Of a DNA stretch of 64,000 nucleotides, positions 1 through 64,000 are shown piece after piece (within the stretch, counting starts at the first letter, position 1; the number at the start of each line of letters is the position of its first letter). Position numbers and translations under genes: made by a program. The notes beneath the pieces are model-generated. The model did no database searches and had not been told where the DNA came from. It worked only from the letters and a program-made list of their open reading frames with translations. The DNA comes from Thermoleophilia bacterium (lineage in GTDB: Bacteria > Actinomycetota > Thermoleophilia > Solirubrobacterales > 70-9), in the NCBI GenBank assembly GCA_016650125.1, contig JAENWT010000015.1, positions 1 through 64,000 on the forward strand. Reading direction: 5' to 3'.

Positions 1-248
1 CCGAGAACCCTCACGACCCCAAAGCAATCTCGATCAGATCGTGGGACGGAACATTGACTGCTGGCTACGTCAAGCAAGGGAACACTCAGCGCCTTCGGAA
101 CCTTCTCTCGGACCAAGCTTTCTCAGCGATGGTTCTTTCCACAGACAGCTATGACGGCAAAAGACAAGCAGCCCAAATCATTGTCTTCCGGCCCGGTCGA
201 GTACTGGGATGCGAGAAGTTGCCAACGCACCCTCCCTTGACCGGGTAG
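1..248 (+). CDS. HIRAN-like domain protein, C-terminal part (5' end outside window)
   Basis: The frame is open from the left edge (codons begin at base 3) and stops with TAG at 246-248, so only the last 81 residues are visible. The segment reads NPHDPKAI, then a strand, then AGYV, then a helix rich in Leu and Arg. This resembles the HIRAN fold, where an N-P-x-D-x-x-A-I segment is followed by G-Y-V/I. HIRAN domains bind DNA or accompany DNA-processing enzymes. A TTG at 54 could start a shorter protein, but that would cut the domain in half, so I treat the gene as truncated by the window. The assignment rests on motif resemblance only. Confidence 0.5.
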   Translation, partial: ENPHDPKAISIRSWDGTLTAGYVKQGNTQRLRNLLSDQAFSAMVLSTDSYDGKRQAAQIIVFRPGRVLGCEKLPTHPPLTG

Positions 249-258
249 CTTCATCCAC

Positions 259-480
259 ATGGCGATCGTCTGGAGGATCCTTCGCTGGTTGGGAGTAACC
301 GTCTGGTTCGGGATCTGGGCCTGCGGAATCAGCTACCTCCTGCTGACAGACACAGTTGTCGATCCTCGAGACCCATTCGCCAGTTGGATGAGCGACATCG
401 GGTGCGTGCTGTTGATCGTGGGCTGGGTCGGGTTCTCGATCTACTACGCGATCACCGACGAGTTCCCCGATAGCTGGTGA
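259..480 (+). CDS. Small two-helix membrane protein (73 aa)
   Basis: I do not recognise this protein. It has two hydrophobic segments, about residues 8-29 and 46-66, separated by a short polar loop (VVDPRDPFASWMS), and ends in acidic residues, so an inner-membrane hairpin is likely. A TAGCTT hexamer ends 7 nt before the ATG and there is no Shine-Dalgarno sequence, which would fit a leaderless start. The stop codon overlaps the GTG start of the next gene, so the two are probably cotranslated. Function unknown. Confidence 0.5.
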   Translation: MAIVWRILRWLGVTVWFGIWACGISYLLLTDTVVDPRDPFASWMSDIGCVLLIVGWVGFSIYYAITDEFPDSW

Positions 481-686
481 AAGCCGTGGCTGTCACTGTG
501 GGCCTCTTCCTCGCTGCGGTCCTGGTCGTGTTGCTCCTACTCATCTACGACGAGTCCAGGTACCGGTCGTGCATCGAAGGTGGCGGTTTGCCGGCCGGGA
601 AACACCTGGGCCTCTACGAGTCCATAGACCGGTCAATCAACAACGAAAGCAGGCCGGAGAAGTGCGATCGAGTCTCGCCGTTCTAG
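477..686 (+). CDS. Small membrane-anchored protein (69 aa)
   Basis: Unrecognised. The GTG start overlaps the TGA of the upstream 73-aa membrane protein (GTGA), indicating translational coupling. Residues about 3-25 form one strongly hydrophobic helix (signal anchor), followed by a polar tail with two cysteines (residues about 32 and 63) that could form a disulphide outside the membrane. The two genes look like a small operon. No family is evident. Confidence 0.45.
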   Translation: MKAVAVTVGLFLAAVLVVLLLLIYDESRYRSCIEGGGLPAGKHLGLYESIDRSINNESRPEKCDRVSPF

Positions 687-854
687 CTCAACGGTTCTGC
701 TTGATCCCTAGCCGCCGCCCCCGCCGCTTGATCCCCCACCTCTCTGTCCAAGGGTTCCGTTGGGCGATCCTCCCGCAGTCTGGGTGCCTCCTTCGCCGGG
801 GGTCGTGCCGCACCCGGTGAACGATCCAGCCGAGCCGTACTTGGGGATCGAGAC

Positions 855-887
855 TAGGATCCACCCATGATGAGAACAGGTGGCTGA
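855..887 (+). promoter_or_regulatory. Candidate -10 element and six-codon leaderless upstream ORF
   Basis: TAGGAT (855-860) is followed by exactly 6 nt and then ATG at 867. That ATG opens a six-codon frame (MMRTGG) ending with TGA at 885-887, which overlaps the GTG start (880) of the transporter gene in another frame. The -10-to-ATG spacing is the same as at several other gene starts in this window. The arrangement suggests a leaderless upstream ORF coupled to the transporter; this is an inference from position only. Confidence 0.35.
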
Positions 888-1929
888 ATTGAGAGCCCGC
901 TTCGATGCCGGTCTCAGGGAGATGTCGCCTAGCAATTTCGCGCTGGTCATGGCCACGGGGATCGTCTCGATCGCGGCCCATCTGCTCGGATTCGTGTGGA
1001 TCTCCAAGCCGCTCTTCTTCTTCAACGGGAGCGCCTACCTGGTGCTCTGGGTTCTGACAGTGCTGAGGATCACCCGTTACCGGCCGGAGGTCCTGACCGA
1101 CCTGACCACCCACAGCGTCGGTGCCGGCTTCCTCACGATCGTCGCCGCCACCTGCGTACTTGGCAGCCAGTCGATCCTGCTGTTCGACTGGTTTGGCCTG
1201 GCGACAGTTCTGCTCGGAATCGGTGCCTTCTTCTGGATCGTTCTCACCTACGCCATCTTCACCGTGTTCACGATCAAACAGGACAAGCCATCTCTGGCCA
1301 AGGGAATCAACGGCGGCTGGCTCCTGGCGGTCGTCGCCACCCAGTCGGTCGCCGTCTTGACCGCCCTTCTGGCAGCCCACTGGGGACAGCCGACCCGCCT
1401 CCACGCGAACTACTTCGCCCTTTCGATGTGGCTTTGGGGCGGAATGTTTTACATCTGGATCATTTCGCTGATCTTTTACCGATACACGTTCTTTCGCTTC
1501 GATCCGGCCGATCTCGCCCCGCCCTACTGGATCAACATGGGAGCAATGGCGATTTCGGTTCTCGCCGGATCTCTCCTGATCGCCAACAGTGACGGCGGAG
1601 CACCGTTCCTCCATTCGGCCAGACCGTTCCTCGAGGGGTTCACGATCTTCTACTGGGCGACCGGGTCCTGGTGGATACCGATCATCGCGATCCTCGCGGT
1701 CTGGCGCTACGGATACCGCCGGCTGCCGTTCGAGTACGACCCGCTCTACTGGGGTGCGGTATTCCCCCTCGGCATGTACTCGGCCGCCACTTACAAGATG
1801 GCCGAGGTCATGAATCTCGGGTTTCTCGACATCGTGCCGAAAGTCTTCCTGGCGATTGCCCTGGTGGCTTGGCTGGCAACCCTGATCGGCATGTTCCGAT
1901 CAATTCATCGGCGTCTGCGTCCGGCCTGA
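880..1929 (+). CDS. TDT-family (TehA/SLAC1-type) transporter
   Basis: A 349-aa polytopic protein with about ten hydrophobic helices, which is the usual size and topology of the tellurite-resistance/dicarboxylate transporter (TDT) family. The N-terminal segment SPSNFALVMATGIVS (residues about 16-30) is the family hallmark at the start of helix 1. Members include TehA, MaeP-type malate permeases, sulphite exporters and SLAC1 anion channels, so the substrate is probably an anion but cannot be fixed from sequence. The GTG start at 880 is chosen because it keeps the short cytoplasmic lead-in; no strong Shine-Dalgarno is present. The next gene is convergent and starts its stop region 11 bp away. 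Confidence 0.85.
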   Translation: MAELRARFDAGLREMSPSNFALVMATGIVSIAAHLLGFVWISKPLFFFNGSAYLVLWVLTVLRITRYRPEVLTDLTTHSVGAGFLTIVAATCVLGSQSILLFDWFGLATVLLGIGAFFWIVLTYAIFTVFTIKQDKPSLAKGINGGWLLAVVATQSVAVLTALLAAHWGQPTRLHANYFALSMWLWGGMFYIWIISLIFYRYTFFRFDPADLAPPYWINMGAMAISVLAGSLLIANSDGGAPFLHSARPFLEGFTIFYWATGSWWIPIIAILAVWRYGYRRLPFEYDPLYWGAVFPLGMYSAATYKMAEVMNLGFLDIVPKVFLAIALVAWLATLIGMFRSIHRRLRPA

Positions 1930-1940
1930 GCGGCGTCGCG

Positions 1941-2927
1941 TTAGGGCGCGAGGCGGGCGACGGCCTCGGCGGCGGGGATGATGCCACTGATCCGGCTGGC
2001 GGTCTCGCCCGCGTAGAGCGCGGCGCGATCAATCGACTTCTCTGGCATCCCGGTGAGCGGCAGGGCCGGTGTGAAGATCGGCAGGGTTGGATGCTGCAGC
2101 CCCACCATCTTCCCCTGCATCGAGAGCGGCAGGACGCGGCCGAGCGGGGCTGAAATCCTGCCAACCCGCCGCACCCACCCAGGGCCGAGCGGATTGTCGG
2201 CGCACCAGCGCTCGGTCGCCGCGTTGGGGACCACTCGATGCCGCATCGGCCATCCGAACCCGAAGAGCAGGGTGGCGATGGTCCGGTCGGCGGCCACTAC
2301 TCGCTGACGGTAAGCCTCGTGGGCCCCGGACTCGGGGGTGAGCAGGAATCGGGTGCCGGTCACCGCCGCGACTGCTCCGGCCGCAAGAACCCGGCGGACG
2401 TCGGCGACCTCGGCGATTCCCCCAGCCGCGAGCACCGGCTTTCCTTCGGCGACTTCGAGCACCCGGGACAGTGCGTCGGCGATCGGTACGGTGCCGACCA
2501 GGTGCCCCCCGGCCTCGATCCCCTGCACCACCAGGCCGTCAGCACCTCCCGTCACGGCAAGGGTCGCCTCCGCCGGGGTGCCGACGGTCTGAAAGACATT
2601 GATGCCGCCGGCCTTCAACCGAGCCGTCCAGCGCGGAGTGGGGTCGCCATGGATCACGACCATTGCGACGTCCGCCCCGATGCAGGCGCGCACATGAGCT
2701 GCCCGGATGAACGGGGCAAGGAGATTGGCCGCGACGGGTCGGCCCGGAGCCAACTTTTGAGCCTGGCTTAAGGCAGCCGCAAACGGCCGCGGCGCCATGA
2801 TCCCGACCGTACCAAGCCCGCCGGCGGCCGAAACCGCGCCGGCCAGTCGGCCGGCCGAGATCCCTCCCCCCATCCCGGCCTGCACCACCGGGCACTCAAG
2901 GCCGAGTCGGTCGAGAAAGGCGGTCAT
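1941..2927 (-). CDS. Nitronate monooxygenase (2-nitropropane dioxygenase family)
   Basis: A 328-aa flavoenzyme of the NMO/NPD family that oxidises alkyl nitronates using FMN and O2. The TIM barrel shows the N-terminal QAGMGGGISAG segment, the GIEAGGH segment with the expected catalytic His (about residue 142), and the phosphate-binding glycines at GGIAEVADV and TGTRF. Length is normal. A TAGGGT hexamer (2934-2939) lies exactly 6 nt before the ATG with no Shine-Dalgarno, consistent with a leaderless transcript. It is divergent from the nitrilase-fold gene, 46 bp away. FabK-type enoyl reductases share this fold, but NMO fits better. Confidence 0.85.
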   Translation of the reverse strand: MTAFLDRLGLECPVVQAGMGGGISAGRLAGAVSAAGGLGTVGIMAPRPFAAALSQAQKLAPGRPVAANLLAPFIRAAHVRACIGADVAMVVIHGDPTPRWTARLKAGGINVFQTVGTPAEATLAVTGGADGLVVQGIEAGGHLVGTVPIADALSRVLEVAEGKPVLAAGGIAEVADVRRVLAAGAVAAVTGTRFLLTPESGAHEAYRQRVVAADRTIATLLFGFGWPMRHRVVPNAATERWCADNPLGPGWVRRVGRISAPLGRVLPLSMQGKMVGLQHPTLPIFTPALPLTGMPEKSIDRAALYAGETASRISGIIPAAEAVARLAP

Positions 2928-2973
2928 CTCTTGACCCTACCGCCACCTGATCGGCGACCTATACAGTCGGCCC

Positions 2974-3894
2974 ATGCGCGTCGCGGCGGTTCAGCTCGAG
3001 GTTGTACTCGGTGACGTCAGTCAGAATCTGGCTGAATCCGAGCGATTGGTCCGTGCCGCCGCGGCCGGTGGCGCCGAGCTGGTTGCCCTGCCCGAGTTCT
3101 TCACGACCGGAGTTGTGTTCTTGCCGGAGATAGCCGACGGAGCCCTGCCACCGGATGGGCGAGCCACCGCGATGCTAACCCGGGTCGCCGCCGACGAGGG
3201 CATCTGGGTCGGCGGCTCCTTCCTCTGTAGCGACCTCGATGGTGAATGCAGGAACGCCTGGCTGTTGGCCGGTCCGGATGGGCGGATCCACGGCCGCCAT
3301 GACAAGGACCTGCCGACCATGTGGGAGAACGCCTTTTACATCGGCGGCGATGACGACGGAGTGATCGAGGCCGACGGTTTCACGGTCGGCGCGTCAGTCT
3401 GCTGGGAATTCATGCGAACGGCGACGGCTCGTCGGCTGGTCGGTCGGGTCGATCTGGTGGTCGGCGGCTCGAACTGGTGGAGCATCCCCGGCTGGCCGCC
3501 GAGGGCGGTAAGCGACCGTATGGAAGCGAGCAACGCCCGCACCGCGCATTTGGCACCAAGTTCGTTCGGCCGCTTCGTCGGCGCACCGGTCGTCCACGGG
3601 GCGATCTGTGGCGCGGCTACCTGCCCGATGCCAGGACTGCCGGTGCTCACCTACCGTGGTCACTTCGAGGGCGGTGCAGTGGTGGCTGACGCCACCGGCG
3701 AAGTCCTGGCGTACCGTGGCCGTGGTCAAGGTTCCGGCTTCGTCGTCGCCGAGGTCGAGGTCAGCCGGGTCCCGGCGGTCGCGACAATTCCGGATCGCTT
3801 CTGGCTCCACCCACGCGGGCCACTGTCGACCGCGGCCTGGCATGGCCAGCGTCTGCTGGGTCGTCGCTGGTACAGGCGTAATGTCCGAAAATAG
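2974..3894 (+). CDS. Carbon-nitrogen hydrolase (nitrilase superfamily amidase)
   Basis: A 306-aa nitrilase-fold hydrolase that would cleave a C-N bond in an amide or nitrile. The catalytic Glu-Lys-Cys triad is visible: E41 in ALPEFF, K111 in HDKDLPT and C143 in ASVCWEFMR. The start is supported by TACAGT (2962-2967) exactly 6 nt upstream of the ATG, a leaderless-type signal. The last 14 nt overlap the reductase start in another frame, so the two are probably cotranscribed. The substrate cannot be told from sequence; predicted amidase is the safe description. Confidence 0.85.
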   Translation: MRVAAVQLEVVLGDVSQNLAESERLVRAAAAGGAELVALPEFFTTGVVFLPEIADGALPPDGRATAMLTRVAADEGIWVGGSFLCSDLDGECRNAWLLAGPDGRIHGRHDKDLPTMWENAFYIGGDDDGVIEADGFTVGASVCWEFMRTATARRLVGRVDLVVGGSNWWSIPGWPPRAVSDRMEASNARTAHLAPSSFGRFVGAPVVHGAICGAATCPMPGLPVLTYRGHFEGGAVVADATGEVLAYRGRGQGSGFVVAEVEVSRVPAVATIPDRFWLHPRGPLSTAAWHGQRLLGRRWYRRNVRK

Positions 3895-4627
3895 TGCCGA
3901 CCGGTCGATCTCGATCCGCAGTGAATTCATCTGTGAGGTCACGTCGATTGAGCGGGTTACCGACTCGATCGTCGAAATCACGCTGGCGCCGCGCGACTCG
4001 GATCCACTCGACTTTCTTCCCGGTCAGTACGTCCTGCTGAATGACACCGAGTACCGCCTGACTCCGCGATCGTATTCCGTCGCAAACGCGCCGCGCCCGG
4101 ACGGGAAACTTACGCTCCTGATCACCCGGGTCGAAGGTGGCCGGCTCAGCACGTGGGCCCACGACGAGCTGAAACCTCACGATGCCGTCTCGCTCGAGGG
4201 CCCGTACGGGACATTCACCGCCGACACCGGTCGGAGCGAACCGGTGCTCTACCTCGCGGCCGGCTCCGGTCTGGCTCCGATCCGGGCGCTGCTCGATGCT
4301 CGCCTGTCGGCCGACTCGATCGCCGGACCGACGAGCTTGATCTTTTCGGCCCGGACCGAAGCCGATGTACTCGATCGGGCTCATTTCGCAATGTTGAGCG
4401 CGGCGCACCCTGAGTTTCGCTTCATCCGAACTCTTACCCGCGGGCCGGGGCCGGAGCCGCGCGGACGGGTGCCGGACCTGCTCTCTGGGCTCTGTGCAGA
4501 TCTCACGGGGCACGATGTCTTCATCGCGGGTGCTCCCGGGTTCGTCGCCGGCTGCTCCGACGCGGCCGAAGCGGCCGGTGCCGATCGTGCCCGGATCAGG
4601 ACCGAAGTCTTCTTCGTCGACCCCTAA
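3881..4627 (+). CDS. Ferredoxin-NAD(P)H reductase-like flavoprotein (248 aa)
   Basis: A two-domain FNR-type oxidoreductase. The N-terminal FAD-binding barrel carries RSYS (in LTPRSYSVANAP) and GPYGTF. The C-terminal nucleotide-binding domain carries AAGSGLAPIRALL and IAGAPGFV. There is no 2Fe-2S ferredoxin domain, so electrons must pass to a separate partner. A start far upstream at 3608 would read through the amidase gene in another frame; ATG 3881 gives the expected barrel N-terminus and overlaps the amidase end by 14 nt. The partner oxygenase or ferredoxin is not next door. Confidence 0.8.
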   Translation: MSENSADRSISIRSEFICEVTSIERVTDSIVEITLAPRDSDPLDFLPGQYVLLNDTEYRLTPRSYSVANAPRPDGKLTLLITRVEGGRLSTWAHDELKPHDAVSLEGPYGTFTADTGRSEPVLYLAAGSGLAPIRALLDARLSADSIAGPTSLIFSARTEADVLDRAHFAMLSAAHPEFRFIRTLTRGPGPEPRGRVPDLLSGLCADLTGHDVFIAGAPGFVAGCSDAAEAAGADRARIRTEVFFVDP

Positions 4628-4707
4628 ACCCCGAAGCGGCGGCACCGATGCGCGGTCAAGGATCATCCATGACTTTGGTCAGCTCCGTCGGCGGCCCAGG
4701 GAGCAGA

Positions 4708-4974
4708 ATGCAACCGAGACAGAGTGCCCACACCGCGCCGACACCCGTCAGGTACCAAACCCTGGGCAGACCCTTCATCTGTAGCGAGTGCGAAACCACC
4801 TACGATCCTTCCGCTCTACGTGCCCGCGCTGAAGAGATCGAAGAGACAATGGGTGCCGGTACAGCTGACCCGCCCGGCAACGGAGATAAGACAGGGCCCT
4901 TTCGGTGCCCAGTCTGCGAAGGAAGAGGCGAGGTTGACTCCGCGTCACGCTTGTTCACTCCTGCGACCCCTTAA
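4708..4974 (+). CDS. Small protein with paired CxxC zinc-ribbon-like motifs
   Basis: About 88 aa from ATG 4708; an upstream in-frame ATG at 4648 would add 20 unremarkable residues. Two knuckles, CSEC and CPVCEGRGEVD, separated by about 47 residues with an acidic helix (LRARAEEIEE), suggest one zinc site. The second knuckle resembles DnaJ-type CxxCxGxG repeats. No catalytic domain is visible. Function unknown; a protein- or nucleic-acid-binding adaptor is possible. Confidence 0.45.
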   Translation: MQPRQSAHTAPTPVRYQTLGRPFICSECETTYDPSALRARAEEIEETMGAGTADPPGNGDKTGPFRCPVCEGRGEVDSASRLFTPATP

Positions 4975-5014
4975 AAAAATACCCCGCCAGTGCGGCGTTA
5001 ACCGGACGGCGGGG
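4971..5014 (-). terminator. Rho-independent terminator for the 84-aa minus-strand gene
   Basis: On the minus strand, CCCCGCC (5008-5014) pairs with GGCGGGG (4982-4988) and is followed by TATTTTTTT (4972-4980). This is a classical hairpin plus U-tract, about 50 nt past the stop at 5063. It supports the 84-aa minus-strand ORF as a genuine transcribed gene. Confidence 0.75.
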
Positions 5015-5062
5015 AGCAATATGCGACACATTATTGCATTTCTAACATTCAGGGGCAATAGG

Positions 5063-5317
5063 TTATGGCTCAAGTCCCTCCCCCGATACCTTTGGATCTG
5101 AGTCCGTATGCCCGCCGCGCAGTCGCCTCATGGAGTGTTCGCGCTGGTAGGTAGCCGCCCCGCGGTTTGCCAGTTCCAGGAGCGCTTCTTCTCGGGAAAT
5201 ACCGAGTTCGCCTGAGAGTCGATAGGCGGTTGCCGCCAGACCCTCAGGGATCTCGATCCTGGACCTGGGGCCTTCCCATCTGGGTGGACCCGTCAACTTG
5301 GGCTTCCTCGGTTTCAT
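5063..5317 (-). CDS. Small basic protein with antitoxin/RHH-like helical segment (84 aa)
   Basis: Not firmly assignable. The middle part (IEIPEGL, a helix, then ELGISREEALLELANRG) resembles the strand-helix-helix pattern of ribbon-helix-helix or similar antitoxin-type DNA-binding proteins. The N-terminus is rich in Lys, Pro and Arg. A hairpin with a T-run lies just downstream on the same strand, so transcription is likely. No toxin-like partner is adjacent, so a toxin-antitoxin role is not supported. Confidence 0.45.
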   Translation of the reverse strand: MKPRKPKLTGPPRWEGPRSRIEIPEGLAATAYRLSGELGISREEALLELANRGAATYQREHSMRRLRGGHTDSDPKVSGEGLEP

Positions 5318-5432
5318 GAACCTGAATCCGTTGCCACTCTTGGTGTGCTGGCCGGGTATCGGTCCTGAATGAGTGGTTCCATACCCCTAGTAGGTCGTGG
5401 GCGGAAAACCCCTCCCCCTTGAGCATCTGAAG

Positions 5433-5489
5433 TTTGATCTTCCCCCGAAGGGGTTTACACGGTGTCAACCCCTTCGGGGGAAGATCAAA
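5433..5489. repeat. 57-nt near-perfect palindrome with 23-bp arms
   Basis: Bases 5433-5455 and 5467-5489 are exact reverse complements (23/23). The 11-nt centre is also nearly palindromic (ACAC-G-GTGT). Each arm contains CCCC-TTCG-GGGG, a UUCG tetraloop hairpin in RNA. It lies between divergent genes (minus 84-aa gene, plus PhoD-like gene). There is no U-tract on either strand, so it is not a standard terminator. Confidence 0.85.
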
Positions 5490-5540
5490 AACGGGGGAGT
5501 TCCACCTTGGGCGAATCCTGCTTACGGTTTTGCTTGCAAC

Positions 5541-5559
5541 AAACACCTCAAGGGTGTTT
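5541..5559 (+). promoter_or_regulatory. Hairpin over the Shine-Dalgarno region of the PhoD-like gene
   Basis: AAACACC (5541-5547) and GGTGTTT (5553-5559) form a 7-bp stem with loop TCAAG. The stem includes the AAGGG that is the best Shine-Dalgarno candidate for ATG 5569. It could modulate translation; this is inference from position. Confidence 0.35.
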
Positions 5560-5568
5560 GATGGACAC

Positions 5569-7242
5569 ATGCTGACAACCCGCGCTCGACTCGTTCCGCT
5601 CGCCGTCCTGATCGTCATGTCCGGAGCTCTGGCGTTTTCGCCAGGGGCGTCGGCGAAGTCGAAGGGGTTCAAATTCGGCGTCGCCACCGGCGACGTCAGC
5701 GCCAAATCGGCAATTCTCTGGGCTCGCTCGGCCAAACAGGGCAAGGCGTTGATCCAGGTGACCGGCGCCAAGGGCGGCTTCAAGCAGTGCAAGCTCAAGA
5801 AGGCGCCCGCCAAGTTCGTCGTCCAGGCGAAAAAGTCGAACGACCTGACCGTTCAGAAGCGGATCTACAAGCTCCGTCCCGGGACCAGCTACAAGTACCG
5901 CTTCTGCATGTCGAATGGCCGCCGGAGCGAGACCGGCAAGTTCAAGACGGCTCCGAAGCAGGGTCAGCAGAAGAAAATCCGCTTCGCGCTGTCGGGTGAC
6001 CAGGACGCGCGGCCGATCCCCGGCGGCACCGAGCCCTACTGGAACAAGTTCCAGGTCTGGAATCGCATCCGTGCTCAGAACAACGACTTCAACGTCCTGA
6101 TGGGCGACACGATCTACTCCGACACCGAGGTGCCTGGTTACAAGCTCAAGGACGTCGCCGTGTCGGTCAAACAGAAGCGGACCGCTTACAAGACGAATCT
6201 GGGGATGAAGCCCTGGACGAACGCCCGCGGGTCGGCTGCCTACTACGCACACTGGGACGACCACGAGTTCCTCAACGACTTCTCCCAGGCGGAGAACACC
6301 TTCCCCTACAGCAACGATGGAGTGGACCAGGGCAGCACGGACATCAGCGGCAAGAAGCTTTACAAGCAGGGCGTTCAGGCTTTCACCGACTACAACCCGA
6401 TCACCTACAAGAAGAGTTCTGGCATCTACCGCTCCGAGCGGTGGGGCAAGAACCTCGAAATCTTCTTCCTCGACGAACGCTCCTTCCGTTCGTCGAGTGC
6501 CGATTACGGCGGGGCCTGCGACAACCCGGCCGGGAGTGGTACTCCGGACCTCGCCCCGACTGCGCCGCAGAGCACCCGCAACGTCTTCGCGGCGCTGATC
6601 CCGGCGCTCGCCAACCCGGTGCCGCCGGACTGTCTCGACGCCATCAACGACCCCAGCCGGACAATGCTCGGATCGAACCAGCTGAAGACCTTCAAGAATG
6701 CGGTAAAGAACTCGAGCGCCACGTTCAAGGTGATCTTCAACGAAGTGCCGATCCAGCAGTACTACGCCCTTCCTTATGACCGCTGGGAGGGTTACGAAGC
6801 CGAGCGCAAGGCGCTGCTTCACTTCCTTCAGGACAACGTCAGGAATGTGGTCTTCCTGACCACAGACGTGCACGCGAACCTGGTGAACGACGCCCGTTAC
6901 AACACGCTCGGACCGGACGGCGTGCAGGACTCGGGGATCCTCGACGTGACCACGGGCCCGGTCGCAACGGAGAACTACACCGGTGAAATCAACGGCGCGA
7001 CCGGCAACCCGTCATCCGGTCCGCTGATCCAGAGCGTGTTCCTGAAGTCACCGCCGCCGCTCGGCGTCGGCATGCAGTGCGCTTCGACCGACCAGTTCAG
7101 CTACGCCGAGGTCGAAGTGACCAGGGCACAGCTCAAGATCGACCTGCTCGACGACAAGGATCAGCCGGTCCTCGACACCGGCGACGTCGAAGCGAATCCC
7201 GATGCAACTCCCTGCTCGCAAGTCGTCATTCCCGCAGAGTAG
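5569..7242 (+). CDS. PhoD-like secreted alkaline phosphatase/phosphodiesterase
   Basis: 557 aa from ATG 5569. An earlier TTG (5434) lies inside the palindrome and would put 45 odd residues before the signal peptide. Residues 1-29 form a signal peptide ending SPGASA. The mature protein has an N-terminal fibronectin-like domain and a PhoD-type metallophosphoesterase core: SGDQDARP, LMGDTIYSDTE, HWDDHEFLND, FFLDERSF and TTDVHANLVNDA supply the metal ligands. PhoD enzymes release phosphate from phosphodiesters outside the membrane. Export may be by Sec or Tat, since two arginines are near the start but there is no clear twin-Arg motif. Confidence 0.85.
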   Translation: MLTTRARLVPLAVLIVMSGALAFSPGASAKSKGFKFGVATGDVSAKSAILWARSAKQGKALIQVTGAKGGFKQCKLKKAPAKFVVQAKKSNDLTVQKRIYKLRPGTSYKYRFCMSNGRRSETGKFKTAPKQGQQKKIRFALSGDQDARPIPGGTEPYWNKFQVWNRIRAQNNDFNVLMGDTIYSDTEVPGYKLKDVAVSVKQKRTAYKTNLGMKPWTNARGSAAYYAHWDDHEFLNDFSQAENTFPYSNDGVDQGSTDISGKKLYKQGVQAFTDYNPITYKKSSGIYRSERWGKNLEIFFLDERSFRSSSADYGGACDNPAGSGTPDLAPTAPQSTRNVFAALIPALANPVPPDCLDAINDPSRTMLGSNQLKTFKNAVKNSSATFKVIFNEVPIQQYYALPYDRWEGYEAERKALLHFLQDNVRNVVFLTTDVHANLVNDARYNTLGPDGVQDSGILDVTTGPVATENYTGEINGATGNPSSGPLIQSVFLKSPPPLGVGMQCASTDQFSYAEVEVTRAQLKIDLLDDKDQPVLDTGDVEANPDATPCSQVVIPAE

Positions 7243-7290
7243 GCTGCCACCGCGAAGCGGGTTTCCAGTCAAAGCACCAGTAGGAGGACA

Positions 7291-7758
7291 ATGAGAAGTT
7301 TCAAAGTAGTGGCTTGTTCGGTGGTGGTCGTGGGCGCGTTCGTGGTTGCGGGTTGCGGCAGCTCGGATGACGACAGCTCGAGTGACGATTCGTCAACGAC
7401 CACGATCACGAAGGCGGACTTCATAACCCAGGCGAACGCGATCTGCGCGAGCAGCAACAAGGTGATCGATACCGCTTCGGAAGAGGCGTTGAGCAGCGCC
7501 CAGCCGAGCGATGCCGAGATCGAGAGCTTCATCAATGACGCGGTCATTCCCGGGATCGAGGGCCAGATTTCCGGGATTCGCGATCTGGGCATCCCGGAGG
7601 GCGAAGACGATCAGGTGAACGCCATTCTCGATGCGGCACAGTCAGGTGTCGACACAGCCAAGGACGATCCGCTCGCCATGGTCAACGAGCAATCCGATCC
7701 GTTCGCTGAAGCGAACACGCTCTCAACCGAGTACGGCCTCAACGAGTGCGCCGGCTGA
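7291..7758 (+). CDS. Secreted lipoprotein (155 aa), paralogue of the 27.4 kb lipoprotein
   Basis: A strong Shine-Dalgarno (AGGAGG) precedes the ATG. Residues 1-21 form a lipoprotein signal peptide with lipobox VAGC, followed by a Ser/Asp/Thr-rich linker and a helical domain. That domain contains AICAS near its start and YGLNECAG at the extreme end. The same two cysteine landmarks (ICAE and YGFTECG) occur in the lipoprotein at 27361-28023, so these are diverged paralogues with a likely conserved disulphide. Function unknown. Confidence 0.7.
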   Translation: MRSFKVVACSVVVVGAFVVAGCGSSDDDSSSDDSSTTTITKADFITQANAICASSNKVIDTASEEALSSAQPSDAEIESFINDAVIPGIEGQISGIRDLGIPEGEDDQVNAILDAAQSGVDTAKDDPLAMVNEQSDPFAEANTLSTEYGLNECAG

Positions 7759-7791
7759 ACGCGGCTCGAATCGAGTAATCAGAAGTGGCAG

Positions 7792-7820
7792 CCACCGGAT
7801 CGTGATCGACGATCCGGTGG
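7792..7820 (+). terminator. Strong hairpin after the lipoprotein gene
   Basis: CCACCGGATCG (7792-7802) and CGATCCGGTGG (7810-7820) form a perfect 11-bp stem with a 7-nt loop, 33 nt after the lipoprotein stop. There is no U-tract, so termination is inferred from stem strength and position. Confidence 0.5.
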
Positions 7821-7866
7821 TGAGCCAACCCTGCACCGGTCGCGAAACCCGGCCTGGACTCGGTCA

Positions 7867-8253
7867 ATGCGTGACTGGCCGCCGATCACCGAGCCCGAAC
7901 TGCTCGCACGTCTTGCGATGGACCGGGATGAGTTCTTCACCTTCGCACGTGAGTTTTCGGATGCCTGGGGGCACCGGGAGTACGAGTCGGCGTACTTCGA
8001 GCGGGCGCTCGGCTACCCGTGGGAGCGGCCGGCCGGGTCATACCTGCTGCGCGAAGGCCAGGTCTCGGTGCTCGGAGACATGGGACCGGCGCAGCGCGAA
8101 GCCGCAGTTGAAGTTCCCTACCAGCTCGGACGACTGGACGATGCCGTCTTCGAAGACATGGCCGCCGTCATCGGCCGGGCGTCCGAGACGCTCTGGCCGT
8201 ACTCAGAGCACCTGCAGGCTCCCTGGACTCCGTTTCCGTCGGCTGCCGGCTAA
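7867..8253 (+). CDS. Uncharacterised soluble protein (128 aa)
   Basis: I do not recognise this protein. It is acidic and rich in aromatic residues (Trp/Tyr/Phe, e.g. EFFTFAREFSDAWG and ALGYPWERP), with no membrane segment or signal peptide. No clear Shine-Dalgarno or leaderless signal precedes ATG 7867. Its 3' end overlaps the convergent NTF2-like gene by 4 nt. Codon use resembles the neighbours, which favours a real gene. Confidence 0.5.
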   Translation: MRDWPPITEPELLARLAMDRDEFFTFAREFSDAWGHREYESAYFERALGYPWERPAGSYLLREGQVSVLGDMGPAQREAAVEVPYQLGRLDDAVFEDMAAVIGRASETLWPYSEHLQAPWTPFPSAAG

Positions 8254-8708
8254 CCAGCGACCGGCCGGGCCAGCTCGATGTCAAGCTCGGTGAGCTGTTC
8301 GGCCGTGAGCCGGGGCGCCGGCCAGGACGTGATGTCAATGTAGGTCTCGTCGTGGACGATCAGCCCATCGACGAAGGTGAGGACCGTGCAGAACGGGGTT
8401 CGCCAGTCCGGTCCCTCGTCGGGGTCGAGCAGGAATCCCTGGATGATCACCCTGTCGCCCTGGGCCATGATGCGCTCGGACTCCGCCCGCCGGTTGGGGG
8501 CGACGTCGAGGGCGGCGCTCTCGAGCACGTGGAATGTCTCAAGACCCCGGTAGCTCATGATGCCCTTGATCTCCACCACATAGTCCGGGGAATAGCACTC
8601 GGAGACCATCGTGTGGACGTCGTTGTTGTAGAGATCGCCCCATCGCTCGACCGCTTCGAGGTTCCGGTTCTCTTCGGCGGTCGCGTTCGGGTGGTCGGTT
8701 CCGATCAT
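8250..8708 (-). CDS. SnoaL/NTF2-like domain protein
   Basis: A 152-aa cone-fold protein of the SnoaL-like/NTF2-like superfamily. Visible are the N-terminal helix with VERWGDLYNN, the strand pair around DYVVEIKG and YRGLETF, and the C-terminal FVDGLIVHDETYID strand. These proteins act as cyclases, isomerases or ligand-binding domains; the reaction here is not predictable. TAGTAT (8715-8720) ends exactly 6 nt before the ATG with no Shine-Dalgarno, suggesting a leaderless mRNA divergent from the methyltransferase gene. Confidence 0.75.
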   Translation of the reverse strand: MIGTDHPNATAEENRNLEAVERWGDLYNNDVHTMVSECYSPDYVVEIKGIMSYRGLETFHVLESAALDVAPNRRAESERIMAQGDRVIIQGFLLDPDEGPDWRTPFCTVLTFVDGLIVHDETYIDITSWPAPRLTAEQLTELDIELARPVAG

Positions 8709-8791
8709 GGGCTGATACTAACGTGGCCAAATGAGTCCTCTGGAGATTGATCCGGTTGTTGCTCGACTCACTGGTCGACTAGGATCGAAGT

Positions 8792-9658
8792 ATGGATGTG
8801 ACAAGCGGGAACACGGAAGCGGTCGAGGCTTGGGATGGTGTTCTGTTCGATCGCTTCGTCCAATTCCGCAAAGTGATGGTGGATGCTCTCGGGGCCCACG
8901 GCGACGAAGGCCTCCGGCTGCTTTCGCCCGCACCGGGCGAACGGGTAATCGACCTCGGTTGCGGGTTCGGTGACACCACCCAGAAGATCGCCGAGCTGGT
9001 CAGTCCCGGCGGCGAAGCCTTTGGCATCGATGCCGGGACAAGGTTCATCGACACGGCGACAGAAGAGTCTGCTGCGGCCGGCCTGGACAACTGCTCCTTT
9101 GCTGTCACAGACATTGAGGCAGAGGTTCCCGGAGACGGGTTTGACGCCGCCTTCTCTCGCATGGGAACCATGTTCTTCGCCAACCCGGTCACCGCAATGC
9201 GGAACGTGCGACAGGCGCTCCGGCCCGGCGGCCGGCTGTGCATGGTGGTCTGGCGGGCCAAGGACGAAAACCCGTACTTCTACCGCGCCGAGCAGATCGC
9301 CGAACGCTGGCTGAGCCACCCGGATCAGACCGATGAACCGACTTGCGGCCCGGGGCCGTTCTCGATGGCCAACGCGGACACGACCAGCGGCGTCCTCAAG
9401 GCCGCCGGTTACGAGGCGATCAGCCTGACCCGCTGCGACAAGCCGATCATGCTCGGCGAATCCCTCGACCAGGCGGTCGCCATGGTCACCTCGATCGGTC
9501 CTGCGGGCGAGCTGATCCGGGTCAACGAAGAGCGCGGCGCGGAAGTCCGCCCGGAGATCGAAGCAGCCATACGCGAAGAGTTTGCCGACCACCAGCGTGA
9601 GGACGGCATCTGGGACGAAGCCTCGACCTGGCTGGTCTCGGCCCGCGTTCCGGCCTAA
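8792..9658 (+). CDS. SAM-dependent class I methyltransferase
   Basis: 288 aa with a methyltransferase-fold N-terminal half. Motif I is VIDLGCGFGDT (about residues 52-62), the acidic end of strand 2 is FGIDAG, and a post-motif ALRPGGRLCMVVW follows. The C-terminal part resembles UbiE/COQ5-like enzymes with an insertion for substrate binding. The substrate is unknown. TAGGAT (8780-8785) lies exactly 6 nt before ATG 8792 and TTGTTG lies 18 bp further upstream, so a leaderless promoter is likely. Confidence 0.85.
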   Translation: MDVTSGNTEAVEAWDGVLFDRFVQFRKVMVDALGAHGDEGLRLLSPAPGERVIDLGCGFGDTTQKIAELVSPGGEAFGIDAGTRFIDTATEESAAAGLDNCSFAVTDIEAEVPGDGFDAAFSRMGTMFFANPVTAMRNVRQALRPGGRLCMVVWRAKDENPYFYRAEQIAERWLSHPDQTDEPTCGPGPFSMANADTTSGVLKAAGYEAISLTRCDKPIMLGESLDQAVAMVTSIGPAGELIRVNEERGAEVRPEIEAAIREEFADHQREDGIWDEASTWLVSARVPA

Positions 9659-9699
9659 CCACCACAGCCTTCCGAGAAGCCAACGAGGAAAGATTCACC

Positions 9700-9744
9700 A
9701 TGGCGGGCCCGGTCGACTGGTTCTCCTACGTCACTCTGAACTGA
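9700..9744 (+). other. 14-codon ORF with good Shine-Dalgarno
   Basis: GAGGAAAG is followed at suitable spacing by ATG 9700 and a 14-residue frame (MAGPVDWFSYVTLN) ending TGA. It sits between the methyltransferase and the convergent P450 gene. It may be a small peptide, the start of a lost gene, or chance. Confidence 0.2.
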
Positions 9745-9758
9745 CGTTTGCCGCGGCC

Positions 9759-10997
9759 TCAGGCGTTGAGCTTCACCGGCAGGGTTCGGAGCTGGTTGAC
9801 GAATCCTGAGACCACGTACTTCGGATCACCGTCGATCTCCATCTTCGGGTACCTGGCGAGCGTCTCCTCGAGGAGAATCTTCAGCTCCAGTCGTGCCAGC
9901 GCCGAGCCTAGACAGAAGTGCCTGCCCCCTGCTCCGAAAGCCTGGTGCTCCGGGTTTCGTTTGACGTCGAAGTGGTCAGGGTTCTCGTAACGCGTCTCGT
10001 CACGGTTGGACGAGACGTACCACATGACTACCGACTCGCCCTCCTTGATCTCCTGTCCCTGAAGCTCGGTGTCCTTCGTGGCAGTGCGGCGGAAATGGGC
10101 GAAGGCGGGAAACATCCTGAGCGCCTCTTCGACCGTGGACGAGACCAGCGACGGGTCGTCGAGCAGGATCTCGAGCTGCTCCCTGTCCTCGAGCAGGGCC
10201 CGCATCGCGCTGCAGTAGGTCGCCTTGGTGCTGTCGTTACCGGCGGCCATCAACAGGAAGAAGCCCATGACGATCTCGTGCTCCTCGAGCATCTCGCCGT
10301 CGATCTCCGCGTGGACCAGCACGCTGGTCAAGTCGTCGGTCGGATTCTCCCGGCGTTCGGCGATCAGCTTCCCGCAACGCTCGAACACCTCGGGCACGTC
10401 CCGCTCCATGACCGTCGTGATCCCTTCCGGGTTCACGTCGGGATCATTCGCACCGAGGATCATGTTCATCAGGCGGGCCCAGATGACGTCGTCGCCGGGC
10501 GGCAGGCCCATGAAGCTGCCGATCACGCGGGCCACGAAGGGCTGCGCGACATCGTCGACCAGGTCGCAGGTCTCCTGCCCTTTGATCTTGTCGAGGACTT
10601 CGCAGGCGAGTTCCCTGATCTCATCCTCGTGGGCATTGATCCGCTTCGGGGTGAAGCCTCCCTGGAAGAGCGCCTTGATGCGGTCGTGCTTCGGTGGGTC
10701 CATCCCGATGAACATCGACTGGATCAGTTCAAGGGGTATGACCGAATCGGTAGCCGCCGTGATTCCGCCGCGCTCGGAGGAGTAGGTCTCCCAGTCGAGA
10801 CTGACCTCACGTACACCGTCAGCCGTGGTCACCGACCAGAAGCCGTCCTCATCCGGAAAGATCGGAACCTCGGACGACCAGTGGACCGGACACTCGGATC
10901 GCATCCGTTTGAACAACTCGTTCGGCGGACCTTCGGCCCATCTCTCCTCTTCGAGGACCAGTACTTCGTCGAGCGGGATGCTGGAATCGTCTGACAC
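9759..10997 (-). CDS. Cytochrome P450 (CYP)
   Basis: A soluble bacterial P450 of 412 aa. The heme-ligating Cys (about residue 362) is in FGAGGRHFCLG, the I-helix shows AAGNDSTKA, and the ExxR pair is in EEALR. GTG 10997 is chosen because GGAGG lies 8 nt upstream; a longer frame to 11081 would add 28 residues without P450 features. It needs ferredoxin and ferredoxin reductase partners, neither of which is adjacent. Motifs resemble sterol- or terpenoid-oxidising CYPs, but the substrate cannot be assigned. Confidence 0.9.
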   Translation of the reverse strand: MSDDSSIPLDEVLVLEEERWAEGPPNELFKRMRSECPVHWSSEVPIFPDEDGFWSVTTADGVREVSLDWETYSSERGGITAATDSVIPLELIQSMFIGMDPPKHDRIKALFQGGFTPKRINAHEDEIRELACEVLDKIKGQETCDLVDDVAQPFVARVIGSFMGLPPGDDVIWARLMNMILGANDPDVNPEGITTVMERDVPEVFERCGKLIAERRENPTDDLTSVLVHAEIDGEMLEEHEIVMGFFLLMAAGNDSTKATYCSAMRALLEDREQLEILLDDPSLVSSTVEEALRMFPAFAHFRRTATKDTELQGQEIKEGESVVMWYVSSNRDETRYENPDHFDVKRNPEHQAFGAGGRHFCLGSALARLELKILLEETLARYPKMEIDGDPKYVVSGFVNQLRTLPVKLNA

Positions 10998-11116
10998 GCT
11001 GCGCCTCCGGGGGCTTGACTGGTTGCAAATCCACTCTACCGTGCGGTTACTTATGCTCGACCGATGATCAGGCGGCTCCATGCTGACGAAGCCGGACCAC
11101 AGGGTGATCCTGGCCA

Positions 11117-11140
11117 GAGGGCGCCGAAGCCGGCGCCCTC
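11117..11140 (-). terminator. Hairpin downstream of dodecin
   Basis: GAGGGCGCC (11117-11125) and GGCGCCCTC (11132-11140) form a perfect 9-bp stem with a 6-nt loop, 16 nt past the dodecin stop on the minus strand. It lacks a U-tract. It probably ends the dodecin transcript or insulates it from the P450 gene. Confidence 0.45.
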
Positions 11141-11156
11141 CGCCCTGACCGCTCCG

Positions 11157-11369
11157 CTACTCCTTGTCGTACTTGAAGGAAACCCCGAGCCGGACCCGGA
11201 ACTCGGCGATCTTGCCGTCGACGATGGTCACGTCCTCGCGGGTGACCTCGGCTATCCGCAGGTCGCGGACGGTCTTGCTCACGGTCTCGACGGCGTTGCG
11301 GGCCGCCTGTTCCCATGAGTCCGAACTGACTCCGACTACTTCTGTGACGCGGTAGACACTTTCTGCCAT
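11157..11369 (-). CDS. Dodecin (flavin-binding dodecamer subunit)
   Basis: A 70-aa protein of typical dodecin length. It reads MAESVYRVTEVVG at the N-terminus, then the helix SWEQAARNAVETVSKTV, then VREDVTIVDG-like strands ending in LGVSFKYDKE. Dodecins form hollow dodecamers that store or quench flavins (and CoA in some bacteria). GAGGAGG precedes ATG 11369. A longer frame on this strand runs into the glycosyltransferase region but is not needed. Gene order here does not reveal a specific partner. Confidence 0.9.
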   Translation of the reverse strand: MAESVYRVTEVVGVSSDSWEQAARNAVETVSKTVRDLRIAEVTREDVTIVDGKIAEFRVRLGVSFKYDKE

Positions 11370-11569
11370 GTGACTGTCCTCCTCGGTTGCTGACTGGGGT
11401 TCCATCTCCCGCAACCGATGGCAAGTCTCCGATCGCAGAAAGAAGGTCCTCTCTGAGCCTACCCCGGCAGGTCGTTCCCGAAGCGGATTTACCCGATCTC
11501 TTCGCGGTCGGTTTTTGCCCAGCTGTCCATGCCGATCAGCTGGCGGCCGGTCGAACGGATCAGGACCGG

Positions 11570-12811
11570 TCAGAGGAGCCAGGAGTAGAAGGCGTAGACC
11601 TGGGCCGTCAGGAGGCCTTTCACGATGCCGAGCGGCTTCTCGTCGATCTTGGCGGCGACGCATCCCATGAGGGTGCCCCCGAAGCCCAGGAAGTAGATGA
11701 AGAGCAGCCACCAGAAGCTTCCATTGACCACCTGGGTGCCGGTCAATGCGAGCGCGAAGGCAGCGAGGAGCGATGCGCCCACCACGCCCTGAAGGATCGG
11801 CATCAGCAGGTAGATGACTTGTTCGATCCGGGCCGGCAAATGAATGTCTGACTTCGAGATCGGACCGATCAGCTGCATCGCCTGGAGGTTGCCTTGCGAC
11901 CACCTCGTCCTTTGCTTGAAGAGCCTGTTCAGGTTCGAGAGTCCCTGCTGGTCGACCCGCGCCCGGTTGTCCTGGTGCGAGTGCCAGCCGGCTACGAGCA
12001 GCCGGAGACCCAGGTCCTGGTCTTCGGTCAGGCGGTCCCGCCACGGGCCGAGGCTCTTCACGGTGACGTCGTCGTCGCCTTCGATCGTGGTGTCGACCGA
12101 GATCAGTGCCGAGAGGCGGTTGTACTGGCCGTTGCCGCCCATCCCGGCCGTGCCCCAGTGGTTTCTTCCGACCTGGAAGAGGTGGCCGTAGATCGAGAAC
12201 TCGATGTCCTGGAACCAGGTCAGGACGTTGCCGCGGTTGTAGATCCGGACGAGGGACTGGACTCCGCCGACCTGCGGATCCTTGAAGTGGTTCGTTACGA
12301 AGCCGGGACTTTCGGGGCTGATGCGGCCGTCGGCGTCAACGATGCAGATGATCGTCCGGTCCGGGCTCGGATGGAACTCCTCCCGGATCTGCGCGTAGGC
12401 GTAATTCAGCGCGGCGGCCTTCCCCTGACGGGCCTCCGGAAGTGTCCGGGTGATCACGGCGAGGTCCGGGCCGTCGAGGCCTTCGAGGATCGTGGCGGTG
12501 CCGTCGTCGGAGCCGTCGTTGATGATCACGATCCGCTTGCTCTTCAGCTGGATCTGCTCGAGCCTTTCGATGCTGTCGATGATCGTCACTTCTTCGTTCA
12601 GAGCCGGGACCATGAAGATCCAGTCGAATTCGTCCTCCCCGCCGGACTCGGTCATCGCGTGGTCGGTCTTCAGTCCACGCACGAAAAGGAACGTCGTCCA
12701 GACCAGCATCATCAGGATGATCAGGAAGGCGACCGAGAAGAGCACCTGGAAGAACTCCGGCAGACCATCGAAAGGAAACCAGGCGGCGGCAATGGGAAGC
12801 AGGTGGGTCAA
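11570..12811 (-). CDS. Processive family-2 glycosyltransferase (membrane)
   Basis: 413 aa. An N-terminal helix (about residues 18-45) precedes a GT2 catalytic domain with VPALNEE, INDGSDDGT, IVDADGR, TEDQDLGLRLL and QRTRWSQGN. The last is the Q-x-x-R-W signature of processive synthases such as NodC, HasA, PgaC and BcsA. Three or four C-terminal helices follow. It begins 17 bp after wecB on the same strand, so the donor may be UDP-ManNAc or UDP-GlcNAc. It probably polymerises an amino-sugar glycan across the membrane; this is inference from neighbours. Confidence 0.85.
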   Translation of the reverse strand: MTHLLPIAAAWFPFDGLPEFFQVLFSVAFLIILMMLVWTTFLFVRGLKTDHAMTESGGEDEFDWIFMVPALNEEVTIIDSIERLEQIQLKSKRIVIINDGSDDGTATILEGLDGPDLAVITRTLPEARQGKAAALNYAYAQIREEFHPSPDRTIICIVDADGRISPESPGFVTNHFKDPQVGGVQSLVRIYNRGNVLTWFQDIEFSIYGHLFQVGRNHWGTAGMGGNGQYNRLSALISVDTTIEGDDDVTVKSLGPWRDRLTEDQDLGLRLLVAGWHSHQDNRARVDQQGLSNLNRLFKQRTRWSQGNLQAMQLIGPISKSDIHLPARIEQVIYLLMPILQGVVGASLLAAFALALTGTQVVNGSFWWLLFIYFLGFGGTLMGCVAAKIDEKPLGIVKGLLTAQVYAFYSWLL

Positions 12812-12828
12812 GCCGGCCTGCCGGGCTC

Positions 12829-14184
12829 TCAGGCCCTGGACTCGGAGACGGTTCCCGAGTCGGGCCAGAGCACCTCGTGTTCGTGGCGATCGCCTTCACC
12901 CCGGTCCGATTCGGGCATGGCCCGCGGGTCGAGATCCGGACGGTCGAAGACGCCCTTCTTGTATCCGGCCGCGGCAATGACGGCGCTGCGGGAGAAGCTC
13001 GAGCTGAAGCCGGCGGGTGCGGGTCCGCCGAGATAGAGATTCTCGAGTGCCGCGACGATTCGTTCCGCCGCCCGCCCGTCGCCATAGGGATTGTCGGCCC
13101 TGCTCATCGCCTGGTAGGCGGCCTCGTCATTGAGGAGAGTCGTGGTCTCGTCGAAGATCAGCCTGGGATCGGTGCCGACCAGCTTCAGGGTTCCGGCTTC
13201 GACGCCTTCTCCCCGCTCGGTCGATTCGCGGGCGACGAGGACGGGCTTGCCGAGCGACGGTGCCTCTTCCTGGATCCCTCCGGAGTCGGTGATGACCAGG
13301 TAGCAGCGGGTCAGGATCTTGGCGAACTCCGAATAGGTCGCCGGTTCGGTCAGGCAGACGTTCGGGATGTCGCCGAGCGGTTCCCACTGGGCGCGCACGT
13401 CCGGGTTCGGATGCATCGGGATGACGAACGAAACTTCGGGGTTCTCGACTGCCAGAGCCTTCACTCCTTCGGCGATTCCGTCGAGGCCGGGGCCCCAGTT
13501 CTCGCGGCGGTGAGCCGTGACCACGACCATGCGGCGGTCGGAGTGGTAGATCTCGCGGACCGCCGGGTCACTGATTTCCACCTCGAGGCCGGCGGCCCAC
13601 TGGAGCGCGTCGATGCCGGTGTTGCCGGTGACGAAGATCTGGTCGATCGGCACGTCTTCACGCACGAGGTTCTGGAGGTTGTGCCAGGTCGGAGCGAGGT
13701 TGAAGCTGGCGATGCAAGTGATCAACTGGCGGTTCAGCTCCTCTGGGAACGGGGTCAGGGTCGAGCCGGTGCGAAGGCCCGCCTCGACGTGGACCACCGG
13801 GATGCGCAGGTGGAACGAAGCCAGGGCCGCAGCGAAGGCCGAGCTGGTGTCACCGTGGACCAGGACCGCCATCGGGTAGTCGCCGGCGATCACGCCGGGC
13901 CCGTGGCCGATGGCGCCGTCAGCACCGAACTCCTCGCGGCAAAAGTCGTCGAGCCGGCCCATGACCTCGCGGACCCGGTCGTTGAGCTGATTCCGCGCCC
14001 CGCCGACCCAGAGTTCATAATCGGGCTTGATCCCGGCCAGGGCAAAGACCTCTTCGACCATCCTGTGGTGCTGGCCGGTCGAGACGACCAGTGGGCGAAA
14101 GACGTCGCTCGTCTTCAGGGCGAGGATCATCGGCACAAGCTTGATTGCCTCCGGACGGGTGCCGACGACGATCAGAATGCTCAC
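12829..14184 (-). CDS. wecB: UDP-N-acetylglucosamine 2-epimerase (non-hydrolysing)
   Basis: 451 aa; the family core is about 370 aa, and the extra C-terminal ~70 residues are charged and apparently disordered. Family landmarks are GTRPEAIK, HGDTSS, HVEAGLRTG, PFPEELNRQ, HRREN, HPNP and TDSGGIQEEAPSLGKP. WecB interconverts UDP-GlcNAc and UDP-ManNAc. The start is GTG 14184, with a weak purine run upstream. It is followed at 17 bp by the processive GT2, making a two-gene polysaccharide unit. Confidence 0.9.
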   Translation of the reverse strand: MSILIVVGTRPEAIKLVPMILALKTSDVFRPLVVSTGQHHRMVEEVFALAGIKPDYELWVGGARNQLNDRVREVMGRLDDFCREEFGADGAIGHGPGVIAGDYPMAVLVHGDTSSAFAAALASFHLRIPVVHVEAGLRTGSTLTPFPEELNRQLITCIASFNLAPTWHNLQNLVREDVPIDQIFVTGNTGIDALQWAAGLEVEISDPAVREIYHSDRRMVVVTAHRRENWGPGLDGIAEGVKALAVENPEVSFVIPMHPNPDVRAQWEPLGDIPNVCLTEPATYSEFAKILTRCYLVITDSGGIQEEAPSLGKPVLVARESTERGEGVEAGTLKLVGTDPRLIFDETTTLLNDEAAYQAMSRADNPYGDGRAAERIVAALENLYLGGPAPAGFSSSFSRSAVIAAAGYKKGVFDRPDLDPRAMPESDRGEGDRHEHEVLWPDSGTVSESRA

Positions 14185-14208
14185 TCTTTTTGACTCATGC
14201 CTCCGACT

Positions 14209-15147
14209 TTAGTTGCCGGACAGGGCGACCAGCAGCAGGACATTGCCCGCCGGGTCGTGAACCATCAGTCCTTCGTCCGTCACTTCGGTTGGGTATCCCC
14301 CGTCCTTCAGGCGCTTCACCGCCGCCGCCAGCCGGTCTCCGCCCGGGAAGACGAGCGTGACGTGGCGGAGGCCGGCCATGCCTTCCGGGCGCTGGGCCGC
14401 GACGGGACCCTGCCAGTCGTTGAAGGCGATCCGGTGCTTGAACTCACCTTCGAAATGGACATCGAGCATGCCGATCTCCGGTGTGTCGAGACCTATCTGG
14501 AAACCGAGGAGGTCGCTGTAGAAGTGCCGCGCCTGTTCCAGGTCGTTGATGTGGAGGTGGACGTGCCCGATCCAGGTCCCCGGCTTGAGTGGCCGGTCGC
14601 CCTTCTCCTCCAGGTGGCTCATCACCTCTTCGAGGTCGAGGTGGCCGACCGGTGGCAGCCGGTTGCCGTCGGCGTCGATCAGTTCGGGCCGCCCGGGTAC
14701 CGACAGGTCCACGTCCTTGACCCGTTCGGGGGTCTCGAGGGTGATCTCCACCCCGTTGCCGTCGAGGTCGTCGAGGTAAGTCGCTTTCGAAAAGACGTGC
14801 TCGGTCGGGCGGTTCGGATAACGCGCGGAAAGGAGGCGGGCGAGCACGTAGGCGAACTCGGCCGCGTCCGGGACGTGCACCGCGACGTGGTAGAGGCCGG
14901 CGTGGCCACGCTGCGACGGGCTGTCGGCTCCGGGGTGAAGGACCAGGAGCACGCGGCCGCCGGTCCCCACGGAAATCTCGTCTTCGGTCTGACCGAGTAT
15001 CTGGAGACCGAGCACGTCACGCCAGAAGTGCAGCGAGCGCTCGCCGTCGGTCACGTCGAGATGGACCGGGCCGTGGGCGGCGGTCTCGTTCGGCTTCCAG
15101 TTCGCCTGTTCGGCGGGCCGGGTCTGTTCTGAAGTCTGGGAAATCAT
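14209..15147 (-). CDS. Two-domain VOC (extradiol dioxygenase-like) enzyme
   Basis: 312 aa with two vicinal-oxygen-chelate modules. Metal-ligand positions are visible at GPVHLDV, LYHVAVHV and the Glu of GVEITLE in the first half, and at IGHVHLHI and LRHVTLVF in the second. The size and ligand spacing match ring-cleaving dioxygenases of the MhqO/CatE type that remove quinone or catechol compounds. ATG 15147 has GAGGAGGG upstream. Transcription probably starts at the promoter 15194-15222, which carries a MarR-type operator, so quinone or electrophile induction is plausible. Confidence 0.8.
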   Translation of the reverse strand: MISQTSEQTRPAEQANWKPNETAAHGPVHLDVTDGERSLHFWRDVLGLQILGQTEDEISVGTGGRVLLVLHPGADSPSQRGHAGLYHVAVHVPDAAEFAYVLARLLSARYPNRPTEHVFSKATYLDDLDGNGVEITLETPERVKDVDLSVPGRPELIDADGNRLPPVGHLDLEEVMSHLEEKGDRPLKPGTWIGHVHLHINDLEQARHFYSDLLGFQIGLDTPEIGMLDVHFEGEFKHRIAFNDWQGPVAAQRPEGMAGLRHVTLVFPGGDRLAAAVKRLKDGGYPTEVTDEGLMVHDPAGNVLLLVALSGN

Positions 15148-15179
15148 TGCGATCCCTCCTCGAACCATCGAGTCAGAAG

Positions 15180-15222
15180 TAGTTGCTTAGGCAACTATAC
15201 CGGGATTCACCCCGAACTTCAA
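15180..15222 (-). promoter_or_regulatory. Sigma70-type promoter with MarR-like operator for the VOC gene
   Basis: On the minus strand, TTGAAG (15217-15222) and TATAGT (15194-15199) are 17 bp apart. The 18-bp inverted repeat TAGTTGCTTAGGCAACTA (15180-15197; arms 7 bp, 4-bp centre) overlaps the -10 and the expected transcription start. That is ideal for a repressor of the MarR type, whose sites commonly read TTGC-N-GCAA. No MarR gene lies in the immediate vicinity. Confidence 0.7.
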
Positions 15223-15231
15223 GCCCCCAAG

Positions 15232-15408
15232 CTAAAAGAGGAGCGTGACCAGGCCCACGACGAGCAGCACGGCGAGGATCGCGGCGCCCACCTTCAGCGC
15301 CGGCCCGGAGATGAAGAGGTCCGGCGAACCGGTGGCCTCGTTATCGATCCCCAGTTCTTCCATCTCTTCCTTGATTTCTTCCGCCGTCTCGACGTGGTCG
15401 TGTTCCAT
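15232..15408 (-). CDS. Tail-anchored small membrane protein (58 aa)
   Basis: The frame from ATG 15408 to TAG encodes 58 residues. The first ~30 are acidic and helical (ETAEEIKEEMEELGID), and residues about 36-57 form a single hydrophobic helix ending LLF at the C-terminus. This is a tail-anchor layout with a cytoplasmic acidic domain. TAGGCT (15415-15420) lies exactly 6 nt before the ATG, the leaderless pattern seen elsewhere, and the gene is divergent from the VOC gene at 15478. Function unknown. Confidence 0.6.
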   Translation of the reverse strand: MEHDHVETAEEIKEEMEELGIDNEATGSPDLFISGPALKVGAAILAVLLVVGLVTLLF

Positions 15409-15477
15409 GCGGCCAGCCTATTGCCCTCGACCGATGTCCGGTGTTACATCGTGACGGAATCGGGCTACGATCAGACC

Positions 15478-15831
15478 ATGATCACCGGACTAGATTTCGT
15501 CGCCGTCCCGTCAACCGATTCCCAGCGCAGCCGGGATTTCTACGTCGACACCCTCGGCCTGAAACCCGACGAAAAGGCCAACTTGGAATTCTGGGTCGAG
15601 GACACCTGCTTCAGCATCTGGGAGCCGAGCTCGGCCGGGATGGAGTTCTCGCCTTCGAAGATGTCACACCTCTCCCTCCACGTCGATGACATCGACGCCG
15701 CCAAGGCCGAGCTTCAAGCCAAGGGCGTCGAGTTCCACGGTGACAACTTCGACACGGGTGTCTGCCACATGGCACTTTTCTCGGACCCCGACGGCAACGG
15801 GCTGATGCTGCACCACCGCTACGCCGACTGA
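15478..15831 (+). CDS. Single-domain VOC/glyoxalase-like protein
   Basis: 117 aa from ATG 15478, a normal length for one VOC module (glyoxalase/bleomycin-resistance fold). Landmarks are ITGLDFVAVP, SRDFYVDTLGL, LEFWVED, SHLSLHVDDID and LFSDPDGNGLMLHHR. TACGAT (15466-15471) lies exactly 6 nt before the ATG, and a TTACAT 16 bp upstream could be the -35, again suggesting leaderless transcription. An earlier start at 15394 would overlap the divergent gene and is not preferred. Substrate unknown. Confidence 0.8.
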   Translation: MITGLDFVAVPSTDSQRSRDFYVDTLGLKPDEKANLEFWVEDTCFSIWEPSSAGMEFSPSKMSHLSLHVDDIDAAKAELQAKGVEFHGDNFDTGVCHMALFSDPDGNGLMLHHRYAD

Positions 15832-16231
15832 GCTTGAGCGGGCCTTCGGGCCGGAGTAGGATCGGCGCGGAACCCCCCCCCTCCCCTCCCGAAAGACATC
15901 ACCGATGTTCACTGTGCGCGAGCAGCAAGAGATCGAAACGGCCAAATCATCCGACCTACAGACACCGGGTTCTTGGTAAACCAGATCTGCCCCGGGAGCG
16001 ACGTTTTTGGGCGCCTCTGAAGCTGGGTTTCATGCCCGCATTTTAATAAACATCTGGTACTTGGCTTATACAGCGGGATAAACAGGTTCGTACGAGAAAA
16101 CCCCCAACGGGCTTGCGAACACCCGTGTTTAGCTGATACGTTCCTTTCGAGCACCACTGGACGGCCCACAGTATTCGGGCTCAAGGGCAGCACAATCGTC
16201 GGAGCGCAACCCTTAGGAGAGACTGAACACC
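15832..16231. other. 400-bp intergenic region before the sigma factor gene
   Basis: It holds GGCC-TTCG-GGCC (15841-15852), a stable UUCG hairpin 10 nt past the VOC stop and a likely terminator. It also holds a run of nine C (15873-15881) and an AT-richer stretch (about 16040-16080) that probably contains the promoter of the sigma gene. I could not fix a -35/-10 pair with confidence. No credible ORF is seen. AGGAGA lies before ATG 16232. Confidence 0.5.
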
Positions 16232-17005
16232 ATGGCGACCAAGAGTTTTTCGTCGGAACAACGCGATCGCAGTGGAGTCGGCCAGCACCTGGCCGCCGAA
16301 GCCAGGCTTTGGCGAGCAAGGGACACGGATCCCAAGGCCCGGGAAGAGCTCATGGAGCGGTATCTGCCGTTCGCCCGCAGCCTCGCTTCGCGATATCGCG
16401 GGGCAAGTGAATCCTTCGACGACCTCGTCCAGGTCGCTTCGGTCGGACTGGTCAACGCCGTCAACCGGTTCGAGCCGGACAAGGGCACCCCTTTCGCCGC
16501 CTTCGCCTCTCCCACCATCCTCGGAGAGCTGAAACGCTATTTCCGTGACCGCGTCTGGATGATCAGGGTGCCCCGCGGGCTTCAGGAGAACATTCGCACC
16601 GTGGAATCCAGCTCAAACGACCTCGGAACTGAACTTCATCGCACCCCGACGATCGACGAAATCGCCGACCACACCGGTATGGACCGGGCCGAGGTCGACG
16701 AGGTGCTGGTCGCGAAGCAGGAACGGACGCCCATCTCCCTCGACCAGCCCGACGACGACGAGGGACACACCACCGAAGAACGGGTGGGAGTCAAGGATCC
16801 GAACTTCGACCTGGTCGAGGACAAGGACGAGATCCGCGAAGCGATGGCAGACCTTTCCTCGGTCGAGCGGCGCGTGCTGCGCCTGCGCTTCATCGAAGAC
16901 ATGACTCAGTCCGAGATCGCCGACCGCATCGGCTACTCGCAGATGCACGTCTCCCGGCTCCTGCGGCGCAGCCTCGAACAGCTCGAAGCCAAGACCGCCC
17001 ACTGA
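16232..17005 (+). CDS. RNA polymerase sigma factor, SigB/SigF/SigG type
   Basis: 257 aa, lacking region 1.1. Region 2 (about residues 44-108) contains YLPFARSLASRYRG, DDLVQVASVGLVNAVNRF and GTPFAAFASPTI. Region 3 is centred on RTPTIDEIADHTGM. Region 4 has the helix-turn-helix around MTQSEIADRIGYSQMHVSRLLRRS. This matches the stress/sporulation sigma-70 subfamily rather than the housekeeping or ECF type. AGGAGA precedes the ATG. No anti-sigma or anti-anti-sigma gene is adjacent, which is unusual for the family. Confidence 0.9.
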   Translation: MATKSFSSEQRDRSGVGQHLAAEARLWRARDTDPKAREELMERYLPFARSLASRYRGASESFDDLVQVASVGLVNAVNRFEPDKGTPFAAFASPTILGELKRYFRDRVWMIRVPRGLQENIRTVESSSNDLGTELHRTPTIDEIADHTGMDRAEVDEVLVAKQERTPISLDQPDDDEGHTTEERVGVKDPNFDLVEDKDEIREAMADLSSVERRVLRLRFIEDMTQSEIADRIGYSQMHVSRLLRRSLEQLEAKTAH

Positions 17006-17070
17006 GGGCTAGATCTCGGGCAATTCCTTGCCTCTGGCAACGGGCTCGGTGCCGGCGGTGATGCCCACGG

Positions 17071-18051
17071 TCAGCCCGGGTCGACCGGCATTTCCCGCCG
17101 TACCTCGCCGGGCGACTTGTCTCGCCGCATTCCGATGAAGACGGGGTGCCGGAGTCGGGAATCGTTCGTCCATTCGGAGAATTCGACCTCGACCACCCGC
17201 AACGGGTTGACGAAGCGCGCGCCGGGCGTACTCGGCATGTCGTCGAAGGGTGAAGTGTCACGGCTGAATCCGGAGAGGTCGTCCTCGATCGTCTCGAGAT
17301 CACCGAAGCTGAAACCGGAACCGACCCGGCCCGCGTACCTGAGGTGCTCGCCGCGGTCCTTTCGGTGACTCCAGTAGCCGAGCAAAAGGGAGCCGATCGA
17401 GTCCTCGCGAGAGCCTTTGCCCGGCAGCCACCCGCCGACTACGAATTCCTGGCGGAGGCGGTTCTTCAGCTTGAGCCAGTCGTGGTTTGCCCGTCCCCCG
17501 CGGTACGGACTGTCGAGCCGCTTGACGACCAGCCCTTCGAGACCCTGTTCGGCTGTGGCCTCGAGAGTCGACTCGATGTCGACGAGCAGATAGTCGGGGG
17601 TCTGCCAGCTGCGTCCTTTCAGCTTCAGGGCCTCGAGCCGGTCCCGGCGCTCCTTGTACGGCAAGGGCCTCAGGTCCTCGCCGTCGGCCTGGAGCAAGTC
17701 GAAGATCACGAAGGTGGCGGCGTAGCTCCTGGCCGAGCTTTCCCGGCCCCGCCCGCCGTTACGTCGCAGCATCTTCTGGATGCGCTGGAAATCCGGGATC
17801 CCGTGCTCGTCGAAGGCGACCAGCTCGCCATCGAGGATCGTGCCTTCTACACCGGGCACGTCAGCAAGCGGAGCGATCTCCGGGAAGAGATCGGTGATGT
17901 CGTTCAGGTTGCGACCCTGCAGGCGCATCACGCCGTTCTCACAGAAGGCGATCGCGCGGACCCCGTCCCACTTGATCTCGGTCGCCCAGTTCTCTGACGT
18001 CGAAGGAGCCTCAGCGAGTTTTGCCTTCATGGGCTCGATCACGTCGGGCAT
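17071..18051 (-). CDS. ATP-dependent DNA ligase (LigC/LigD ligase-domain type)
   Basis: A 326-aa stand-alone ligase with the nucleotidyltransferase and OB domains. Motif I is EIKWDGVRA with the adenylated Lys at 27, followed by GELVAFD, FDLLQADG, EGLVVKR and WLKLKNR (motif V). It lacks the polymerase and nuclease domains of full LigD. Such enzymes serve in end-joining or base-excision repair. No Ku gene is in the window. It is divergent from the small gene at 18162 across an inverted repeat. Confidence 0.85.
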   Translation of the reverse strand: MPDVIEPMKAKLAEAPSTSENWATEIKWDGVRAIAFCENGVMRLQGRNLNDITDLFPEIAPLADVPGVEGTILDGELVAFDEHGIPDFQRIQKMLRRNGGRGRESSARSYAATFVIFDLLQADGEDLRPLPYKERRDRLEALKLKGRSWQTPDYLLVDIESTLEATAEQGLEGLVVKRLDSPYRGGRANHDWLKLKNRLRQEFVVGGWLPGKGSREDSIGSLLLGYWSHRKDRGEHLRYAGRVGSGFSFGDLETIEDDLSGFSRDTSPFDDMPSTPGARFVNPLRVVEVEFSEWTNDSRLRHPVFIGMRRDKSPGEVRREMPVDPG

Positions 18052-18110
18052 ATTCAGGTGGATCCTCTCGCTCGCCGGGTCACTGGCATGTCCCGGCCTT
18101 CCGGCATGAA

Positions 18111-18141
18111 CATGGGGTATCTAAATGCGCTGTACCCCATG
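18111..18141. repeat. Inverted repeat between divergent genes with GGGTA in both directions
   Basis: CATGGGGTA (18111-18119) and TACCCCATG (18133-18141) are perfect 9-bp arms with a 13-bp centre. They lie between the divergent ligase and Rho_N-like genes. Each arm contains GGGTA, resembling the -10 of SigB/SigF-type promoters, pointing outward in either direction. I see no matching GTTT -35 element, so an operator is equally likely. Confidence 0.45.
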
Positions 18142-18161
18142 AACGGCGAATTACTCCGAAT

Positions 18162-18347
18162 GTGACAGATTCCTTTCACCAGTCAAGGGACGAGCTCTAT
18201 GCGAGGGCCCAGGAGCGCAAGCTCCCGGGCCGCTCCGGCATGAGCAAGAAAGGACCTGATCAAGGCGCTCGACCGGAGCTGATGCGGCGCCTGAGCACCC
18301 GCAGCAAGATCGAAAAACGCGTCCGTGATTTGATTGAGAATCGATGA
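18162..18347 (+). CDS. Rho_N/SAP-like small protein, apparent frameshift near its end
   Basis: From GTG 18162 the frame reads SRDELYARAQERKLPGRSGM then SKK, the usual start of a Rho_N-like or plasmid-stabilisation C-terminal domain. In this frame it continues GPDQGARPEL, which is atypical. Removing one A from the AAGAAAGG run (about 18246-18253) would give SKKDLIKALDRS and a stop at 18280-18282, the expected domain end. The current frame instead runs on through MRRLSTRSKIEKRV to a TGA that overlaps the next ATG (ATGA). It may be a real frameshift, a sequencing error, or two coupled peptides. Confidence 0.5.
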   Translation: MTDSFHQSRDELYARAQERKLPGRSGMSKKGPDQGARPELMRRLSTRSKIEKRVRDLIENR

Positions 18348-18847
18348 GCAATCAGAAGGACACCGAAAAGCCGCCGGACTCGCCGCGACATGAGAGTGAA
18401 GGCGAGCGGCTGGACCGCAACCTCAGTGAGCTGCTCCAGGAACTGCGGATCGCCCTGCCTGGCGTGCAGGTGCTCTTCGCCTTCCTGCTCGCCGTGCCGT
18501 TCCAGCAGAACTTCACCCAGGTGACCGAATTCCAGAAATCGGTCTATTTCGCGACCCTGCTGCTGACGGCACTCTCGACCGCCATGTTCATCGCCCCGAC
18601 CGCGTTTCACCGAATGACCTTCCGGCTCCAGCAAAAGGAGCGGCTGGTTCAGCTCGGCAACCACCTGGCGATCTCGGGCATCGGCTGCCTGGGGCTGGCG
18701 ATGACCGGCGCGGTCATGCTGATCACCGACGTGCTCTACGACACGACCGCGACCGTGATCGCCACCGGGCTGATCCTCCTGATGTTCGTCTCATTCTGGA
18801 TCCTCCTGCCGCTCCACGGCCGCCGGAAAGCCGAAGACGAAGCCTGA
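18344..18847 (+). CDS. DUF6328 family membrane protein
   Basis: 167 aa. A charged N-terminus (RLDRNLSELLQELRIALPGVQVLFAFLLAVPF) is characteristic of DUF6328, followed by about four transmembrane helices and a basic end. The function of the family is unknown; it is common in actinobacteria, often near stress genes. The start overlaps the upstream stop by 4 nt (ATGA), so it is translationally coupled to the Rho_N-like gene. It abuts the convergent USP-membrane gene. Confidence 0.75.
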   Translation: MSNQKDTEKPPDSPRHESEGERLDRNLSELLQELRIALPGVQVLFAFLLAVPFQQNFTQVTEFQKSVYFATLLLTALSTAMFIAPTAFHRMTFRLQQKERLVQLGNHLAISGIGCLGLAMTGAVMLITDVLYDTTATVIATGLILLMFVSFWILLPLHGRRKAEDEA

Positions 18848-19711
18848 TCAGACCAGCCAGAGGATCAGCGCGAGGATCAGGGCGCCGATCGTGTACCCCA
18901 TCGCCTGCCGGGCCATGAACTTTTCCCAGATTCCCGTATACCGAACGCTCTGGAAAAACAACAGTCCGACGATGTGGGCGGCATTCAGCAGGAAGGCACC
19001 GATCGCGAGCAGCAGGATCGCCGCAGCGGCACCGTCAATGTTGCCCCCGTCATTGAGTCCGGAGGCCACGGAAATCAATCCGAGGGCGATCGTTCCGAGG
19101 AATCCGACCAGCATGCCGACGACGTCGCGGCGGGTCAGCGGCGGCACGTTCCTGGTGCGCTCGATCTCCTCTTCTTCGGTGACCGCGCGGCCACCGTCAC
19201 GCTGAACGTCGACCACGGCCGGGGCGGTGCCACCACTGTCCGGGATACCGACCACCAGTTCCACCAGCGGCTGGTGGAACTCGTGCTCGATCCGCTTCCA
19301 TAGATCTTTCTCGGCGTAAGCCCTGCCCTTGTCACCGTGGGCGACGACGATGATCTCGTCGGCCTCGAATTCACGCAGGCCGTCACCGATCGCGACCACC
19401 GGGTCACCATCGCCGACTTCGCCGACAGCTTCGATGCCGACTCCCTTCAGTTCGGCCAGCACCGTCTCCAGCCGCTCGTTGGCGACCTTGATCGGCTCGT
19501 CGAACGCAGCGAGTTCGTGCTCCAGCCCCGAACTGGCGAGGGCGGGTGCGATCACGAAGACTTCGACCTCGGCCGAGCGGCCCTCGATGTGCTGGCGCAG
19601 CTCGTGCATGAACTCGGAGCCCCGGAACGCTTCGTCGGCCACGAGCAGAACCCTGAGCGAATCCGTTGACCGGGATTCACTTCCGGCGGTGGAAGTCGTT
19701 TCGTCTGACAT
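18848..19711 (-). CDS. Membrane protein with N-terminal USP-like domain
   Basis: 287 aa. Residues about 19-165 resemble a universal-stress-protein fold (LRVLLVADEAFRGSEF, VEVFVIAPAL, ADEIIVVAHGD), but without a clear ATP-binding G-x2-G-x9-G pattern. Residues about 205-287 contain three hydrophobic helices. It may sense a signal in the cytoplasm and act at the membrane. TATTAA lies 6 nt before the ATG, an imperfect version of the leaderless signal. The N-terminus is Ser/Thr-rich. Confidence 0.65.
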   Translation of the reverse strand: MSDETTSTAGSESRSTDSLRVLLVADEAFRGSEFMHELRQHIEGRSAEVEVFVIAPALASSGLEHELAAFDEPIKVANERLETVLAELKGVGIEAVGEVGDGDPVVAIGDGLREFEADEIIVVAHGDKGRAYAEKDLWKRIEHEFHQPLVELVVGIPDSGGTAPAVVDVQRDGGRAVTEEEEIERTRNVPPLTRRDVVGMLVGFLGTIALGLISVASGLNDGGNIDGAAAAILLLAIGAFLLNAAHIVGLLFFQSVRYTGIWEKFMARQAMGYTIGALILALILWLV

Positions 19712-19789
19712 ATCCGCTTAATACCCGGACCCGCCCGGATGGAAACCGCCCTCGGCTTCAACAAACGAAACCCCCGCGCGGGACGGACG

Positions 19790-20101
19790 TCAGCCGAGCG
19801 GGGAAGGCGGGATTCGCGTCTCCCCCGTGACCTCCGGGATCAGCATCGCGATCTCGTCGATGAAGCACCAGGACCATTCCTCGCCGGGCTGGATCGACCG
19901 GATGATCGCGTGGCCGGACGCGGCGTTGTGCCGGGTCGCGTGCATCTCGGGTGAGTTATCGCAGCAGCCGACGTAACCGCACTCGAGGCAGATCCGCAGG
20001 TGGAACCAGTCGGTGCCTTCCTTCAGGCAGTCTTCGCAGCCTTCGACTGATTCGGGCAGCTCGGTGATCTTGACCTGGTCGAGGTGGTTGCATTCAGCCA
20101 T
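19790..20101 (-). CDS. UBP-type zinc finger protein
   Basis: 103 aa. Zinc ligands are in the order CNH, CEDC, CLECG, CCDN, then HATRH and GHAI, matching the zf-UBP pattern (ubiquitin-hydrolase-like Zn finger) that occurs as a small stand-alone protein in actinobacteria. In eukaryotes this finger binds the ubiquitin C-terminus; the bacterial role is unknown. GAGG precedes the ATG. It lies 21 bp after the alkylsulfatase gene on the other side and may be cotranscribed with it. Confidence 0.85.
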   Translation of the reverse strand: MAECNHLDQVKITELPESVEGCEDCLKEGTDWFHLRICLECGYVGCCDNSPEMHATRHNAASGHAIIRSIQPGEEWSWCFIDEIAMLIPEVTGETRIPPSPLG

Positions 20102-20122
20102 GGCGGGACCTCATTCCTGGTT

Positions 20123-22030
20123 TCAGGGTTCGACTACTGGGAACCATAAGCTGAAGTCGTCGAGCAGCGAGAAGATCTCGATCAGCGGCGCCGGATCCGG
20201 TTCCACCTTGACCTCACCCTTTTCAATCGCCTCATCGATCGTCAGCTCGTTGGCGACGATCCGGTTCAGGGTCTCCCTGGTCGTGGTCACTTCACCATCG
20301 GCCTCGGCGGAGCGGCGTTGGTGCGAATGGCTGAGCGTGCCGTTGGCCAGGCGCAGCACCGCTTCCTCGCGGGTGTCGCCCAGCGTCAGGTTGAGGGTGA
20401 TTGTCCTCCCCGCCGCATCGGGGCCGTTCAGCCGGATCCCCAGGTAGTTGATGATCATCGGCAGGGTGAGCGCCCGGATCGTGTCCGGGCTGCCGGTGCC
20501 GACCTCGAAGGGCAGGCTGAAGGTTCCGAAGCGCAGTTCCTGGGCCCCGTTGAGGAAGGCATTCCGCCAGGTCGAGGATTCGGTCTGGTAGCCCATCTGT
20601 TCAAGGGCGTCGGCGGCGAGGTTCCTGGCCTCCTGGTTTTCGGGGTCGTCGAAGACCACGTGGTTCATGACTTCGGACACCCAGCGGTACTCACCGGCCT
20701 CGAACGACTCCCGGGCCTTTCGGATGACCTCCTCTGGGCCGCCCATGAATTCGACGTATTTCCCGCCGGCTTCGACCGGCGGCAGTCCGTGGAGGTGGGC
20801 CGGATTGCCATCGTAGGCGCCGAGGTATTTGGCGTAGGTGGCCTTGACGTTGTGGTTGATCGTCCCGTAGTACTCGCGCAGCGCCCAGTGGGTGGCCAGT
20901 GATTCGGGGAGCGCGACCATCTCGCCGATCTCCTCCGGCACATGGCCGTGGTTGGCCAGGCGAAGGGTCTCGTCGTTGATGTAGCGGTAGGCGTCACGGC
21001 CCTTGCTCAGCATCTCGACGATGCGTTCCCGGCCCCAGACCGGCCAGTGATGCATGCCGTACATGACCTCGGAATCAGCCGACCAGCGATCGATCGTCTC
21101 GTTCAGGTAATGCGACCAGGCCTGAGGGTCGCGGATCTGGGCGCCGCGAATGGCGTAGGTGTTGTGCAGGGTGTGGGTGCAGTTCTCGGCCGCGGTGACC
21201 GCTTTCAGCTCCTCGATGTACCAGTGCATCTCGGCCGGGGCCTCGGTGTCCGGAGTCGGCATGAATTCGAAGGTGAGCCCGTCGATGACCATGCGCTGGC
21301 CGGCCTCGGTGATGTGGTGGGTCGGTGCGATCAGGGTCACCGTGCCGAGGGAGACGCCAGTGCCGAGCCCGACCCCCACCGTCCCCTTCGGATCCGCGGC
21401 GAGCAGGCCGCCAAACTGGAACATCGCCCGGCGGGTCATCACGTTGCCGGCCATCACGTTCTCGGAGACGGCCGCCTCGAGGAAGCCTTCCGGCGCGATG
21501 ATCTTCGTGCGGCCCGCGATGACGTCAGCTTCATCGACCACCCCGCGCACGCCGCCGTAGTGGTCGACGTGGCTGTGCGAGTGGATGACCGCGACCACGG
21601 GCTTCTTCGGCCGGTGCTCGAAGTAGAGGTCCATCGCCGCCGAAGCGGTTTCGGACGAGATCAGCGGGTCGACCACGATGATCCCGGTGTCACCTTCGAT
21701 GATGGTCAGATTGGAGACGTCGAGGTTTCGCACCTGGTAGAGCCGGTCGACGACCTTGAAGAGGCCGCCCTTCGCGACGAGCGAGCCCTGGCGCCAGAGG
21801 CTGGGATTGACCGTATCGGGAGCAACTGAGTCTTCTTCGATGAAGTTCAGGCGGTGCGGGTCGAATACCCAGTCGCCGTCCTCCTTGAGCACAGGGCCGT
21901 CGGCCAGGGGTGCGATGAAGCCGCGGGTGGCTTCCTCGAAGTCCCGTTTGTCCTCGAACGGCAGCCGGTCGATCACCGCGGCGTTGGTGTCCCTGGTGAT
22001 TGCCGTCGCGTCTTTTCTCGGATCGTCCAT
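20123..22030 (-). CDS. Alkyl/aryl sulfatase-like metallo-beta-lactamase protein
   Basis: 635 aa. The N-terminal MBL domain has HSHSHVDHYGG (HxHxDH zinc motif), and GDTGIIVVDPL marks the first strand. A central helical dimerisation region and a C-terminal SCP2-like domain follow, which is the full layout of BDS1/SdsA1-type alkylsulfatases that release sulphate from alkyl sulphate esters. ATG 22030 with AAGGAGAG is preferred to the start 8 codons earlier. No signal peptide is seen, so it is probably cytoplasmic. A 16-nt palindrome lies in the divergent promoter region. Confidence 0.85.
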   Translation of the reverse strand: MDDPRKDATAITRDTNAAVIDRLPFEDKRDFEEATRGFIAPLADGPVLKEDGDWVFDPHRLNFIEEDSVAPDTVNPSLWRQGSLVAKGGLFKVVDRLYQVRNLDVSNLTIIEGDTGIIVVDPLISSETASAAMDLYFEHRPKKPVVAVIHSHSHVDHYGGVRGVVDEADVIAGRTKIIAPEGFLEAAVSENVMAGNVMTRRAMFQFGGLLAADPKGTVGVGLGTGVSLGTVTLIAPTHHITEAGQRMVIDGLTFEFMPTPDTEAPAEMHWYIEELKAVTAAENCTHTLHNTYAIRGAQIRDPQAWSHYLNETIDRWSADSEVMYGMHHWPVWGRERIVEMLSKGRDAYRYINDETLRLANHGHVPEEIGEMVALPESLATHWALREYYGTINHNVKATYAKYLGAYDGNPAHLHGLPPVEAGGKYVEFMGGPEEVIRKARESFEAGEYRWVSEVMNHVVFDDPENQEARNLAADALEQMGYQTESSTWRNAFLNGAQELRFGTFSLPFEVGTGSPDTIRALTLPMIINYLGIRLNGPDAAGRTITLNLTLGDTREEAVLRLANGTLSHSHQRRSAEADGEVTTTRETLNRIVANELTIDEAIEKGEVKVEPDPAPLIEIFSLLDDFSLWFPVVEP

Positions 22031-22091
22031 GGCTCTCCTTGGTCCTCGACTCACGGCCAGATCGCCGCGGTTCTATTGCCGTCCGCACAAT

Positions 22092-22107
22092 AACGCCCGC
22101 GGGCGTT
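22092..22107. promoter_or_regulatory. Perfect 16-nt palindrome, candidate operator
   Basis: AACGCCCGCGGGCGTT is a perfect palindrome in the 114-bp divergent gap between the alkylsulfatase (minus) and a small membrane protein (plus). On the minus strand TATTGT (22087-22092) abuts it and could be a -10. A repressor site is plausible, but the regulator is not identified. Confidence 0.45.
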
Positions 22108-22144
22108 CCAGACCGGAAACTTCCCACCCGGCTAGGGTTGCGAA

Positions 22145-22354
22145 ATGGCCGACGACAAACTCAAAAAGAACCGCGACGGATCGACGATTGACACGAACCA
22201 GTACGTCGGCCTTGTTCTGGCCGTAGCCGTGCCGATCATCGGCCTGCTCTTCGGCATCTACCTGCGGAGCGAACACAACCTCTTCGCCGACCGCATCATC
22301 ATCGTCTCGCTGATCTCCCTGGTCGTCTGGACCTGTCTGATCCTCTTCATCTAG
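22145..22354 (+). CDS. Small two-helix membrane protein (69 aa)
   Basis: A polar N-terminus of about 19 residues is followed by two hydrophobic helices (about residues 21-40 and 50-69) with the short loop LRSEHNLFADR. The function is unknown. TAGGGT (22133-22138) lies exactly 6 nt before the ATG, without a Shine-Dalgarno, supporting leaderless expression. The last 8 nt overlap the 3' end of the convergent RlmA-like gene. Confidence 0.6.
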   Translation: MADDKLKKNRDGSTIDTNQYVGLVLAVAVPIIGLLFGIYLRSEHNLFADRIIIVSLISLVVWTCLILFI

Positions 22355-23180
22355 TCCAGACCTGAACCGAACCGGACACTTCCGAGCTCTCGGGCAGGGC
22401 GCCGACCAGGGTTTCGAGTCTCTCCGGGTCTATCCGTCCGCCGCTCGGGCCCATGTTGATCAGGTCACGCACCTGCCCCGGGGCAAGTTCCATCTTCCAT
22501 TCGACGATCCGGGCCTCGGTTGAGTCCTCCGCGTCGCCGAGGGTCTTTTCGAGCCGTTCCTCCTTGTCGGGATCGACCGAAATCATCTCGAAAGGCTCGA
22601 TCAGCTCCTTCAGGTGGTCTGCGGTCGGGGTGACCACGATCAGACGTCCGCCGTCGGCGCGGATTCGCTCGATCTCTTCGCCGTTCCGCGGCGAGAAGAC
22701 GTTGAGAATCAGTGCGGCGGCGCCGGATTTGACCGGGATCTCGTCCCAGATGTCGGCGACGACCGCGCTCGCGCGCGGATGAACCCTGGCCGCCCGCCTC
22801 GCGGCAAACTTCGAGTTGTCGACACCCAGACCGATCCGGTCCGGAAGCGCTTCGAGGACTTCGGCCAGATACCAGCCGGTGCCGGTACCGAGGTCGACGA
22901 CTGCGCCTTCGACGTCTTCCAGCCCGGCCTTGCCGATCTCCTCGATGACCGCGTCCAACACCGGCTGGAACAGGCCCGCGGTCAGCACACGGTCCCGGGC
23001 GTCGAGCATTTCGGCCGAATCGGCGGTGTGGGTGCCGGAGTGACTGCCGAGCAGGCTGACGTAGCCCTGGCGGGCAACATTGGCGGTATGGCCCTTGCTG
23101 CAGATCAGGGACGCTCCGTTTTCCCGCAATTCACCACCACAGTGCGGGCAGATCAGGATCTTCACGGCGGCTTCGTCCAT
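22347..23180 (-). CDS. RlmA-like 23S rRNA (guanine-N1)-methyltransferase
   Basis: 277 aa. The N-terminal zinc site (CPHCGGEL, then CSKGH) followed by VARQGYVSLL is characteristic of the RlmA/TlrB family, which methylates N1 of G745 or G748 in 23S rRNA. The SAM-binding fold shows VVDLGTGTGWYL and NVFSPRNGEEIERI. RlmA-type enzymes affect ribosome function; TlrB variants give macrolide resistance. TACTGT (23187-23192) is exactly 6 nt upstream of ATG 23180, so the longer frame to 23480 is rejected. Confidence 0.8.
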   Translation of the reverse strand: MDEAAVKILICPHCGGELRENGASLICSKGHTANVARQGYVSLLGSHSGTHTADSAEMLDARDRVLTAGLFQPVLDAVIEEIGKAGLEDVEGAVVDLGTGTGWYLAEVLEALPDRIGLGVDNSKFAARRAARVHPRASAVVADIWDEIPVKSGAAALILNVFSPRNGEEIERIRADGGRLIVVTPTADHLKELIEPFEMISVDPDKEERLEKTLGDAEDSTEARIVEWKMELAPGQVRDLINMGPSGGRIDPERLETLVGALPESSEVSGSVQVWTR

Positions 23181-23290
23181 ACCCGGACAGTAGATGCCCG
23201 GGGTGCGAGTCGGCATGATGGTAAGTCGTGCGCAAGGGATGAACGCAATGAACCAGTCAAAACCAAGGAACCTGCAGGGCCTGATTCGTG

Positions 23291-23467
23291 ATGACCACGA
23301 AACGTGTCGCCCATGAGCGGGGAGCCACCTACATCCTGATCGGGCCGCCGACCCCGAGGACCGGGTTGAGGCGCTTGAGCCCGTCCCTGGACGACCGCCT
23401 GCTCGAGGCCATCCCCGGAGTCGACATCCGGGTCGTCTCGGACCGGACCAAACTGAAAGGAGATTGA
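23291..23467 (+). CDS. Universal stress protein C-terminal segment (58 aa)
   Basis: The frame from ATG 23291 to TGA (23465-23467) encodes 58 residues: AHERGATYILIGPPTPR, then RLSPSLDDRLLEAIPGVDIRVVSD. This is the final strand-helix-strand part of a USP domain, as found at the C-terminus of KdpD-type and stand-alone USPs. The first half of the fold is missing. A GTG-started gene follows 2 nt later. It could be a remnant or a functional half-domain. Confidence 0.5.
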   Translation: MTTKRVAHERGATYILIGPPTPRTGLRRLSPSLDDRLLEAIPGVDIRVVSDRTKLKGD

Positions 23468-23469
23468 AC

Positions 23470-23751
23470 GTGAGCCACAAGGCTCTGCCACTGCTCGACG
23501 CGATCGAAGTCAGGGCCGCGGCGATCGGTGTACCGGTCGATGCGAGGATTGAACCGGGCCGCAGCTACCGGCATGCCCTCAAGCAGGCGTTCAGCCGGGA
23601 GCACCTCGACCGGGTAGTGATCGCCGCCGAGAGCAAGACGGGCGGCGGCTTCGGTTCCGAAGACATCGCCTGGATGCTGGACCACTCCGGAACCGAACTA
23701 CTGATCCTCAAGTCCGCTCCCGATTCGCCGCTGACCCTCACGCCTGCCTGA
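23470..23751 (+). CDS. USP-like half-domain protein (93 aa)
   Basis: AAAGGAG lies 7 nt before GTG 23470; a TTG at 23464 is also in frame. The protein reads ALPLLDAIEVRAAAIGVPVD, a helix, HLDRVVIAAE, then SEDIAWMLDHSGTELLILKS. These are the helix-strand elements of a universal-stress-protein domain without its first strand. It follows the 58-aa USP segment at 2 nt, so the pair probably derives from or works as one USP-type unit. No ATP-binding loop is seen. Confidence 0.5.
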   Translation: MSHKALPLLDAIEVRAAAIGVPVDARIEPGRSYRHALKQAFSREHLDRVVIAAESKTGGGFGSEDIAWMLDHSGTELLILKSAPDSPLTLTPA

Positions 23752-23775
23752 AAGAGGTGCCAATACTTCACTTTG

Positions 23776-23781
23776 TATAGT
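23776..23781 (+). promoter_or_regulatory. Candidate -10 of the ABC exporter operon
   Basis: TATAGT ends 7 nt before ATG 23789 and there is no Shine-Dalgarno in the gap, suggesting near-leaderless transcription of the ABC operon. No convincing -35 is visible at 16-18 bp. Confidence 0.4.
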
Positions 23782-23788
23782 TAGTCTG

Positions 23789-25549
23789 ATGCCCACCTTC
23801 CGCAGACTGCTCGGATTTCTGCGCCCTCACCGGCGCGAACTCTGGGGGTCGCTGATCTTCGCGTGGGCAGCGATGGGCATGACCGTGTTGATCCCCTGGT
23901 TGATCGGTGAGACGGTCAACGCAATCCAGGACGGCAACAAGCCGGACATCCTGCCGCTCGTCGGCTTCATCCTCGGGGCCGCAGTCCTCCGGCTGGGCCT
24001 GACGATGGTCCGGCGCGTGGTCGCCGGCAAAGTTTCGCTCGCGGTCGAGTTCGACCTGCGCCAGCAGATCTACGGCCACCTGATGCGGCTTGAGCTCGGC
24101 TTCTTCGACACCCAGCAGACCGGTCAGCTGATGTCGCGGGCCACGGTCGACCTCGGGGCAATCCGCTTCTTCCTGGGATACGGGCTGATCTTCTTCTCAC
24201 AGAGTCTCCTGACGGTGCTCCTGGCCGGCACGGTGATGTTCTTCATCAACCCCTGGCTCGCCCTGATCGCCCTCCTTCCCGCTCCCCTGGTCGTACTCAC
24301 CGCGGTCCGCTACTCGCGGCAGTCACGCCCCGCGATGCAGGAGGTCCAACAGAGGATTGCCGAACTCACGGCCGAGGCGGAAGAGAACGTGACCGGCATC
24401 CGGGTGGTCAAGGCCTTCGGCCAGGAGGACTACCAGCTGCTGCGTTTCCAGGGAGCGGTTTCCCGGTTGTTCGACCAGAGCATCAAGTCGACCCGGATCC
24501 AGGCCTTCTTTTCCCCGCTGATCGGCGCTCTGCCGCAGATCGGCACCGCGCTCGTCCTGCTGATCGGCGGACACGCCGTTCTGAACGGAACGATGAACAT
24601 CGGCGAATTCACCGCGTTCTACACCTACATGATCCTGCTGGCATCGCCACTCAGGATGGTCGGCATGGCGCTCGGCATGGCCCAGCGGGCGGTGGCCGCC
24701 GGCAACCGGTACTTCGAGATCCTCGACCGCGACCCCGAAATCGTCTCACCCGAGAACGCCCCTCCACTGCCTTCCGGCGGTGGCGGCGTCAGCATGAAGT
24801 CGGTCAGCCTGCGTTACTCGGCCGGCACACCCGAGGCGCTGAGCGACATCGACCTCGAAGTGGCCCCGGGCACGCGTCTCGGCATCGTCGGACCCTCCGG
24901 ATCCGGCAAGACCAGCCTGGTCGCGCTGATTGCCCGCCTCTACGACCCGACCTCCGGCTCGGTCTCGATCGACGGTGCCGACCTGCGCTCGATCGACGTG
25001 ACCTCGCTACGGCGGCACACCGCCTACGTCTCGGAGGACAGCTTCCTCTTCGGCGACACGATCGCCAGCAACATCGCCTACGCCCGGGCTGAAGCGGATC
25101 TCGAGGAGGTCGAGCGGGCAGCCCGGCTGGCCCAGGCGGATGAATTCATCGAAGAGCTTCCCGACGGCTACGACACCGTGGTCGGCGAGCGCGGCCTGAC
25201 CCTGTCCGGTGGCCAGCGCCAGCGGGTGGCGATCGCGCGGGCATTGCTCGCCGATCCGCGCATCCTGATCCTCGACGACGCCACGTCTTCGCTCGACGCG
25301 ACCACGGAGCAGGCGATCCGGGCCGGACTCGCCGAAGTGATGAAGGACCGGACCACTTTCGTGATCGGCCACCGCCTCTCGACCATCTCCCTGGCCGACG
25401 AGATCATCCTCATGGATGCGGGCCGGATCGCCGATCGCGGCACCCACAGCGAGCTGCTCGCCCGCTCTGCGCTTTACGGCTCGCTGATCACCGACGACCG
25501 CGAGGTCGAGCCGGTCTTCATCGACGAAGAAATCGAGGTCGTGCGATGA
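23789..25549 (+). CDS. ABC exporter half-transporter, degenerate-site subunit
   Basis: 586 aa with six N-terminal membrane helices (about residues 1-310) and a C-terminal ATPase domain. Walker A is GPSGSGKTS, the signature is LSGGQRQRVA, and Walker B is ILILDDATSSLD. The residue after Walker B is Asp, not the catalytic Glu, while the signature is canonical. The next gene shows the reverse combination, the pattern of TM287/288- or BmrCD-type heterodimers with one inactive ATP site. The stop overlaps the next start (ATGA). Substrate unknown, probably a drug or lipid. Confidence 0.9.
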   Translation: MPTFRRLLGFLRPHRRELWGSLIFAWAAMGMTVLIPWLIGETVNAIQDGNKPDILPLVGFILGAAVLRLGLTMVRRVVAGKVSLAVEFDLRQQIYGHLMRLELGFFDTQQTGQLMSRATVDLGAIRFFLGYGLIFFSQSLLTVLLAGTVMFFINPWLALIALLPAPLVVLTAVRYSRQSRPAMQEVQQRIAELTAEAEENVTGIRVVKAFGQEDYQLLRFQGAVSRLFDQSIKSTRIQAFFSPLIGALPQIGTALVLLIGGHAVLNGTMNIGEFTAFYTYMILLASPLRMVGMALGMAQRAVAAGNRYFEILDRDPEIVSPENAPPLPSGGGGVSMKSVSLRYSAGTPEALSDIDLEVAPGTRLGIVGPSGSGKTSLVALIARLYDPTSGSVSIDGADLRSIDVTSLRRHTAYVSEDSFLFGDTIASNIAYARAEADLEEVERAARLAQADEFIEELPDGYDTVVGERGLTLSGGQRQRVAIARALLADPRILILDDATSSLDATTEQAIRAGLAEVMKDRTTFVIGHRLSTISLADEIILMDAGRIADRGTHSELLARSALYGSLITDDREVEPVFIDEEIEVVR

Positions 25550-27345
25550 AGTTGAACTCGAAGAACCCGAAGCCGTACCGCGGCGAGGACCGGCTGCGCA
25601 AGGTGCGCTGGGTCCTCGGCCTGCTGCGGCCCTACCGCAAGCGGATTGTCGTGATGCTCTTTGCGGTGGTGGCGGCCAGCGCCACTTCCCTGGCCCCGCC
25701 GTACCTGGCCGGCCGGGCGATCGACTCGGGCATCCTGACCGGTGACGAACGGACCCTGACCCTGATCGTGATCGCCTTCGTGATCCTGACGGCCGCGTAT
25801 GCCGCAACCAGCTACCTCCAGACCTACCTGGTCGGCTGGATCGGCGTACGGGTGCTGCAGGACCTTCGCGAAGAGGTCTTCAAGCACATCCAGAAGATGT
25901 CGATCGGGTTTTTCACTCGCAACCGGCCCGGGGCACTGATCTCGAGGATGACCAACGACATCGAAGCCCTCAACCAGCTGATCAGCGACGGCATCGTGAC
26001 CCTTTTCTCGAGCATCCTGACCCTCTTCGGGGTTGTCGTGATCCTGCTGCTGCTCGATTGGCACCTGGCCCTGATCACCTTCTGCGTCCTGCCGCTGCTG
26101 CTGCTGACCAGCCTCGTCTTCCGGCGCTATTCGGCCGGGGCATTCAAGGAGACCCGGGAGCGGATCTCCGCGATCACTTCGCATCTGCAGGAGACCCTGA
26201 GCGGCGTGCGGGTTGTCCGCAGCTTCGGCCAGGAGGACCGTCACATCAACCGGATGACCGAGCTCAACATCCTGAACCGCCAGGCCAACATGAAAACGGT
26301 CTACCTGAACGCGACCTACTTCCCGGCGACCGAGCTGATGACAGCGATCGGCACCGGCGTGATCCTCCTCTACGGCGGATACCAGGTGGTCTATGGCAAC
26401 ATCCAGGTCGGCGTCATCATCTCCTTCATCGGCTACCTGCAGCTCTTCTTCGACCCGATCCAGCAGCTGGCCCAGCTCTACGCGACCTATCAGCAGGGCA
26501 TGGCGGCGCTCGACAAGATCTTCGGCCTGCTCGACACCGACGTCGAGATCGTCGATGCCCCGGATGCGGTCGACCCCGGCCACATCGAAGGTGCGCTGTC
26601 GTTCAACGGCGTCTCCTTCAGCTATGCCACCGAAGCCGAACGGATGGGCAGTGCCGACCAGTCGGTCCGCTGGGCGGTCAAGGACATCGACCTCGACATC
26701 CCGGCCGGCGAGACGGTCGCGCTGGTCGGCAGCACCGGTGCCGGCAAGTCGACAATGGCCAAGCTGGTTACCCGTTTCTACGATCCCCAGCGCGGAGCGA
26801 TCCTGATCGACGGCGAGCCGCTCCCCCATTACAGGCAGCGGCCGCTGCGGCGCCAGATGGGCATCGTCCCCCAGGAAGGCTTTCTCTTTTCGGGCACGAT
26901 TGCCGAGAACATCAGTTTCGGGCGGCCCGACGCGATGATCGACGAGATCGCGGCTGCGGCTGATGCGGTCGGTGCCTCCGGCTTCATCGAAAGGCTGCCG
27001 GAAGGGCTCGAGACCCAGGTCGGCGAGCGCGGCGTCCAGCTTTCGTCTGGGCAGCGGCAGCTGGTCGCCTTTGCGCGCATCATCCTCACCGCGCCGCGGA
27101 TACTGATCCTCGACGAAGCCACCTCATCGGTTGATACGCAGACCGAACGGACGATCGAGGTCGCGATGGACCGCCTGCTGGCCGGCCGCACCGCGATCGT
27201 GATCGCCCACCGGCTCTCGACCATCCGCCGGGCCGACCGCATCGTCGTGCTCGACCACGGCGAGATCGTCGAGACCGGCAGCCACATCGAGCTGATCTCC
27301 GCTGACGGGTACTACGAAAAGCTCTACAACGCCTGGACTAATTGA
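25546..27345 (+). CDS. ABC exporter half-transporter, catalytic-site subunit
   Basis: 599 aa, with six helices and an ATPase domain. Walker A is GSTGAGKST, Walker B is ILILDEATSSVD with the catalytic Glu, and the signature is LSSGQRQL, in which the second residue pair deviates from LSGGQ. Together with the upstream Asp-type subunit this predicts one competent and one degenerate site in a heterodimer. It overlaps the upstream gene by 4 nt and is certainly cotranslated. A convergent lipoprotein gene follows 15 bp later. Confidence 0.9.
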   Translation: MKLNSKNPKPYRGEDRLRKVRWVLGLLRPYRKRIVVMLFAVVAASATSLAPPYLAGRAIDSGILTGDERTLTLIVIAFVILTAAYAATSYLQTYLVGWIGVRVLQDLREEVFKHIQKMSIGFFTRNRPGALISRMTNDIEALNQLISDGIVTLFSSILTLFGVVVILLLLDWHLALITFCVLPLLLLTSLVFRRYSAGAFKETRERISAITSHLQETLSGVRVVRSFGQEDRHINRMTELNILNRQANMKTVYLNATYFPATELMTAIGTGVILLYGGYQVVYGNIQVGVIISFIGYLQLFFDPIQQLAQLYATYQQGMAALDKIFGLLDTDVEIVDAPDAVDPGHIEGALSFNGVSFSYATEAERMGSADQSVRWAVKDIDLDIPAGETVALVGSTGAGKSTMAKLVTRFYDPQRGAILIDGEPLPHYRQRPLRRQMGIVPQEGFLFSGTIAENISFGRPDAMIDEIAAAADAVGASGFIERLPEGLETQVGERGVQLSSGQRQLVAFARIILTAPRILILDEATSSVDTQTERTIEVAMDRLLAGRTAIVIAHRLSTIRRADRIVVLDHGEIVETGSHIELISADGYYEKLYNAWTN

Positions 27346-27360
27346 TCAGGCGCCGCCTGA

Positions 27361-28023
27361 TCAGCCGGGGCTGATGCCGCCGCTTGAGCTTCCGCCCGAC
27401 GATCCGCCGCTGCTCGGGGGCGCTGCCGGGGCGACGCCGCCGCCGGTCGTCGGCGGAGCCGTGGTCGGGGCTGGTGTCGTCGGTGCGGGCGCCGTCGGCG
27501 GGACGTAACCGGGGTCCGGTGCGGCGGAAGGATCGGTGCTCGGCGAGCCGCTCGAGGGCACGGGCGCGGAAGGGGCATCGCCGCATTCCGTGAAGCCGTA
27601 CTCAGTGGCCGCGGACTGGAAGTCGGACAGCGCCGTGGCGCCGTCGGATTCACCCGAATCAGCCAAAGCCTGGGCCGCATCGATCACATCGGTCGGGGCG
27701 TCGCCGTCGGTCGGGGTGCCGAGCTCCTCGAGCCGCTGGGCCATGCCCGAGTAGATGTCGGTGACCTGGGTCTCCTGGACCGAAGGATCGGCCGTGGTCG
27801 AAGAGTTGATCGCGCCGACCGCGGCGTTGACTTCCGCGCAGATGTCATCGCCCTGCTGAATCAGCTCGTCCTGGGTGATGTCGCTGGTTGCGGTATCCGT
27901 GGTGGTTGTCTCCACCGGCGCCGGGGCCGGGGCATCTTCGCTGTCGCCGCCGCAGCCGGCGGCGGCGATTGAAACGGCGGCGGAAAGCATGAGCAAAGCG
28001 GCTAGTTTCTTGAGATTGAACAC
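27361..28023 (-). CDS. Secreted lipoprotein with Pro/Ser/Gly-rich tail (220 aa)
   Basis: A signal peptide with lipobox AAGC (Cys at about residue 24) is followed by a Pro/Thr-rich linker and a helical domain running from ELIQQGDDICAE to ATEYGFTECG. The last 70 residues are low-complexity Pro/Ala/Thr then Gly/Ser, likely extending through the cell wall. The helical core is homologous to the 7.3 kb lipoprotein (same ICA and EC landmarks). TACCTT (28030-28035) lies exactly 6 nt before GTG 28023. Function unknown. Confidence 0.65.
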   Translation of the reverse strand: MFNLKKLAALLMLSAAVSIAAAGCGGDSEDAPAPAPVETTTTDTATSDITQDELIQQGDDICAEVNAAVGAINSSTTADPSVQETQVTDIYSGMAQRLEELGTPTDGDAPTDVIDAAQALADSGESDGATALSDFQSAATEYGFTECGDAPSAPVPSSGSPSTDPSAAPDPGYVPPTAPAPTTPAPTTAPPTTGGGVAPAAPPSSGGSSGGSSSGGISPG

Positions 28024-28120
28024 CGCTTCAAGGTAACAGAAGAGGCGGTCGGCCCTGGCAATTCGGCGCCCACGGAAGCTGCACGAAACGGGACGCGACG
28101 GTATTCTTGGCCACCACCGC

Positions 28121-28191
28121 TGCGGGATAGAATAATGGTAATTCGTGCGGTTCTGGTCCGTGAAATCGGGGTTCGAATCCCTGTCCCGCAG
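28121..28191 (+). tRNA. tRNA-Gln (anticodon CUG)
   Basis: The cloverleaf is complete. The acceptor stem is TGCGGGA (28121-28127) with TCCCGCA (28184-28190). The D stem is GAAT/ATTC with loop containing GG. The anticodon stem is TGCGG/CCGTG, with loop TTCTGGT giving anticodon CTG at 28153-28155. The variable loop is 4 nt. The T stem is CGGGG/CCCTG with loop TTCGAAT. The discriminator is G28191, followed by CCT, so CCA is not fully encoded. It decodes CAG. It lies between divergent/convergent protein genes as a single-gene unit. Confidence 0.93.
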
Positions 28192-28200
28192 CCTGTTTTC

Positions 28201-28863
28201 CTAGCTACCGGCCCCAAGTACACGCTTGAGATCTTCTTCCTGTACGGGATCGAGGACGGCGAGAATGTCGTCGCCTACTTTGAGCTCTGATTCCGCCGTC
28301 GGTACGAATCCGGTGCCTTCGCGCAGGATCGAGATCAGCAAGGTGCGATCCGGAGTTTCGATCTCCCCCACCTTCTTGCCGGCGATCGGTGAGTTCTCGC
28401 GAAGCCGGACCTCGATGATCTCGATCTTCTCGGCTTCGAGGTCGAGCAGGTTGACGAGGTTGTGGTGCGGAACCTCGTGCTCGAGGAGCTTCAGGATGAG
28501 GTCGGTGGCAGAGACGACCGGCTTGATGCCCAGCAGGTCGAAGTGAGCGCGGTTCCGCGGGTTGTTTACCCGCGCGATGATCCGCTCGACGTTGTACTTC
28601 TCCTTGGCCACCTGGCAGATCAGGATGTTGTCTTCGTCGTCGCCGGTGACCGCGATCACCATCTCGGCGCGGCTGATGCCGGCACGTTCGAGGACCCAGA
28701 GTTCGGACGCATCGCCGTACTGGATGTTGTGCTCGAGCTCCTGCTCGACCAGCAGGTAGCGACGACGGGAATTCTCGATCATCGTCACCTCGTGTCCCTG
28801 CCCCAGGAGCTCCCGGGTGAGGTTGACTCCGACCTTGCCCGCGCCCACGACGATCAGATACAT
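28201..28863 (-). CDS. trkA: TrkA-type RCK protein (N and C domains)
   Basis: 220 aa. The Rossmann N-domain has VVGAGKVGVNLTREL and a matching acidic MIEN at strand 2, and the TrkA-C domain begins near LRENSPIAGKKVGEI. Such proteins gate Trk/Ktr K+ channels on NAD(H)/ATP or c-di-AMP binding. There is no TrkH/KtrB subunit nearby. Instead it is the last gene of an operon with two APC permeases carrying USP domains, and it follows a second, shorter TrkA-N protein by 3 nt. It may regulate those permeases; this is inference. Confidence 0.85.
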   Translation of the reverse strand: MYLIVVGAGKVGVNLTRELLGQGHEVTMIENSRRRYLLVEQELEHNIQYGDASELWVLERAGISRAEMVIAVTGDDEDNILICQVAKEKYNVERIIARVNNPRNRAHFDLLGIKPVVSATDLILKLLEHEVPHHNLVNLLDLEAEKIEIIEVRLRENSPIAGKKVGEIETPDRTLLISILREGTGFVPTAESELKVGDDILAVLDPVQEEDLKRVLGAGS

Positions 28864-28866
28864 GGC

Positions 28867-29304
28867 TCAGCCACCCCCGCCGGCGGCTTGGCGAAGTTCG
28901 GTTTCGAGCATGTCGACCGCGACCCGGGTCGGACAGACCGTCCGCAGTCCCTGGGTGCCGTACCACTCGGCCCGCAGCGGATCGAGGATCCGGGCGATCA
29001 CCGTCTCGACCTCATACCGCCGCTGGGCGATCTGGGAGATCACGATGTTCGTGTTGTCACCGTTGGTGGCCGCGACGAATGCATCCGCCTTGCTGATACC
29101 TGCCGCTTCGAGCGCGTCGACCTCGAGCGCGGTCCCGACCGCGAACATGCCGCCGGCCACTTCCCAGCCACCTTCGAGGCCGACTTCGAGCCGGGCGTGG
29201 GACTCGGGATCCTGATCAAGCACGGACACGGTGTGGCCGTCCTCAAGCATCGCACGGGCCAGCGACGAACCGACCCTGCCGCAACCAACGATCAAAACGA
29301 ACAT
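28867..29304 (-). CDS. TrkA N-domain (RCK) protein, single domain
   Basis: 145 aa containing only the Rossmann RCK-N domain: LIVGCGRVGSSLARAM, the acidic SVLDQD strand end, and VAATNGDNTN. It lacks the TrkA-C ligand-binding domain and ends in a short Gly-rich tail. It is followed within 3 nt by the two-domain TrkA protein, so the two may form a hetero-oligomeric gating ring. It is preceded by an APC-USP permease, with a 24-nt gap. Confidence 0.8.
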   Translation of the reverse strand: MFVLIVGCGRVGSSLARAMLEDGHTVSVLDQDPESHARLEVGLEGGWEVAGGMFAVGTALEVDALEAAGISKADAFVAATNGDNTNIVISQIAQRRYEVETVIARILDPLRAEWYGTQGLRTVCPTRVAVDMLETELRQAAGGGG

Positions 29305-29328
29305 CGGATTATCCTATCCAGCTCTGCG

Positions 29329-31242
29329 TCAGGTGGGTGGCGCCGTGAGCAGGACCCGGCAGGGGGCGCGTTTGAGCACGTAAGCAGTGACCGGTCCGAT
29401 TTCCTCAGGCCGGGAATCCCCGGTGCCGCCGAGCATCCAGCCGCCCTTGATCGGGCTGGGCGGCTCGGACCCGAGCACGATCGCGTCGGCCTCCCGGCGC
29501 CGGGCGGCGTCGATGATCCCACTGCCGATCTTTCTGGTCCGCACGATCTCGACCCCGACTTCGACGTCGGCGTATTCCTCCGCGACCTCACGCGCCCGCT
29601 CCGACGCCCGGATCGCCTCAGCCTCCAGCTTCTCGTCGATCAGCCCTTCCAACTCGAGTGACATCGGCACCTCGATCAGGTATAGGACGGTGAGCCGAGC
29701 GCCCCCCTCCACCGCGCCGGCGTCTTCGTCCGCCGCCAGGCGGCCGGCCGTACTGACGATGTCATCGTCCAGTTTCGTGCCGAAGATCGGCACGATGATG
29801 TTGTGGAGGCTGACCGAGATCTTCGGGCGGGTAAGCGCGTGCGCGTCGACCGTGACCTGTTTGGTCAGGCTGACCTGCTCGATCCCCTTGCGGTAGATCA
29901 CGTATCCGACCAGGCCGAACAGCAGCCAGCTCAGGCCGACCCAGCGCGCGGCATCGTGGAGCAACACCACCGAGATCAGCGCCAGACCGCTGAGCAGCGC
30001 ACCGGCAACGGCCGGCAACGGGACCGAGGTGCCGCGAAAGTTCACGCTGCCGGGAATGCGGTATGGCCGCACGCGGTCGGGCTCGTCCCGCCTCAGCTTG
30101 ATCACCGATACGTGGGCGATGGTGATCGCGAGGGTGGCACCGAAGGCATAGATCCCGGCCAGCAGCTCGACGTTGCCGAGCAACGCGAGTGCGAACACGG
30201 CTGCGGCACAGATCAGGATCGCTTTGTACGGGACCTCGTACCGGCGGCCGAGCTGGCCGAGCCAGCTGGGGATCTGGCGATTCACTGCCAGCGTGTAGGT
30301 GTGCCGCGAGACTCCAAGCATGGCCGTGTTGGCCGCGAAGACCAGCAGCGGCGCCGCGATCAGCGCGACCAACCAGCGCATCCAGGTGGCCACCCAGTGC
30401 GGCTCGTAGGCAGAGACCACCCCCAGGACCGGCGCCTCGATGAACTTGCCGCCCAAAGCCGTACCGGGCTCGACCGGCCCGGAGACCACCGGGACCGCCA
30501 TCAGCGCGACCACGGCCATGCCGGCGTAGAGAACCGGCACCAGCCAGGCGGACCGCACCACGACCCGGCCGAAGTCCTTCGGGTTCAGATTCAGGTCGGG
30601 CGCAAGGTTGGAAACGGCCTCGATCCCGGCGTAGGCCAGCATCGCCAGGACCGTCGCGTAAACCGCGTCGGTGAAGCTCGGTGTGGTGAAAAGGTGGATC
30701 TGGTCGGTCAGGCGGTCCGGATGGAGGACCACGATCAGGCCAACGACGATCACCAGGAGCTGAAGCAGCAGGTCGGCCAGCGCCAGCCCGATGAGAGCCC
30801 TGGGCCGGCGCCGGGCCGGGATGTCGAGCACATTCAGGGCGGTGATGTAAAGCACGATGCCGGCGGTGATGGCGGTCGTCCAGAACGTATTCAGAGGGCC
30901 GGTGATCGGCTCGAGGTAATGCGGCACCGTGAGCACTGCCAGCGCGATCACGATCAGGTAGTCGAGCAGGATCACCCAGGCGGCGACGAAGGCGACCAGC
31001 TCATTGAAGGCGTAGCGGGCCAGCGCCGAGGAGCCGCCGCGCTCGCGCAGCATCGCTCCGCCTTCGACGTAGGTCAGCATGGTCAGCACGAAGAGCAGGC
31101 CGGCGATCAGGAAGATGACCGGGGTCAGCCCCAGGCCACGTTTGGCGACGACGCCGAGCGCGAAGTAGATCGAGAAGCCGACCGACGCGTAGGTGATCGC
31201 GACGAGCCAGACAGCGGCGGACCCACGGCTCCTGTGCTTCAC
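29329..31242 (-). CDS. APC-superfamily permease with C-terminal USP domain (second)
   Basis: 637 aa with about twelve membrane helices, an AYAGIEAVSN segment in helix 6 and GGSSALARYAFNE in the early helices as in APC transporters. The soluble tail (about residues 470-637) has a universal-stress-protein fold (HNIIVPIFG, then ADAIVLGSEP). KimA, a K+ importer of the APC superfamily, also has a cytoplasmic USP-like domain. With RCK genes next door, an ion or osmolyte role is plausible, but amino-acid transport is the default. The ATG overlaps the upstream small gene stop (ATGA). Confidence 0.75.
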   Translation of the reverse strand: MKHRSRGSAAVWLVAITYASVGFSIYFALGVVAKRGLGLTPVIFLIAGLLFVLTMLTYVEGGAMLRERGGSSALARYAFNELVAFVAAWVILLDYLIVIALAVLTVPHYLEPITGPLNTFWTTAITAGIVLYITALNVLDIPARRRPRALIGLALADLLLQLLVIVVGLIVVLHPDRLTDQIHLFTTPSFTDAVYATVLAMLAYAGIEAVSNLAPDLNLNPKDFGRVVVRSAWLVPVLYAGMAVVALMAVPVVSGPVEPGTALGGKFIEAPVLGVVSAYEPHWVATWMRWLVALIAAPLLVFAANTAMLGVSRHTYTLAVNRQIPSWLGQLGRRYEVPYKAILICAAAVFALALLGNVELLAGIYAFGATLAITIAHVSVIKLRRDEPDRVRPYRIPGSVNFRGTSVPLPAVAGALLSGLALISVVLLHDAARWVGLSWLLFGLVGYVIYRKGIEQVSLTKQVTVDAHALTRPKISVSLHNIIVPIFGTKLDDDIVSTAGRLAADEDAGAVEGGARLTVLYLIEVPMSLELEGLIDEKLEAEAIRASERAREVAEEYADVEVGVEIVRTRKIGSGIIDAARRREADAIVLGSEPPSPIKGGWMLGGTGDSRPEEIGPVTAYVLKRAPCRVLLTAPPT

Positions 31243-31436
31243 GACTTGCTCCCGAAGCTGTCCTGGAACCGGTACCGCAGCACGCCTATCCCGATGAATA
31301 TGACCCCGAGGATCACGCCGGTCGAAAACGGCCCGCCGCCGCGGGACAGGGTCAGCGCGAGGATCACGACGCCGATCACCACGAAGACGAGCGACATGGT
31401 CTTGACGATGAAGTTGTAGGCCGTCTCGGACTTCAA
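31239..31436 (-). CDS. Small membrane protein (65 aa) between two APC permeases
   Basis: Two hydrophobic helices (about residues 9-29 and 37-52) are joined by LSRGGGPFSTG and followed by a polar tail (RYRFQDSFGSKS). It overlaps both neighbours by 4 nt (ATGA at each end), so it is translated in step with the two permeases. It may be an accessory subunit; no family is recognised. Confidence 0.65.
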   Translation of the reverse strand: MKSETAYNFIVKTMSLVFVVIGVVILALTLSRGGGPFSTGVILGVIFIGIGVLRYRFQDSFGSKS

Positions 31437-33319
31437 AGGATCGGGACCTCGGTCACGTCGGGGCCGTCGGACACGACGATCACCCGGCAGGGACGCTCGC
31501 GCAGAACCGTCTCCAGCGTCTTGCCGTAGAGCGGTGCGCCACGCCGGAAATGGAGCCCGATGACCAGTGCCGCGGCTTTGATCGCCTTGGCCTGCCGGGC
31601 CAGCGAATAGCCCTCCTGGCCAGGGCGCACGCGCTCGACCTTGCCGCTCACCCGGGTGCCGGCAACGAGCTTGGCGCGCTCGATCTTGGTCTGGGCAAGC
31701 TTCTCCTCCTCACGCATCGCCCCCTGGAGCGGCAGGTGTTTGGGCACGGTGAGCAGGGCCACGATGTGGATGCCGCGGCGGCGCTTCGAAGCGAGTTTGA
31801 CCGCCGTGGCCATCATGTCCTCGGAGAAAGGCTCGTCGGCCGGGAAGGCGATCATGACGCTCTTGTACTCGAGTTCCTCGACACCGAGCGGTTCGGGCAA
31901 CAGCACCTTGACGGTCTCCGACAGCGGCAGCTGGTGATGCCGACGATAGAGATAGTAGATCGTCCCGCCGACGACCAGCCAGCCGATTCCGACGGCAAGC
32001 GTCACCGGGTTGAGTGCCATCACCACCAGCCAGGCGGCGAAGGTGCCCAGCCCGCCCAGCACCGCGGAGAACGGGATCGAAGCGCCGAACCAGTTGAAGT
32101 TGAGGCGCGGCTTCCATTGCCGCTCCTTGTCCGGGAACTTGCGTCTGAGCTGGATGACCGCGGCGTGCGCGATCGTGAACGAGAGCATCGCACCGAAGGA
32201 GTACATCGTCGCCAGGAACTTGGCCTGGCCGGGGATCAGGGTGATGATCGCGAGGACCGCGAAGAGGATGATCGCGATGTACGGGGTCCGGTATGTCGGG
32301 TGGATCTGGCGCACCACCTCCGGCAGCTGCCGGTACTGCCCCATCGAGTAGCTCAGCCTGGAAACGCCGATAAGGCCCGCGTTGGTGGCGATGATCAGGA
32401 TGACCGCGGCCAGCACACCGACGTAGATCCGCAGGATGTCGGTCAGGCTCTGGCCCAGGCCGAGGTTTTCGACGATGCCGAGGATCGGGTCGTCGGCGAA
32501 GGTAGTGCCGAGTTCGGTGACGTAGTTGCCGGCCTGGTCCTGGAACACGGGCATCGCGGAGAGCGCGACGATCGGGATCAGCAGGTAGAGCGCCATCACC
32601 GCGATGACCACGAGCGCCACGCCCTGGGGCACCGACTTGGCGGCGTCGCGGGCCTCCTCGGACATGTTCGAGATCGTTTCGATGCCGGTGTAGGCGATCA
32701 TGCCGACCGCAATCCCGAGGGCGAAGTCGGACCAGCTCGGGGCGACACCGAGGTGAACGTTGGAGACAAGGATGTCGGGATCCAGCACGAGGAACAGGCC
32801 GATGCCGACCAGGATTATCTGGGTGGCCAGGTCGGCCACGGCGAGGATGATGTTGAGCCTGGCCGATTCCTGCCCGCCGCGGATGTTCAGCCAGGCGAGG
32901 AAGATGATCAGGATCGCGCCGCCGATCACGTCCCCCGGCGAGTTGCCGAGCGCCGGCCAGAAGACCGCCAGGTAGTGCGGCACGAAATAGGCCGAGATCG
33001 CGACCGTGATCGTGTAGTTCAACATCTGGCCCCAGGCCGCGATGAAGCTCACGACCTCGTTGAAGGCGTGGCGGGCGAAGCTCGATGAGCCGCCAGCCTC
33101 GGGATACATGACCGTCGCCTCGGCGTAGGACGCTGCAGTACAGACGAAGATCACTCCGGCGATGAGGAAGGCGAGCGGGGTCAGGCCGAGCGCGAAGGCC
33201 GCTGTGACGCCGAGGGCGTAGTAGATCGACGAGCCGACGTTGCCATAACCCGCCGAGAAAAGAGCGCCTGCCCCGTAGACGCGGCTGAGACTCTGATCGC
33301 GTGGTATTCGCTCAGCCAC
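31433..33319 (-). CDS. APC-superfamily permease with C-terminal USP domain (first)
   Basis: 628 aa, with twelve predicted helices and a USP-like cytoplasmic tail (about residues 475-628: KSVMIAFPADEPFSED, AAALVIGLHFRRGAPL, PCRVIVVSDG). Helix landmarks YPEAGGSSSFARHAFNE and AYTGIETISNMSEEA match the amino acid-polyamine-cation superfamily. It resembles the second permease throughout, so the pair arose by duplication and may form a heteromer. The start is GTG 33319. It is the first gene of the five-gene permease/RCK operon. Confidence 0.75.
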   Translation of the reverse strand: MAERIPRDQSLSRVYGAGALFSAGYGNVGSSIYYALGVTAAFALGLTPLAFLIAGVIFVCTAASYAEATVMYPEAGGSSSFARHAFNEVVSFIAAWGQMLNYTITVAISAYFVPHYLAVFWPALGNSPGDVIGGAILIIFLAWLNIRGGQESARLNIILAVADLATQIILVGIGLFLVLDPDILVSNVHLGVAPSWSDFALGIAVGMIAYTGIETISNMSEEARDAAKSVPQGVALVVIAVMALYLLIPIVALSAMPVFQDQAGNYVTELGTTFADDPILGIVENLGLGQSLTDILRIYVGVLAAVILIIATNAGLIGVSRLSYSMGQYRQLPEVVRQIHPTYRTPYIAIILFAVLAIITLIPGQAKFLATMYSFGAMLSFTIAHAAVIQLRRKFPDKERQWKPRLNFNWFGASIPFSAVLGGLGTFAAWLVVMALNPVTLAVGIGWLVVGGTIYYLYRRHHQLPLSETVKVLLPEPLGVEELEYKSVMIAFPADEPFSEDMMATAVKLASKRRRGIHIVALLTVPKHLPLQGAMREEEKLAQTKIERAKLVAGTRVSGKVERVRPGQEGYSLARQAKAIKAAALVIGLHFRRGAPLYGKTLETVLRERPCRVIVVSDGPDVTEVPIL

Positions 33320-33426
33320 GACGGCCCGATGAATTCCGCAATTGCACGGCGGCGACTCTACTCCGCCCGAACGCTCGAAGCGGCCGCGCCGGCAGTCCGC
33401 CGGTCAGCAACCGGGAGAAACGATGT

Positions 33427-33906
33427 TCAGGATGTCCCCCAGGCCCACTGCAGGGCCAGCGAAACGGCCTCTGGCGTCGATTCGGTGACTTTGAAGGCAA
33501 CCGGCATCGCCGCCTTCATCTCGGTGACCAGATCGGTGCCCGGATCAACCTCGAGGGTGAACCGGGCCCAGTCCCCTTCGCGCTTCACGCCTTTCACCTG
33601 GCGTACGCCCGGGAGGCCGCGAAGGGTGGCCTCGGCGACCGCGGCCATCGCCAGTTCCGGCAGCGGCGAAACCGTGACCGCCATCTCAAGGCCGTCATCC
33701 ACTTCCTCCGGGCGCGGAGCCGGTTCAGGGACCGGCTTCACCACCGGTGCCGCTGGCTGCACCGGGCCGAGTGACTCGACTGCGGCCATCAGCGAAGCGA
33801 CCTGATCGCCGAGGGTCTTGAGCTCACGGCTGATCGCGGTCGCGGAAGTCCTCAGACTCTCGACCTGCTCCTGATTCATCGCGTGGCCTTCCTCATCCTC
33901 GGACAC
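33427..33906 (-). CDS. Coiled-coil plus small alpha/beta domain protein, paralogue of the 42.8 kb gene
   Basis: 159 aa from GTG 33906, which has GGAGGAGG 8 nt upstream; an ATG at 33936 lacks proper spacing. The N-terminal helix (LRTSATAISRELKTLGDQVASLM) is followed by a Pro-rich linker and a C-terminal domain. That domain reads VTVSPLPELAM, GLPGV, GD, then a final MPVAFKVTES. It aligns without gaps to the protein at 42790-43308. The fold resembles ferredoxin-like (ACT/HMA) domains. A promoter TTGCGA/TAGTAT lies just upstream. Function unknown. Confidence 0.6.
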   Translation of the reverse strand: MSEDEEGHAMNQEQVESLRTSATAISRELKTLGDQVASLMAAVESLGPVQPAAPVVKPVPEPAPRPEEVDDGLEMAVTVSPLPELAMAAVAEATLRGLPGVRQVKGVKREGDWARFTLEVDPGTDLVTEMKAAMPVAFKVTESTPEAVSLALQWAWGTS

Positions 33907-33945
33907 GCTGGGTACCTCCTCCGAACGAACGCTCATCTCCCGGAC

Positions 33946-33973
33946 ATACTAGTTGAGCTACGACTGATCGCAA
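33946..33973 (-). promoter_or_regulatory. Promoter of the distal coiled-coil paralogue
   Basis: On the minus strand TTGCGA (33968-33973) and TAGTAT (33946-33951) are separated by 16 bp. Transcription would start near 33939 and lead into the Shine-Dalgarno of GTG 33906. This suggests the gene can be expressed separately from the glycan operon that precedes it. Confidence 0.5.
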
Positions 33974-33993
33974 AGGACCGGCTCGGAAAAAAA

Positions 33994-35583
33994 TCAGGGT
34001 GAATATATCTGGGCGGAAATGACGCACCAGTTCTCGTCCGGGTTCGGGTCGTTCGCTTTCCAGCGCGACGACACCAGTATCCGTTCGCCAGTGTTCAGCT
34101 GGAGGAAGAGCATCCCGTTGTTCGGCAACTTCGAGGCCAGCGGCCCGGTCTTCTGGGTCACCGCGAAATCGTCCGAGCCTTCCCGGGTGATGATCTTGCC
34201 GCCGGTCGGATTGTCGATGGTGAGCCGCCTGACCCCGCTGCGCCCGGCCTCACAGACCGCCTTGACTTCGCCCAGTCCGGGGAAGTCGACCGTGCTCACG
34301 GTGTTTTTCTCGGTGGCGTTGCGCTCGCGGCGCCAGACGATCTGCACCGAACGGGCGACCGGCTTGCTCTCGAGTTCGGTCTGGGTACGGAAGGTCGCAT
34401 TGACGTGACAGCGGGCGCTCTTCGGCTGGCTGAAGTCCCACTCCCAGTCCATGTCCAGGGTGGTCGGCGGAGCCAGGCTCGTGCCACCCGGGACCTCGAT
34501 CGGGCCGCGGTCGGAGATGATCCCCTGGAAGGCGCCGGTCGAGTACTTCTCGGGCGGGCCGAACTTGTTCAGGCCTTCACGGAAGTCGGGGCCGGTGCCA
34601 CGGGCGTATTTCGCCTCGCGGAGTGCCTTCTCGCTGTAGGTTCCCCAGTTCTTGTAAGTCCAGTTCATCATCGCCGCTTCACGCTTGCCGTTCGACGGGT
34701 AGAAGCGGATCCACTGCTGGTTCTGGTTGCAGACGATCTCTCCGTAGCCGATGCCGGGCGCGATGAAGCCGCCGGTCGAGCGCCCCTCGGACGTGCCGCC
34801 ACTCCAGCCGATCGTGACCCTCTGAATCTGCTCGCCGGTCTTGCTGACGGGCTTGGCACCACCGCCGCCGCGGACGAAGCGGAACTTCTGGACCGAACTG
34901 CGGTAAGTGCTGTCACCGACCTCCAGGCCATACAGGCGCACCCGGTACTCACCGGGAGCGAGGATGCCGTTGATCGGAAGCTCGGCGATGATCTGTTTGC
35001 CGGAGAGGTCGGGGATGACCTGCTCGGCGACCGTGGCGCCCTTCGAATTGATCAGGTTCACACGAACCCGGCCGATCGCGGTCCGGCGCACCGGCTGGAG
35101 AGTGAATCGCACGTTGCCCGCGTTGTCGCGGACCTTCGTGCTGTACGGCAGGGCCTTGAGCGGCAGGGTCGGGGCCTTGAACCTCCAGCCGCTGCTCCTG
35201 GTCCGGGAGTTCTTGCAGCCGCCCTTGCGCGCCGTGACTTCAATCCGGTACTTGCCGCGGCCGACCGAGCGCACCCGCTTGAGGTGGACGATCGAGGTGC
35301 GGCCGCCGGCCAGACGGCCGGTGATCCGGCCCTTGAGGTAGACGTTGCCGCCACGGATGACCTTGATCCGGGCAGAGTGCACCTTGCCGTTGGTGCGCAC
35401 GTAGACCCAAGCCTGCGCCTTTTCGAGCAACGCGGTCGGGTCGTGCGAGCTCAGCTTGACCGAGAGCGGCAGGCGCTTGCAGTGGTTGCCGGCCGAAGCG
35501 GGCGCAGCGAAGACCGCGACACCCAGAAAGATGGCGACGACGGCTGAAACTGAGAGAGAAATTGTACGAGGCACGGTAATCAT
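33994..35583 (-). CDS. Secreted multidomain protein of unknown function (529 aa)
   Basis: A signal peptide (residues 1-32, ending APASA) is followed by beta-rich segments. Residues about 33-150 look Ig/Big-like with basic repeats (RIKVIRGGNVYLKG) and two Cys. The middle and end carry conserved Trp/Gly/Cys segments (GYGEIVCNQNQQWIRFY and FSQPKSARCHVNATF). No catalytic motif is seen. ATG 35583 has AGAGGTG upstream. It follows the PstS-like gene by 50 nt and probably belongs to the exopolysaccharide operon as an exported matrix or surface protein. Confidence 0.6.
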   Translation of the reverse strand: MITVPRTISLSVSAVVAIFLGVAVFAAPASAGNHCKRLPLSVKLSSHDPTALLEKAQAWVYVRTNGKVHSARIKVIRGGNVYLKGRITGRLAGGRTSIVHLKRVRSVGRGKYRIEVTARKGGCKNSRTRSSGWRFKAPTLPLKALPYSTKVRDNAGNVRFTLQPVRRTAIGRVRVNLINSKGATVAEQVIPDLSGKQIIAELPINGILAPGEYRVRLYGLEVGDSTYRSSVQKFRFVRGGGGAKPVSKTGEQIQRVTIGWSGGTSEGRSTGGFIAPGIGYGEIVCNQNQQWIRFYPSNGKREAAMMNWTYKNWGTYSEKALREAKYARGTGPDFREGLNKFGPPEKYSTGAFQGIISDRGPIEVPGGTSLAPPTTLDMDWEWDFSQPKSARCHVNATFRTQTELESKPVARSVQIVWRRERNATEKNTVSTVDFPGLGEVKAVCEAGRSGVRRLTIDNPTGGKIITREGSDDFAVTQKTGPLASKLPNNGMLFLQLNTGERILVSSRWKANDPNPDENWCVISAQIYSP

Positions 35584-35633
35584 GATGTCAACACCTCTTA
35601 AACCGCCAATCAATGCGAAAGTAGCGGGGGTGC

Positions 35634-37055
35634 TTATTCGCCTTCGGCGGCTTGCTTGTTGCTCTGCTTGGCCGGCATCGAAGCGATGTCATAGAAGATG
35701 ATGTCCGGTTGCGACGTTCCGTCGAGCCAATCCTGCTCGGTGACCTGGACTTCGTCCGGCAGCGGCACCAGGGCGGCCTCTTCGGCCTGCTTCTGCGAAT
35801 TGGCGAGGGCCGAAGTGAGGAAGTCGTTGATGTCCGAGTCGTTCATGTTCTTCAGGTTCACGGTGAGCAGCAGCTGGCGCGACAGCGGGTAGGTCGCGTT
35901 GGTCACGGTGGCCTGCGACGGGAAGATGCATTCCGGCTTGCGGAAATCGTTGCTGGAGCTGACTTCCATCGGCCGCAGCTGCTCTTCGAAGGCTTCGTAG
36001 TACGAAAACCGGAAGAGGCCCATGGTGCCGCGGACCGATTCGATCCGGCGGGTCGCGTCGCGGTTCGCCCTGACGTAACGCCGCGAGTCCTTGGTGTCCG
36101 TCTTGAGGCTCTTCAAGGTCTTCTCGGCGTTGTCGAGGATGCGCTGATCCCGCTCCTTGGCCGACTTGCTGCGCTTGTCGCGGATGCCCTTGGCCTTCTC
36201 GTCTTCGGCGTCCTTGACCGCCTGCTTGGCGTCGGCGATCGAAGCGATGATCTGTTCGAAGACTTTCTGGGAAGGCGCAAATTCCTGGGCCGCGAGGGAA
36301 TCGCGGTTGGTGCCGACAACGGCGCGCCTGACGCCGGCATCGGTCGAGTAGGCTTGGTAGTCACCGCGGACCGAGAGCAGGGTCGGCTCATCGTCGCCGA
36401 GCACGTACTGGCCGAAGAAGCTGAAGACGTTGGAATCCTCATCCGGTCCGGCGACCTTCATGCGCGGTGCGCTGGCATCGAGGGTTACGTCGTGGTCGTA
36501 CCCGACCTGGGCCCAGGTGTTGATGCCCGATCCCGCCTGGAAGATGTTGCGGACCTCGTCGAAGCTGAGGCAGTCCACGCCGACGTCGGTCTCGTTCTTG
36601 ATCGCGAGGACCGCGGCGTCGGAGGCAATCTGGAACTGGACGGGCTGGATGCCGCGGGCGATGCATTGGCGGTACTCACCGGGAGAGATCGGCCGGGCCG
36701 AGTCGACGATGTCGTTCTGACCGGCGCAAAAGGCGTCAAAAGCGGTCTGCTCGTTGCCGCCGGTGGTGGTGACCGAAGCGTTCCCGCCCTGAAGCTCGTA
36801 CGTGGAGACCAGACGCTCGGTGAGTGAACCCTGCGCCTTGCCGGCGATCCGGATGGTGCCTTCGTTTCGCGGCGTCGCCCGGGTGACCGGCTCGCTGGTC
36901 TTGCCTTCGGTCGGTTCCTGGAACGTGGCGGCGCTACCTGTGGCGCCGGCGCTCTCGGGTGCTTCGTCGGTATCGACACCACAGCCGGTGACCACGGCCA
37001 GCAGGGCGAGGCCGGCGATCAGTGCCGCGATTTTACGTTTGAGCGAGATCATCAA
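35634..37055 (-). CDS. PstS-like solute-binding lipoprotein with helical insertion
   Basis: 473 aa. The lipobox is VTGC. The periplasmic-binding fold resembles PstS: SVTTTGGNEQTAFDAF, DIVDSARPIS, INTWAQVGYD and GPDEDSNVFSFF occupy the ligand-loop positions. Between lobes, residues about 262-330 form a highly charged coiled-coil-like insertion (KQAVKDAEDEKAKG and SKSAKERDQRILDNAEKT), not present in ordinary PstS. No pstCAB genes are adjacent. It overlaps the upstream lipoprotein gene by 4 nt. It may bind an anionic glycan or phosphate at the cell surface; the ligand is unknown. Confidence 0.7.
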   Translation of the reverse strand: MMISLKRKIAALIAGLALLAVVTGCGVDTDEAPESAGATGSAATFQEPTEGKTSEPVTRATPRNEGTIRIAGKAQGSLTERLVSTYELQGGNASVTTTGGNEQTAFDAFCAGQNDIVDSARPISPGEYRQCIARGIQPVQFQIASDAAVLAIKNETDVGVDCLSFDEVRNIFQAGSGINTWAQVGYDHDVTLDASAPRMKVAGPDEDSNVFSFFGQYVLGDDEPTLLSVRGDYQAYSTDAGVRRAVVGTNRDSLAAQEFAPSQKVFEQIIASIADAKQAVKDAEDEKAKGIRDKRSKSAKERDQRILDNAEKTLKSLKTDTKDSRRYVRANRDATRRIESVRGTMGLFRFSYYEAFEEQLRPMEVSSSNDFRKPECIFPSQATVTNATYPLSRQLLLTVNLKNMNDSDINDFLTSALANSQKQAEEAALVPLPDEVQVTEQDWLDGTSQPDIIFYDIASMPAKQSNKQAAEGE

Positions 37056-38371
37056 TCCTGTCCGTCCGCCTGGGTGCCACCGGAGGTCTCGTCCACCGAG
37101 GAACCGGTCGGCCCCTCAAGCGCTACGTCGCCCAGCGGCGGGTCCTGGAAGACCTCCGGAAGCCCAACGACTTCGAAGTCATCAAGCGTGAGCCAGCTCA
37201 GCTCCGGGCCGGCGATGATCTGGGCCGAAGTACCACGCGGCGCATACAAGGTGGGTACGGCCGAGCGGTCGACCACGATCGCGCCGTACTGACGGAGCGC
37301 AACGAGGATCGATTCGGCCGAGCGCCGGCGAGCGCCGCTGAGAAGCACGTCGGGCTTGCCGTCATGGTTGTTGTCAGCCAGGTCACGGTCTTCGGCGGTC
37401 ACGTTGGCGCGCAGCCGGATGCGCGCACCGGCCGGCAGCGAGCGGCCGTTGCCGACGCCGTCGGTGACCGAGGCCGGCTGGACGTAGTTCCGCCGGGCGA
37501 TGCCGGGAACCGCGATCGCGAGCGCGTGGTTGATGCGGCCCTGCGAGGCCTCTTCCGAGCCGATCACGCCGGCGAAGAGCGGCAGGCCCGAGCCACGGGC
37601 ACCCGGGGCACGCTGGGGGTCCTCGGAGATCGGTTTGCTGAAGCCGGGGCCGTCGAGCGTCCAGGCTTTCGAGTACTGGAAGGAGATCGAGTTGTCGCTC
37701 TGGCGGCGGGCACGCCAGAAGTCGTAGCCCATGCCGGCTTCGGTGTCGATCACGCTGAGCCAGCCGTCGTACCGCGGGTCCGGCGTCGTGTTCGACGGGA
37801 TCGACAACTCGTCGGGCACGTCCGGGTCGGTCGAGCCGCACTTCGACTGGCGGCAGACGAACTTGGTGAGCTCGGCGCCGTTACCGCCGGCTTCGACGAT
37901 CAGCGGCGACCAGGCTTCAGTGTTGACGTAAAGACCCTTGGTAACCCGGCGGACGATCGTCTCGATGCCCTTCTGGCCCTTGGCCTCGCGCACGGCACGG
38001 CGCTCGCCGGCCAGGTCGAGCATACGGGCCGAGGATGGATCGATCGGCAGTCCGTCCACTTCGGTGTTCCAGGGACTGTTTGCGGCGAAGAACCGTCCGC
38101 CGGCGACACCCTCGGAACTGCTCGAGTCGTTGGCTGTGGTCGAGCCCGAAGTCAGGTTGGAGCCGGTGTCCGAAGAAGAAGAGTTCGAGTCGGGGTTGGC
38201 GTTCGGGTCGCTCTGGGCGTTGCCTCCGTTGTTGTAGCTCTGCTTGCTGGTGTTGTTCGAGTCCTCCGAATTGTTGCCATCGTCACCGCAGGCGGCGATC
38301 CCGATCGAAAGCGCGGCGACCAGCGAAAAGATGACCAGCCAGCGGCTGGATTGACTGAGCCGCTCCATCAT
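37052..38371 (-). CDS. Lipoprotein of unknown family in the glycan operon (439 aa)
   Basis: The signal peptide has lipobox IAAC, followed by about 60 residues of Asn/Ser/Asp-rich linker. The folded part starts at FFAANSPWN and contains KGLYVNTEAWSPLIVEA, DPRYDGWLSVID, YDFWRARR and GRINHALAIAVP. These conserved Trp/Asp/His positions resemble a family of secreted actinobacterial proteins without known function. A glycan-binding or glycan-modifying role would fit the operon. It overlaps both neighbours by 4 nt. Confidence 0.65.
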   Translation of the reverse strand: MMERLSQSSRWLVIFSLVAALSIGIAACGDDGNNSEDSNNTSKQSYNNGGNAQSDPNANPDSNSSSSDTGSNLTSGSTTANDSSSSEGVAGGRFFAANSPWNTEVDGLPIDPSSARMLDLAGERRAVREAKGQKGIETIVRRVTKGLYVNTEAWSPLIVEAGGNGAELTKFVCRQSKCGSTDPDVPDELSIPSNTTPDPRYDGWLSVIDTEAGMGYDFWRARRQSDNSISFQYSKAWTLDGPGFSKPISEDPQRAPGARGSGLPLFAGVIGSEEASQGRINHALAIAVPGIARRNYVQPASVTDGVGNGRSLPAGARIRLRANVTAEDRDLADNNHDGKPDVLLSGARRRSAESILVALRQYGAIVVDRSAVPTLYAPRGTSAQIIAGPELSWLTLDDFEVVGLPEVFQDPPLGDVALEGPTGSSVDETSGGTQADGQD

Positions 38372-40326
38372 TCGCCTTCCAGCTCCGGCGTTGAAGATCC
38401 GGCACCGCTGGACGGCGTGCCGGTCGAATTGCTCGGCGTGGTGCCGGAGCTGGCGCCGGAAGAATCTGTGGTGGTACCCGCGGTTGCTGAAGTCGATGTC
38501 CGCGGGCCGTCGTTATTCGGGGTCGGCGGCGTGACCGGGGTGATCGGGCGCGGGGTGCTCTGCGGCTGGTTCCCGGTGCCGCCCGCCCCCTGCTCTTCCT
38601 GAGTCCGCGGTTTGGTCGGCGCGACCTCGATCAGGACGTAACGGTCGGTCTTGAAGATCGGGGTCAGTCCGGCTTCGCCACCGGCGACGGCCTGCGGGAA
38701 GGTCTGGCGGAGCTGATCGCCGGCGCGACTGATCGAGACCAGCATGTAGCCGACCTTGCCGAAGGGACTGTCGCGGGTGGCTTCCCAGCCACCCTCGTCC
38801 TTGTCGGCGCGGTCGAAGAAGATGTACGGCCGGCCGCTGGTGATCATCGGGCCGTAACTGAAGTTCTCGTCGACGAGAACTGAATCGTCGACCTGTGGCA
38901 GCTGGGTGTTGATGTATTCGGCCATGCTGATTTCCGGATCGATGCCGACCTGGTAACCACCGACCGATTCAGTGCCCTCCTGGGAGTCCTGGTCGTCGAC
39001 CCAGCGGGTGAACGCCTGGGCCTGGTCCTGGTACTCGTAGTTCTTCATCGCGTCCCAGCTGAGCGGAATCGCCGCAACCAGGCCGATGACCATGATAATT
39101 CCGACACCTATCCGCCAACTCGGTTCGGCCGCGTAGACCCAGGCGGCACCGGCCAGTGCGAGTAGCGCCAGCGGCAGGCCGGCGGAAAGGGTCATCAGGT
39201 CGGCTTGATCAGCCACCAGGACACGCGTCATCGGCACCGCGAGCGAAAAGACGATCAGGAAGAACAGGCCCCATGACAATCCGTCGCGCACCAATATCCC
39301 TGAAAGAACCAGAAGGATCACGGCCGCGAAGCCGAGCGGAGCGACGCCAAGCACGACGCTGAAGAGGTCGCCGAGCGCGTCCATCGGGCTCGAGGTCACA
39401 GCCTGGAGGGCTCCGGTCGTGTTGACCTGGATCATGCCCGTCTGCGCGGTGACCCACCCGAAAGGACTGCTCAGGACGATCGCGTTGAGCAGGATCCAGA
39501 CCAGGAGGGCATAGATGATCGGGGTGAGGAAGAGGATCAGCGAGGACCGGCGGCGATCCTCGCGGTCGTTGTGGCCACTTCCGATCGACATGACCGCGAT
39601 CGCAAGGCCGACCGCCCAGAGGGCGTAGCCGTAATCGATCATGATCGCCGCGCCGATCGCCAGGCCGGCAGCCACGAGGTGGCGGGTTTCGTCGGTCAGC
39701 TGCCAGGAGATGACCGCCAGAAGGGCGATCGCGGCGAACACCATGCCGAGCACGGTGATCTCGCCGTTGGCGGCGTAAAAGACGAACATCGGGTTGAGCC
39801 CGAAGAGCAGCAGCATGATGATCCGGAAGACCCCGGGGACCTCACAGCGGCGAAGGATCGAGTTGATTATCGCCATCAGGAAGCCGGCTGCCAGCGCGGT
39901 CAGCACGGGGATCGCGGTCAGCGAGGTCGCAAAGGGTTTGATGATCGCCAGCGGCACGTAGGCCACGGCTCCGAGCGGCGGGGCCGCGAGGGTCAGGGCC
40001 GCCAGCTTGGGCGGGGAGTTCCACCAGGTCATGTACGCCTCGTTGAGGCGGTGGAGCGAATCGAAGTTGACGATGCGGCCGTCGGTCAGCATGAAGTAGC
40101 CGATGAGGCCGTAGACCACAGCGAAGAAGATCGCGACGATCCAGCCCTCTGCGCTGGCCTGCGGCGCACCGCGGCGCTCGACGGCTTCGTCGTAGATGAT
40201 GACCGGATCGTTCGGGTCCGCACCGGCGAAATCCTGGCGGACGCGGGCGAGTTCCTGAGCCCGCTGGGACTCGTCGACATCGACCTCGGTCACACTGGTG
40301 GTGCGAACGGTGCGCTCAGTGGCCAT
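38368..40326 (-). CDS. GT-C-like polytopic membrane protein (652 aa)
   Basis: A cytoplasmic N-terminus of about 70 residues, about eleven helices, and a large extracytoplasmic C-terminal domain with a Pro/Thr/Ser tail. The first outer loop (VNFDSLHRLNEAYMTWWN) carries an Asp at the position used by lipid-linked GT-C transferases (PMT/ArnT style), which use polyprenyl-phosphate sugars. The ATG at 40326 overlaps the upstream stop by 1 nt (TGATG); a longer frame is a shadow of the GT2 gene. The GT-C assignment is from topology and the loop, not from a full motif. Confidence 0.65.
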   Translation of the reverse strand: MATERTVRTTSVTEVDVDESQRAQELARVRQDFAGADPNDPVIIYDEAVERRGAPQASAEGWIVAIFFAVVYGLIGYFMLTDGRIVNFDSLHRLNEAYMTWWNSPPKLAALTLAAPPLGAVAYVPLAIIKPFATSLTAIPVLTALAAGFLMAIINSILRRCEVPGVFRIIMLLLFGLNPMFVFYAANGEITVLGMVFAAIALLAVISWQLTDETRHLVAAGLAIGAAIMIDYGYALWAVGLAIAVMSIGSGHNDREDRRRSSLILFLTPIIYALLVWILLNAIVLSSPFGWVTAQTGMIQVNTTGALQAVTSSPMDALGDLFSVVLGVAPLGFAAVILLVLSGILVRDGLSWGLFFLIVFSLAVPMTRVLVADQADLMTLSAGLPLALLALAGAAWVYAAEPSWRIGVGIIMVIGLVAAIPLSWDAMKNYEYQDQAQAFTRWVDDQDSQEGTESVGGYQVGIDPEISMAEYINTQLPQVDDSVLVDENFSYGPMITSGRPYIFFDRADKDEGGWEATRDSPFGKVGYMLVSISRAGDQLRQTFPQAVAGGEAGLTPIFKTDRYVLIEVAPTKPRTQEEQGAGGTGNQPQSTPRPITPVTPPTPNNDGPRTSTSATAGTTTDSSGASSGTTPSNSTGTPSSGAGSSTPELEGE

Positions 40327-42551
40327 CAGACTTCCGCCCTGCGCGGCGTGCGGCCGGAGGAGTTCGAGCCGCTGGCGCCGACATCGATGCCGTGCTCGGT
40401 CTTCTCCCAGTAGAACGGGTTCGTGAAGAGCTGGACGAAGCCCTTCCAGGCCGCGATCGACATCAGGCCCCAGTAGAACGGCAGGAACAGGGCGTAGGGC
40501 GCGAGCGAATGATCGCCGCGCCGGACCGAAGCCGCGAGGCCGAGGTACATGAAGACGAAGTTGCCCAGGAAGAGCTGTGCAGCCGCCAGGTAATAGACCC
40601 AGCCAGGGAACAGCTCCTGGATGAACCCGGTCTGGGTGAGCGCGAACAGAGTCGTCAGGAACCAGAAGATCGGGTTGATCAGGAAGATGAAGGTGCCGCC
40701 GATCAGGAGCTGGAACGACACGAAGCCCTTGAAGCCGAGATTGCTCATCAGGCGGAAGGGATTGCGCATGTAGACGAGCCATGTCTGGAGGTAACCCTTG
40801 ATCCAGCGCGAGCGCTGGCGGACCCAGCTGCCGATCTCGGTGTTCGCCTCTTCGTAAGTGGTCGAGTCCATCATCGTCGTGCGGAAGCCGGCCTGGTGCA
40901 GCCGGACGCCGAGGTCAGCGTCCTCGGTGACGTTGTAAGGGTCCCAGCCACCGACTTCGACCAGCTGGTCGAGCTTGATGTGGTTCGAGGTGCCGCCGAG
41001 CGGGATCGGGTCCTTGCGGGCGTCAAGGCCGGGCAGCACGAGGTCGAAGAGCATCGCGTACTCGATCGAGAACCAGCGGGTCAGGAAGTTGGTTTCCTGG
41101 TTGAAGAAGTTGAGCTTGGCCTGGATGCAGACGACCGTGTCGTCGATATTCTCGAACATCAGCACGGCCTTCTTCAGCTGGCTGGGATCGGGCCGGTCCT
41201 CGGCGTCGTAGATGACGACGTACTCGCCCTTGGCGCCGAGCAGACCGTAGTTGCAGGCCTTGGGCTTGGTCTGTGGCTGCGACGGCGGGACGACGATCGG
41301 CCGGAAGTGCGGCGGCAGCTCCATCGCGAGGATCGCGGCGATCGTCTCATCATCGTCTTCCTCGCAGAGCAGGCGGACGTCGAGCTTGGTCTTCGGATAG
41401 TCCAGCGAGTTGATGCCTTCGACCAGGTACGGGGTGACCGCGGCTTCGCGGTAGAGCGGGACCAGGACGGTGTAGACGGGCAGGTTCCGCTCGTCCATGG
41501 CCGCCAGGGCCTCAGGTGTCGTCTCCAGAAGGTACCGGTGCTCGAGCGCGGACAAGCCGGCAGTCAGCTTGTAGAACGAAGCCAGGGTGTAGAAGATGCT
41601 GGCCAGAGCGAAGACCACAACCAGTGTGTCCAGCGTCTTCCAGATCAGGAAGCCGATCAGGACCAGCACCAGGATGCCTAGGAATGCCTTCTGAACGCCG
41701 CTCAGGACGAGGTGGGCCGAGCTGTCCGGGAAACGGTCCCGCAGGTTCGAGCGCGCCGTCTGTGTGTACGCGGCCCCGTGGATGCGGCGGAGCAGCTCGC
41801 CGATATCGTTGCGCGGCGCCAGGAACTCCTGGATCTCAAGGTCGGAATAGTGGCCGATTTCCCGACGGGCCTCGTCGCTCAGCGCATCCGGCACCGCGAG
41901 GAAGAGGTTGCGGCTGTCGGCGGCGATCGGCACTACGTGGAGCCGGCGCGCGACCGGCTCGGGAACGATGTCCCGGGGGGCTTCGGTCGCGTCGAATTCG
42001 GAAAGGTCGATGGTCGGCAGATGGAGCGTCTCGGAAAGTACGCGGAGCAGGGCCTTCTCTTCGAGGGCGCCGCCGTGGACGAGGACCTCGCCGATGCGTC
42101 CGCCCGAACGTTCCTGCTCGGCGATGGCCAGGCCCAGCTGCTCTTCGGTGACCAGACCACGTCCGGCCAGCTGCTCGCCGAGCCGCGGCGGGATCGCCAG
42201 GCCATGGCTGACCAGGTCTCCGGCCGAGAACTTGGCACCCGATTCGGTCTCCGCAGATCCGTTGGCGGCGAAGAGCCGGTCGATCGCTTCGTCGATCTCG
42301 TCCCGGTCGGCGATCACCCAGCTGGGTTCATAGCCGGTCTCGGCAAGGATCACGTCGGCGGCGGCGAAGTTGCTGTCGGAAGTGGAGACGACGGTCAGGT
42401 AGCCATCGCCGTATTCGACCGGGATGACGTGGTACTCGCGACAGGTTTCGGCCGGAAGGAGATGGGCGACGGCCGGGGTCAGCGTGACCATGCGCTCGCT
42501 GACGCCATGCACGTCGTCGCGGACCAGCATTTTCTCTCCGGTCATCGGCAT
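40326..42551 (-). CDS. NfrB-like GT2 glycosyltransferase with c-di-GMP-binding MshEN domain
   Basis: 741 aa. Residues about 25-95 and 196-258 are GspE-N-type alpha/beta modules. Between them is an MshEN tandem motif: RLGEQL...GL...EQL...EQ at 123-146, a 5-residue linker, then RIGEVL...GAL...ALL at 152-175. This 24-5-24 layout is that of high-affinity c-di-GMP receptors. Two helices (288-330) precede the GT2 core with VLVPLYRE, YDAED (448-452), TED (542) and QRSRW (579-583), the processive signature. C-terminal helices follow. E. coli NfrB has the same parts in another order. It should polymerise a glycan when c-di-GMP is high. Confidence 0.85.
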   Translation of the reverse strand: MPMTGEKMLVRDDVHGVSERMVTLTPAVAHLLPAETCREYHVIPVEYGDGYLTVVSTSDSNFAAADVILAETGYEPSWVIADRDEIDEAIDRLFAANGSAETESGAKFSAGDLVSHGLAIPPRLGEQLAGRGLVTEEQLGLAIAEQERSGGRIGEVLVHGGALEEKALLRVLSETLHLPTIDLSEFDATEAPRDIVPEPVARRLHVVPIAADSRNLFLAVPDALSDEARREIGHYSDLEIQEFLAPRNDIGELLRRIHGAAYTQTARSNLRDRFPDSSAHLVLSGVQKAFLGILVLVLIGFLIWKTLDTLVVVFALASIFYTLASFYKLTAGLSALEHRYLLETTPEALAAMDERNLPVYTVLVPLYREAAVTPYLVEGINSLDYPKTKLDVRLLCEEDDDETIAAILAMELPPHFRPIVVPPSQPQTKPKACNYGLLGAKGEYVVIYDAEDRPDPSQLKKAVLMFENIDDTVVCIQAKLNFFNQETNFLTRWFSIEYAMLFDLVLPGLDARKDPIPLGGTSNHIKLDQLVEVGGWDPYNVTEDADLGVRLHQAGFRTTMMDSTTYEEANTEIGSWVRQRSRWIKGYLQTWLVYMRNPFRLMSNLGFKGFVSFQLLIGGTFIFLINPIFWFLTTLFALTQTGFIQELFPGWVYYLAAAQLFLGNFVFMYLGLAASVRRGDHSLAPYALFLPFYWGLMSIAAWKGFVQLFTNPFYWEKTEHGIDVGASGSNSSGRTPRRAEV

Positions 42552-42793
42552 CAGACGGTGCCCCTGCGGCGAGCCTGGTCGCGTTCGAGCAGTTCGGCTG
42601 CCCCGACCCGCTCGACTTCGACCGTATTGTCGGGCTCACGCCGGCTGCGCCTGCGGTCGCTGATCATCATCGTGACTATGCCGGCGACGAACAGGAAGAA
42701 CGGCAGGATCAGGAACACGCTGAACATGAGCGTGAACAGGATGAGCACGCCGATGACAAAGAAAAGCGTGCCGATTGCCCCGCCGCCGTTCAC
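42551..42793 (-). CDS. Small membrane protein of the glycan operon (80 aa)
   Basis: A short N-terminus, two closely spaced hydrophobic helices (about residues 7-28 and 29-46), and a basic/acidic cytoplasmic tail (SDRRRSRREPDNTVEVERVGAAELLE). It overlaps the upstream gene by 4 nt (GTGA) and the glycosyltransferase start by 1 nt (TGATG). Small subunits of this kind accompany several polysaccharide synthases (for example PgaD), so an accessory role is likely. No family is recognised. Confidence 0.6.
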   Translation of the reverse strand: MNGGGAIGTLFFVIGVLILFTLMFSVFLILPFFLFVAGIVTMMISDRRRSRREPDNTVEVERVGAAELLERDQARRRGTV

Positions 42794-43308
42794 GAACCGT
42801 CTTGGCCGGCCACGCCGTCCCTACGCTCGCCCACTGGTTGGGCAAGCGCGATGGTGAACGATCCCTTGTCGGAATCGGTCACGTCAAAGGCAACTGGAAG
42901 TTTGCGTCGCAGCGAAGTGATCAGTGAAACACCCTCGTCGACCCGGGCGTCGATGGTCGCCGAATCGCCCCGGAGTTCACGCAGGTTGGAACTCTCGACA
43001 CCCTCGGTCTCGGCCAGGGCCTGCTCGACGGTGCGGGCCATGCTGAGGTCATGAAGCGGCTGGATGACGACCTTGATGTCGCGGTCGGTCGGCAGCTGGA
43101 AGTCGGCACTCGTGACCCTGTCGGCGCTCGGTGCGCTGGGTGGCTTCACAGGAAGGGAAGGAGTCTTGGGCGCCGAACCCTCACTCGGGGGAGCAGATGG
43201 CTTCGAACCCGAATAAAGGCGTTCCTCGAGTGCGTCGAGGCGGCTCGACATCTCGCGACGAAGTTCCCTGATCTCCCTGAGGATGTCTTGTTTTTTGCTC
43301 TTAGCCAA
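42790..43308 (-). CDS. Coiled-coil plus small alpha/beta domain protein, first gene of the glycan operon
   Basis: 172 aa. The N-terminal coiled coil (ILREIRELRREM...LDALEERLY) is followed by a Ser/Pro-rich linker and a C-terminal domain VVIQPLHDLSM, EGV, RGD, LPVAFDVTDSD. This domain aligns without gaps to the protein at 33427-33906, with PL, L, GV, GD and PVAF-VT shared. The start is TTG 43308 without a clear Shine-Dalgarno; ATG 43251 is an alternative that shortens the coil. It may be an adaptor or sensor for the synthase. Function unknown. Confidence 0.6.
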   Translation of the reverse strand: MAKSKKQDILREIRELRREMSSRLDALEERLYSGSKPSAPPSEGSAPKTPSLPVKPPSAPSADRVTSADFQLPTDRDIKVVIQPLHDLSMARTVEQALAETEGVESSNLRELRGDSATIDARVDEGVSLITSLRRKLPVAFDVTDSDKGSFTIALAQPVGERRDGVAGQDGS

Positions 43309-43356
43309 GTTTTAACGTGATGATACAAGCGTCAACGGATGGTAAAGGCTATCCTT

Positions 43357-43370
43357 CGAGTGACCACTCG
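43357..43370. promoter_or_regulatory. Inverted repeat in the glycan operon leader
   Basis: CGAGTG-AC-CACTCG is a perfect 6-bp inverted repeat about 40 bp downstream of the predicted transcription start and 50 bp before the first gene. It could be an operator or a leader hairpin. Confidence 0.35.
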
Positions 43371-43411
43371 TTGCGAAGCCACCCGACGGGCTGCCTGACT
43401 CAAGTTGCTCA

Positions 43412-43440
43412 CTATAGGTGAACAACCTGAGAATCGTCAA
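43412..43440 (-). promoter_or_regulatory. Sigma70-type promoter of the glycan operon
   Basis: On the minus strand TTGACG (43435-43440) and TATAGT (43412-43417) are separated by exactly 17 bp. The -10 lies inside an imperfect inverted repeat GTTGCTCAC...GTGAACAAC (43404-43426, 8 of 9 pairs), a candidate operator. The transcription start would be near 43405, giving a leader of about 100 nt before TTG 43308. Confidence 0.7.
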
Positions 43441-43451
43441 ACGATGAATTT

Positions 43452-43921
43452 TCAGATTTTTACGGAAATTGGTTCGTTGACGTAAAAGCCCTGCGCATAG
43501 TCCACTCCCCACTCCTTCAAGAGGTCAAATCCAGCTTGGTCGGAGACGAATTCTGCGACGGTTTTGCGACCCGCGACCTTCGCTGCATTGACGATCGAAT
43601 GGACCACCGCCTGGTCGACTTTATTCTGGGCGAGCCGCTCGATGAAGGTTCCGTCGATCTTGATCAGGTCGAGCGCTCGCCGTCCAGCAGCTCGTCGCGC
43701 CAGTTCGCCGACTCGTCGGAGATCTTCGGGATCAGGCGGTAGGCGGGCATGCCTTCGAGCTCGGCCCGGGCGTAGCCGGTCAGGATTTCGAGCGCGGGAT
43801 TGGCGAAAACGATCGAGCCACCGATGTTGTGGTCGTATTCGACGATGGCCATACCGCTTGGCGCCGCCGCAAAAACCCAGTCGAGCAGTTCGATCTGGTC
43901 AGTTGTCGCACCCCTCCACAT
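43452..43921 (-). pseudogene. Decayed PAS...EAL (c-di-GMP phosphodiesterase) gene
   Basis: Reading from ATG 43921 (TACGCT lies exactly 6 nt upstream), a PAS domain is recognisable: LLDWVFAAAPSGMAIVEYD, SIVFANPALEILTGY. The frame stops at 43664. In a different frame, 43452-43679 encodes the C-terminal third of an EAL domain: LIKIDGTFIERL, HSIVNAAKVAGRKTVAEF, then LLKEWGVDYAQGFYV. The EAL motif itself, any GGDEF domain and most of the EAL barrel are missing. An internal deletion with a frame change explains both halves. It lies directly upstream of the glycan operon, whose promoter begins 12 bp past its end. Confidence 0.75.
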
Positions 43922-43960
43922 ATTCAGAGCGTACGCCCTAATCGAAGTCGGTGACAGCGC

Positions 43961-43993
43961 AACAAAAAGCCCCGGCCGGGTGGCCGGGGCTTT
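43961..43993 (-). terminator. Rho-independent terminator of the pyrophosphatase gene
   Basis: AAAGCCCCGGCC and GGCCGGGGCTTT (43966-43977 and 43982-43993) form a perfect 12-bp stem with a 4-nt loop. On the minus strand the stem is followed by TTTTTGTT. It lies 50 nt past the pyrophosphatase stop. It also shows that the PAS frame cannot sensibly begin upstream at 44011. Confidence 0.9.
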
Positions 43994-44042
43994 CGTCGCA
44001 GATTCCTGCATATGCGTTTAGCTTTTCGTCCAGATACTTGTC

Positions 44043-46130
44043 CTAGAAGTGGACGATCGGGATGATCAGGATGGCGACGATATTCGCGACCTTGATCATC
44101 GGGTTGATCGCCGGTCCGGCGGTGTCCTTGTAGGGGTCACCGACCGTGTCGCCGGTGATCGAGGCGGCGTGGGCGTCCGAGCCCTTGCCTCCGTATTCAC
44201 CGTCCTCGATCAGTTTCTTGGCGTTGTCCCAGGCACCGCCGCCGGCGGTCATCGAGATCGCCGCGAACAGTCCGACGATGATCACGCCGATCAGCAGGCC
44301 GCCGAGGGCGTCCACGCTGAGGACGCCGACGACCACCGGAATGACGATCGGGATCAGCGACGGCAGAATCATTTCCTTCTGCGCCGCCGCGGTCACCAGG
44401 GCGACCGCCTGCCGGTAGTCCGGCTTCTCGGTGCCGTCCATGATTCCCGGCTTCTCCCTGAACTGGCGCCGCACTTCCTCGACGACCTGTCCGCCGGCCC
44501 GGCCGACCGATTCGATCGCGAACGACGAGAACAGGTAGACCATCATGCCGCCGATGATCAGGCCGACCAGGGCCTCGGGGCTCGACATGTTGAAGAGGTC
44601 GTCTATTCGGAAGCCGACCGGGGCCTCGGCGCGCAGCTCTTCCTTGAACGCCGCGAACAGGACCAGCGCGGCCAGGGCGGCCGAACCGATCGCATAACCC
44701 TTGGTGACGGCCTTGGTCGTGTTGCCGACCGCGTCCAGCGGGTCGGTCACGTTGCGCACCTCTTCCGGCAGCTCCGCCATCTCGGCGATGCCACCGGCGT
44801 TGTCGGTGATCGGACCGAATGCGTCGAGGGCCACGATCAGGCCGGTGAGTGAGAGCTGGGCCACGACGGCGATGCCGATGCCGTAAATCCCGGCGAGTTC
44901 ATTCGCCGCGAGGATCGCGAGCGCGAGCACCACGGCCGGGGCCGCCGTCGCCTGCATACCCTGGGCGAGGCCCTGGATTATGTTCGTGGCGTGCCCGGTC
45001 TCGGATGCCTTGGCGATGTTCTTGACCGGCCGGAACCTGGTCGAGGTGTAGTAGTCGGTGATCACGAACAGCAACGCGGTCACCGCGATTCCGATCACTG
45101 CGCAGAGCCAGAGGTCGGTGACGCTGACCACGCTGCCCGTCGCCTGCTCGAAGCCGACCCGCAGCGGTTCGGCCATGAGCCAGTCGGTGATCGGGTAGAA
45201 CGCCGCGATCGAAAGCACGCCGGAGACGATCAGTCCCCGGTAGAGCGCGCCTTCGACACGATCGGTCTTGGTCTTGACGATCAGCGCGCCGATGATCGAG
45301 GCGATGATCGCCGCGCCGCCCATGACCAGCGGGTAGATCGCGACTTCGCGGCTGAATTCAGGCGCGAAGTAGAGGACTCCGAGCAGCATCACGGCGACCG
45401 AGGTCACCGCGTAGGTCTCGAAGAGGTCCGCTGCCATGCCGGCGCAGTCGCCGACGTTGTCACCGACGTTGTCGGCAATCACGGCGGGGTTGCGCGGGTC
45501 GTCCTCGGGGATGCCGGCTTCAACCTTGCCGACCAGGTCGGCGCCGACGTCGGCGGCCTTGGTGAAGATACCGCCGCCGAGACGGGCGAAGACCGAGATC
45601 AGCGAACCACCGAAGCCGAGACCGATCAGGGCGTCCACAGCTTCCTTGTCGCTGTCGACCGCGCCGGTCGCGATCAGCAGGCCGAAGTAGCCGGCGACGC
45701 CGAGCAGGGCCAGGCCGACGACGAGCATGCCGGTGACCGAACCGCCCTTGAAGGCGACGTCGAGCGCCGGTGGCACTCCGCCACGGGCGGCTTCAGCAAC
45801 CCGGCTGTTGGCGCGAACCGACACGTTCATGCCGATGAAGCCGGTCGCTCCGGAAAGCGTGCCACCGACGATGAAGCCGAGGGCCGTCTGCCAGTTCTGG
45901 AGTATCGCGAGCAGAATGATCAGCGGAACCGCGACTACCGCGATGATCATGTACTGACGCTTCAGGTACGCCGAGGCACCTTCCTGGATCGCACCGGAAA
46001 TCTCCACCATGCGTTCGTTGCCGGCCGGCTTGGCCAGCAAACGCTGGGTGATGATGATGCCGTAAAGGACCGCTACCGCCGCGCAGAAAAGCGCAAAGAC
46101 GACGCCGTAGTCGATTAGAAAATCGGTCAA
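44043..46130 (-). CDS. hppA: Membrane H+-translocating pyrophosphatase, K+-independent type
   Basis: 695 aa with about sixteen helices. The substrate site shows [18 protein letters not shown], then [18 protein letters not shown], plus the C-terminal [10 protein letters not shown] and [17 protein letters not shown] motifs. In the [10 protein letters not shown] segment the position that decides K+ dependence is Lys, as in K+-independent enzymes (Ala in K+-dependent ones). It hydrolyses PPi and pumps H+ out of the cytoplasm. The start is TTG 46130, with GGAGGAG about 10 nt upstream. Confidence 0.95.
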
Positions 46131-46236
46131 AGTGTGTTCTCCTCCGGTGTTTTGATCCCGCTTCTAGCGGCGTCAGCCTATTACGACCGACAGATGCGAC
46201 GACGGGACCTACCCGGTGAAGGTGCCGCGGAAGGGT

Positions 46237-46692
46237 TCAGCTGCCGCGTGGAGTCCACAGGCCCGGGCCCTTCGGCGGACCGGGATCGGCCGTTGGCTGG
46301 GGCGGCGGAGCCTCGCCTGAGGCGGGAGATTCCGGGGTGGGTTCTTCACCCGGGGCGTTGCCACCGGCGCGCTCGGCGTAGAGCATCTGCACCTGGCTGA
46401 GCGGTTCTTTCACGGCATCGGCGACTTCGGGCGGCAGCAGCGCGATCAGGGCGCGCACGGCATCGATGCCGATCCGGGCCTGGTCGAGATCGACTTCGTC
46501 TTCCTTGACGATGCGGCGGGCACTCAGGTTGAGCACACTGGCCACAGTCTGGGTGAGCAGGTCCTCGACCCGGACCTGGCTCATCTGCTGCTCAAGCATC
46601 TCCTGCTCTTCAGGAGTGAGAGGCGGCGGACCCTGCGGGTCGGATTCGGATTCGGGTTCGGGCTCGGGGGGCGCTGTGGGCTCTTCGATCAT
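46237..46692 (-). CDS. DUF1844-like acidic protein
   Basis: 151 aa from ATG 46692; TAAGAT (46700-46705) lies 7 nt upstream. An ATG at 46701 would fall within that -10. A Pro/Glu-rich N-terminus precedes a helical core (RVEDLLTQTVASVLNLSARRI and DLDQARIGIDAVRALIALL) that fits the DUF1844 pattern, and a Pro-rich tail follows. The function of DUF1844 is unknown; it is often near translation or replication genes. The gene stands alone between the pyrophosphatase and the repeat-containing gap. Confidence 0.6.
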   Translation of the reverse strand: MIEEPTAPPEPEPESESDPQGPPPLTPEEQEMLEQQMSQVRVEDLLTQTVASVLNLSARRIVKEDEVDLDQARIGIDAVRALIALLPPEVADAVKEPLSQVQMLYAERAGGNAPGEEPTPESPASGEAPPPQPTADPGPPKGPGLWTPRGS

Positions 46693-46908
46693 GTGGTCCA
46701 TCTTAGGCCCAACCGCCGTGAGGTCGCGGTGGTCCGGGTATCGGTCTTCCGTGGTGGCGGACAAAAATGGAAACAGGAGAACAATCCTGAAGTTTTTGCC
46801 CTCTCTCAGTCTCGCTGAGTTCTGCATAAGGCAGGGTCGTCCCCTTCGGGAAAACCCTGCTTAGAGAAGTGGACCCCCTACCCGTGCGCGGAACGTGGTT
46901 GGGCCGTC

Positions 46909-46951
46909 GAGATCCCGAAAGTCGGCGATAATCCCTGACTTTCGGGATCTC
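46909..46951. repeat. 43-nt palindromic repeat, unit 1
   Basis: The arms GAGATCCCGAAAGTC (46909-46923) and GACTTTCGGGATCTC (46937-46951) are perfect 15-bp complements around a 13-nt loop containing GATAAT. Unit 2 follows 62 nt downstream with the same layout. No U-tract. Confidence 0.85.
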
Positions 46952-46970
46952 GGTGGTCTCAAAGGGCATC

Positions 46971-47013
46971 GAAACCACGAAAGTCCCCGATAATGCCGGA
47001 CTTTCATGGTCTC
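46971..47013. repeat. 43-nt palindromic repeat, unit 2, with compensatory changes
   Basis: The arms GAAACCACGAAAGTC (46971-46985) and GACTTTCATGGTCTC (46999-47013) pair at 13 of 15 positions around a 13-nt loop with GATAAT. Compared with unit 1, two stem pairs changed on both sides (T-A to C-G and C-G to A-T), so pairing is conserved while sequence is not. A third left arm (GAGATCCGGAAAGT, 47037-47050) follows without a partner. Confidence 0.75.
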
Positions 47014-47089
47014 GACGACACGAAGCAAGGAGCGCCGAGATCCGGAAAGTGAGCCATGGCGGAAGACCGACATCCAAGGGACGTTGGGC

Positions 47090-48247
47090 CTAAGTGAACC
47101 CGGCGAAGCTCGCCCGGGTCTCCTCGGCCGACTCGCGATAAATCTGCTCGATCGTCATGCCCGCCTTGAACTTCTCCCGCGCCCTCTGTGATCCGTTCTT
47201 TTCCGGGAGGTCCACTTCGATATCGAGGCTTTCGCGGGCCGGGGTGGTCCACTCGAGCAGGTCTTCGAGGACCCGCCGGGCTTCGATTTCGCGGCCCCGG
47301 CGGAAATCGACCATCTTGCCGTCCATGCCGTAACGGATCGCGCGCCAGAAGTTCTCTTCGATCTCGCGATCGAGCAGGGGCTCTTCGTCGCCCTTGGCTC
47401 CGGAATCCAGGTCGAGCGCCGTCTGGGCGACTACCGCAGTGATCAGGCCGGCCAACGCCGTCGATTCGGTCGCGTCGGACTGGGCGTCGCAGATCCGCAC
47501 CTCGACCGTGCCGAAGGCGTGGTGCGGCCGCACGCTCCACCAGAGCTGGGTCGACTCGACCACCGAACCGACCCGCTTCAGGGTCTCGATGAACTCCGCG
47601 TACTGGTCCCAGCTCCTGAACTGGCCAGGGACACCGCAACGGGGGAAGGTCCGGGTGAAGATCTCGGTCCGGACCGAAGCCAGCCCGCTGTCGTGATGGT
47701 CGAGGAAGGGCGAGTTGGCGGAGACGGCTAGGAGGATCGGCAGCTGCTCGCGCAGCCAGTCGCTCACCTTGATCGCCCGGTCCGCCCCCTGGATGCCGAC
47801 GTGGACGTGGAGGCTCCAGGTGTTGTTGCGCTGCGCGACCCAGCCCAGGTCTTCCTTCAGCCGCTGATAGTGCGGCGTGTCGATGATCGCCTGGTCGAGG
47901 TAGCTGGCCCAGGGGTGCGTACCCATCGACGCGAGGCTGACACCCCGGTCGGCGGCCACGGCGAAGAGCTTCTGGCGGCGGACCGCCATGCGTTCGATGG
48001 CTTCATGCATGGACTCCGATCGCCCCGAGCGGATCTCGATCTCGGAGGCGATCAGCTCGCCGGCGGCAGAGTCCCCGAGGACCGGGTCGGCCTGGGCCGC
48101 TTCGTACAGCTCGGGGAACCGGTCGGCCAGATCGAGCGTTTCCGGGTCGATGATCGCGAACTCCTCTTCAAGCCCGATCGTGAAGTCCTGAGACGCCTCG
48201 AAGACCTCTCGGGCAGCGCCGAGATCAAGCAGGTCGGGATCAGTCAA
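47090..48247 (-). CDS. Carboxylate-amine ligase, glutamate-cysteine ligase family 2 (YbdK type)
   Basis: 385 aa. GCS2 family landmarks are TIGLEEEFAIID at the N-terminus, SEIEIRSGRS, NTWSLHVHVGIQ, RTFPRCGVPGQF and TVEVRICDAQSD. These ATP-grasp-related ligases join a carboxylate (often glutamate) to an amine (often cysteine). In actinobacteria some contribute to glutathione-like or ergothioneine pathways; YbdK itself has weak GCL activity. It starts 6 nt after rex, in the same operon as a glutaredoxin-like gene, which favours a thiol role. Confidence 0.85.
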   Translation of the reverse strand: MTDPDLLDLGAAREVFEASQDFTIGLEEEFAIIDPETLDLADRFPELYEAAQADPVLGDSAAGELIASEIEIRSGRSESMHEAIERMAVRRQKLFAVAADRGVSLASMGTHPWASYLDQAIIDTPHYQRLKEDLGWVAQRNNTWSLHVHVGIQGADRAIKVSDWLREQLPILLAVSANSPFLDHHDSGLASVRTEIFTRTFPRCGVPGQFRSWDQYAEFIETLKRVGSVVESTQLWWSVRPHHAFGTVEVRICDAQSDATESTALAGLITAVVAQTALDLDSGAKGDEEPLLDREIEENFWRAIRYGMDGKMVDFRRGREIEARRVLEDLLEWTTPARESLDIEVDLPEKNGSQRAREKFKAGMTIEQIYRESAEETRASFAGFT

Positions 48248-48253
48248 GGTCGC

Positions 48254-48925
48254 TCAAGACAGGTAGAAGTAAAGGGCATAGAGCAGATCGACCGCGGGGC
48301 TCGAGGTGTGGACGGTGACTTCGGGTGGAACCTGGAGCAGCTGCTCGGTGTAGTTGAAGATGACCGTGACCCCGGCCGCGACCAGGCCATCGGCGACCTC
48401 CTGGGCGGCGGCGGACGGCACCGCGAGGACGCCGACCACGATCGTCTCCTCCTCGACCGCCTTGCCGAGTTCGGAGAAATCCCGCACGGTCAGTGGTCCG
48501 ACCTTCTTGCCGATCCGGCTCGGGTCGACGTCGAAGAGCGAGACGATCTGGAATCCGTGGTCGGCAAAGATGTCCGAGCCGGCGATCGCCTGACCCAGCT
48601 TGCCGGCGCCGAACAGCGCGATGTTGTGATGCCCGGCGGTTCGCAGGATCTTCCGGATCTCGTCGACCAGGAACTCGATCCGGTAGCCGACGCCGCGCTT
48701 GCCGAACTTGCCGAAGCCGGACAGATCTCGCCGGATCTGGGTCGGATTGATGTGCGTGTACTCGGAGAGCTCCTGCGAGGAGATCGTCTCGCGGCCCATC
48801 TTGCGGGCCTGCGTCAGGACCTGGAGATAACGCGAAAGGCGGGCGGCCACGCCGAGCGAAAGACGCTCACCGTCCGGTACCAGGACGGATCCGGCATCGC
48901 TGCGGTGTTTCGGCGGGGGGGTCAT
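48254..48925 (-). CDS. rex: Redox-sensing transcriptional repressor Rex
   Basis: 223 aa from ATG 48925; starting further upstream would overlap the glutaredoxin gene. The winged-helix N-domain shows RLSRYLQVL, SSQELSEYTHINPTQIRRDL and FGKFGKRGVGY, the DNA-recognition part. The Rossmann C-domain has ALFGAGKLGQAI and FDVDPSRIG for NADH/NAD+. Rex represses respiratory and fermentation genes when NADH is low. It lies between a glutaredoxin-like gene and GCS2, a redox cluster. I did not locate a clear Rex operator (TTGTGAA-N4-TTCACAA) in this window. Confidence 0.92.
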   Translation of the reverse strand: MTPPPKHRSDAGSVLVPDGERLSLGVAARLSRYLQVLTQARKMGRETISSQELSEYTHINPTQIRRDLSGFGKFGKRGVGYRIEFLVDEIRKILRTAGHHNIALFGAGKLGQAIAGSDIFADHGFQIVSLFDVDPSRIGKKVGPLTVRDFSELGKAVEEETIVVGVLAVPSAAAQEVADGLVAAGVTVIFNYTEQLLQVPPEVTVHTSSPAVDLLYALYFYLS

Positions 48926-48932
48926 CGGGACT

Positions 48933-49172
48933 TCAGGGTATCCGTAACCGGGCCCTGACCGGCTCGGGATCAAAAACCAGCTCGCTCACGATTTCGCCGT
49001 CGATCAGAACCACGGGGATGCGCTCGAGGTATCGCCGGAGGAGGTCGTCGTCGTCGTCGATGTCGATCTCGTCGATCTCCAGGCCCGGAAACTCGGTGGC
49101 GAGACCGGTGAGCGACTCGATCGCTTCGTGGCAGAGGTGGCAGTCCGCCCGGGAATAGACGACGGCCTTCAT
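48933..49172 (-). CDS. Glutaredoxin-like protein
   Basis: 79 aa with a thioredoxin-fold active site CHLC near the N-terminus (SRADCHLCHEAIESL), the cis-Pro in RIPVVLIDG, and an acidic strand EIDEIDIDDDDDLL. It matches the glutaredoxin 2/DUF836 family. It probably reduces disulphides or mixed thiols. It overlaps the end of tsaD by 4 nt and precedes rex by 7 nt. Confidence 0.85.
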   Translation of the reverse strand: MKAVVYSRADCHLCHEAIESLTGLATEFPGLEIDEIDIDDDDDLLRRYLERIPVVLIDGEIVSELVFDPEPVRARLRIP

Positions 49173-50167
49173 CGGCCCCCGGCGGTGGCGAAGGCGTCAA
49201 AGGCGAGGTAATCAGGATAGGCCATGGCCGGTGTGTACCGGGCGGCCGAGCCGATCATCGCGGCGTTGTCGGTGCATAGTTCTGAAGGCACCAGCTTCAA
49301 CTCGATGCCGCGCTCTTCGCAGAGGTCCTGGACCGCTCGGCGGAGCGGTCCGTTCGCGGCGACGCCGCCGCCGAGCGCGACCGCCGGCCAGTCGTCCCGG
49401 TCGAGCGCCCGGCGCAGCTTGGTGACCAGCTGTTCGACCACCGCCGCCTGGAAGCCGGCGGCGAGATCGGCGCGGTACTCCTCTATCTCCCCCTCACCGA
49501 GATCGCGGCAGCGGTAGACCAGCGCCGTCTTCAGTCCGCTGAAGCTGAAGTCCAGGCCGGGATTCCGGCTCATCGCGACCGGGAAGCTGAACGCGCCGGG
49601 GTCACCATCGGCAGCCAGATGCTCCAGGGCGGGACCGCCCGGATAACCCAGGCCCAGCATCCGGGCTGCCTTGTCGATCGCTTCGCCGGCGGCGTCGTCG
49701 AGGGTCTCCCCGAGGATTTCGAAACCACCGAACTCCCGGACGCCGGCGAGCAGGGTGTGGCCGCCACTGGCGATCAGGCAGACGAACGGCGGTGCGATCG
49801 GGTCCGGCTCGAGGAAGTTGGCCGCCACGTGTCCTTGCAGGTGATCGGTGGGAATCAGCGGCAGGCGACGCGGCGCGGCCATCGCCTTGGCCGTGCTCAA
49901 GCCGATCAGCAGGGCCCCGATCAGGCCGGGGCCGGCGGTCACCGCGATCGAGTCGAGGTCGCACACCTCGACCTCGGCCTGCTCGAGGGCCGCCTTGATC
50001 ACCGGCCCGGTGAGTTCGAGGTGGTGCCGCGAAGCGACCTCAGGCACGACTCCCCCGTATTTGCCATGGATCGCCTGGGAGGAGATCACGTTGGAGAGGA
50101 TGACCGGGCCCTCCAGGACCGCGGCACAGGTGTCGTCGCAGGACGTCTCGATCGCCAGGGCCGGCAA
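49169..50167 (-). CDS. tsaD: tRNA N6-threonylcarbamoyladenosine transferase TsaD
   Basis: 332 aa from TTG 50167, with GGGGAG 9 nt upstream. A longer frame reads into rimI. The ASKHA fold shows AIETSCDDT at strand 1, metal ligands in DHLQGH (HxxxH), ASGGHT, and GGGVAANGPLR, NAAMIGSAA at the end. TsaD transfers threonylcarbamoyl to A37 of ANN-decoding tRNAs with TsaB and TsaE, both encoded nearby. It starts 5 nt after the rimI stop. Confidence 0.93.
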   Translation of the reverse strand: MPALAIETSCDDTCAAVLEGPVILSNVISSQAIHGKYGGVVPEVASRHHLELTGPVIKAALEQAEVEVCDLDSIAVTAGPGLIGALLIGLSTAKAMAAPRRLPLIPTDHLQGHVAANFLEPDPIAPPFVCLIASGGHTLLAGVREFGGFEILGETLDDAAGEAIDKAARMLGLGYPGGPALEHLAADGDPGAFSFPVAMSRNPGLDFSFSGLKTALVYRCRDLGEGEIEEYRADLAAGFQAAVVEQLVTKLRRALDRDDWPAVALGGGVAANGPLRRAVQDLCEERGIELKLVPSELCTDNAAMIGSAARYTPAMAYPDYLAFDAFATAGGR

Positions 50168-50172
50168 GCCGG

Positions 50173-50703
50173 TCAGCTCCCCGCGGCAGCCTCGGCCGGA
50201 ACGCCCGCCAGGGCCGGATCCCCGCGCCACATGATCATCGCGTCTTCACCGTTCGCGTAGTAGCGCTTGCGGTGCCCGAAGTTGCGGAAACCGAAGGTCC
50301 CATAGAGGGCGATCGCCGACTGGTTGGACGGCCGGACCTCGAGGGTCACCGGGGCATCCGGCTCGATCCTGGCCAGGGCTCCGTTGATCAGGGCCGAAGC
50401 GATCCCGTGACGGCGGTGCTCGGGGGCGACCGCAACGTTCATCAGGTGCCAGGCGGCGTCGTAACGCGAGAAGACGGCGTAGGCGACCAGCCGGTCGTCC
50501 CCCTCCTGGACCGCGACGAGGCTGATGGTCGAACCCTTGGACATCTCGAGCACAAACATGCCCGGTGACCAGGGGCTGACGAATGAGCGGCGCTCGATCG
50601 AGACCACGACCGGCAGATCGGCGTAAGTCAGCTGACGCAGGCGAAGTGCCGACGGTTCAGGGGCCGGCTTTTCGACCGTCTCGTTCAAGCCAGAGTTGTG
50701 CAT
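50173..50703 (-). CDS. rimI: RimI-type N-terminal acetyltransferase
   Basis: 176 aa in the GNAT fold. The acetyl-CoA loop is VAPEHRRHGIASALI, and the RimI-specific end reads LEVRPSNQSAIALYGTFGF, then RKRYYANGEDAMIM. RimI acetylates the N-terminus of ribosomal protein bS18; in actinobacteria it is usually next to tsaB and tsaD, as here. The start overlaps the tsaB 3' end by 47 nt; GAGAG lies before ATG 50703. Confidence 0.9.
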   Translation of the reverse strand: MHNSGLNETVEKPAPEPSALRLRQLTYADLPVVVSIERRSFVSPWSPGMFVLEMSKGSTISLVAVQEGDDRLVAYAVFSRYDAAWHLMNVAVAPEHRRHGIASALINGALARIEPDAPVTLEVRPSNQSAIALYGTFGFRNFGHRKRYYANGEDAMIMWRGDPALAGVPAEAAAGS

Positions 50704-51397
50704 CGGGGACTCTCAGATATGTGGGTTCGAGGGGATTGGAAAGTTGTTCGGAATCGACGGAGGCACCAAGTTCACAGATTGCGCCTGCGCTCAAAAGGTT
50801 GAAACCCGCCTCCGGGCCGACGGTTGCGATGTCTGCCCGGTCGAGTTCTTCCCTGAATCGTACCGCCCCCGGACCCCCGACCACGAGACCGGGGTCGAAT
50901 TCCCCGATGCGGGACGCCAGCTCGTCCGGACCGCAGACAAACGGCTCCCGGAGGACCTCGCCGGCCGGCCCGTAGAGCGCAGCGAAGACTTCACCGCGTC
51001 GCGCGTCGAGCAGGGCCAGCGTCACGTGGTCGGGGCCGAGCATCGGCCGTGCGAGCGTGGCAAGGGTCGAGACCCCCGCCAGTTCGATGCCAGTGGACAG
51101 GGCGATCCCGTTGGCCGTGGCCAGGCCGATCCGGATCCCGGTAAACGTCCCGGGCCCGGTGCCGACCGCGATCCGGTCGATCCGCGACCAGCCGCCGGCG
51201 GCCTCGGCGGCCTCGGTCACGGCGCCGAGCAGGCCTTGGCTGTGGACGGGCCGACCCTCGGGTCCCGGAGGAATCACCGATTCGGTGACGGTCTCACCGT
51301 CTACCGAAGCGCCGACGACCGTGTCGTCGGTAGCGGTGTCGAAACCGACGATTATCAAGGCCGACCGCGGCGATAGGCTGCGAACAGCGAACGGCAT
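50657..51397 (-). CDS. tsaB: tRNA threonylcarbamoyladenosine biosynthesis protein TsaB
   Basis: About 246 aa from ATG 51397; a TTG at 51358 just before LIIVGFDTATDD is an alternative closer to the usual TsaB start. The inactive ASKHA domain shows GFDTATDDTVVG, VGTGPGTFTGIRIGLATANG, and ends EPTYLRVPDA, all TsaB landmarks. It scaffolds the TsaB-TsaD-TsaE complex. It overlaps rimI and is the first gene of the tsaB-rimI-tsaD-grx-rex-GCS2 string. The start is uncertain. Confidence 0.9.
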   Translation of the reverse strand: MPFAVRSLSPRSALIIVGFDTATDDTVVGASVDGETVTESVIPPGPEGRPVHSQGLLGAVTEAAEAAGGWSRIDRIAVGTGPGTFTGIRIGLATANGIALSTGIELAGVSTLATLARPMLGPDHVTLALLDARRGEVFAALYGPAGEVLREPFVCGPDELASRIGEFDPGLVVGGPGAVRFREELDRADIATVGPEAGFNLLSAGAICELGASVDSEQLSNPLEPTYLRVPDAQLWLERDGRKAGP

Positions 51398-51433
51398 TTC
51401 CCGTCCATCGAAAATGAACAAGGGGAGTCACAC

Positions 51434-51718
51434 ATGATTGAAATGAATCGTTGGCGCACGGCAGTCGCCATTCTCGCAGTAGGAGCAACCGGAGCCTTCG
51501 CGGTCGGCTGTGGCAGCGACAGCAACAGCGACGAAGTCAACCAGGCCATCGACGACGCCCAGAACAACGTTAACGAGCAGATCGACGAGGCCCAGAAGAA
51601 CGGTGACACCCCGTCGGACACGCAGGATCAGATCGACAATGCCCAGAGCCAGATCGACGACGCCCAGGCCGAAGCGCAGAAGCAGATCGACGAAGCGATG
51701 AAACAGGCCGGGCAGTAA
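51434..51718 (+). CDS. Small Ala/Gln/Asp-rich lipoprotein (94 aa)
   Basis: AAGGGGAG lies 6 nt before the ATG. The signal peptide ends at lipobox AVGC. The mature part is a repeated helical heptad-like sequence (variants of QIDDAQ and QIDEAQ), predicted to be a long coiled coil. It resembles Lpp-like or spacer lipoproteins in layout but not in sequence. It may trimerise and span the cell wall. Function unknown. Confidence 0.7.
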   Translation: MIEMNRWRTAVAILAVGATGAFAVGCGSDSNSDEVNQAIDDAQNNVNEQIDEAQKNGDTPSDTQDQIDNAQSQIDDAQAEAQKQIDEAMKQAGQ

Positions 51719-51733
51719 ACGGTTCCGCGCCGG

Positions 51734-52195
51734 TCAGGCGCTGAGCGTTCCCGGGCCGGTCGCCGCTCCGACTTCGATGCGGCGGCGATCGCCCCCGGCG
51801 TGAGATAACCGGACCGACCTGGTGCGCATCGCCGATGCGATCAGGTCGGCCTCGGACTCACCGGGCCATTCCACGAAGACGACCTTCTCAGGGCCGAAAT
51901 ACTCGTTGAGGAGCCCGGGGTCTTCCGCATCGATCGAACCCACCCGGTGCAGGTCGAGGTGAGAGACCGGCACCCGGCCCCGATAGCTCCGTCCGATCGT
52001 GAAGGTGGGTGAAGGGATCGCACCTTCGACTCCGAGCTCACGCATCGCCGCCCGGGCCAGGGTTGACTTGCCCGTGCCGATCTCTCCCTTCAGCAGGATC
52101 AGGTCTCCGGGAGCGAGGTCCCGGGCAAGGTCGCGGCCCAGCCGCTCCGTCTCTCCGGCCGAGCCGGATTCGATGCTCGTCGCGCCGGTGGTCAA
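51734..52195 (-). CDS. tsaE: tRNA threonylcarbamoyladenosine ATPase TsaE
   Basis: 153 aa from TTG 52195, with GAGGGG upstream. Walker A is KGEIGTGKST, followed by SPTFTIGRSY and SHLDLHRVG, and VFVEWPGE, the TsaE pattern. It supplies ATP hydrolysis to recycle TsaD. The TTG overlaps the UDG stop (TTGA). It is on the same strand but separated from tsaB by the divergently oriented lipoprotein gene. Confidence 0.88.
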   Translation of the reverse strand: MTTGATSIESGSAGETERLGRDLARDLAPGDLILLKGEIGTGKSTLARAAMRELGVEGAIPSPTFTIGRSYRGRVPVSHLDLHRVGSIDAEDPGLLNEYFGPEKVVFVEWPGESEADLIASAMRTRSVRLSHAGGDRRRIEVGAATGPGTLSA

Positions 52196-52812
52196 GGCCC
52201 CTCGTCCCCGGCCCCGGATTGCGGCAGATCGCGTTTCAGCAGTTCCGGCAGGGCGTTGATGTCCGCGGCCAGCAGTTCGGACGTGCCCCGGGCCCTCAGC
52301 GCGGCGGCCGGATGGAAGAGCGGCAGGAGGAACACCGTCCGGACGCCGAGCTGCTTCACCTGGGGCTTGCCGTGGACCCGGGTGATGCCGGTCTCGTCCC
52401 CGGAAAGCAGTTTTGTCGCGAAGTTTCCGAGCGTGGCCACCACCCGCGGCTCGATCAGCCTGATCTGCTCGAAAAGCCACGGTTGGCAGGTCTCGATCTC
52501 TTGTCGTGTCGGATCGCGATTTTCCGGGGGGCGGCACTTCAGGGTGTTGGCGATGAAGACGTCTTCCCGGCTGATGCCGGCGTTCTCCAGCATCGAGGTG
52601 AGGAGCGCGCCGGAGCGGCCGACGAAAGGCAGGCCCTGGCGGTCCTCTTCGGCCCCGGGTGCCTCACCGACGAACATCAGCTCCGCGTCGGCGTTACCAG
52701 CCCCGAAAACCACCTGGGTCCGCGATTCGCTGAGTGGGCATTTGACGCAGGTCCGGGCCTCGCGGAAGACCTGAACCAGCTGATTGCGTCTCATCTCCGG
52801 GGAGCCGACCAT
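52192..52812 (-). CDS. Uracil-DNA glycosylase, family 4 (Fe-S)
   Basis: 206 aa. The motif GEAPGAEEDRQGLPFVGRSG is characteristic of family 4 UDG (with GEAPGxxED). The Fe-S cluster ligands are CVKC near the N-terminus, KCRPP and TCQPW. A conserved LFHPAA carries the catalytic His. It removes uracil from DNA. TAGGCT (52819-52824) lies exactly 6 nt before ATG 52812, a leaderless-type promoter sharing bases with that of the opposite strand. Confidence 0.9.
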   Translation of the reverse strand: MVGSPEMRRNQLVQVFREARTCVKCPLSESRTQVVFGAGNADAELMFVGEAPGAEEDRQGLPFVGRSGALLTSMLENAGISREDVFIANTLKCRPPENRDPTRQEIETCQPWLFEQIRLIEPRVVATLGNFATKLLSGDETGITRVHGKPQVKQLGVRTVFLLPLFHPAAALRARGTSELLAADINALPELLKRDLPQSGAGDEGP

Positions 52813-52818
52813 GGCCGC

Positions 52819-52828
52819 AGCCTATAAT
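52819..52828. promoter_or_regulatory. Overlapping divergent -10 elements
   Basis: Plus-strand TATAAT (52823-52828) is followed by 5 nt and ATG 52834. Minus-strand TAGGCT (52819-52824) is followed by 6 nt and ATG 52812. The two hexamers share 2 bp, so only one polymerase could occupy the site at once. Both genes would be leaderless. Confidence 0.6.
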
Positions 52829-52833
52829 CGTAG

Positions 52834-52950
52834 ATGGCTGCCACCCGTAAAGGGGGTGGACCGGGCCCCGATCAAGGGCATGCGTCACCAACATCAAGCT
52901 ACTCATTCCGTCTGGTATCGCCGAAAGGGAACTGGAACGGCCGAATATGA
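52834..52950 (+). CDS. Leaderless upstream ORF coupled to the DUF2520 gene (38 aa)
   Basis: From ATG 52834 (5 nt after TATAAT) the frame encodes 38 residues starting MAATRKGGGPGPDQGHAS and ends with a TGA that overlaps the ATG of the DUF2520 gene (ATGA). The sequence has no recognisable domain. Its position suggests it either is a small protein or a translated leader that lets ribosomes reach the downstream start. Moderate confidence in translation, low in function. Confidence 0.4.
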   Translation: MAATRKGGGPGPDQGHASPTSSYSFRLVSPKGNWNGRI

Positions 52951-53717
52951 ATCAGCACACGACTGCGCCGAAGGCGCTGACAATCATCGGGCCCGGACGG
53001 GTCGGGAATTCGATCGCGAAAGCGGCCGCCGGCGCCGGTATCGAGGTCGACCTCGCCGGCCGTGATTTCGGCAACCACGACCTGGCCTCGAAGACAGTGC
53101 TGATCTGCGTGCCCGACGGCTCGATCGGTGAAGTCGCCGAAGCGATCGCCGCAACTGGTGAACTGCCGCGGCTCACCGGTCATACCAGCGGCGCGACAAC
53201 GCTCGAGCCGCTGGCCGCCGCGCAGACAGGCGGTGCCTTCTCGATTCATCCCCTGCAGACAGTGCCGGACGGCGAGTCCGACCTGAGCGGCTGCCCCTGC
53301 GCGATCGCCGGGTCGACCGGGGATGCGGCCGATCTTGCCCGCGATCTCGGCGCCGGCCTCGGCATGGAGCCTTTCGAGATCGACGAAGCCGACCGCGCGC
53401 TCTACCACGCCGCCGCCAGCATCGCCGCCAACTTTCTCGTGACCCTGGAGCAGACGGCGTCCGGCCTGCTCGACGAACTCGGGGTAGAGCGTTCTCGGGA
53501 AGTCCTCTCCCCCCTGGTCCAGCGGTCGCTGGACAACTGGCGGAAGCGCGGCGCCGGGGCGCTGACCGGGCCGATCAGCCGCGGAGACGAAGCGACTGTC
53601 CGCCAACACCGCTCGGCCCTGAGCGAATCCCGACCAGACCTGCTCGGGCTCTACGACGCAATGGCCGAGCGCACCCGCGACCTGGCCCGCGCGCAGACCG
53701 GGGCGGCCGCCAGATGA
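52947..53717 (+). CDS. Rossmann-fold DUF2520 protein, panE-like, in the pantothenate operon
   Basis: 256 aa. The N-terminal NAD(P)-binding domain shows TIIGPGRVGNSIAKAA; the middle contains HTSGATTLEPL and SIHPLQT, and the DUF2520 helical domain follows (YHAAASIAANFLVTL). This fold is related to 6-phosphogluconate and ketopantoate reductases. It overlaps panC by 4 nt. In many actinobacteria DUF2520 genes occur with panC/panB, so it may act as a ketopantoate reductase or a regulator; this is unproven. Confidence 0.75.
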   Translation: MNQHTTAPKALTIIGPGRVGNSIAKAAAGAGIEVDLAGRDFGNHDLASKTVLICVPDGSIGEVAEAIAATGELPRLTGHTSGATTLEPLAAAQTGGAFSIHPLQTVPDGESDLSGCPCAIAGSTGDAADLARDLGAGLGMEPFEIDEADRALYHAAASIAANFLVTLEQTASGLLDELGVERSREVLSPLVQRSLDNWRKRGAGALTGPISRGDEATVRQHRSALSESRPDLLGLYDAMAERTRDLARAQTGAAAR

Positions 53718-54583
53718 AGATCCTGCGCAATCCGTCCGAGCTGCGTGAAGTTCGGGAGCGTTACCGCGTCAGCGGCGAGAAGGTCGGCCTGGTCCCGACC
53801 ATGGGTTACCTCCATGAGGGTCACAACTCACTGCTCAAGGCCGCCCGCGAACAGGCCGACCTGGTCGTGATGAGCCTCTTCGTCAACCCCACCCAGTTTC
53901 GCGCCGGCGAAGACCTGAGCTCCTACCCACGAGACGAGGAAAGGGACTTCGCGATCGCCGAGCGGGCCGGAGTCGACCTCGTCTACGCACCCGACCCCAA
54001 CGACGTCTACCCCTCCGGCTTCGCGACCAAGGTAGAAGTGACCGGGCTGACCGAGGTGCTCTGCGGCAGCGAGGACGGTCGCGGTCCCGGGCATTTTTCC
54101 GGGGTGACGACGATCGTGGCCAAACTCCTGAATTCGGTCGACCCCGACTTCGCCTACTTCGGGCAGAAGGACGCCCAGCAGGCTTCGGTCATCAAGCGCA
54201 TGGCCGAAGACCTCGACTTCCGCACGGAGATCATCGTGCTGCCCACCGTGCGCGAACGGGACGGGCTGGCGATGAGCTCGCGCAATGCCTACCTCTCGCA
54301 AGAATCTCGCGCGAAAGCAACGGCGATCTGGGCGGCCCTGCTCGAGACCGAGCGCACTTATCCGCAGGCCGGCCTCGACGCGGCCCTCGACGCCGGCGTC
54401 CGGCACCTCCAGACGGCCGGGATCGACCCCGAGTACTTCGAAGCGCGTTTTCCGGGCACCCTCGACCCGGCGATCGACGACAGCGAGGAAGCAATCCTCG
54501 TTGCGGTCGCCGCCCAGGTTGACGGCACCCGCCTCATCGACAACATTCTCATTGAGCCAAGAAAGAACAGGAGCACCCCATGA
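53714..54583 (+). CDS. panC: Pantothenate synthetase
   Basis: 289 aa. Landmarks are VPTMGYLHEGHNSLL (HIGH-like), VMSLFVNPTQF, YAPDPNDVYPSGF, FGQKDAQQ and GLAMSSRNAYLS (KMSKS-like loop). It joins pantoate and beta-alanine using ATP. It overlaps the genes on both sides by 4 nt, consistent with one translationally coupled operon of DUF2520-panC-panB. Confidence 0.95.
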   Translation: MKILRNPSELREVRERYRVSGEKVGLVPTMGYLHEGHNSLLKAAREQADLVVMSLFVNPTQFRAGEDLSSYPRDEERDFAIAERAGVDLVYAPDPNDVYPSGFATKVEVTGLTEVLCGSEDGRGPGHFSGVTTIVAKLLNSVDPDFAYFGQKDAQQASVIKRMAEDLDFRTEIIVLPTVRERDGLAMSSRNAYLSQESRAKATAIWAALLETERTYPQAGLDAALDAGVRHLQTAGIDPEYFEARFPGTLDPAIDDSEEAILVAVAAQVDGTRLIDNILIEPRKNRSTP

Positions 54584-55509
54584 GTTCTGCGTCCAGGAGC
54601 GACCAGGGTCAGGACGACCGCACCCCGATGACGATCACCCGGCTGGCCGAGATGAAGGAAGCCGGCCTGCCGATCACGATGATCACGGCCTACGACTTCC
54701 CTTCGGCCCAGGTGATCGAAGAGGTCGGCGTCGACGTCGTCCTGGTCGGTGACTCGGCGGCAAACTGCGTCCTCGGTTACGACAGCACGGTGCCGGTCGG
54801 CATGGACGAAATGACGATCCTCGCGAAGGCGGTCCGCCGTGGACTGAAGACACCGCTGCTCGTGGGCGACCTGCCCTTCGGCTCGTATGAGGCTTCGAAC
54901 GAGCTCGCGATCGCCAGCGCCCAGCGCCTGGTGAAAGAGGCCGGCTGTGACGCGGTCAAGCTCGAGGGCGGCGGCGCCTCGGTCGATCGCGCGGCCGCGA
55001 TCATCGGCGCCGGCATCCCGGTGATGGGACACGTCGGGCTGACGCCGCAGACGGCGACCGCCCTCGGTGGCCTGCGCGCCCAGGGACGCACCGCGAGCCA
55101 GGCGATCAAGGTCGCTGAAGACGCGATCGCCCTCGACCATGCCGGCTGCTTCGCCATCGTGATCGAAGCCGTGCCCCAGGCGGTGGCCGAGTTGATCGCC
55201 CAGAACCTCCAGGCACCGACGATCGGCATCGGGGCCGGCAACGCGACCGCGGGCCAGGTCCTGGTCCTCCACGACCTCGCCGGCATCAACGCCGGCCACA
55301 TGGCGAAGTTCGTCAAGCGTTACGCCGACGTGCGTGGAGAAATGAAGCGAGGGGTCGCCGAGTATGCCGCCGAGGTCAGGTCAGGCGCCTTCCCCGGGCC
55401 GGAACACGTCTACGGCGTCGAACCGGCCGAGCTGGAGCAGCTGCAGCAGCGGCTAAACCGCGAAGACCTCGAGTCGAACTATTCGTGGGACTGGGAACCG
55501 CTGCCCTGA
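54580..55509 (+). CDS. panB: 3-methyl-2-oxobutanoate hydroxymethyltransferase
   Basis: 309 aa. PanB features are ITMITAYDFPSAQ, VGDSAANCVLGYDST, LPFGSYEASN, KLEGG, GHVGLTPQ and IGIGAGNATAGQVLVLHD. It makes ketopantoate from alpha-ketoisovalerate and methylene-tetrahydrofolate. The N-terminus has about 15 extra polar residues before the core. Its 3' end overlaps the convergent acetyltransferase by 31 nt. panD is not in the window. Confidence 0.95.
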   Translation: MSSASRSDQGQDDRTPMTITRLAEMKEAGLPITMITAYDFPSAQVIEEVGVDVVLVGDSAANCVLGYDSTVPVGMDEMTILAKAVRRGLKTPLLVGDLPFGSYEASNELAIASAQRLVKEAGCDAVKLEGGGASVDRAAAIIGAGIPVMGHVGLTPQTATALGGLRAQGRTASQAIKVAEDAIALDHAGCFAIVIEAVPQAVAELIAQNLQAPTIGIGAGNATAGQVLVLHDLAGINAGHMAKFVKRYADVRGEMKRGVAEYAAEVRSGAFPGPEHVYGVEPAELEQLQQRLNREDLESNYSWDWEPLP

Positions 55510-56099
55510 TCTGAGGGCTTGAACTCGATCTCGCGGATCACCCGGGCCGGGGCGCCGGCGGCGATCACGCCGTCCGGCAGGTCCGAGTTGACCACCGAAT
55601 TCGACCCGATCACGCAGTGGTCGCCGATCGTCACGCCTTCGGTGACCACGCAGTTGACCCCGAACCAGCAGTTCGACCCGATTCGGACCGGCCCTTTCGA
55701 GGTGAAACCCTGCCAGGTGATCGGAACATCGGGGTCATCGAAACGGTGGCTGGCGTCACCGACGAAGCAGCCGTTGGCGAACATGACGTGGTCTCCGATC
55801 GTGACCTCGCGGTGGGCCGCGATCATCACGTTGCGGTTGAGGAAGCAGCCCTGGCCGATGTGGACCTGCGCCTCCGGTGCCATCGTGATCCAGCAACCGG
55901 GCTCGAGCAGGGTCCCGGGGCCGAGTACGAGACGACCGGAATCAAGCCCTTCGAGCACCTCGCCTTCCACCGGGTATCGAATGTAGGCGCCGGATCTCGC
56001 CAGGTGGCGGTTGATCCGGAGGCGGTGACCGAGCCGGCGATTTCTTTCGTACCAGCGGCGTTTGCGCCACCAGGTTTTCCAGCCGGATTGATCTTCCAC
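55479..56099 (-). CDS. Hexapeptide-repeat (LbH) acetyltransferase
   Basis: 206 aa. A basic N-terminal helix (WRKRRWYERNRRLGHRL) is followed by left-handed beta-helix coils (e.g. VTIGDHVMFANGCFVGD and VRIGSNCWFGVNCVVTEGVTIG), ending VIAAGAPARVI. This matches acyl-transferases of the maa/CysE-like family that act on sugars or amino sugars. The start is GTG 56099. It could modify a surface glycan, but the substrate is unknown. Confidence 0.8.
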   Translation of the reverse strand: MEDQSGWKTWWRKRRWYERNRRLGHRLRINRHLARSGAYIRYPVEGEVLEGLDSGRLVLGPGTLLEPGCWITMAPEAQVHIGQGCFLNRNVMIAAHREVTIGDHVMFANGCFVGDASHRFDDPDVPITWQGFTSKGPVRIGSNCWFGVNCVVTEGVTIGDHCVIGSNSVVNSDLPDGVIAAGAPARVIREIEFKPSDQGSGSQSHE

Positions 56100-56160
56100 G
56101 TGACTACCTTGCCAGAGGCGGGTAGGGTTCGACCATCAAAGGCCAACCGGGAGACAGAAA

Positions 56161-57828
56161 TTGCTCAGGCGCAGGACTCCGAAGAAGAACAAGAACGCAC
56201 CGGTAACTCCGGAAACGATCGACCCCTCGTCGATTCCCGACGCGAGATCACCCCTGCCCAAGGAGCCGATCAGCGGGAAGGTCCGGAACCTGGTGCCGAA
56301 CCTGCCCCGGCCCTCGGATTCTCCTTCCGGGAGGAAGATTGCCGAAGGCGAAGATGTGCCGATCGAGCCGGAACCGACGGTACCACTCGAAATCCCGATG
56401 CCCGTGGCCGCCCCGGGGGATATTGAGACTCCCGAAGAGATCGAGGCCTCCGAAGCAGAATCTCCGGAGATAACTGCAGAACCGGACCCCCCGGAACCGG
56501 TCGAGCCCCCTGAACCCGAGGCCGAAGCGCCGATCGCGCCCGAGACCGCGACCCAGTCCGAGACCGAGGCCCCCGGTGGCATCCAGTGGGCGAGCGAACC
56601 GTCCCCGGAAGCCGGAACACCCGAGCCTCCGCCGGCCCTGGAGCCGCCCGAAATTCCCGAATCTCAGATCCCGGACCCCCCGGCCGTCGCGGAAGCGACC
56701 GAGGCCGTGCCCGCACCCCGGCCGCCGGCTTCATTCGCGGTGTCGCCGCCCCCGGACCCACCGGTGCCTCCTGTGGTTCCGGCCGGCATCGCCGCGATCT
56801 CGACGCCGCTCGAGCCGGCCACGCCCGCCGCTCCGCCCCCATCGGCGATTCAGCTCCAGGCCGAGACCCGGGCCGCCACCCTGGTCGGAGGCATCGACCT
56901 CGGCGGCACCAAGATCGCCGCCGCGATCATCAGTCCGAACCACGAAATCCTCGCTTATCGCCGTCGGCCGACCCCGGCCACGGGTGGTCCGAGCGACGTA
57001 ATCAGAGCGATGGCAGTGACCCTCCAGGAGGCCGCGCAGGACGCCGGAGTCGAGGCCCACCTCCTGCGGGCGGTCGGAGTCGGTTCACCGGGTTCAGTCG
57101 ACACGGCGACCGGTTCGGTCTCCGGCGCCGGCAACCTGCCCGGCTGGTCCGGCAGCTTCCCGATGGCCAGCGCACTGCGCGAAGCGATCGGCACCAAGGT
57201 CGTCGTCGGCAACGACGTGCAGGTCGGCACCAACGCGGAGTACCTGCTCGGCGCCGGAGCCGGCTACCGGAGCATCCTCGGTGTCTTCTGGGGCACCGGC
57301 GTCGGCGGCGGCATCGTGCTCAACGGCAAGCCGTGGCGCGGCCGCGGACGCGCCGGCGAAATCGGTCACACCCTGGTCCGCCGGGGTGGCGCGCCGAACA
57401 GCAATGGACTCAACGGCACGGTCGAGGCCTACGCCGGCCGCAAGGCGATGCAGGCCAAGGCCGAGCGTGAGATGAAAAAGGGCCGCGAGTCGGATCTCTT
57501 CAAGATCATGGAGAGGCACAGCAAGCCGAATCTGACCAGCGCGATCTGGTCACACGCCCGCGACCACGGCGACGAACTGGCGGTCGAGCTGCTCGACCGC
57601 GCGGTGAAGTCCCTTTCCGCAGGCATTGCTTCCGCCGTCAACCTGCTCGACGTCGAAGCGGTCGTGATCGGTGGCGGGATGGGCGTCCGGTTCGCCGATT
57701 CGCTGGTCCCGGAGATCATCGACGGCATGCCCGAGTACCTGCTGAACAAGGACAACCCGCCGGCGGTCAAGGTCGCCGGACTCGGGGACGAAGGCGGCGT
57801 AATCGGCGCTTCGCTGCTCGTTTCGTGA
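56161..57828 (+). CDS. ROK-family sugar kinase-like protein with long disordered N-terminus
   Basis: 555 aa from TTG 56161 (GGGAGA upstream). Residues 1-240 are Pro/Glu-rich and apparently disordered. The ROK domain starts at LVGGIDLGGTKIAAAI (241) with VVVGNDVQVGTNAEY carrying the catalytic Asp, and GVGGGIVLNGK. In the zinc site (about residues 403-420, HTLVRRGGAPNSNGLNG) the usual CxCGxxGC cysteines are all absent. It may be a zinc-free kinase or a non-catalytic sugar sensor. The extension suggests membrane- or wall-associated tethering. Confidence 0.75.
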   Translation: MLRRRTPKKNKNAPVTPETIDPSSIPDARSPLPKEPISGKVRNLVPNLPRPSDSPSGRKIAEGEDVPIEPEPTVPLEIPMPVAAPGDIETPEEIEASEAESPEITAEPDPPEPVEPPEPEAEAPIAPETATQSETEAPGGIQWASEPSPEAGTPEPPPALEPPEIPESQIPDPPAVAEATEAVPAPRPPASFAVSPPPDPPVPPVVPAGIAAISTPLEPATPAAPPPSAIQLQAETRAATLVGGIDLGGTKIAAAIISPNHEILAYRRRPTPATGGPSDVIRAMAVTLQEAAQDAGVEAHLLRAVGVGSPGSVDTATGSVSGAGNLPGWSGSFPMASALREAIGTKVVVGNDVQVGTNAEYLLGAGAGYRSILGVFWGTGVGGGIVLNGKPWRGRGRAGEIGHTLVRRGGAPNSNGLNGTVEAYAGRKAMQAKAEREMKKGRESDLFKIMERHSKPNLTSAIWSHARDHGDELAVELLDRAVKSLSAGIASAVNLLDVEAVVIGGGMGVRFADSLVPEIIDGMPEYLLNKDNPPAVKVAGLGDEGGVIGASLLVS

Positions 57829-58120
57829 CCCGGGCCTCCGGTTCGGTCGTTGAGCCGGCTGGTGCCTGAGTGGGCGAGAGGTGACCGGGATAAGCGCCGT
57901 AAGATGGCGGCGATTCAGGTCACTTCGATCCCAGCGAGCTTTCTGGTGCTCGGCCTTTTCAAAGTACGTAAGCGGGTGGTGCTCAGGGACGTCCTAGGTG
58001 CCGCTGGCGAGGAGTAAAGCCCGGAATGCGTCCGCGATAGTACTCAGTACGTGAGCTGACCATTCCGGGCGTCGACGAAGTCCAGCGGTGCATAGGTCGT
58101 TCTTGAGTTCCGCCCGCCCC
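57829..58120. other. 292-bp convergent intergenic region with stem-loop
   Basis: It lies between the ROK gene (plus) and the quinone reductase (minus). The ROK frame stays open past its TGA for another 62 codons to TAA at 58015-58017, including ATG 57904 (37 aa, MAAIQVTSIPASFLVLGLF...); in GC-rich DNA this can be chance. GCCCGGAATG (58019-58028) pairs with CATTCCGGGC (58061-58070), a perfect 10-bp stem, likely a terminator region for the plus strand. Confidence 0.4.
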
Positions 58121-59056
58121 TCACGGCTTGAGGGCCAGTTTGTGCCCTGGGCTCGCTTTCTGGCGCTCCCAGGCGTCAGAGACTTCGGCAAGCGGGATAA
58201 CTTCGACTTCTATCGCCAGGTCACCGGCGATCGAGTGGCGGCACATCTCGAGGAACGCCGCTTCCTGATCTTCACGCGGCGCCCAGAAATTACGATGGCC
58301 GCGAATCTCGATCATGCCGCCGCGCAGGCGCCCCGCCAGCAGGTCCGCGTGGGTATCAGCCGAATTACCGACCTGAATCAAACGGCCCTTCATCTTCATC
58401 GCGTCGATGGCCGCGGCCGCAGGTGCACCCCAGAGGTTGTCGAGGACAAGGTCGGCCCCTCCCCCGGTCGCTTCCTTCAGGTCTTCGCCGAGGGAATCTG
58501 ATTCCGTACTCACCACTGCGTCGGCGCCGAGTTCTTTCACCTTCGCCATACCGGATTCGCTGCGGGCCGCTCCGACCACTCGGCCGGCACCGAGCAACCG
58601 TGCGGCCTGGATCGCGATCTGACCGACGGAGCCACTGGCACCGTTGATCAGAACGGTCTCGCCCGCCTGGAGTCCGCCGCGCCAGTCGAGGGCGAGCCAG
58701 GCGGCCATCCCGGCGATACCGAAGGCGATCGCCTGCTCGGAGGCAATGTCTTCCGGCAATTCAATTCCGCTTCCCTTGCTGATCGCCGTCTCCGGAGCGA
58801 ACGTACCCCAGGGGAACCTGGCTCCGTCGACCCAGACCCGGCGGCCGTCGGCGCCGGCGCCGATCGCTTCCATCCCGGCCACATAAGGAAGCGGAGGTGC
58901 GCCGGAGTCGAACTTCCCCGAAGCGATCGCGATGTCGACCGGATTCAGGCCAGCCAGCTCGACCTCGATCAGCTCGGTGTCATCAGCCGCCTTGGGCGGG
59001 TCGAACTCCCTGAACTCCGGGGCATCGCCGTGATTTGTGACGACCGCGGCCTTCAT
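58121..59056 (-). CDS. Zinc-independent quinone/alcohol oxidoreductase (MDR family)
   Basis: 311 aa. The GroES-like N-domain (LAGLNPVDIAIASG) lacks the catalytic zinc Cys ligands, and the Rossmann domain has INGASGSVGQIAIQAARLL and GADLVLDNLWG. This is the quinone oxidoreductase branch of the medium-chain family, which reduces quinones or enones with NADPH. It starts 2 nt after uvrA's stop and is probably cotranscribed, but shares no obvious function with it. Confidence 0.85.
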   Translation of the reverse strand: MKAAVVTNHGDAPEFREFDPPKAADDTELIEVELAGLNPVDIAIASGKFDSGAPPLPYVAGMEAIGAGADGRRVWVDGARFPWGTFAPETAISKGSGIELPEDIASEQAIAFGIAGMAAWLALDWRGGLQAGETVLINGASGSVGQIAIQAARLLGAGRVVGAARSESGMAKVKELGADAVVSTESDSLGEDLKEATGGGADLVLDNLWGAPAAAAIDAMKMKGRLIQVGNSADTHADLLAGRLRGGMIEIRGHRNFWAPREDQEAAFLEMCRHSIAGDLAIEVEVIPLAEVSDAWERQKASPGHKLALKP

Positions 59057-59058
59057 AT

Positions 59059-61899
<2,841 letters not shown>

Positions 61900-61918
61900 T
61901 CCCTATAACACTACAGAA

Positions 61919-61934
61919 GCGAACACACGTTCGA
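61919..61934 (-). promoter_or_regulatory. LexA (SOS) box of uvrA
   Basis: CGAAC-ACAC-GTTCG with flanking G and A matches the actinobacterial SOS consensus TCGAAC-N4-GTTCGA at all but one base. It sits 20-35 bp upstream of the uvrA start, over the expected promoter. Confidence 0.85.
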
Positions 61935-61950
61935 AACGGCAGTTACAAGG

Positions 61951-62008
61951 GATCCAAGTCGCTTCGCTCAGTAGAACGAACTAATGGTTTCGCTGTGCGA
62001 CTTGGATC
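61951..62008 (-). terminator. Long-loop inverted repeat downstream of the DivIVA-like gene
   Basis: GATCCAAGTCGC (61951-61962) and GCGACTTGGATC (61997-62008) are perfect 12-bp arms with a 34-nt loop that has its own small stem. It lies 6 nt past the stop at 62014 on the minus strand, before the uvrA promoter. It probably separates the two transcripts; there is no U-tract. Confidence 0.5.
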
Positions 62009-62013
62009 GCGAT

Positions 62014-62436
62014 TTACCCGACCTTTGCGATGACGTCGTCCAGTAATGCGTCGGTGTCTGGCAATTGGTAGGTCTCGAGGCGCTGGCGGATCGACTCGCG
62101 GTCTTCTCCGTCCATTGCCATCTTGGTCGCGATCAAGCGAGCGGAAACCTCATTTTTGTCGGTTGTTTCTTCGACGATCTTGTGTTCGGCCGTCTCGTCC
62201 GGACGCGCCGGCACCATGGCCGCGGCCCTCTTCGAGATCACTTCGACTTCAGCCTGCCCCGAGTTGGCGGCCGCCTGGCGCCGGAGGGCGTCGCGTTCGA
62301 CTTCGAAACCCGCGATCTGGACCTCGAGCGCATTCAACGCGGCCGCAACGGCCGCGAGGTGCGCATCCACCGACGCGCGGTCGTAGCCGTCGTCGGCGGT
62401 CGGAAAATCCTGTCTGACTACTTGATCGTGATTCAC
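62014..62436 (-). CDS. DivIVA-domain-like coiled-coil protein
   Basis: 140 aa. The N-terminus DFPTADDGYDRASVDAHLAAV resembles the DivIVA/GpsB membrane-targeting segment (F...GYD...VD.FL), followed by a helical region. DivIVA-type proteins mark curved membranes and organise polar growth or septation. It lacks the long coil of Wag31, so it is a short relative. The start is GTG 62436 with TAGGCT exactly 6 nt upstream. Moderate confidence in the family. Confidence 0.6.
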   Translation of the reverse strand: MNHDQVVRQDFPTADDGYDRASVDAHLAAVAAALNALEVQIAGFEVERDALRRQAAANSGQAEVEVISKRAAAMVPARPDETAEHKIVEETTDKNEVSARLIATKMAMDGEDRESIRQRLETYQLPDTDALLDDVIAKVG

Positions 62437-62479
62437 CCGGTCAGCCTACCTGAGCCTGACCGGGCCCTCGCACTGCCGG

Positions 62480-64000
62480 TCAGCCGCCGTTCGAGGCCTT
62501 GGCGTAGATCCGATTCGGCTCGGCCCGCAGGGCGGTCGGTGCCGGCAGGGGCGTTCCCTTGGCTGTCGCGCCTTCAAGCACCGGCAGGACCAGCTGTGAG
62601 GCCAGCTTGCCACCGATCGAAATGGTGTTCTTCGTCTTGCCCTTGTCGAGCGTGGCGAATTCCCAGGCCGAGCGGTCGCCACCGACGGCCGACACGGTCA
62701 CCCTGATCTTCGAGCCCGCGCGGAAGGCGTGGGTCACCGGGTAGATCGGGATCCTGACCTTCGTGAATCCCTTCTTCGGGATCGGGCTGGCGTCCCGCTT
62801 GAGGTGGGTCGGGAACGGATCGATCGCGGTCGACCGCTTTGGGTCGAGCTTGCGGTGTGAGGCCCGCAACCAGCCGCTCTGGACATACGTCTCGTTGCCG
62901 TCAGGCCTGACCTCGGAGATGGTCGCCTGGAGGTCCGTGTCCCGCTTGCTCGACTTGAGGTACAGATCGAGGCTCGAGGGGCCGGCGATGACCAGGTCCT
63001 TCGCCATCTTGCCGCTGGTGAAGCCGACACCCTTGCCGTCGGCGATCGGGGCCCAGTCGAGGTCCGGCTGCGGGTCCGAAACGCTGCCTTCCATCAGATT
63101 CCTGATCGGACGGGCATCTGGATCGGCGACGTAGCTGACGGTGCTCGGGTTGCCGGGCTTCTTGCCGCCGAGCTTGCCGCTCTTGCCGAGGGCGTAGGCC
63201 TTCGGCTTGACGTTCTTCGGAGGCCAGGCCGAAGACTTCATTTCCCAAGTGGCTCCCTGGGCACCGATTTCCGGCGGACCGGCGCCATTGTCCATCAGGA
63301 GCCGGAATCGCGGATAGTCCTTCTTGAAGGCCGCCTTCGCCGCGGACACGTTGGTCATGTCGGCGTATCGCGACTGCTCGACCGGCGCGGACGGGCCGGC
63401 CAGCTGACTGTAGATCACACCCGAGACGATCGGCGGGACCACCGGAATCCGGTTGGCTACGAAGAGATTGATGAACTCGACCCACGGGGTCAGCTGCTTC
63501 GGTCCGAGTGAGTCGGTGTGCACGCCGTTCTGCATGATCACCCAGACGTTCTTGTTGCCGTCAAGGTTGGGCAGGCTCTCCGGGAAGTGTCCACCGGTCT
63601 GCTCGTCCTGGTACTGGCCGGTGAGGAAAACCGGCACAGTGATGTGCTTCATCCAGGCCCCCGGAGCCCGCTCGCGGAAAATCTTCGGGGTGCGATGCGG
63701 GTTCTTCTGGACTTCGCCCAGGGCATCGAGCGACTGGAGCCGCAGCGTCTGGTTGTCGATGCAGTGCTGATCGGGAACATTCGGTGGCGAAGTATCAGGA
63801 TCGCCGTTGGTGGTGAGTTCTTTGGCCCACGGCTGGCCGCCTTCGGGTGCCGGCTGCGAATCCTCGACCCGCTCGGTGATCCAGGAAAGAGCGAAACCCG
63901 AATTGAAGATTCCGCCCGGGTAGCCGGTGGCGGTGTAGATGTCGTCGGTGATCGACATCGGTGCGATCGCCGCCAGGTGGGGCGGCTGTGTGCCCGCGGC
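62480..64000 (-). CDS. CocE/NonD-type S15 hydrolase, C-terminal part (5' end beyond window)
   Basis: At least 507 residues are visible and the frame is still open at the right edge, where it reads AGTQPPHLAAIAP, the usual region before helix elements in CocE enzymes. The end of the alpha/beta-hydrolase (HITVPVFLTGQYQDEQTGGHF, NGVHTD) and the C-terminal jelly-roll (GPSSLDLYLKSSKRDTDLQATISEVRPDG) are visible. The nucleophile Ser lies outside the window; NGVHTD may supply the catalytic His. Members cleave acyl esters such as cocaine or Xaa-Pro peptides; the substrate is unknown. Confidence 0.8.
   Translation of the reverse strand, partial: AAGTQPPHLAAIAPMSITDDIYTATGYPGGIFNSGFALSWITERVEDSQPAPEGGQPWAKELTTNGDPDTSPPNVPDQHCIDNQTLRLQSLDALGEVQKNPHRTPKIFRERAPGAWMKHITVPVFLTGQYQDEQTGGHFPESLPNLDGNKNVWVIMQNGVHTDSLGPKQLTPWVEFINLFVANRIPVVPPIVSGVIYSQLAGPSAPVEQSRYADMTNVSAAKAAFKKDYPRFRLLMDNGAGPPEIGAQGATWEMKSSAWPPKNVKPKAYALGKSGKLGGKKPGNPSTVSYVADPDARPIRNLMEGSVSDPQPDLDWAPIADGKGVGFTSGKMAKDLVIAGPSSLDLYLKSSKRDTDLQATISEVRPDGNETYVQSGWLRASHRKLDPKRSTAIDPFPTHLKRDASPIPKKGFTKVRIPIYPVTHAFRAGSKIRVTVSAVGGDRSAWEFATLDKGKTKNTISIGGKLASQLVLPVLEGATAKGTPLPAPTALRAEPNRIYAKASNGG

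What the first reader, a model, noticed from the sequence alone, without database searches (positions are those of the whole stretch)
33427..43440. Probable c-di-GMP-gated exopolysaccharide system with a new gene set
Seven minus-strand genes from 43308 to 33994, six of them overlapping by 1 or 4 nt, encode an NfrB-like processive GT2 with a complete MshEN motif pair (residues 123-146 and 152-175), a GT-C-like membrane protein, a small membrane protein, two lipoproteins and a secreted protein, with paralogous coiled-coil proteins at both ends. MshEN domains bind c-di-GMP, and E. coli NfrB is a c-di-GMP-responsive synthase. I know of no described system with this combination, but I cannot search databases.
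Basis: partly seen in the sequence, partly recalled or inferred. Interest (0 to 1): 0.85.

Follow-up and report, generated by a model that had tools for sequence, protein, structure and literature searches.

The report
c-di-GMP-gated polysaccharide operon in Actinomycetota
A conserved, unstudied set of soil-bacterium genes looks like a machine that builds an external sugar polymer, carries a built-in sensor for the signal molecule c-di-GMP, and appears to have lost that sensor's binding residues in one large group of relatives while keeping the rest.

Summary
The operon is real. The glycosyltransferase (GT) has two MshEN matches and a complete processive GT2 core. GT, GT-C-fold protein, lipoprotein g5, PstS-like lipoprotein g6 and secreted g7 recur together in Solirubrobacterales and in Nocardioides, Aeromicrobium and Jatrophihabitans. 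In 299 class genomes, 17 of 19 with g7 and 16 of 17 with strong g5 also have the GT.

Corrections: the second MshEN half-motif ends in T175 where most close relatives have Q. Resemblance to NfrB is confined to the MshEN part; the GT part is nearer BcsA. The MshEN-GT2 plus GT-C-fold pair is not new: it spans Bacillota, Bacteroidota, Alphaproteobacteria and others, with a BcsB-like partner in Gram-negatives, and published descriptions of xag and sfz/sfb clusters match it. What is new is the BcsB-less actinomycetotal gene set.

c-di-GMP gating is well supported for the window's clade: intact binding residues, and a diguanylate cyclase divergent beside the operon in four close relatives. It is not universal: Nocardioides keep the operon with degenerate binding residues and few or no GGDEF genes. 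In the window the cyclase site holds a PAS/EAL remnant.

Best reading: synthase-dependent exopolysaccharide, c-di-GMP-activated in this clade; polymer unknown. New variant of a known kind.

The parts
42790..43308 (-). g1: 172-aa protein, N-terminal coiled coil, Pro-rich linker, C-terminal small domain; paralogue of g8
   Evidence: ORF; g1/g8 blastp 29%, E 2e-13; homologues at the same place in L031-L036
42551..42793 (-). g2: 80-aa small membrane protein
   Evidence: ORF; homologues directly upstream of the GT in L031-L034 and L036; similar-sized small membrane proteins (clusters 5 and 49) at that place in Nocardioides and Patulibacter
40326..42551 (-). g3: 741-aa processive GT2 with N-terminal MshEN region (c-di-GMP motif 123-175), GT domain about 354-640 with DAED, TED, QRSRW
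   Evidence: Pfam and NCBIfam; PDB relatives PilB/MshE for residues 114-262 and BcsA for 295-651; catalytic residues kept in 79-80 of 80 homologues
38368..40326 (-). g4: 652-aa polytopic GT-C-fold membrane protein with an extracytoplasmic C-terminal domain
   Evidence: AlphaFold pLDDT 83.8; Foldseek and VIA matches to ArnT, PMT, OST; PMT_2 matches in 6 of 36 homologues
37052..38371 (-). g5: 439-aa lipoprotein with a conserved globular domain of unknown fold
   Evidence: ORF; alignment A1 with 45 invariant columns; no Pfam match; model pLDDT 70.9, no clear fold match
35634..37055 (-). g6: 473-aa PstS-like lipoprotein with a helical insertion (about residues 239-338)
   Evidence: PBP_like_2 4e-13, TIGR02136 95 bits, below its cut-off 206.6; PDB 4jwo E 1e-46 in two blocks
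33994..35583 (-). g7: 529-aa secreted protein (539 aa if TTG 35613 is the start), no known family
   Evidence: Signal peptide in sequence; 17 of the 19 genomes with a homologue also have the GT
33427..33936 (-). g8: 169-aa paralogue of g1
   Evidence: conserved after g7 in L031-L035
43452..44011 (-). broken PAS plus truncated EAL (phosphodiesterase) remnant upstream of the operon, where close relatives carry a GGDEF gene
   Evidence: EAL profile positions 169-236 only; PAS match; the PAS and EAL pieces are in different frames

Best explanation
The operon encodes a synthase-dependent exopolysaccharide machine. g3 polymerises a nucleotide sugar and passes the chain through its own membrane helices; c-di-GMP binding to its N-terminal MshEN domain switches synthesis on in this clade. 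g4, a GT-C-fold membrane protein, works on the emerging chain at the outer face, most simply by adding a sugar from an undecaprenyl-phosphate donor, or as a structural partner replacing BcsB. Exported g5, g6 and g7 bind, modify or anchor the polymer outside; the g1/g8 paralogues and g2 are accessory subunits. Shown: gene content, domains, catalytic motifs, conservation, co-occurrence, adjacent cyclase in relatives. Inferred: export, c-di-GMP activation, decoration by g4, roles of g1, g2 and g5-g8. Polymer chemistry is unknown; a beta-linked hexose polymer is the guess.
For: MshEN and GT2 domains. DAED, TED and QRSRW kept in at least 79 of 80 homologues. Five of six core c-di-GMP-contact residues in the window, 4-6 in all Thermoleophilia scored. 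GGDEF gene divergent directly upstream in L032-L035 with GGDEF/GGEEF and an inhibitory-site RxxD, and another about 4 kb upstream in L036. Six GGDEF and three EAL hits in the own genome. Motif state goes with GGDEF count across 57 genomes (Spearman 0.55, not corrected for relatedness). GT-C fold of g4. In Paenibacillus a GtrB-type undecaprenyl-phosphate sugar transferase (best PDB match 5ekp, E 1.6e-69) lies between GT2 and the g4 homologue, as expected if g4 uses a lipid-linked sugar. GH5 cellulase-family gene 300-750 nt upstream of the GT in 22 Actinomycetia loci. BcsB-like gene upstream in Gram-negative relatives.
Against: No binding, activity or polymer data. T175 replaces a c-di-GMP-contacting Gln. 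The usual adjacent cyclase is absent in the window. The operon persists in Nocardioides with degenerate binding residues, so c-di-GMP is not essential to its basic function. The motif/GGDEF association rests on about 4 changes on the tree; independent pairs are too few for significance, and Alphaproteobacteria (16-20 GGDEF, degenerate motif) do not fit it. The first-loop acid expected of an active GT-C is D/E in only 28 of 36 homologues.
Confidence: 0.7

Rival explanations
1. Same polysaccharide machine, but in this strain the MshEN domain is no longer an effective c-di-GMP switch: T175 and loss of the adjacent cyclase mark early decay, and control is by expression or another ligand.
For: T175 instead of Q; PAS/EAL remnant where relatives have GGDEF; the same domain has clearly decayed in Nocardioides.
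Against: Five of six core residues and the hydrophobic positions remain; NF053729 still scores 48 bits against a cut-off of 38; the genome holds other full-length GGDEF domains; L035, with an intact adjacent cyclase, also scores 5 of 6.
Confidence: 0.2
2. g4 is not a transferase but a catalytically dead GT-C-fold scaffold that guides or couples the chain, taking the place of BcsB.
For: First-loop acid not invariant (28 of 36); the only invariant charged residue is D486 in the C-terminal domain; no BcsB in the own genome.
Against: In Gram-negative relatives a g4 homologue and a BcsB-like protein occur together; a GtrB-type donor-making enzyme is linked to g4 homologues in Paenibacillus.
Confidence: 0.25
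3. The operon makes or modifies a wall-bound glycan or glycoprotein rather than a free exopolysaccharide.
For: Several exported proteins, two of them lipoproteins; Gram-positive-type envelope; GT-C enzymes commonly modify wall glycans (family knowledge).
Against: Processive GT2 architecture nearest BcsA; BcsB-like partner in the wider family; GH5 cellulase-family gene linked in Actinomycetia; xag deletion affects biofilm in an rpfG mutant (PMC3609779).
Confidence: 0.15

Closest known systems
xagABCD (Xanthomonas) and sfz1-6 / sfb1-4 (stalk-forming Zeta- and Betaproteobacteria; PMC8250860, PMC4643136, PMC3609779)
   Same: GT2 with an N-terminal T2SSE/EpsE-type (MshEN) domain and DxD/TED/QxxRW motifs, followed by a roughly 500-residue protein of unknown function (Sfz3, the size of g4 homologues); biofilm or stalk polysaccharide role
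   Different: The sfz/sfb clusters have a BcsB-like protein and a glycosyl hydrolase; the window has neither in the cluster and no BcsB in the genome. g1, g2, g5-g8 are not described there.
E. coli NfrB/NfrA/YbcH (PMC8669469, PMC8669472)
   Same: GT2 fused to MshEN; c-di-GMP-activated exopolysaccharide; specific diguanylate cyclase
   Different: MshEN at the C-terminus, no GT-C partner, outer-membrane NfrA; window protein matches the NfrB model only in the MshEN part
BcsA/BcsB cellulose synthase
   Same: Nearest solved structures for the GT and membrane part; c-di-GMP control; a GH5-family gene in Actinomycetia relatives
   Different: No PilZ match, no BcsB, MshEN instead; cellulose synthase model CelA 76 bits against a cut-off of 699
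Three-component GtrA/GtrB/GT-C extracytoplasmic glycosylation (compare PMC11127046)
   Same: g4 has the GT-C fold; a GtrB-type enzyme is linked in Paenibacillus
   Different: Linked to a polysaccharide synthase; donor, flippase and catalysis not shown; no GtrB in the window operon

Membership tests
MshEN c-di-GMP receptor domain | 53-residue tandem motif RLGxx..Q / RLGxx..Q | tested here: met
   Residues 123-175, NF053729 48 bits over its cut-off of 38; one deviation, T175
MshEN c-di-GMP receptor domain | binds c-di-GMP | not testable with these tools
   needs ITC or DRaCALA
Processive GT2 polysaccharide synthase | DxD-type, TED and QxxRW motifs with flanking membrane helices | tested here: met
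   DAED 449-452, TED 542-544, QRSRW 579-583 kept in at least 79 of 80; hydrophobic segments in sequence
NfrB family | full-length match to the NfrB model | tested here: not met
   NF008411 51.9 bits against 1170, MshEN part only
Cellulose synthase (Bcs) | BcsB partner | tested here: not met
   no PF03170 match in the own genome, 95% complete
Cellulose synthase (Bcs) | PilZ domain in the synthase | tested here: not met
   no PilZ match among Pfam hits of g3
xag/sfz cluster | GT2 with N-terminal T2SSE/MshEN domain | tested here: met
   description in PMC8250860
xag/sfz cluster | BcsB-like first gene (sfz/sfb) | tested here: not met
   present in Gram-negative relatives of the pair
xag/sfz cluster | second protein homologous to Sfz3/XagC | not tested
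GT-C glycosyltransferase | GT-C fold | tested here: met
   ArnT 5f15 Z 21.0, rmsd 4.6, 403 aligned
GT-C glycosyltransferase | conserved catalytic acid in the first extracytoplasmic loop | tested here: inconclusive
   D/E in 28 of 36 homologues, position 89
PstS phosphate-binding protein of an ABC transporter | PstS family model over its cut-off | tested here: not met
   TIGR02136 95 bits against 206.6; helical insertion

The most novel reading that the evidence does not exclude
A distinct class of polysaccharide machine in which a c-di-GMP-gated synthase is physically coupled to a GT-C enzyme that decorates the chain as it leaves the membrane, with BcsB replaced in Actinomycetota by a dedicated set of exported proteins; in Nocardioides the second-messenger gate was lost while the machine stayed.
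Probability: 0.25. Interest if true: 0.7.

Novelty: new variant of a known kind. Interest (0 to 1): 0.55.

Why it matters
c-di-GMP-controlled exopolysaccharides in Actinomycetota are barely described in the library searched: a full-text search for Thermoleophilia, exopolysaccharide and c-di-GMP found one review, on quorum sensing. The operon supplies a concrete effector, a candidate partner cyclase and cultured species (Patulibacter, Nocardioides) to test. The same operon with intact and degenerate sensor residues is a natural experiment on how c-di-GMP control is lost. It may also join xag, sfz and this operon into one wider MshEN-GT2 plus GT-C-fold family, suggests a fold for the unexplained Sfz3/XagC proteins, and suggests that Sfz2's 'EpsE-like' domain is a c-di-GMP sensor rather than a secretion ATPase part.

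Tried and rejected
Pfam scan of g5 and 29 homologues and a profile search of the PDB: no family. Fold search of g5: no Foldseek match below E 1; the VIA second look gave Z at most 3.8, with some double-psi barrel proteins (MltA, barwin, cerato-platanin) at Z 2.4-3.0; too weak to use. A homology-driven gene caller gave antisense artefacts in these high-GC genomes and was replaced by a codon-usage caller. Phylogenetically independent pairs for motif state against GGDEF number: only 3, cannot reach significance, so the association is called suggestive. NCBIfam's c-di-GMP motif model still just passes for one Nocardioides copy (38.3 against 38), so 'degenerate' there rests on the contact residues, not on the model. 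A GtrB-like donor enzyme in the own genome: only a 24% identity GT2 hit, undecided.
Full report
Observation. The window carries eight consecutive minus-strand genes from 43308 to 33427. A codon-usage gene caller trained on conserved genes recovers all of them except g1, which is supported by homologues. g1 and g8 are paralogues (29% identity, E 2e-13).

The synthase. g3 has two Pfam MshEN matches and GT2 matches. NCBIfam's c-di-GMP motif model matches 123-174 at 48 bits, cut-off 38. Solved relatives are PilB/PilF/MshE for residues 114-262 and cellulose synthase BcsA for 295-651. DAED, TED and QRSRW are kept in at least 79 of 80 homologues. The NfrB model aligns only to the MshEN part, and NfrB has MshEN at its C-terminus (PMC8669469), so the protein is not an NfrB. 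In the second half-motif the last contact residue is Thr175; most close relatives have Gln. In Vibrio MshE the equivalent Gln61 contacts the ribose and phosphate (PMC5013675), so weaker binding is possible.

Conservation. A scan of genome contigs returned 80 relatives. GT, g4, g5, g6 and g7 lie together in Solirubrobacterales and in Nocardioides, Aeromicrobium and Jatrophihabitans. In 299 genomes of the class, 27 have the GT, 17 have strong g5 matches (E under 1e-99) and 19 have g7; 16 and 17 of these, respectively, also have the GT (hypergeometric p about 1e-18, uncorrected for relatedness). Weak g5 matches occur widely (114 of 299 genomes have some match), so g5 belongs to a larger secreted superfamily. 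A small membrane protein of g2's size precedes the GT in Nocardioides and Patulibacter too.

A wider family. GT plus a g4 homologue without g5-g7 is found in Paenibacillus, Sporolactobacillus, Mucilaginibacter, sphingomonads, Kryptonia and Syntrophobacterales. In many of the Gram-negative loci a BcsB-like gene lies upstream (PF03170 confirmed in three). This matches the described sfz/sfb clusters: BcsB-like protein, GT2 with N-terminal EpsE-type domain, a roughly 500-residue unknown protein and a glycosyl hydrolase (PMC8250860), which were earlier called xag-like (PMC4643136). In Xanthomonas, deleting xagA or xagB lowers the raised biofilm of an rpfG mutant (PMC3609779). The window genome has no BcsB.

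g4. AlphaFold model pLDDT 83.8. VIA-align gives Pmt4 Z 21.3 and ArnT Z 21.0 over 403 residues, so the GT-C fold is solid. The first-loop acid is D/E in 28 of 36, so catalysis is open. In Paenibacillus the gene between GT2 and the g4 homologue is closest to GtrB of Synechocystis (5ekp, E 1.6e-69), a polyprenyl-phosphate sugar transferase (family knowledge). That favours a lipid-linked sugar donor for g4, as in three-component extracytoplasmic glycosylation (PMC11127046).

Exported proteins. g6 is PstS-like (4jwo, E 1e-46) with a helical insertion and below the PstS family cut-off. g5 and g7 have no known family. In 22 Actinomycetia loci a GH5-family gene lies 300-750 nt upstream of the GT; L036 has one in reverse orientation.

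c-di-GMP control. In L032-L035 a GGDEF gene is divergent and directly upstream of the operon, with an intact active site and inhibitory site; L036 has one about 4 kb upstream. In the window that place holds a PAS fragment and the last third of an EAL domain in another frame. The own genome has six GGDEF and three EAL hits, the remnant among them. Scoring six contact residues (R, G, Q in each half), Thermoleophilia keep 4-6, Paenibacillus 4-5, Sporolactobacillus 4, Nocardioides 0-1, Mucilaginibacter 0. The genomes with score 4 or more have 3-56 GGDEF genes; most of those with 2 or less have 0-3. On a tree of the GT domain, the Nocardioides group is one supported clade among Thermoleophilia and Aeromicrobium stalagmiti, which keeps 4 of 6 residues and 12 GGDEF genes, so loss there is most simply one derived event. 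Alphaproteobacteria are an exception (16-20 GGDEF, score 1), and independent pairs are too few for a test. Xanthomonas XpsE is a known case of a non-binding MshEN caused by such changes (PMC5013675).

Verdict. A conserved, apparently undescribed, BcsB-less actinomycetotal version of the MshEN-GT2 plus GT-C-fold polysaccharide machine, probably c-di-GMP-activated in the window's clade. Binding, polymer and the roles of the other genes remain to be shown.

Noticed in passing
43452-44011: Remnant of a PAS/EAL protein (PAS start in one frame, EAL positions 169-236 in another) between the H+-pyrophosphatase gene and the operon, where close relatives have an intact GGDEF gene on the other strand.
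   Followed up: partly
28201-33319: Two amino-acid-permease-type transporters with C-terminal Usp domains, a small gene between them, then two TrkA-type proteins; KimA-like potassium uptake is a possibility (recalled, not tested). The permeases also follow g8 in L031-L035.
   Followed up: partly
L070:9728-12139: The Paenibacillus GT carries two c-di-GMP motif matches (116.8 bits in all), so possibly two binding sites.
   Followed up: no
L050, L051, L055, L056: g7 is present as two tandem copies.
   Followed up: no
L070:8207-9415: A sugar-nucleotide transferase of the NTP_transferase family (GDP-mannose type suspected) lies upstream of the Paenibacillus GT; a hint to the monomer there.
   Followed up: no
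L095:6462-7808: Mucilaginibacter copies have a histidine kinase gene next to the BcsB-like and GT genes, and L095's genome has no GGDEF, hinting at a change of control.
   Followed up: no
L017 and L030 (G184 contig 81): One genome has two copies of the GT about 10 kb apart, one with two in-frame stops.
   Followed up: no

What the first reader, a model, noticed from the sequence alone, without database searches (positions are those of the whole stretch)
43452..43921. Decayed PAS-EAL phosphodiesterase directly upstream of the c-di-GMP-gated operon
A PAS domain and the C-terminal third of an EAL domain occur in different frames with the central part lost. It has a leaderless-type start, so it was once an active gene. 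Its loss would remove a local c-di-GMP-degrading activity next to a c-di-GMP-activated synthase. No other GGDEF or EAL gene is in the window.
Basis: partly seen in the sequence, partly recalled or inferred. Interest (0 to 1): 0.7.

Follow-up and report, generated by a model that had tools for sequence, protein, structure and literature searches.

The report
Dead PAS-EAL gene beside glycan operon
The sequence holds a genuine but broken gene for a sensor enzyme that once handled the bacterial signal c-di-GMP, and in related bacteria the same slot next to a c-di-GMP-responsive sugar-polymer operon is empty or carries an enzyme that makes the signal; gene decay of this kind is ordinary, though the changing neighbour is a modestly interesting hint about local signalling.

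Summary
On the minus strand an in-frame PAS domain (43921-43670) is followed, in another frame, by the C-terminal 68 of 236 positions of an EAL domain (43685-43455, ending at a stop at 43452). The rest of the EAL domain, and any GGDEF domain, is missing, so the product cannot be a phosphodiesterase. The two pieces abut, which points to one internal deletion. A PAS homologue sits at the same place, just after the H+-pyrophosphatase, in the closest congener held (G017, a Solirubrobacterales MAG). dN/dS between the two is about 0.18, so the PAS was under selection before the loss. No intact copy was found: the G017 contig ends inside the gene, and its copy is shifted near the start. Eight of nine congeners with the downstream operon carry a divergent membrane diguanylate cyclase in this slot instead, and one has nothing. 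The operon's glycosyltransferase keeps both MshEN c-di-GMP motifs, so 'c-di-GMP-gated' is reasonable by homology. Whether the lost gene degraded or made c-di-GMP (PAS-EAL or PAS-GGDEF-EAL), and whether it acted locally, is not shown. Verdict: a real, fairly recent pseudogene of a known kind; regulatory consequence plausible but untested.

The parts
43670..43921 (-). PAS domain remnant with the conserved ATG (MWRGATT...); the frame ends at a TGA just past the junction
   Evidence: Pfam PAS_8 E=1e-6; 58% identical homologue at the same position after PPase in G017
43455..43685 (-). C-terminal third of an EAL domain (PF00563 positions 169-236), in a different frame from the PAS
   Evidence: 66 bits, E=4e-18;
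43667..43690 (-). Deletion junction: PAS homology ends and EAL homology begins within a few bases; short shared string around CGCTCGACC
   Evidence: microhomology is inference
43411..43440 (-). sigma-70-like promoter (TTGACG-18-TATAGT, 10 of 12) between the remnant and the operon; candidate operon promoter
   Evidence: 0.5 expected by chance; consensus match only
42790..43308 (-). 172-aa protein of unknown family, first gene of the operon; homologues lie in the same place in congeners
42551..42793 (-). 80-aa small membrane protein of the operon
40326..42551 (-). MshEN plus GT2 glycosyltransferase, the putative c-di-GMP-responsive synthase
   Evidence: MshEN 92.9 bits, GT2 77.7 bits; tandem 24-residue motifs with a 5-residue spacer
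44043..46130 (-). H+-translocating pyrophosphatase, the upstream anchor of the locus
   Evidence: PF03030 867 bits; 91% identical in G017

Best explanation
A PAS-sensing EAL (or GGDEF-EAL) gene was present between the H+-pyrophosphatase gene and the MshEN-glycosyltransferase operon in the common ancestor of this organism and G017. In the window's lineage it was destroyed fairly recently by one internal deletion that joined the PAS coding sequence to the last third of the EAL domain out of frame. The remnant makes no c-di-GMP enzyme. Shown: the remnant, the abutting junction, the homologous PAS at the same site in the nearest held congener, past purifying selection, and the intact neighbouring operon. 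Inferred: one deletion event, recent date, former c-di-GMP activity, and any effect on the operon (most likely removal of one input to the c-di-GMP supply seen by the MshEN-glycosyltransferase).
For: PAS and EAL matches in separate frames. PAS homologue directly after PPase in G017, 58% identical over 74 aa, with PPase placing G017 as the window's nearest kin among the six full-length PPases compared (100/99). NG86 dN 0.29, dS 1.64; differences by codon position 21/11/41; PAS GC3 0.83. The surviving pieces have no internal stop in their own frames. Operon neighbours conserved.
Against: No intact gene was found in 232 genomes of the order (PAS query) or in genome contigs. The G017 contig ends in the PAS and its copy is off frame near the start, so the PAS-EAL linkage rests on the window alone. 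The genome is a 41-contig assembly of unknown read support.
Confidence: 0.85

Rival explanations
1. Assembly artefact: the real genome has an intact gene and the missing stretch was dropped in assembly.
For: The genome is in 41 contigs and no reads are available.
Against: The two sides share only about 7-9 bases at the join, shorter than ordinary assembly k-mers, so a collapse there is unlikely (inference); the frame also changes at the join.
Confidence: 0.08
2. The PAS and EAL pieces come from two different genes brought together, not from one PAS-EAL gene.
For: No homologue linking this PAS to this EAL was found; the EAL piece has lower GC3 (0.69 against 0.83).
Against: PAS before EAL on one strand is the commonplace order; the pieces abut without extra sequence, and the EAL keeps its natural 3' end and stop.
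Confidence: 0.1
3. The remnant still makes a functional small PAS protein (85 residues from ATG 43921, or 115 from ATG 44011), for example a sensor or decoy.
For: The PAS frame is open from 44011 to the junction, and the PAS part has codon bias typical of the window's genes.
Against: The PAS looks cut short at the junction, and the only homologue in the order is the G017 piece, which is cut by its contig end. The inverted repeat and T run after PPase lie inside the longer frame.
Confidence: 0.06

Closest known systems
PAS-EAL and PAS-GGDEF-EAL c-di-GMP phosphodiesterases (PF00563)
   Same: PAS upstream of an EAL domain; the C-terminal EAL block is about 46-51% identical to the best class-wide relatives
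   Different: Lacks EAL positions 1-168, which include the ExLxR motif and, from knowledge of the family, most metal-binding residues; frame broken; not functional
NfrB/DgcJ local c-di-GMP module of E. coli (PMC8669469)
   Same: A glycosyltransferase fused to an MshEN domain; in eight congeners a diguanylate cyclase gene lies next to the operon, as the paper reports for some Pseudomonas nfr operons
   Different: Domain order reversed (MshEN N-terminal here); product, partner genes and local action untested; here the adjacent gene is a dead EAL gene
Loss of the phosphodiesterases PDE2 (Rtn) and PDE3 in Yersinia pestis (PMC7913351)
   Same: Loss of c-di-GMP-degrading genes in a bacterium with a c-di-GMP-controlled polysaccharide
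   Different: There a phenotype favouring biofilm is reported; here none is known and the lost enzyme's activity is inferred

Membership tests
EAL phosphodiesterase (PF00563) | Complete EAL domain with the ExLxR motif and metal-binding residues | tested here: not met
   Only model positions 169-236 remain
EAL phosphodiesterase (PF00563) | Sequence homology of what remains | tested here: met
   66 bits over 68 positions
PAS domain protein | Significant PAS match | tested here: met
   PAS_8 28.8 bits against a cut-off of 21.8; truncated
Pseudogene of a formerly selected gene | Disrupted frame plus evidence of past purifying selection | tested here: met
   (selection shown for the PAS part only)
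Pseudogene of a formerly selected gene | Intact orthologue in a relative | tested here: inconclusive
   G017 homologue is cut by its contig end and off frame near its start; none elsewhere in 232 genomes
MshEN c-di-GMP receptor (downstream glycosyltransferase) | Two 24-residue motifs separated by 5 residues | tested here: met
   RLGEQL...AEQ and RIGEVL...SET; fits the relaxed motif; the last residue of motif 2 is T here, Q in most congeners shown
MshEN c-di-GMP receptor (downstream glycosyltransferase) | Binding of c-di-GMP | not testable with these tools
   needs a binding assay

The most novel reading that the evidence does not exclude
The slot between the pyrophosphatase gene and the MshEN-glycosyltransferase operon has received c-di-GMP enzyme genes more than once in this genus: a divergent diguanylate cyclase in one clade and a PAS-EAL gene in the window/G017 lineage, the latter now dead. 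That would mean selection for a dedicated local c-di-GMP input to this synthase, possibly with opposite signs in different lineages.
Probability: 0.3. Interest if true: 0.45.

Novelty: new member of a known kind. Interest (0 to 1): 0.25.

Why it matters
Taken alone it is one more pseudogenised c-di-GMP gene. With the congeners it gives a small natural series in a little-studied actinobacterial group: the same MshEN-glycosyltransferase operon with an adjacent diguanylate cyclase, with nothing, or with a dead EAL gene. That series could test whether MshEN-glycosyltransferases are served by dedicated neighbouring c-di-GMP enzymes.

Tried and rejected
Rfam scan of 42000-46500 for a c-di-GMP riboswitch or other RNA: nothing credible. 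Plasmid search with the PAS: no match. Genome-contig scan: only G017's own record and weak Streptomyces PAS hits at 38-45%. Diguanylate cyclase of the congener slot sought elsewhere in this genome: only the GGDEF part and adjoining residues of other proteins match, so no relocated orthologue was recognised. G017's two EAL genes (contigs C210 and C288) are not the missing part: 30% and 36% identical to the window's EAL piece, and C288 has different neighbours. Recoding by a programmed frameshift was set aside because a fused product would still lack EAL positions 1-168.

Full report
The observation. The minus strand of 43452-43921 was translated in all frames. One frame reads MWRGATTDQIELLDWVFAAAPSGMAIVEYDHNIGGSIVFANPALEILTGYARAELEGMPAYRLIPKISDESANWRDELLDGERST and stops. 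A second frame reads LDLIKIDGTFIERLAQNKVDQAVVHSIVNAAKVAGRKTVAEFVSDQAGFDLLKEWGVDYAQGFYVNEPISVKI and stops at 43452. Pfam calls the first PAS_8 (E=1e-6) and the second EAL, positions 169-236 (E=4e-18). The whole-genome scan calls the same place EAL over the same positions. These are far from chance. No other GGDEF or EAL match lies in the window's contig.

The junction. PAS homology to the G017 copy runs to about 43670 and EAL homology starts at about 43674, so almost nothing lies between them. A single internal deletion is the simplest reading; the short shared string around CGCTCGACC would fit a microhomology-mediated join, but that is inference. EAL positions 1-168 are missing. Whether a GGDEF domain was lost too cannot be said: among the nearest EAL relatives in the class most have a GGDEF motif upstream, a few show none, and the own genome's closest EAL (C10, about 47% identical) shows PAS text and no GGDEF motif in the same gene.

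Was it once a working gene? In G017, a Solirubrobacterales MAG, a PAS 58% identical lies directly after the pyrophosphatase gene, and the ATGTGG start is shared. Between the two PAS sequences dN is 0.29 and dS 1.64 (NG86), with differences of 21, 11 and 41 at codon positions 1, 2 and 3, and the window PAS keeps GC3 of 0.83. That is past purifying selection and fairly recent decay. dS is near saturation, so the ratio is rough. The G017 contig ends inside the PAS, and its copy is off frame near the start, so it cannot serve as an intact reference. In 232 genomes of the order no further homologue of this PAS was found at E<=1e-5.

The locus in relatives. The downstream genes (172-aa protein, 80-aa membrane protein, MshEN-GT2 glycosyltransferase, further large membrane protein) are found together in nine congeners, except that the 80-aa gene was not matched in G002. 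In eight of them (G001, G002, G009, G010, G011, G012, G014, G015) a membrane diguanylate cyclase on the opposite strand fills the slot upstream of the operon; these eight form one clade in the glycosyltransferase tree (95/98), apart from the window and G003. G003 has only about 310 bases between the pyrophosphatase and the operon. In G008 and G005, where no close homologue of the glycosyltransferase was found, the pyrophosphatase is followed by a gene whose product looks, by eye, like the 172-aa protein. So the cyclase and the PAS-EAL gene look like separate arrivals in one slot, though loss from an ancestor with either cannot be excluded.

The operon. The glycosyltransferase has MshEN (92.9 bits) and GT2 (77.7 bits) domains. 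Its MshEN part carries RLGEQLAGRGLVTEEQLGLAIAEQ, five residues, then RIGEVLVHGGALEEKALLRVLSET, which fits the published relaxed motif; the last residue of the second motif is T where most congeners shown have Q. This supports c-di-GMP binding by homology with MshEN (PMC5013675) and with NfrB (PMC8669469), where a specific diguanylate cyclase activates the enzyme locally. A sigma-70-like promoter lies between the remnant and the operon (43440-43411), so the operon need not depend on the dead gene's promoter.

Verdict. The claim that its loss removed a local c-di-GMP-degrading activity is plausible and untested; the sign of the lost activity is not known. Interest is low to moderate, mainly for the changing occupant of the slot.

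Noticed in passing
L044 about 5600-5700 (G000:C10 about 113600-113700): The genome's closest other EAL gene, a PAS-PAS-EAL gene, changes reading frame within the first part of its EAL domain. If real, two of the three EAL genes in this genome are broken; it could also be a sequencing or assembly error.
   Followed up: partly
G000:C10:67420-67584: A match to only the first 57 of 161 positions of GGDEF in a 214-aa frame; possibly another truncated diguanylate cyclase.
   Followed up: no
window 40326-42551: Second MshEN motif of the glycosyltransferase ends in T where most congeners shown have Q, a position reported to matter for c-di-GMP binding.
   Followed up: partly
L088 about 3846-4532 (G017:C288): G017 has an EAL stretch matching positions 82-236 with one stop codon inside, near Lon protease and cytochrome P450 genes (named by eye from the translations); possibly another decayed EAL gene in the genus.
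   Followed up: partly
L041 12435-13988 and L037 8625-9740: Divergent membrane diguanylate cyclase directly upstream of the MshEN-glycosyltransferase operon in eight of nine congeners.
   Followed up: yes
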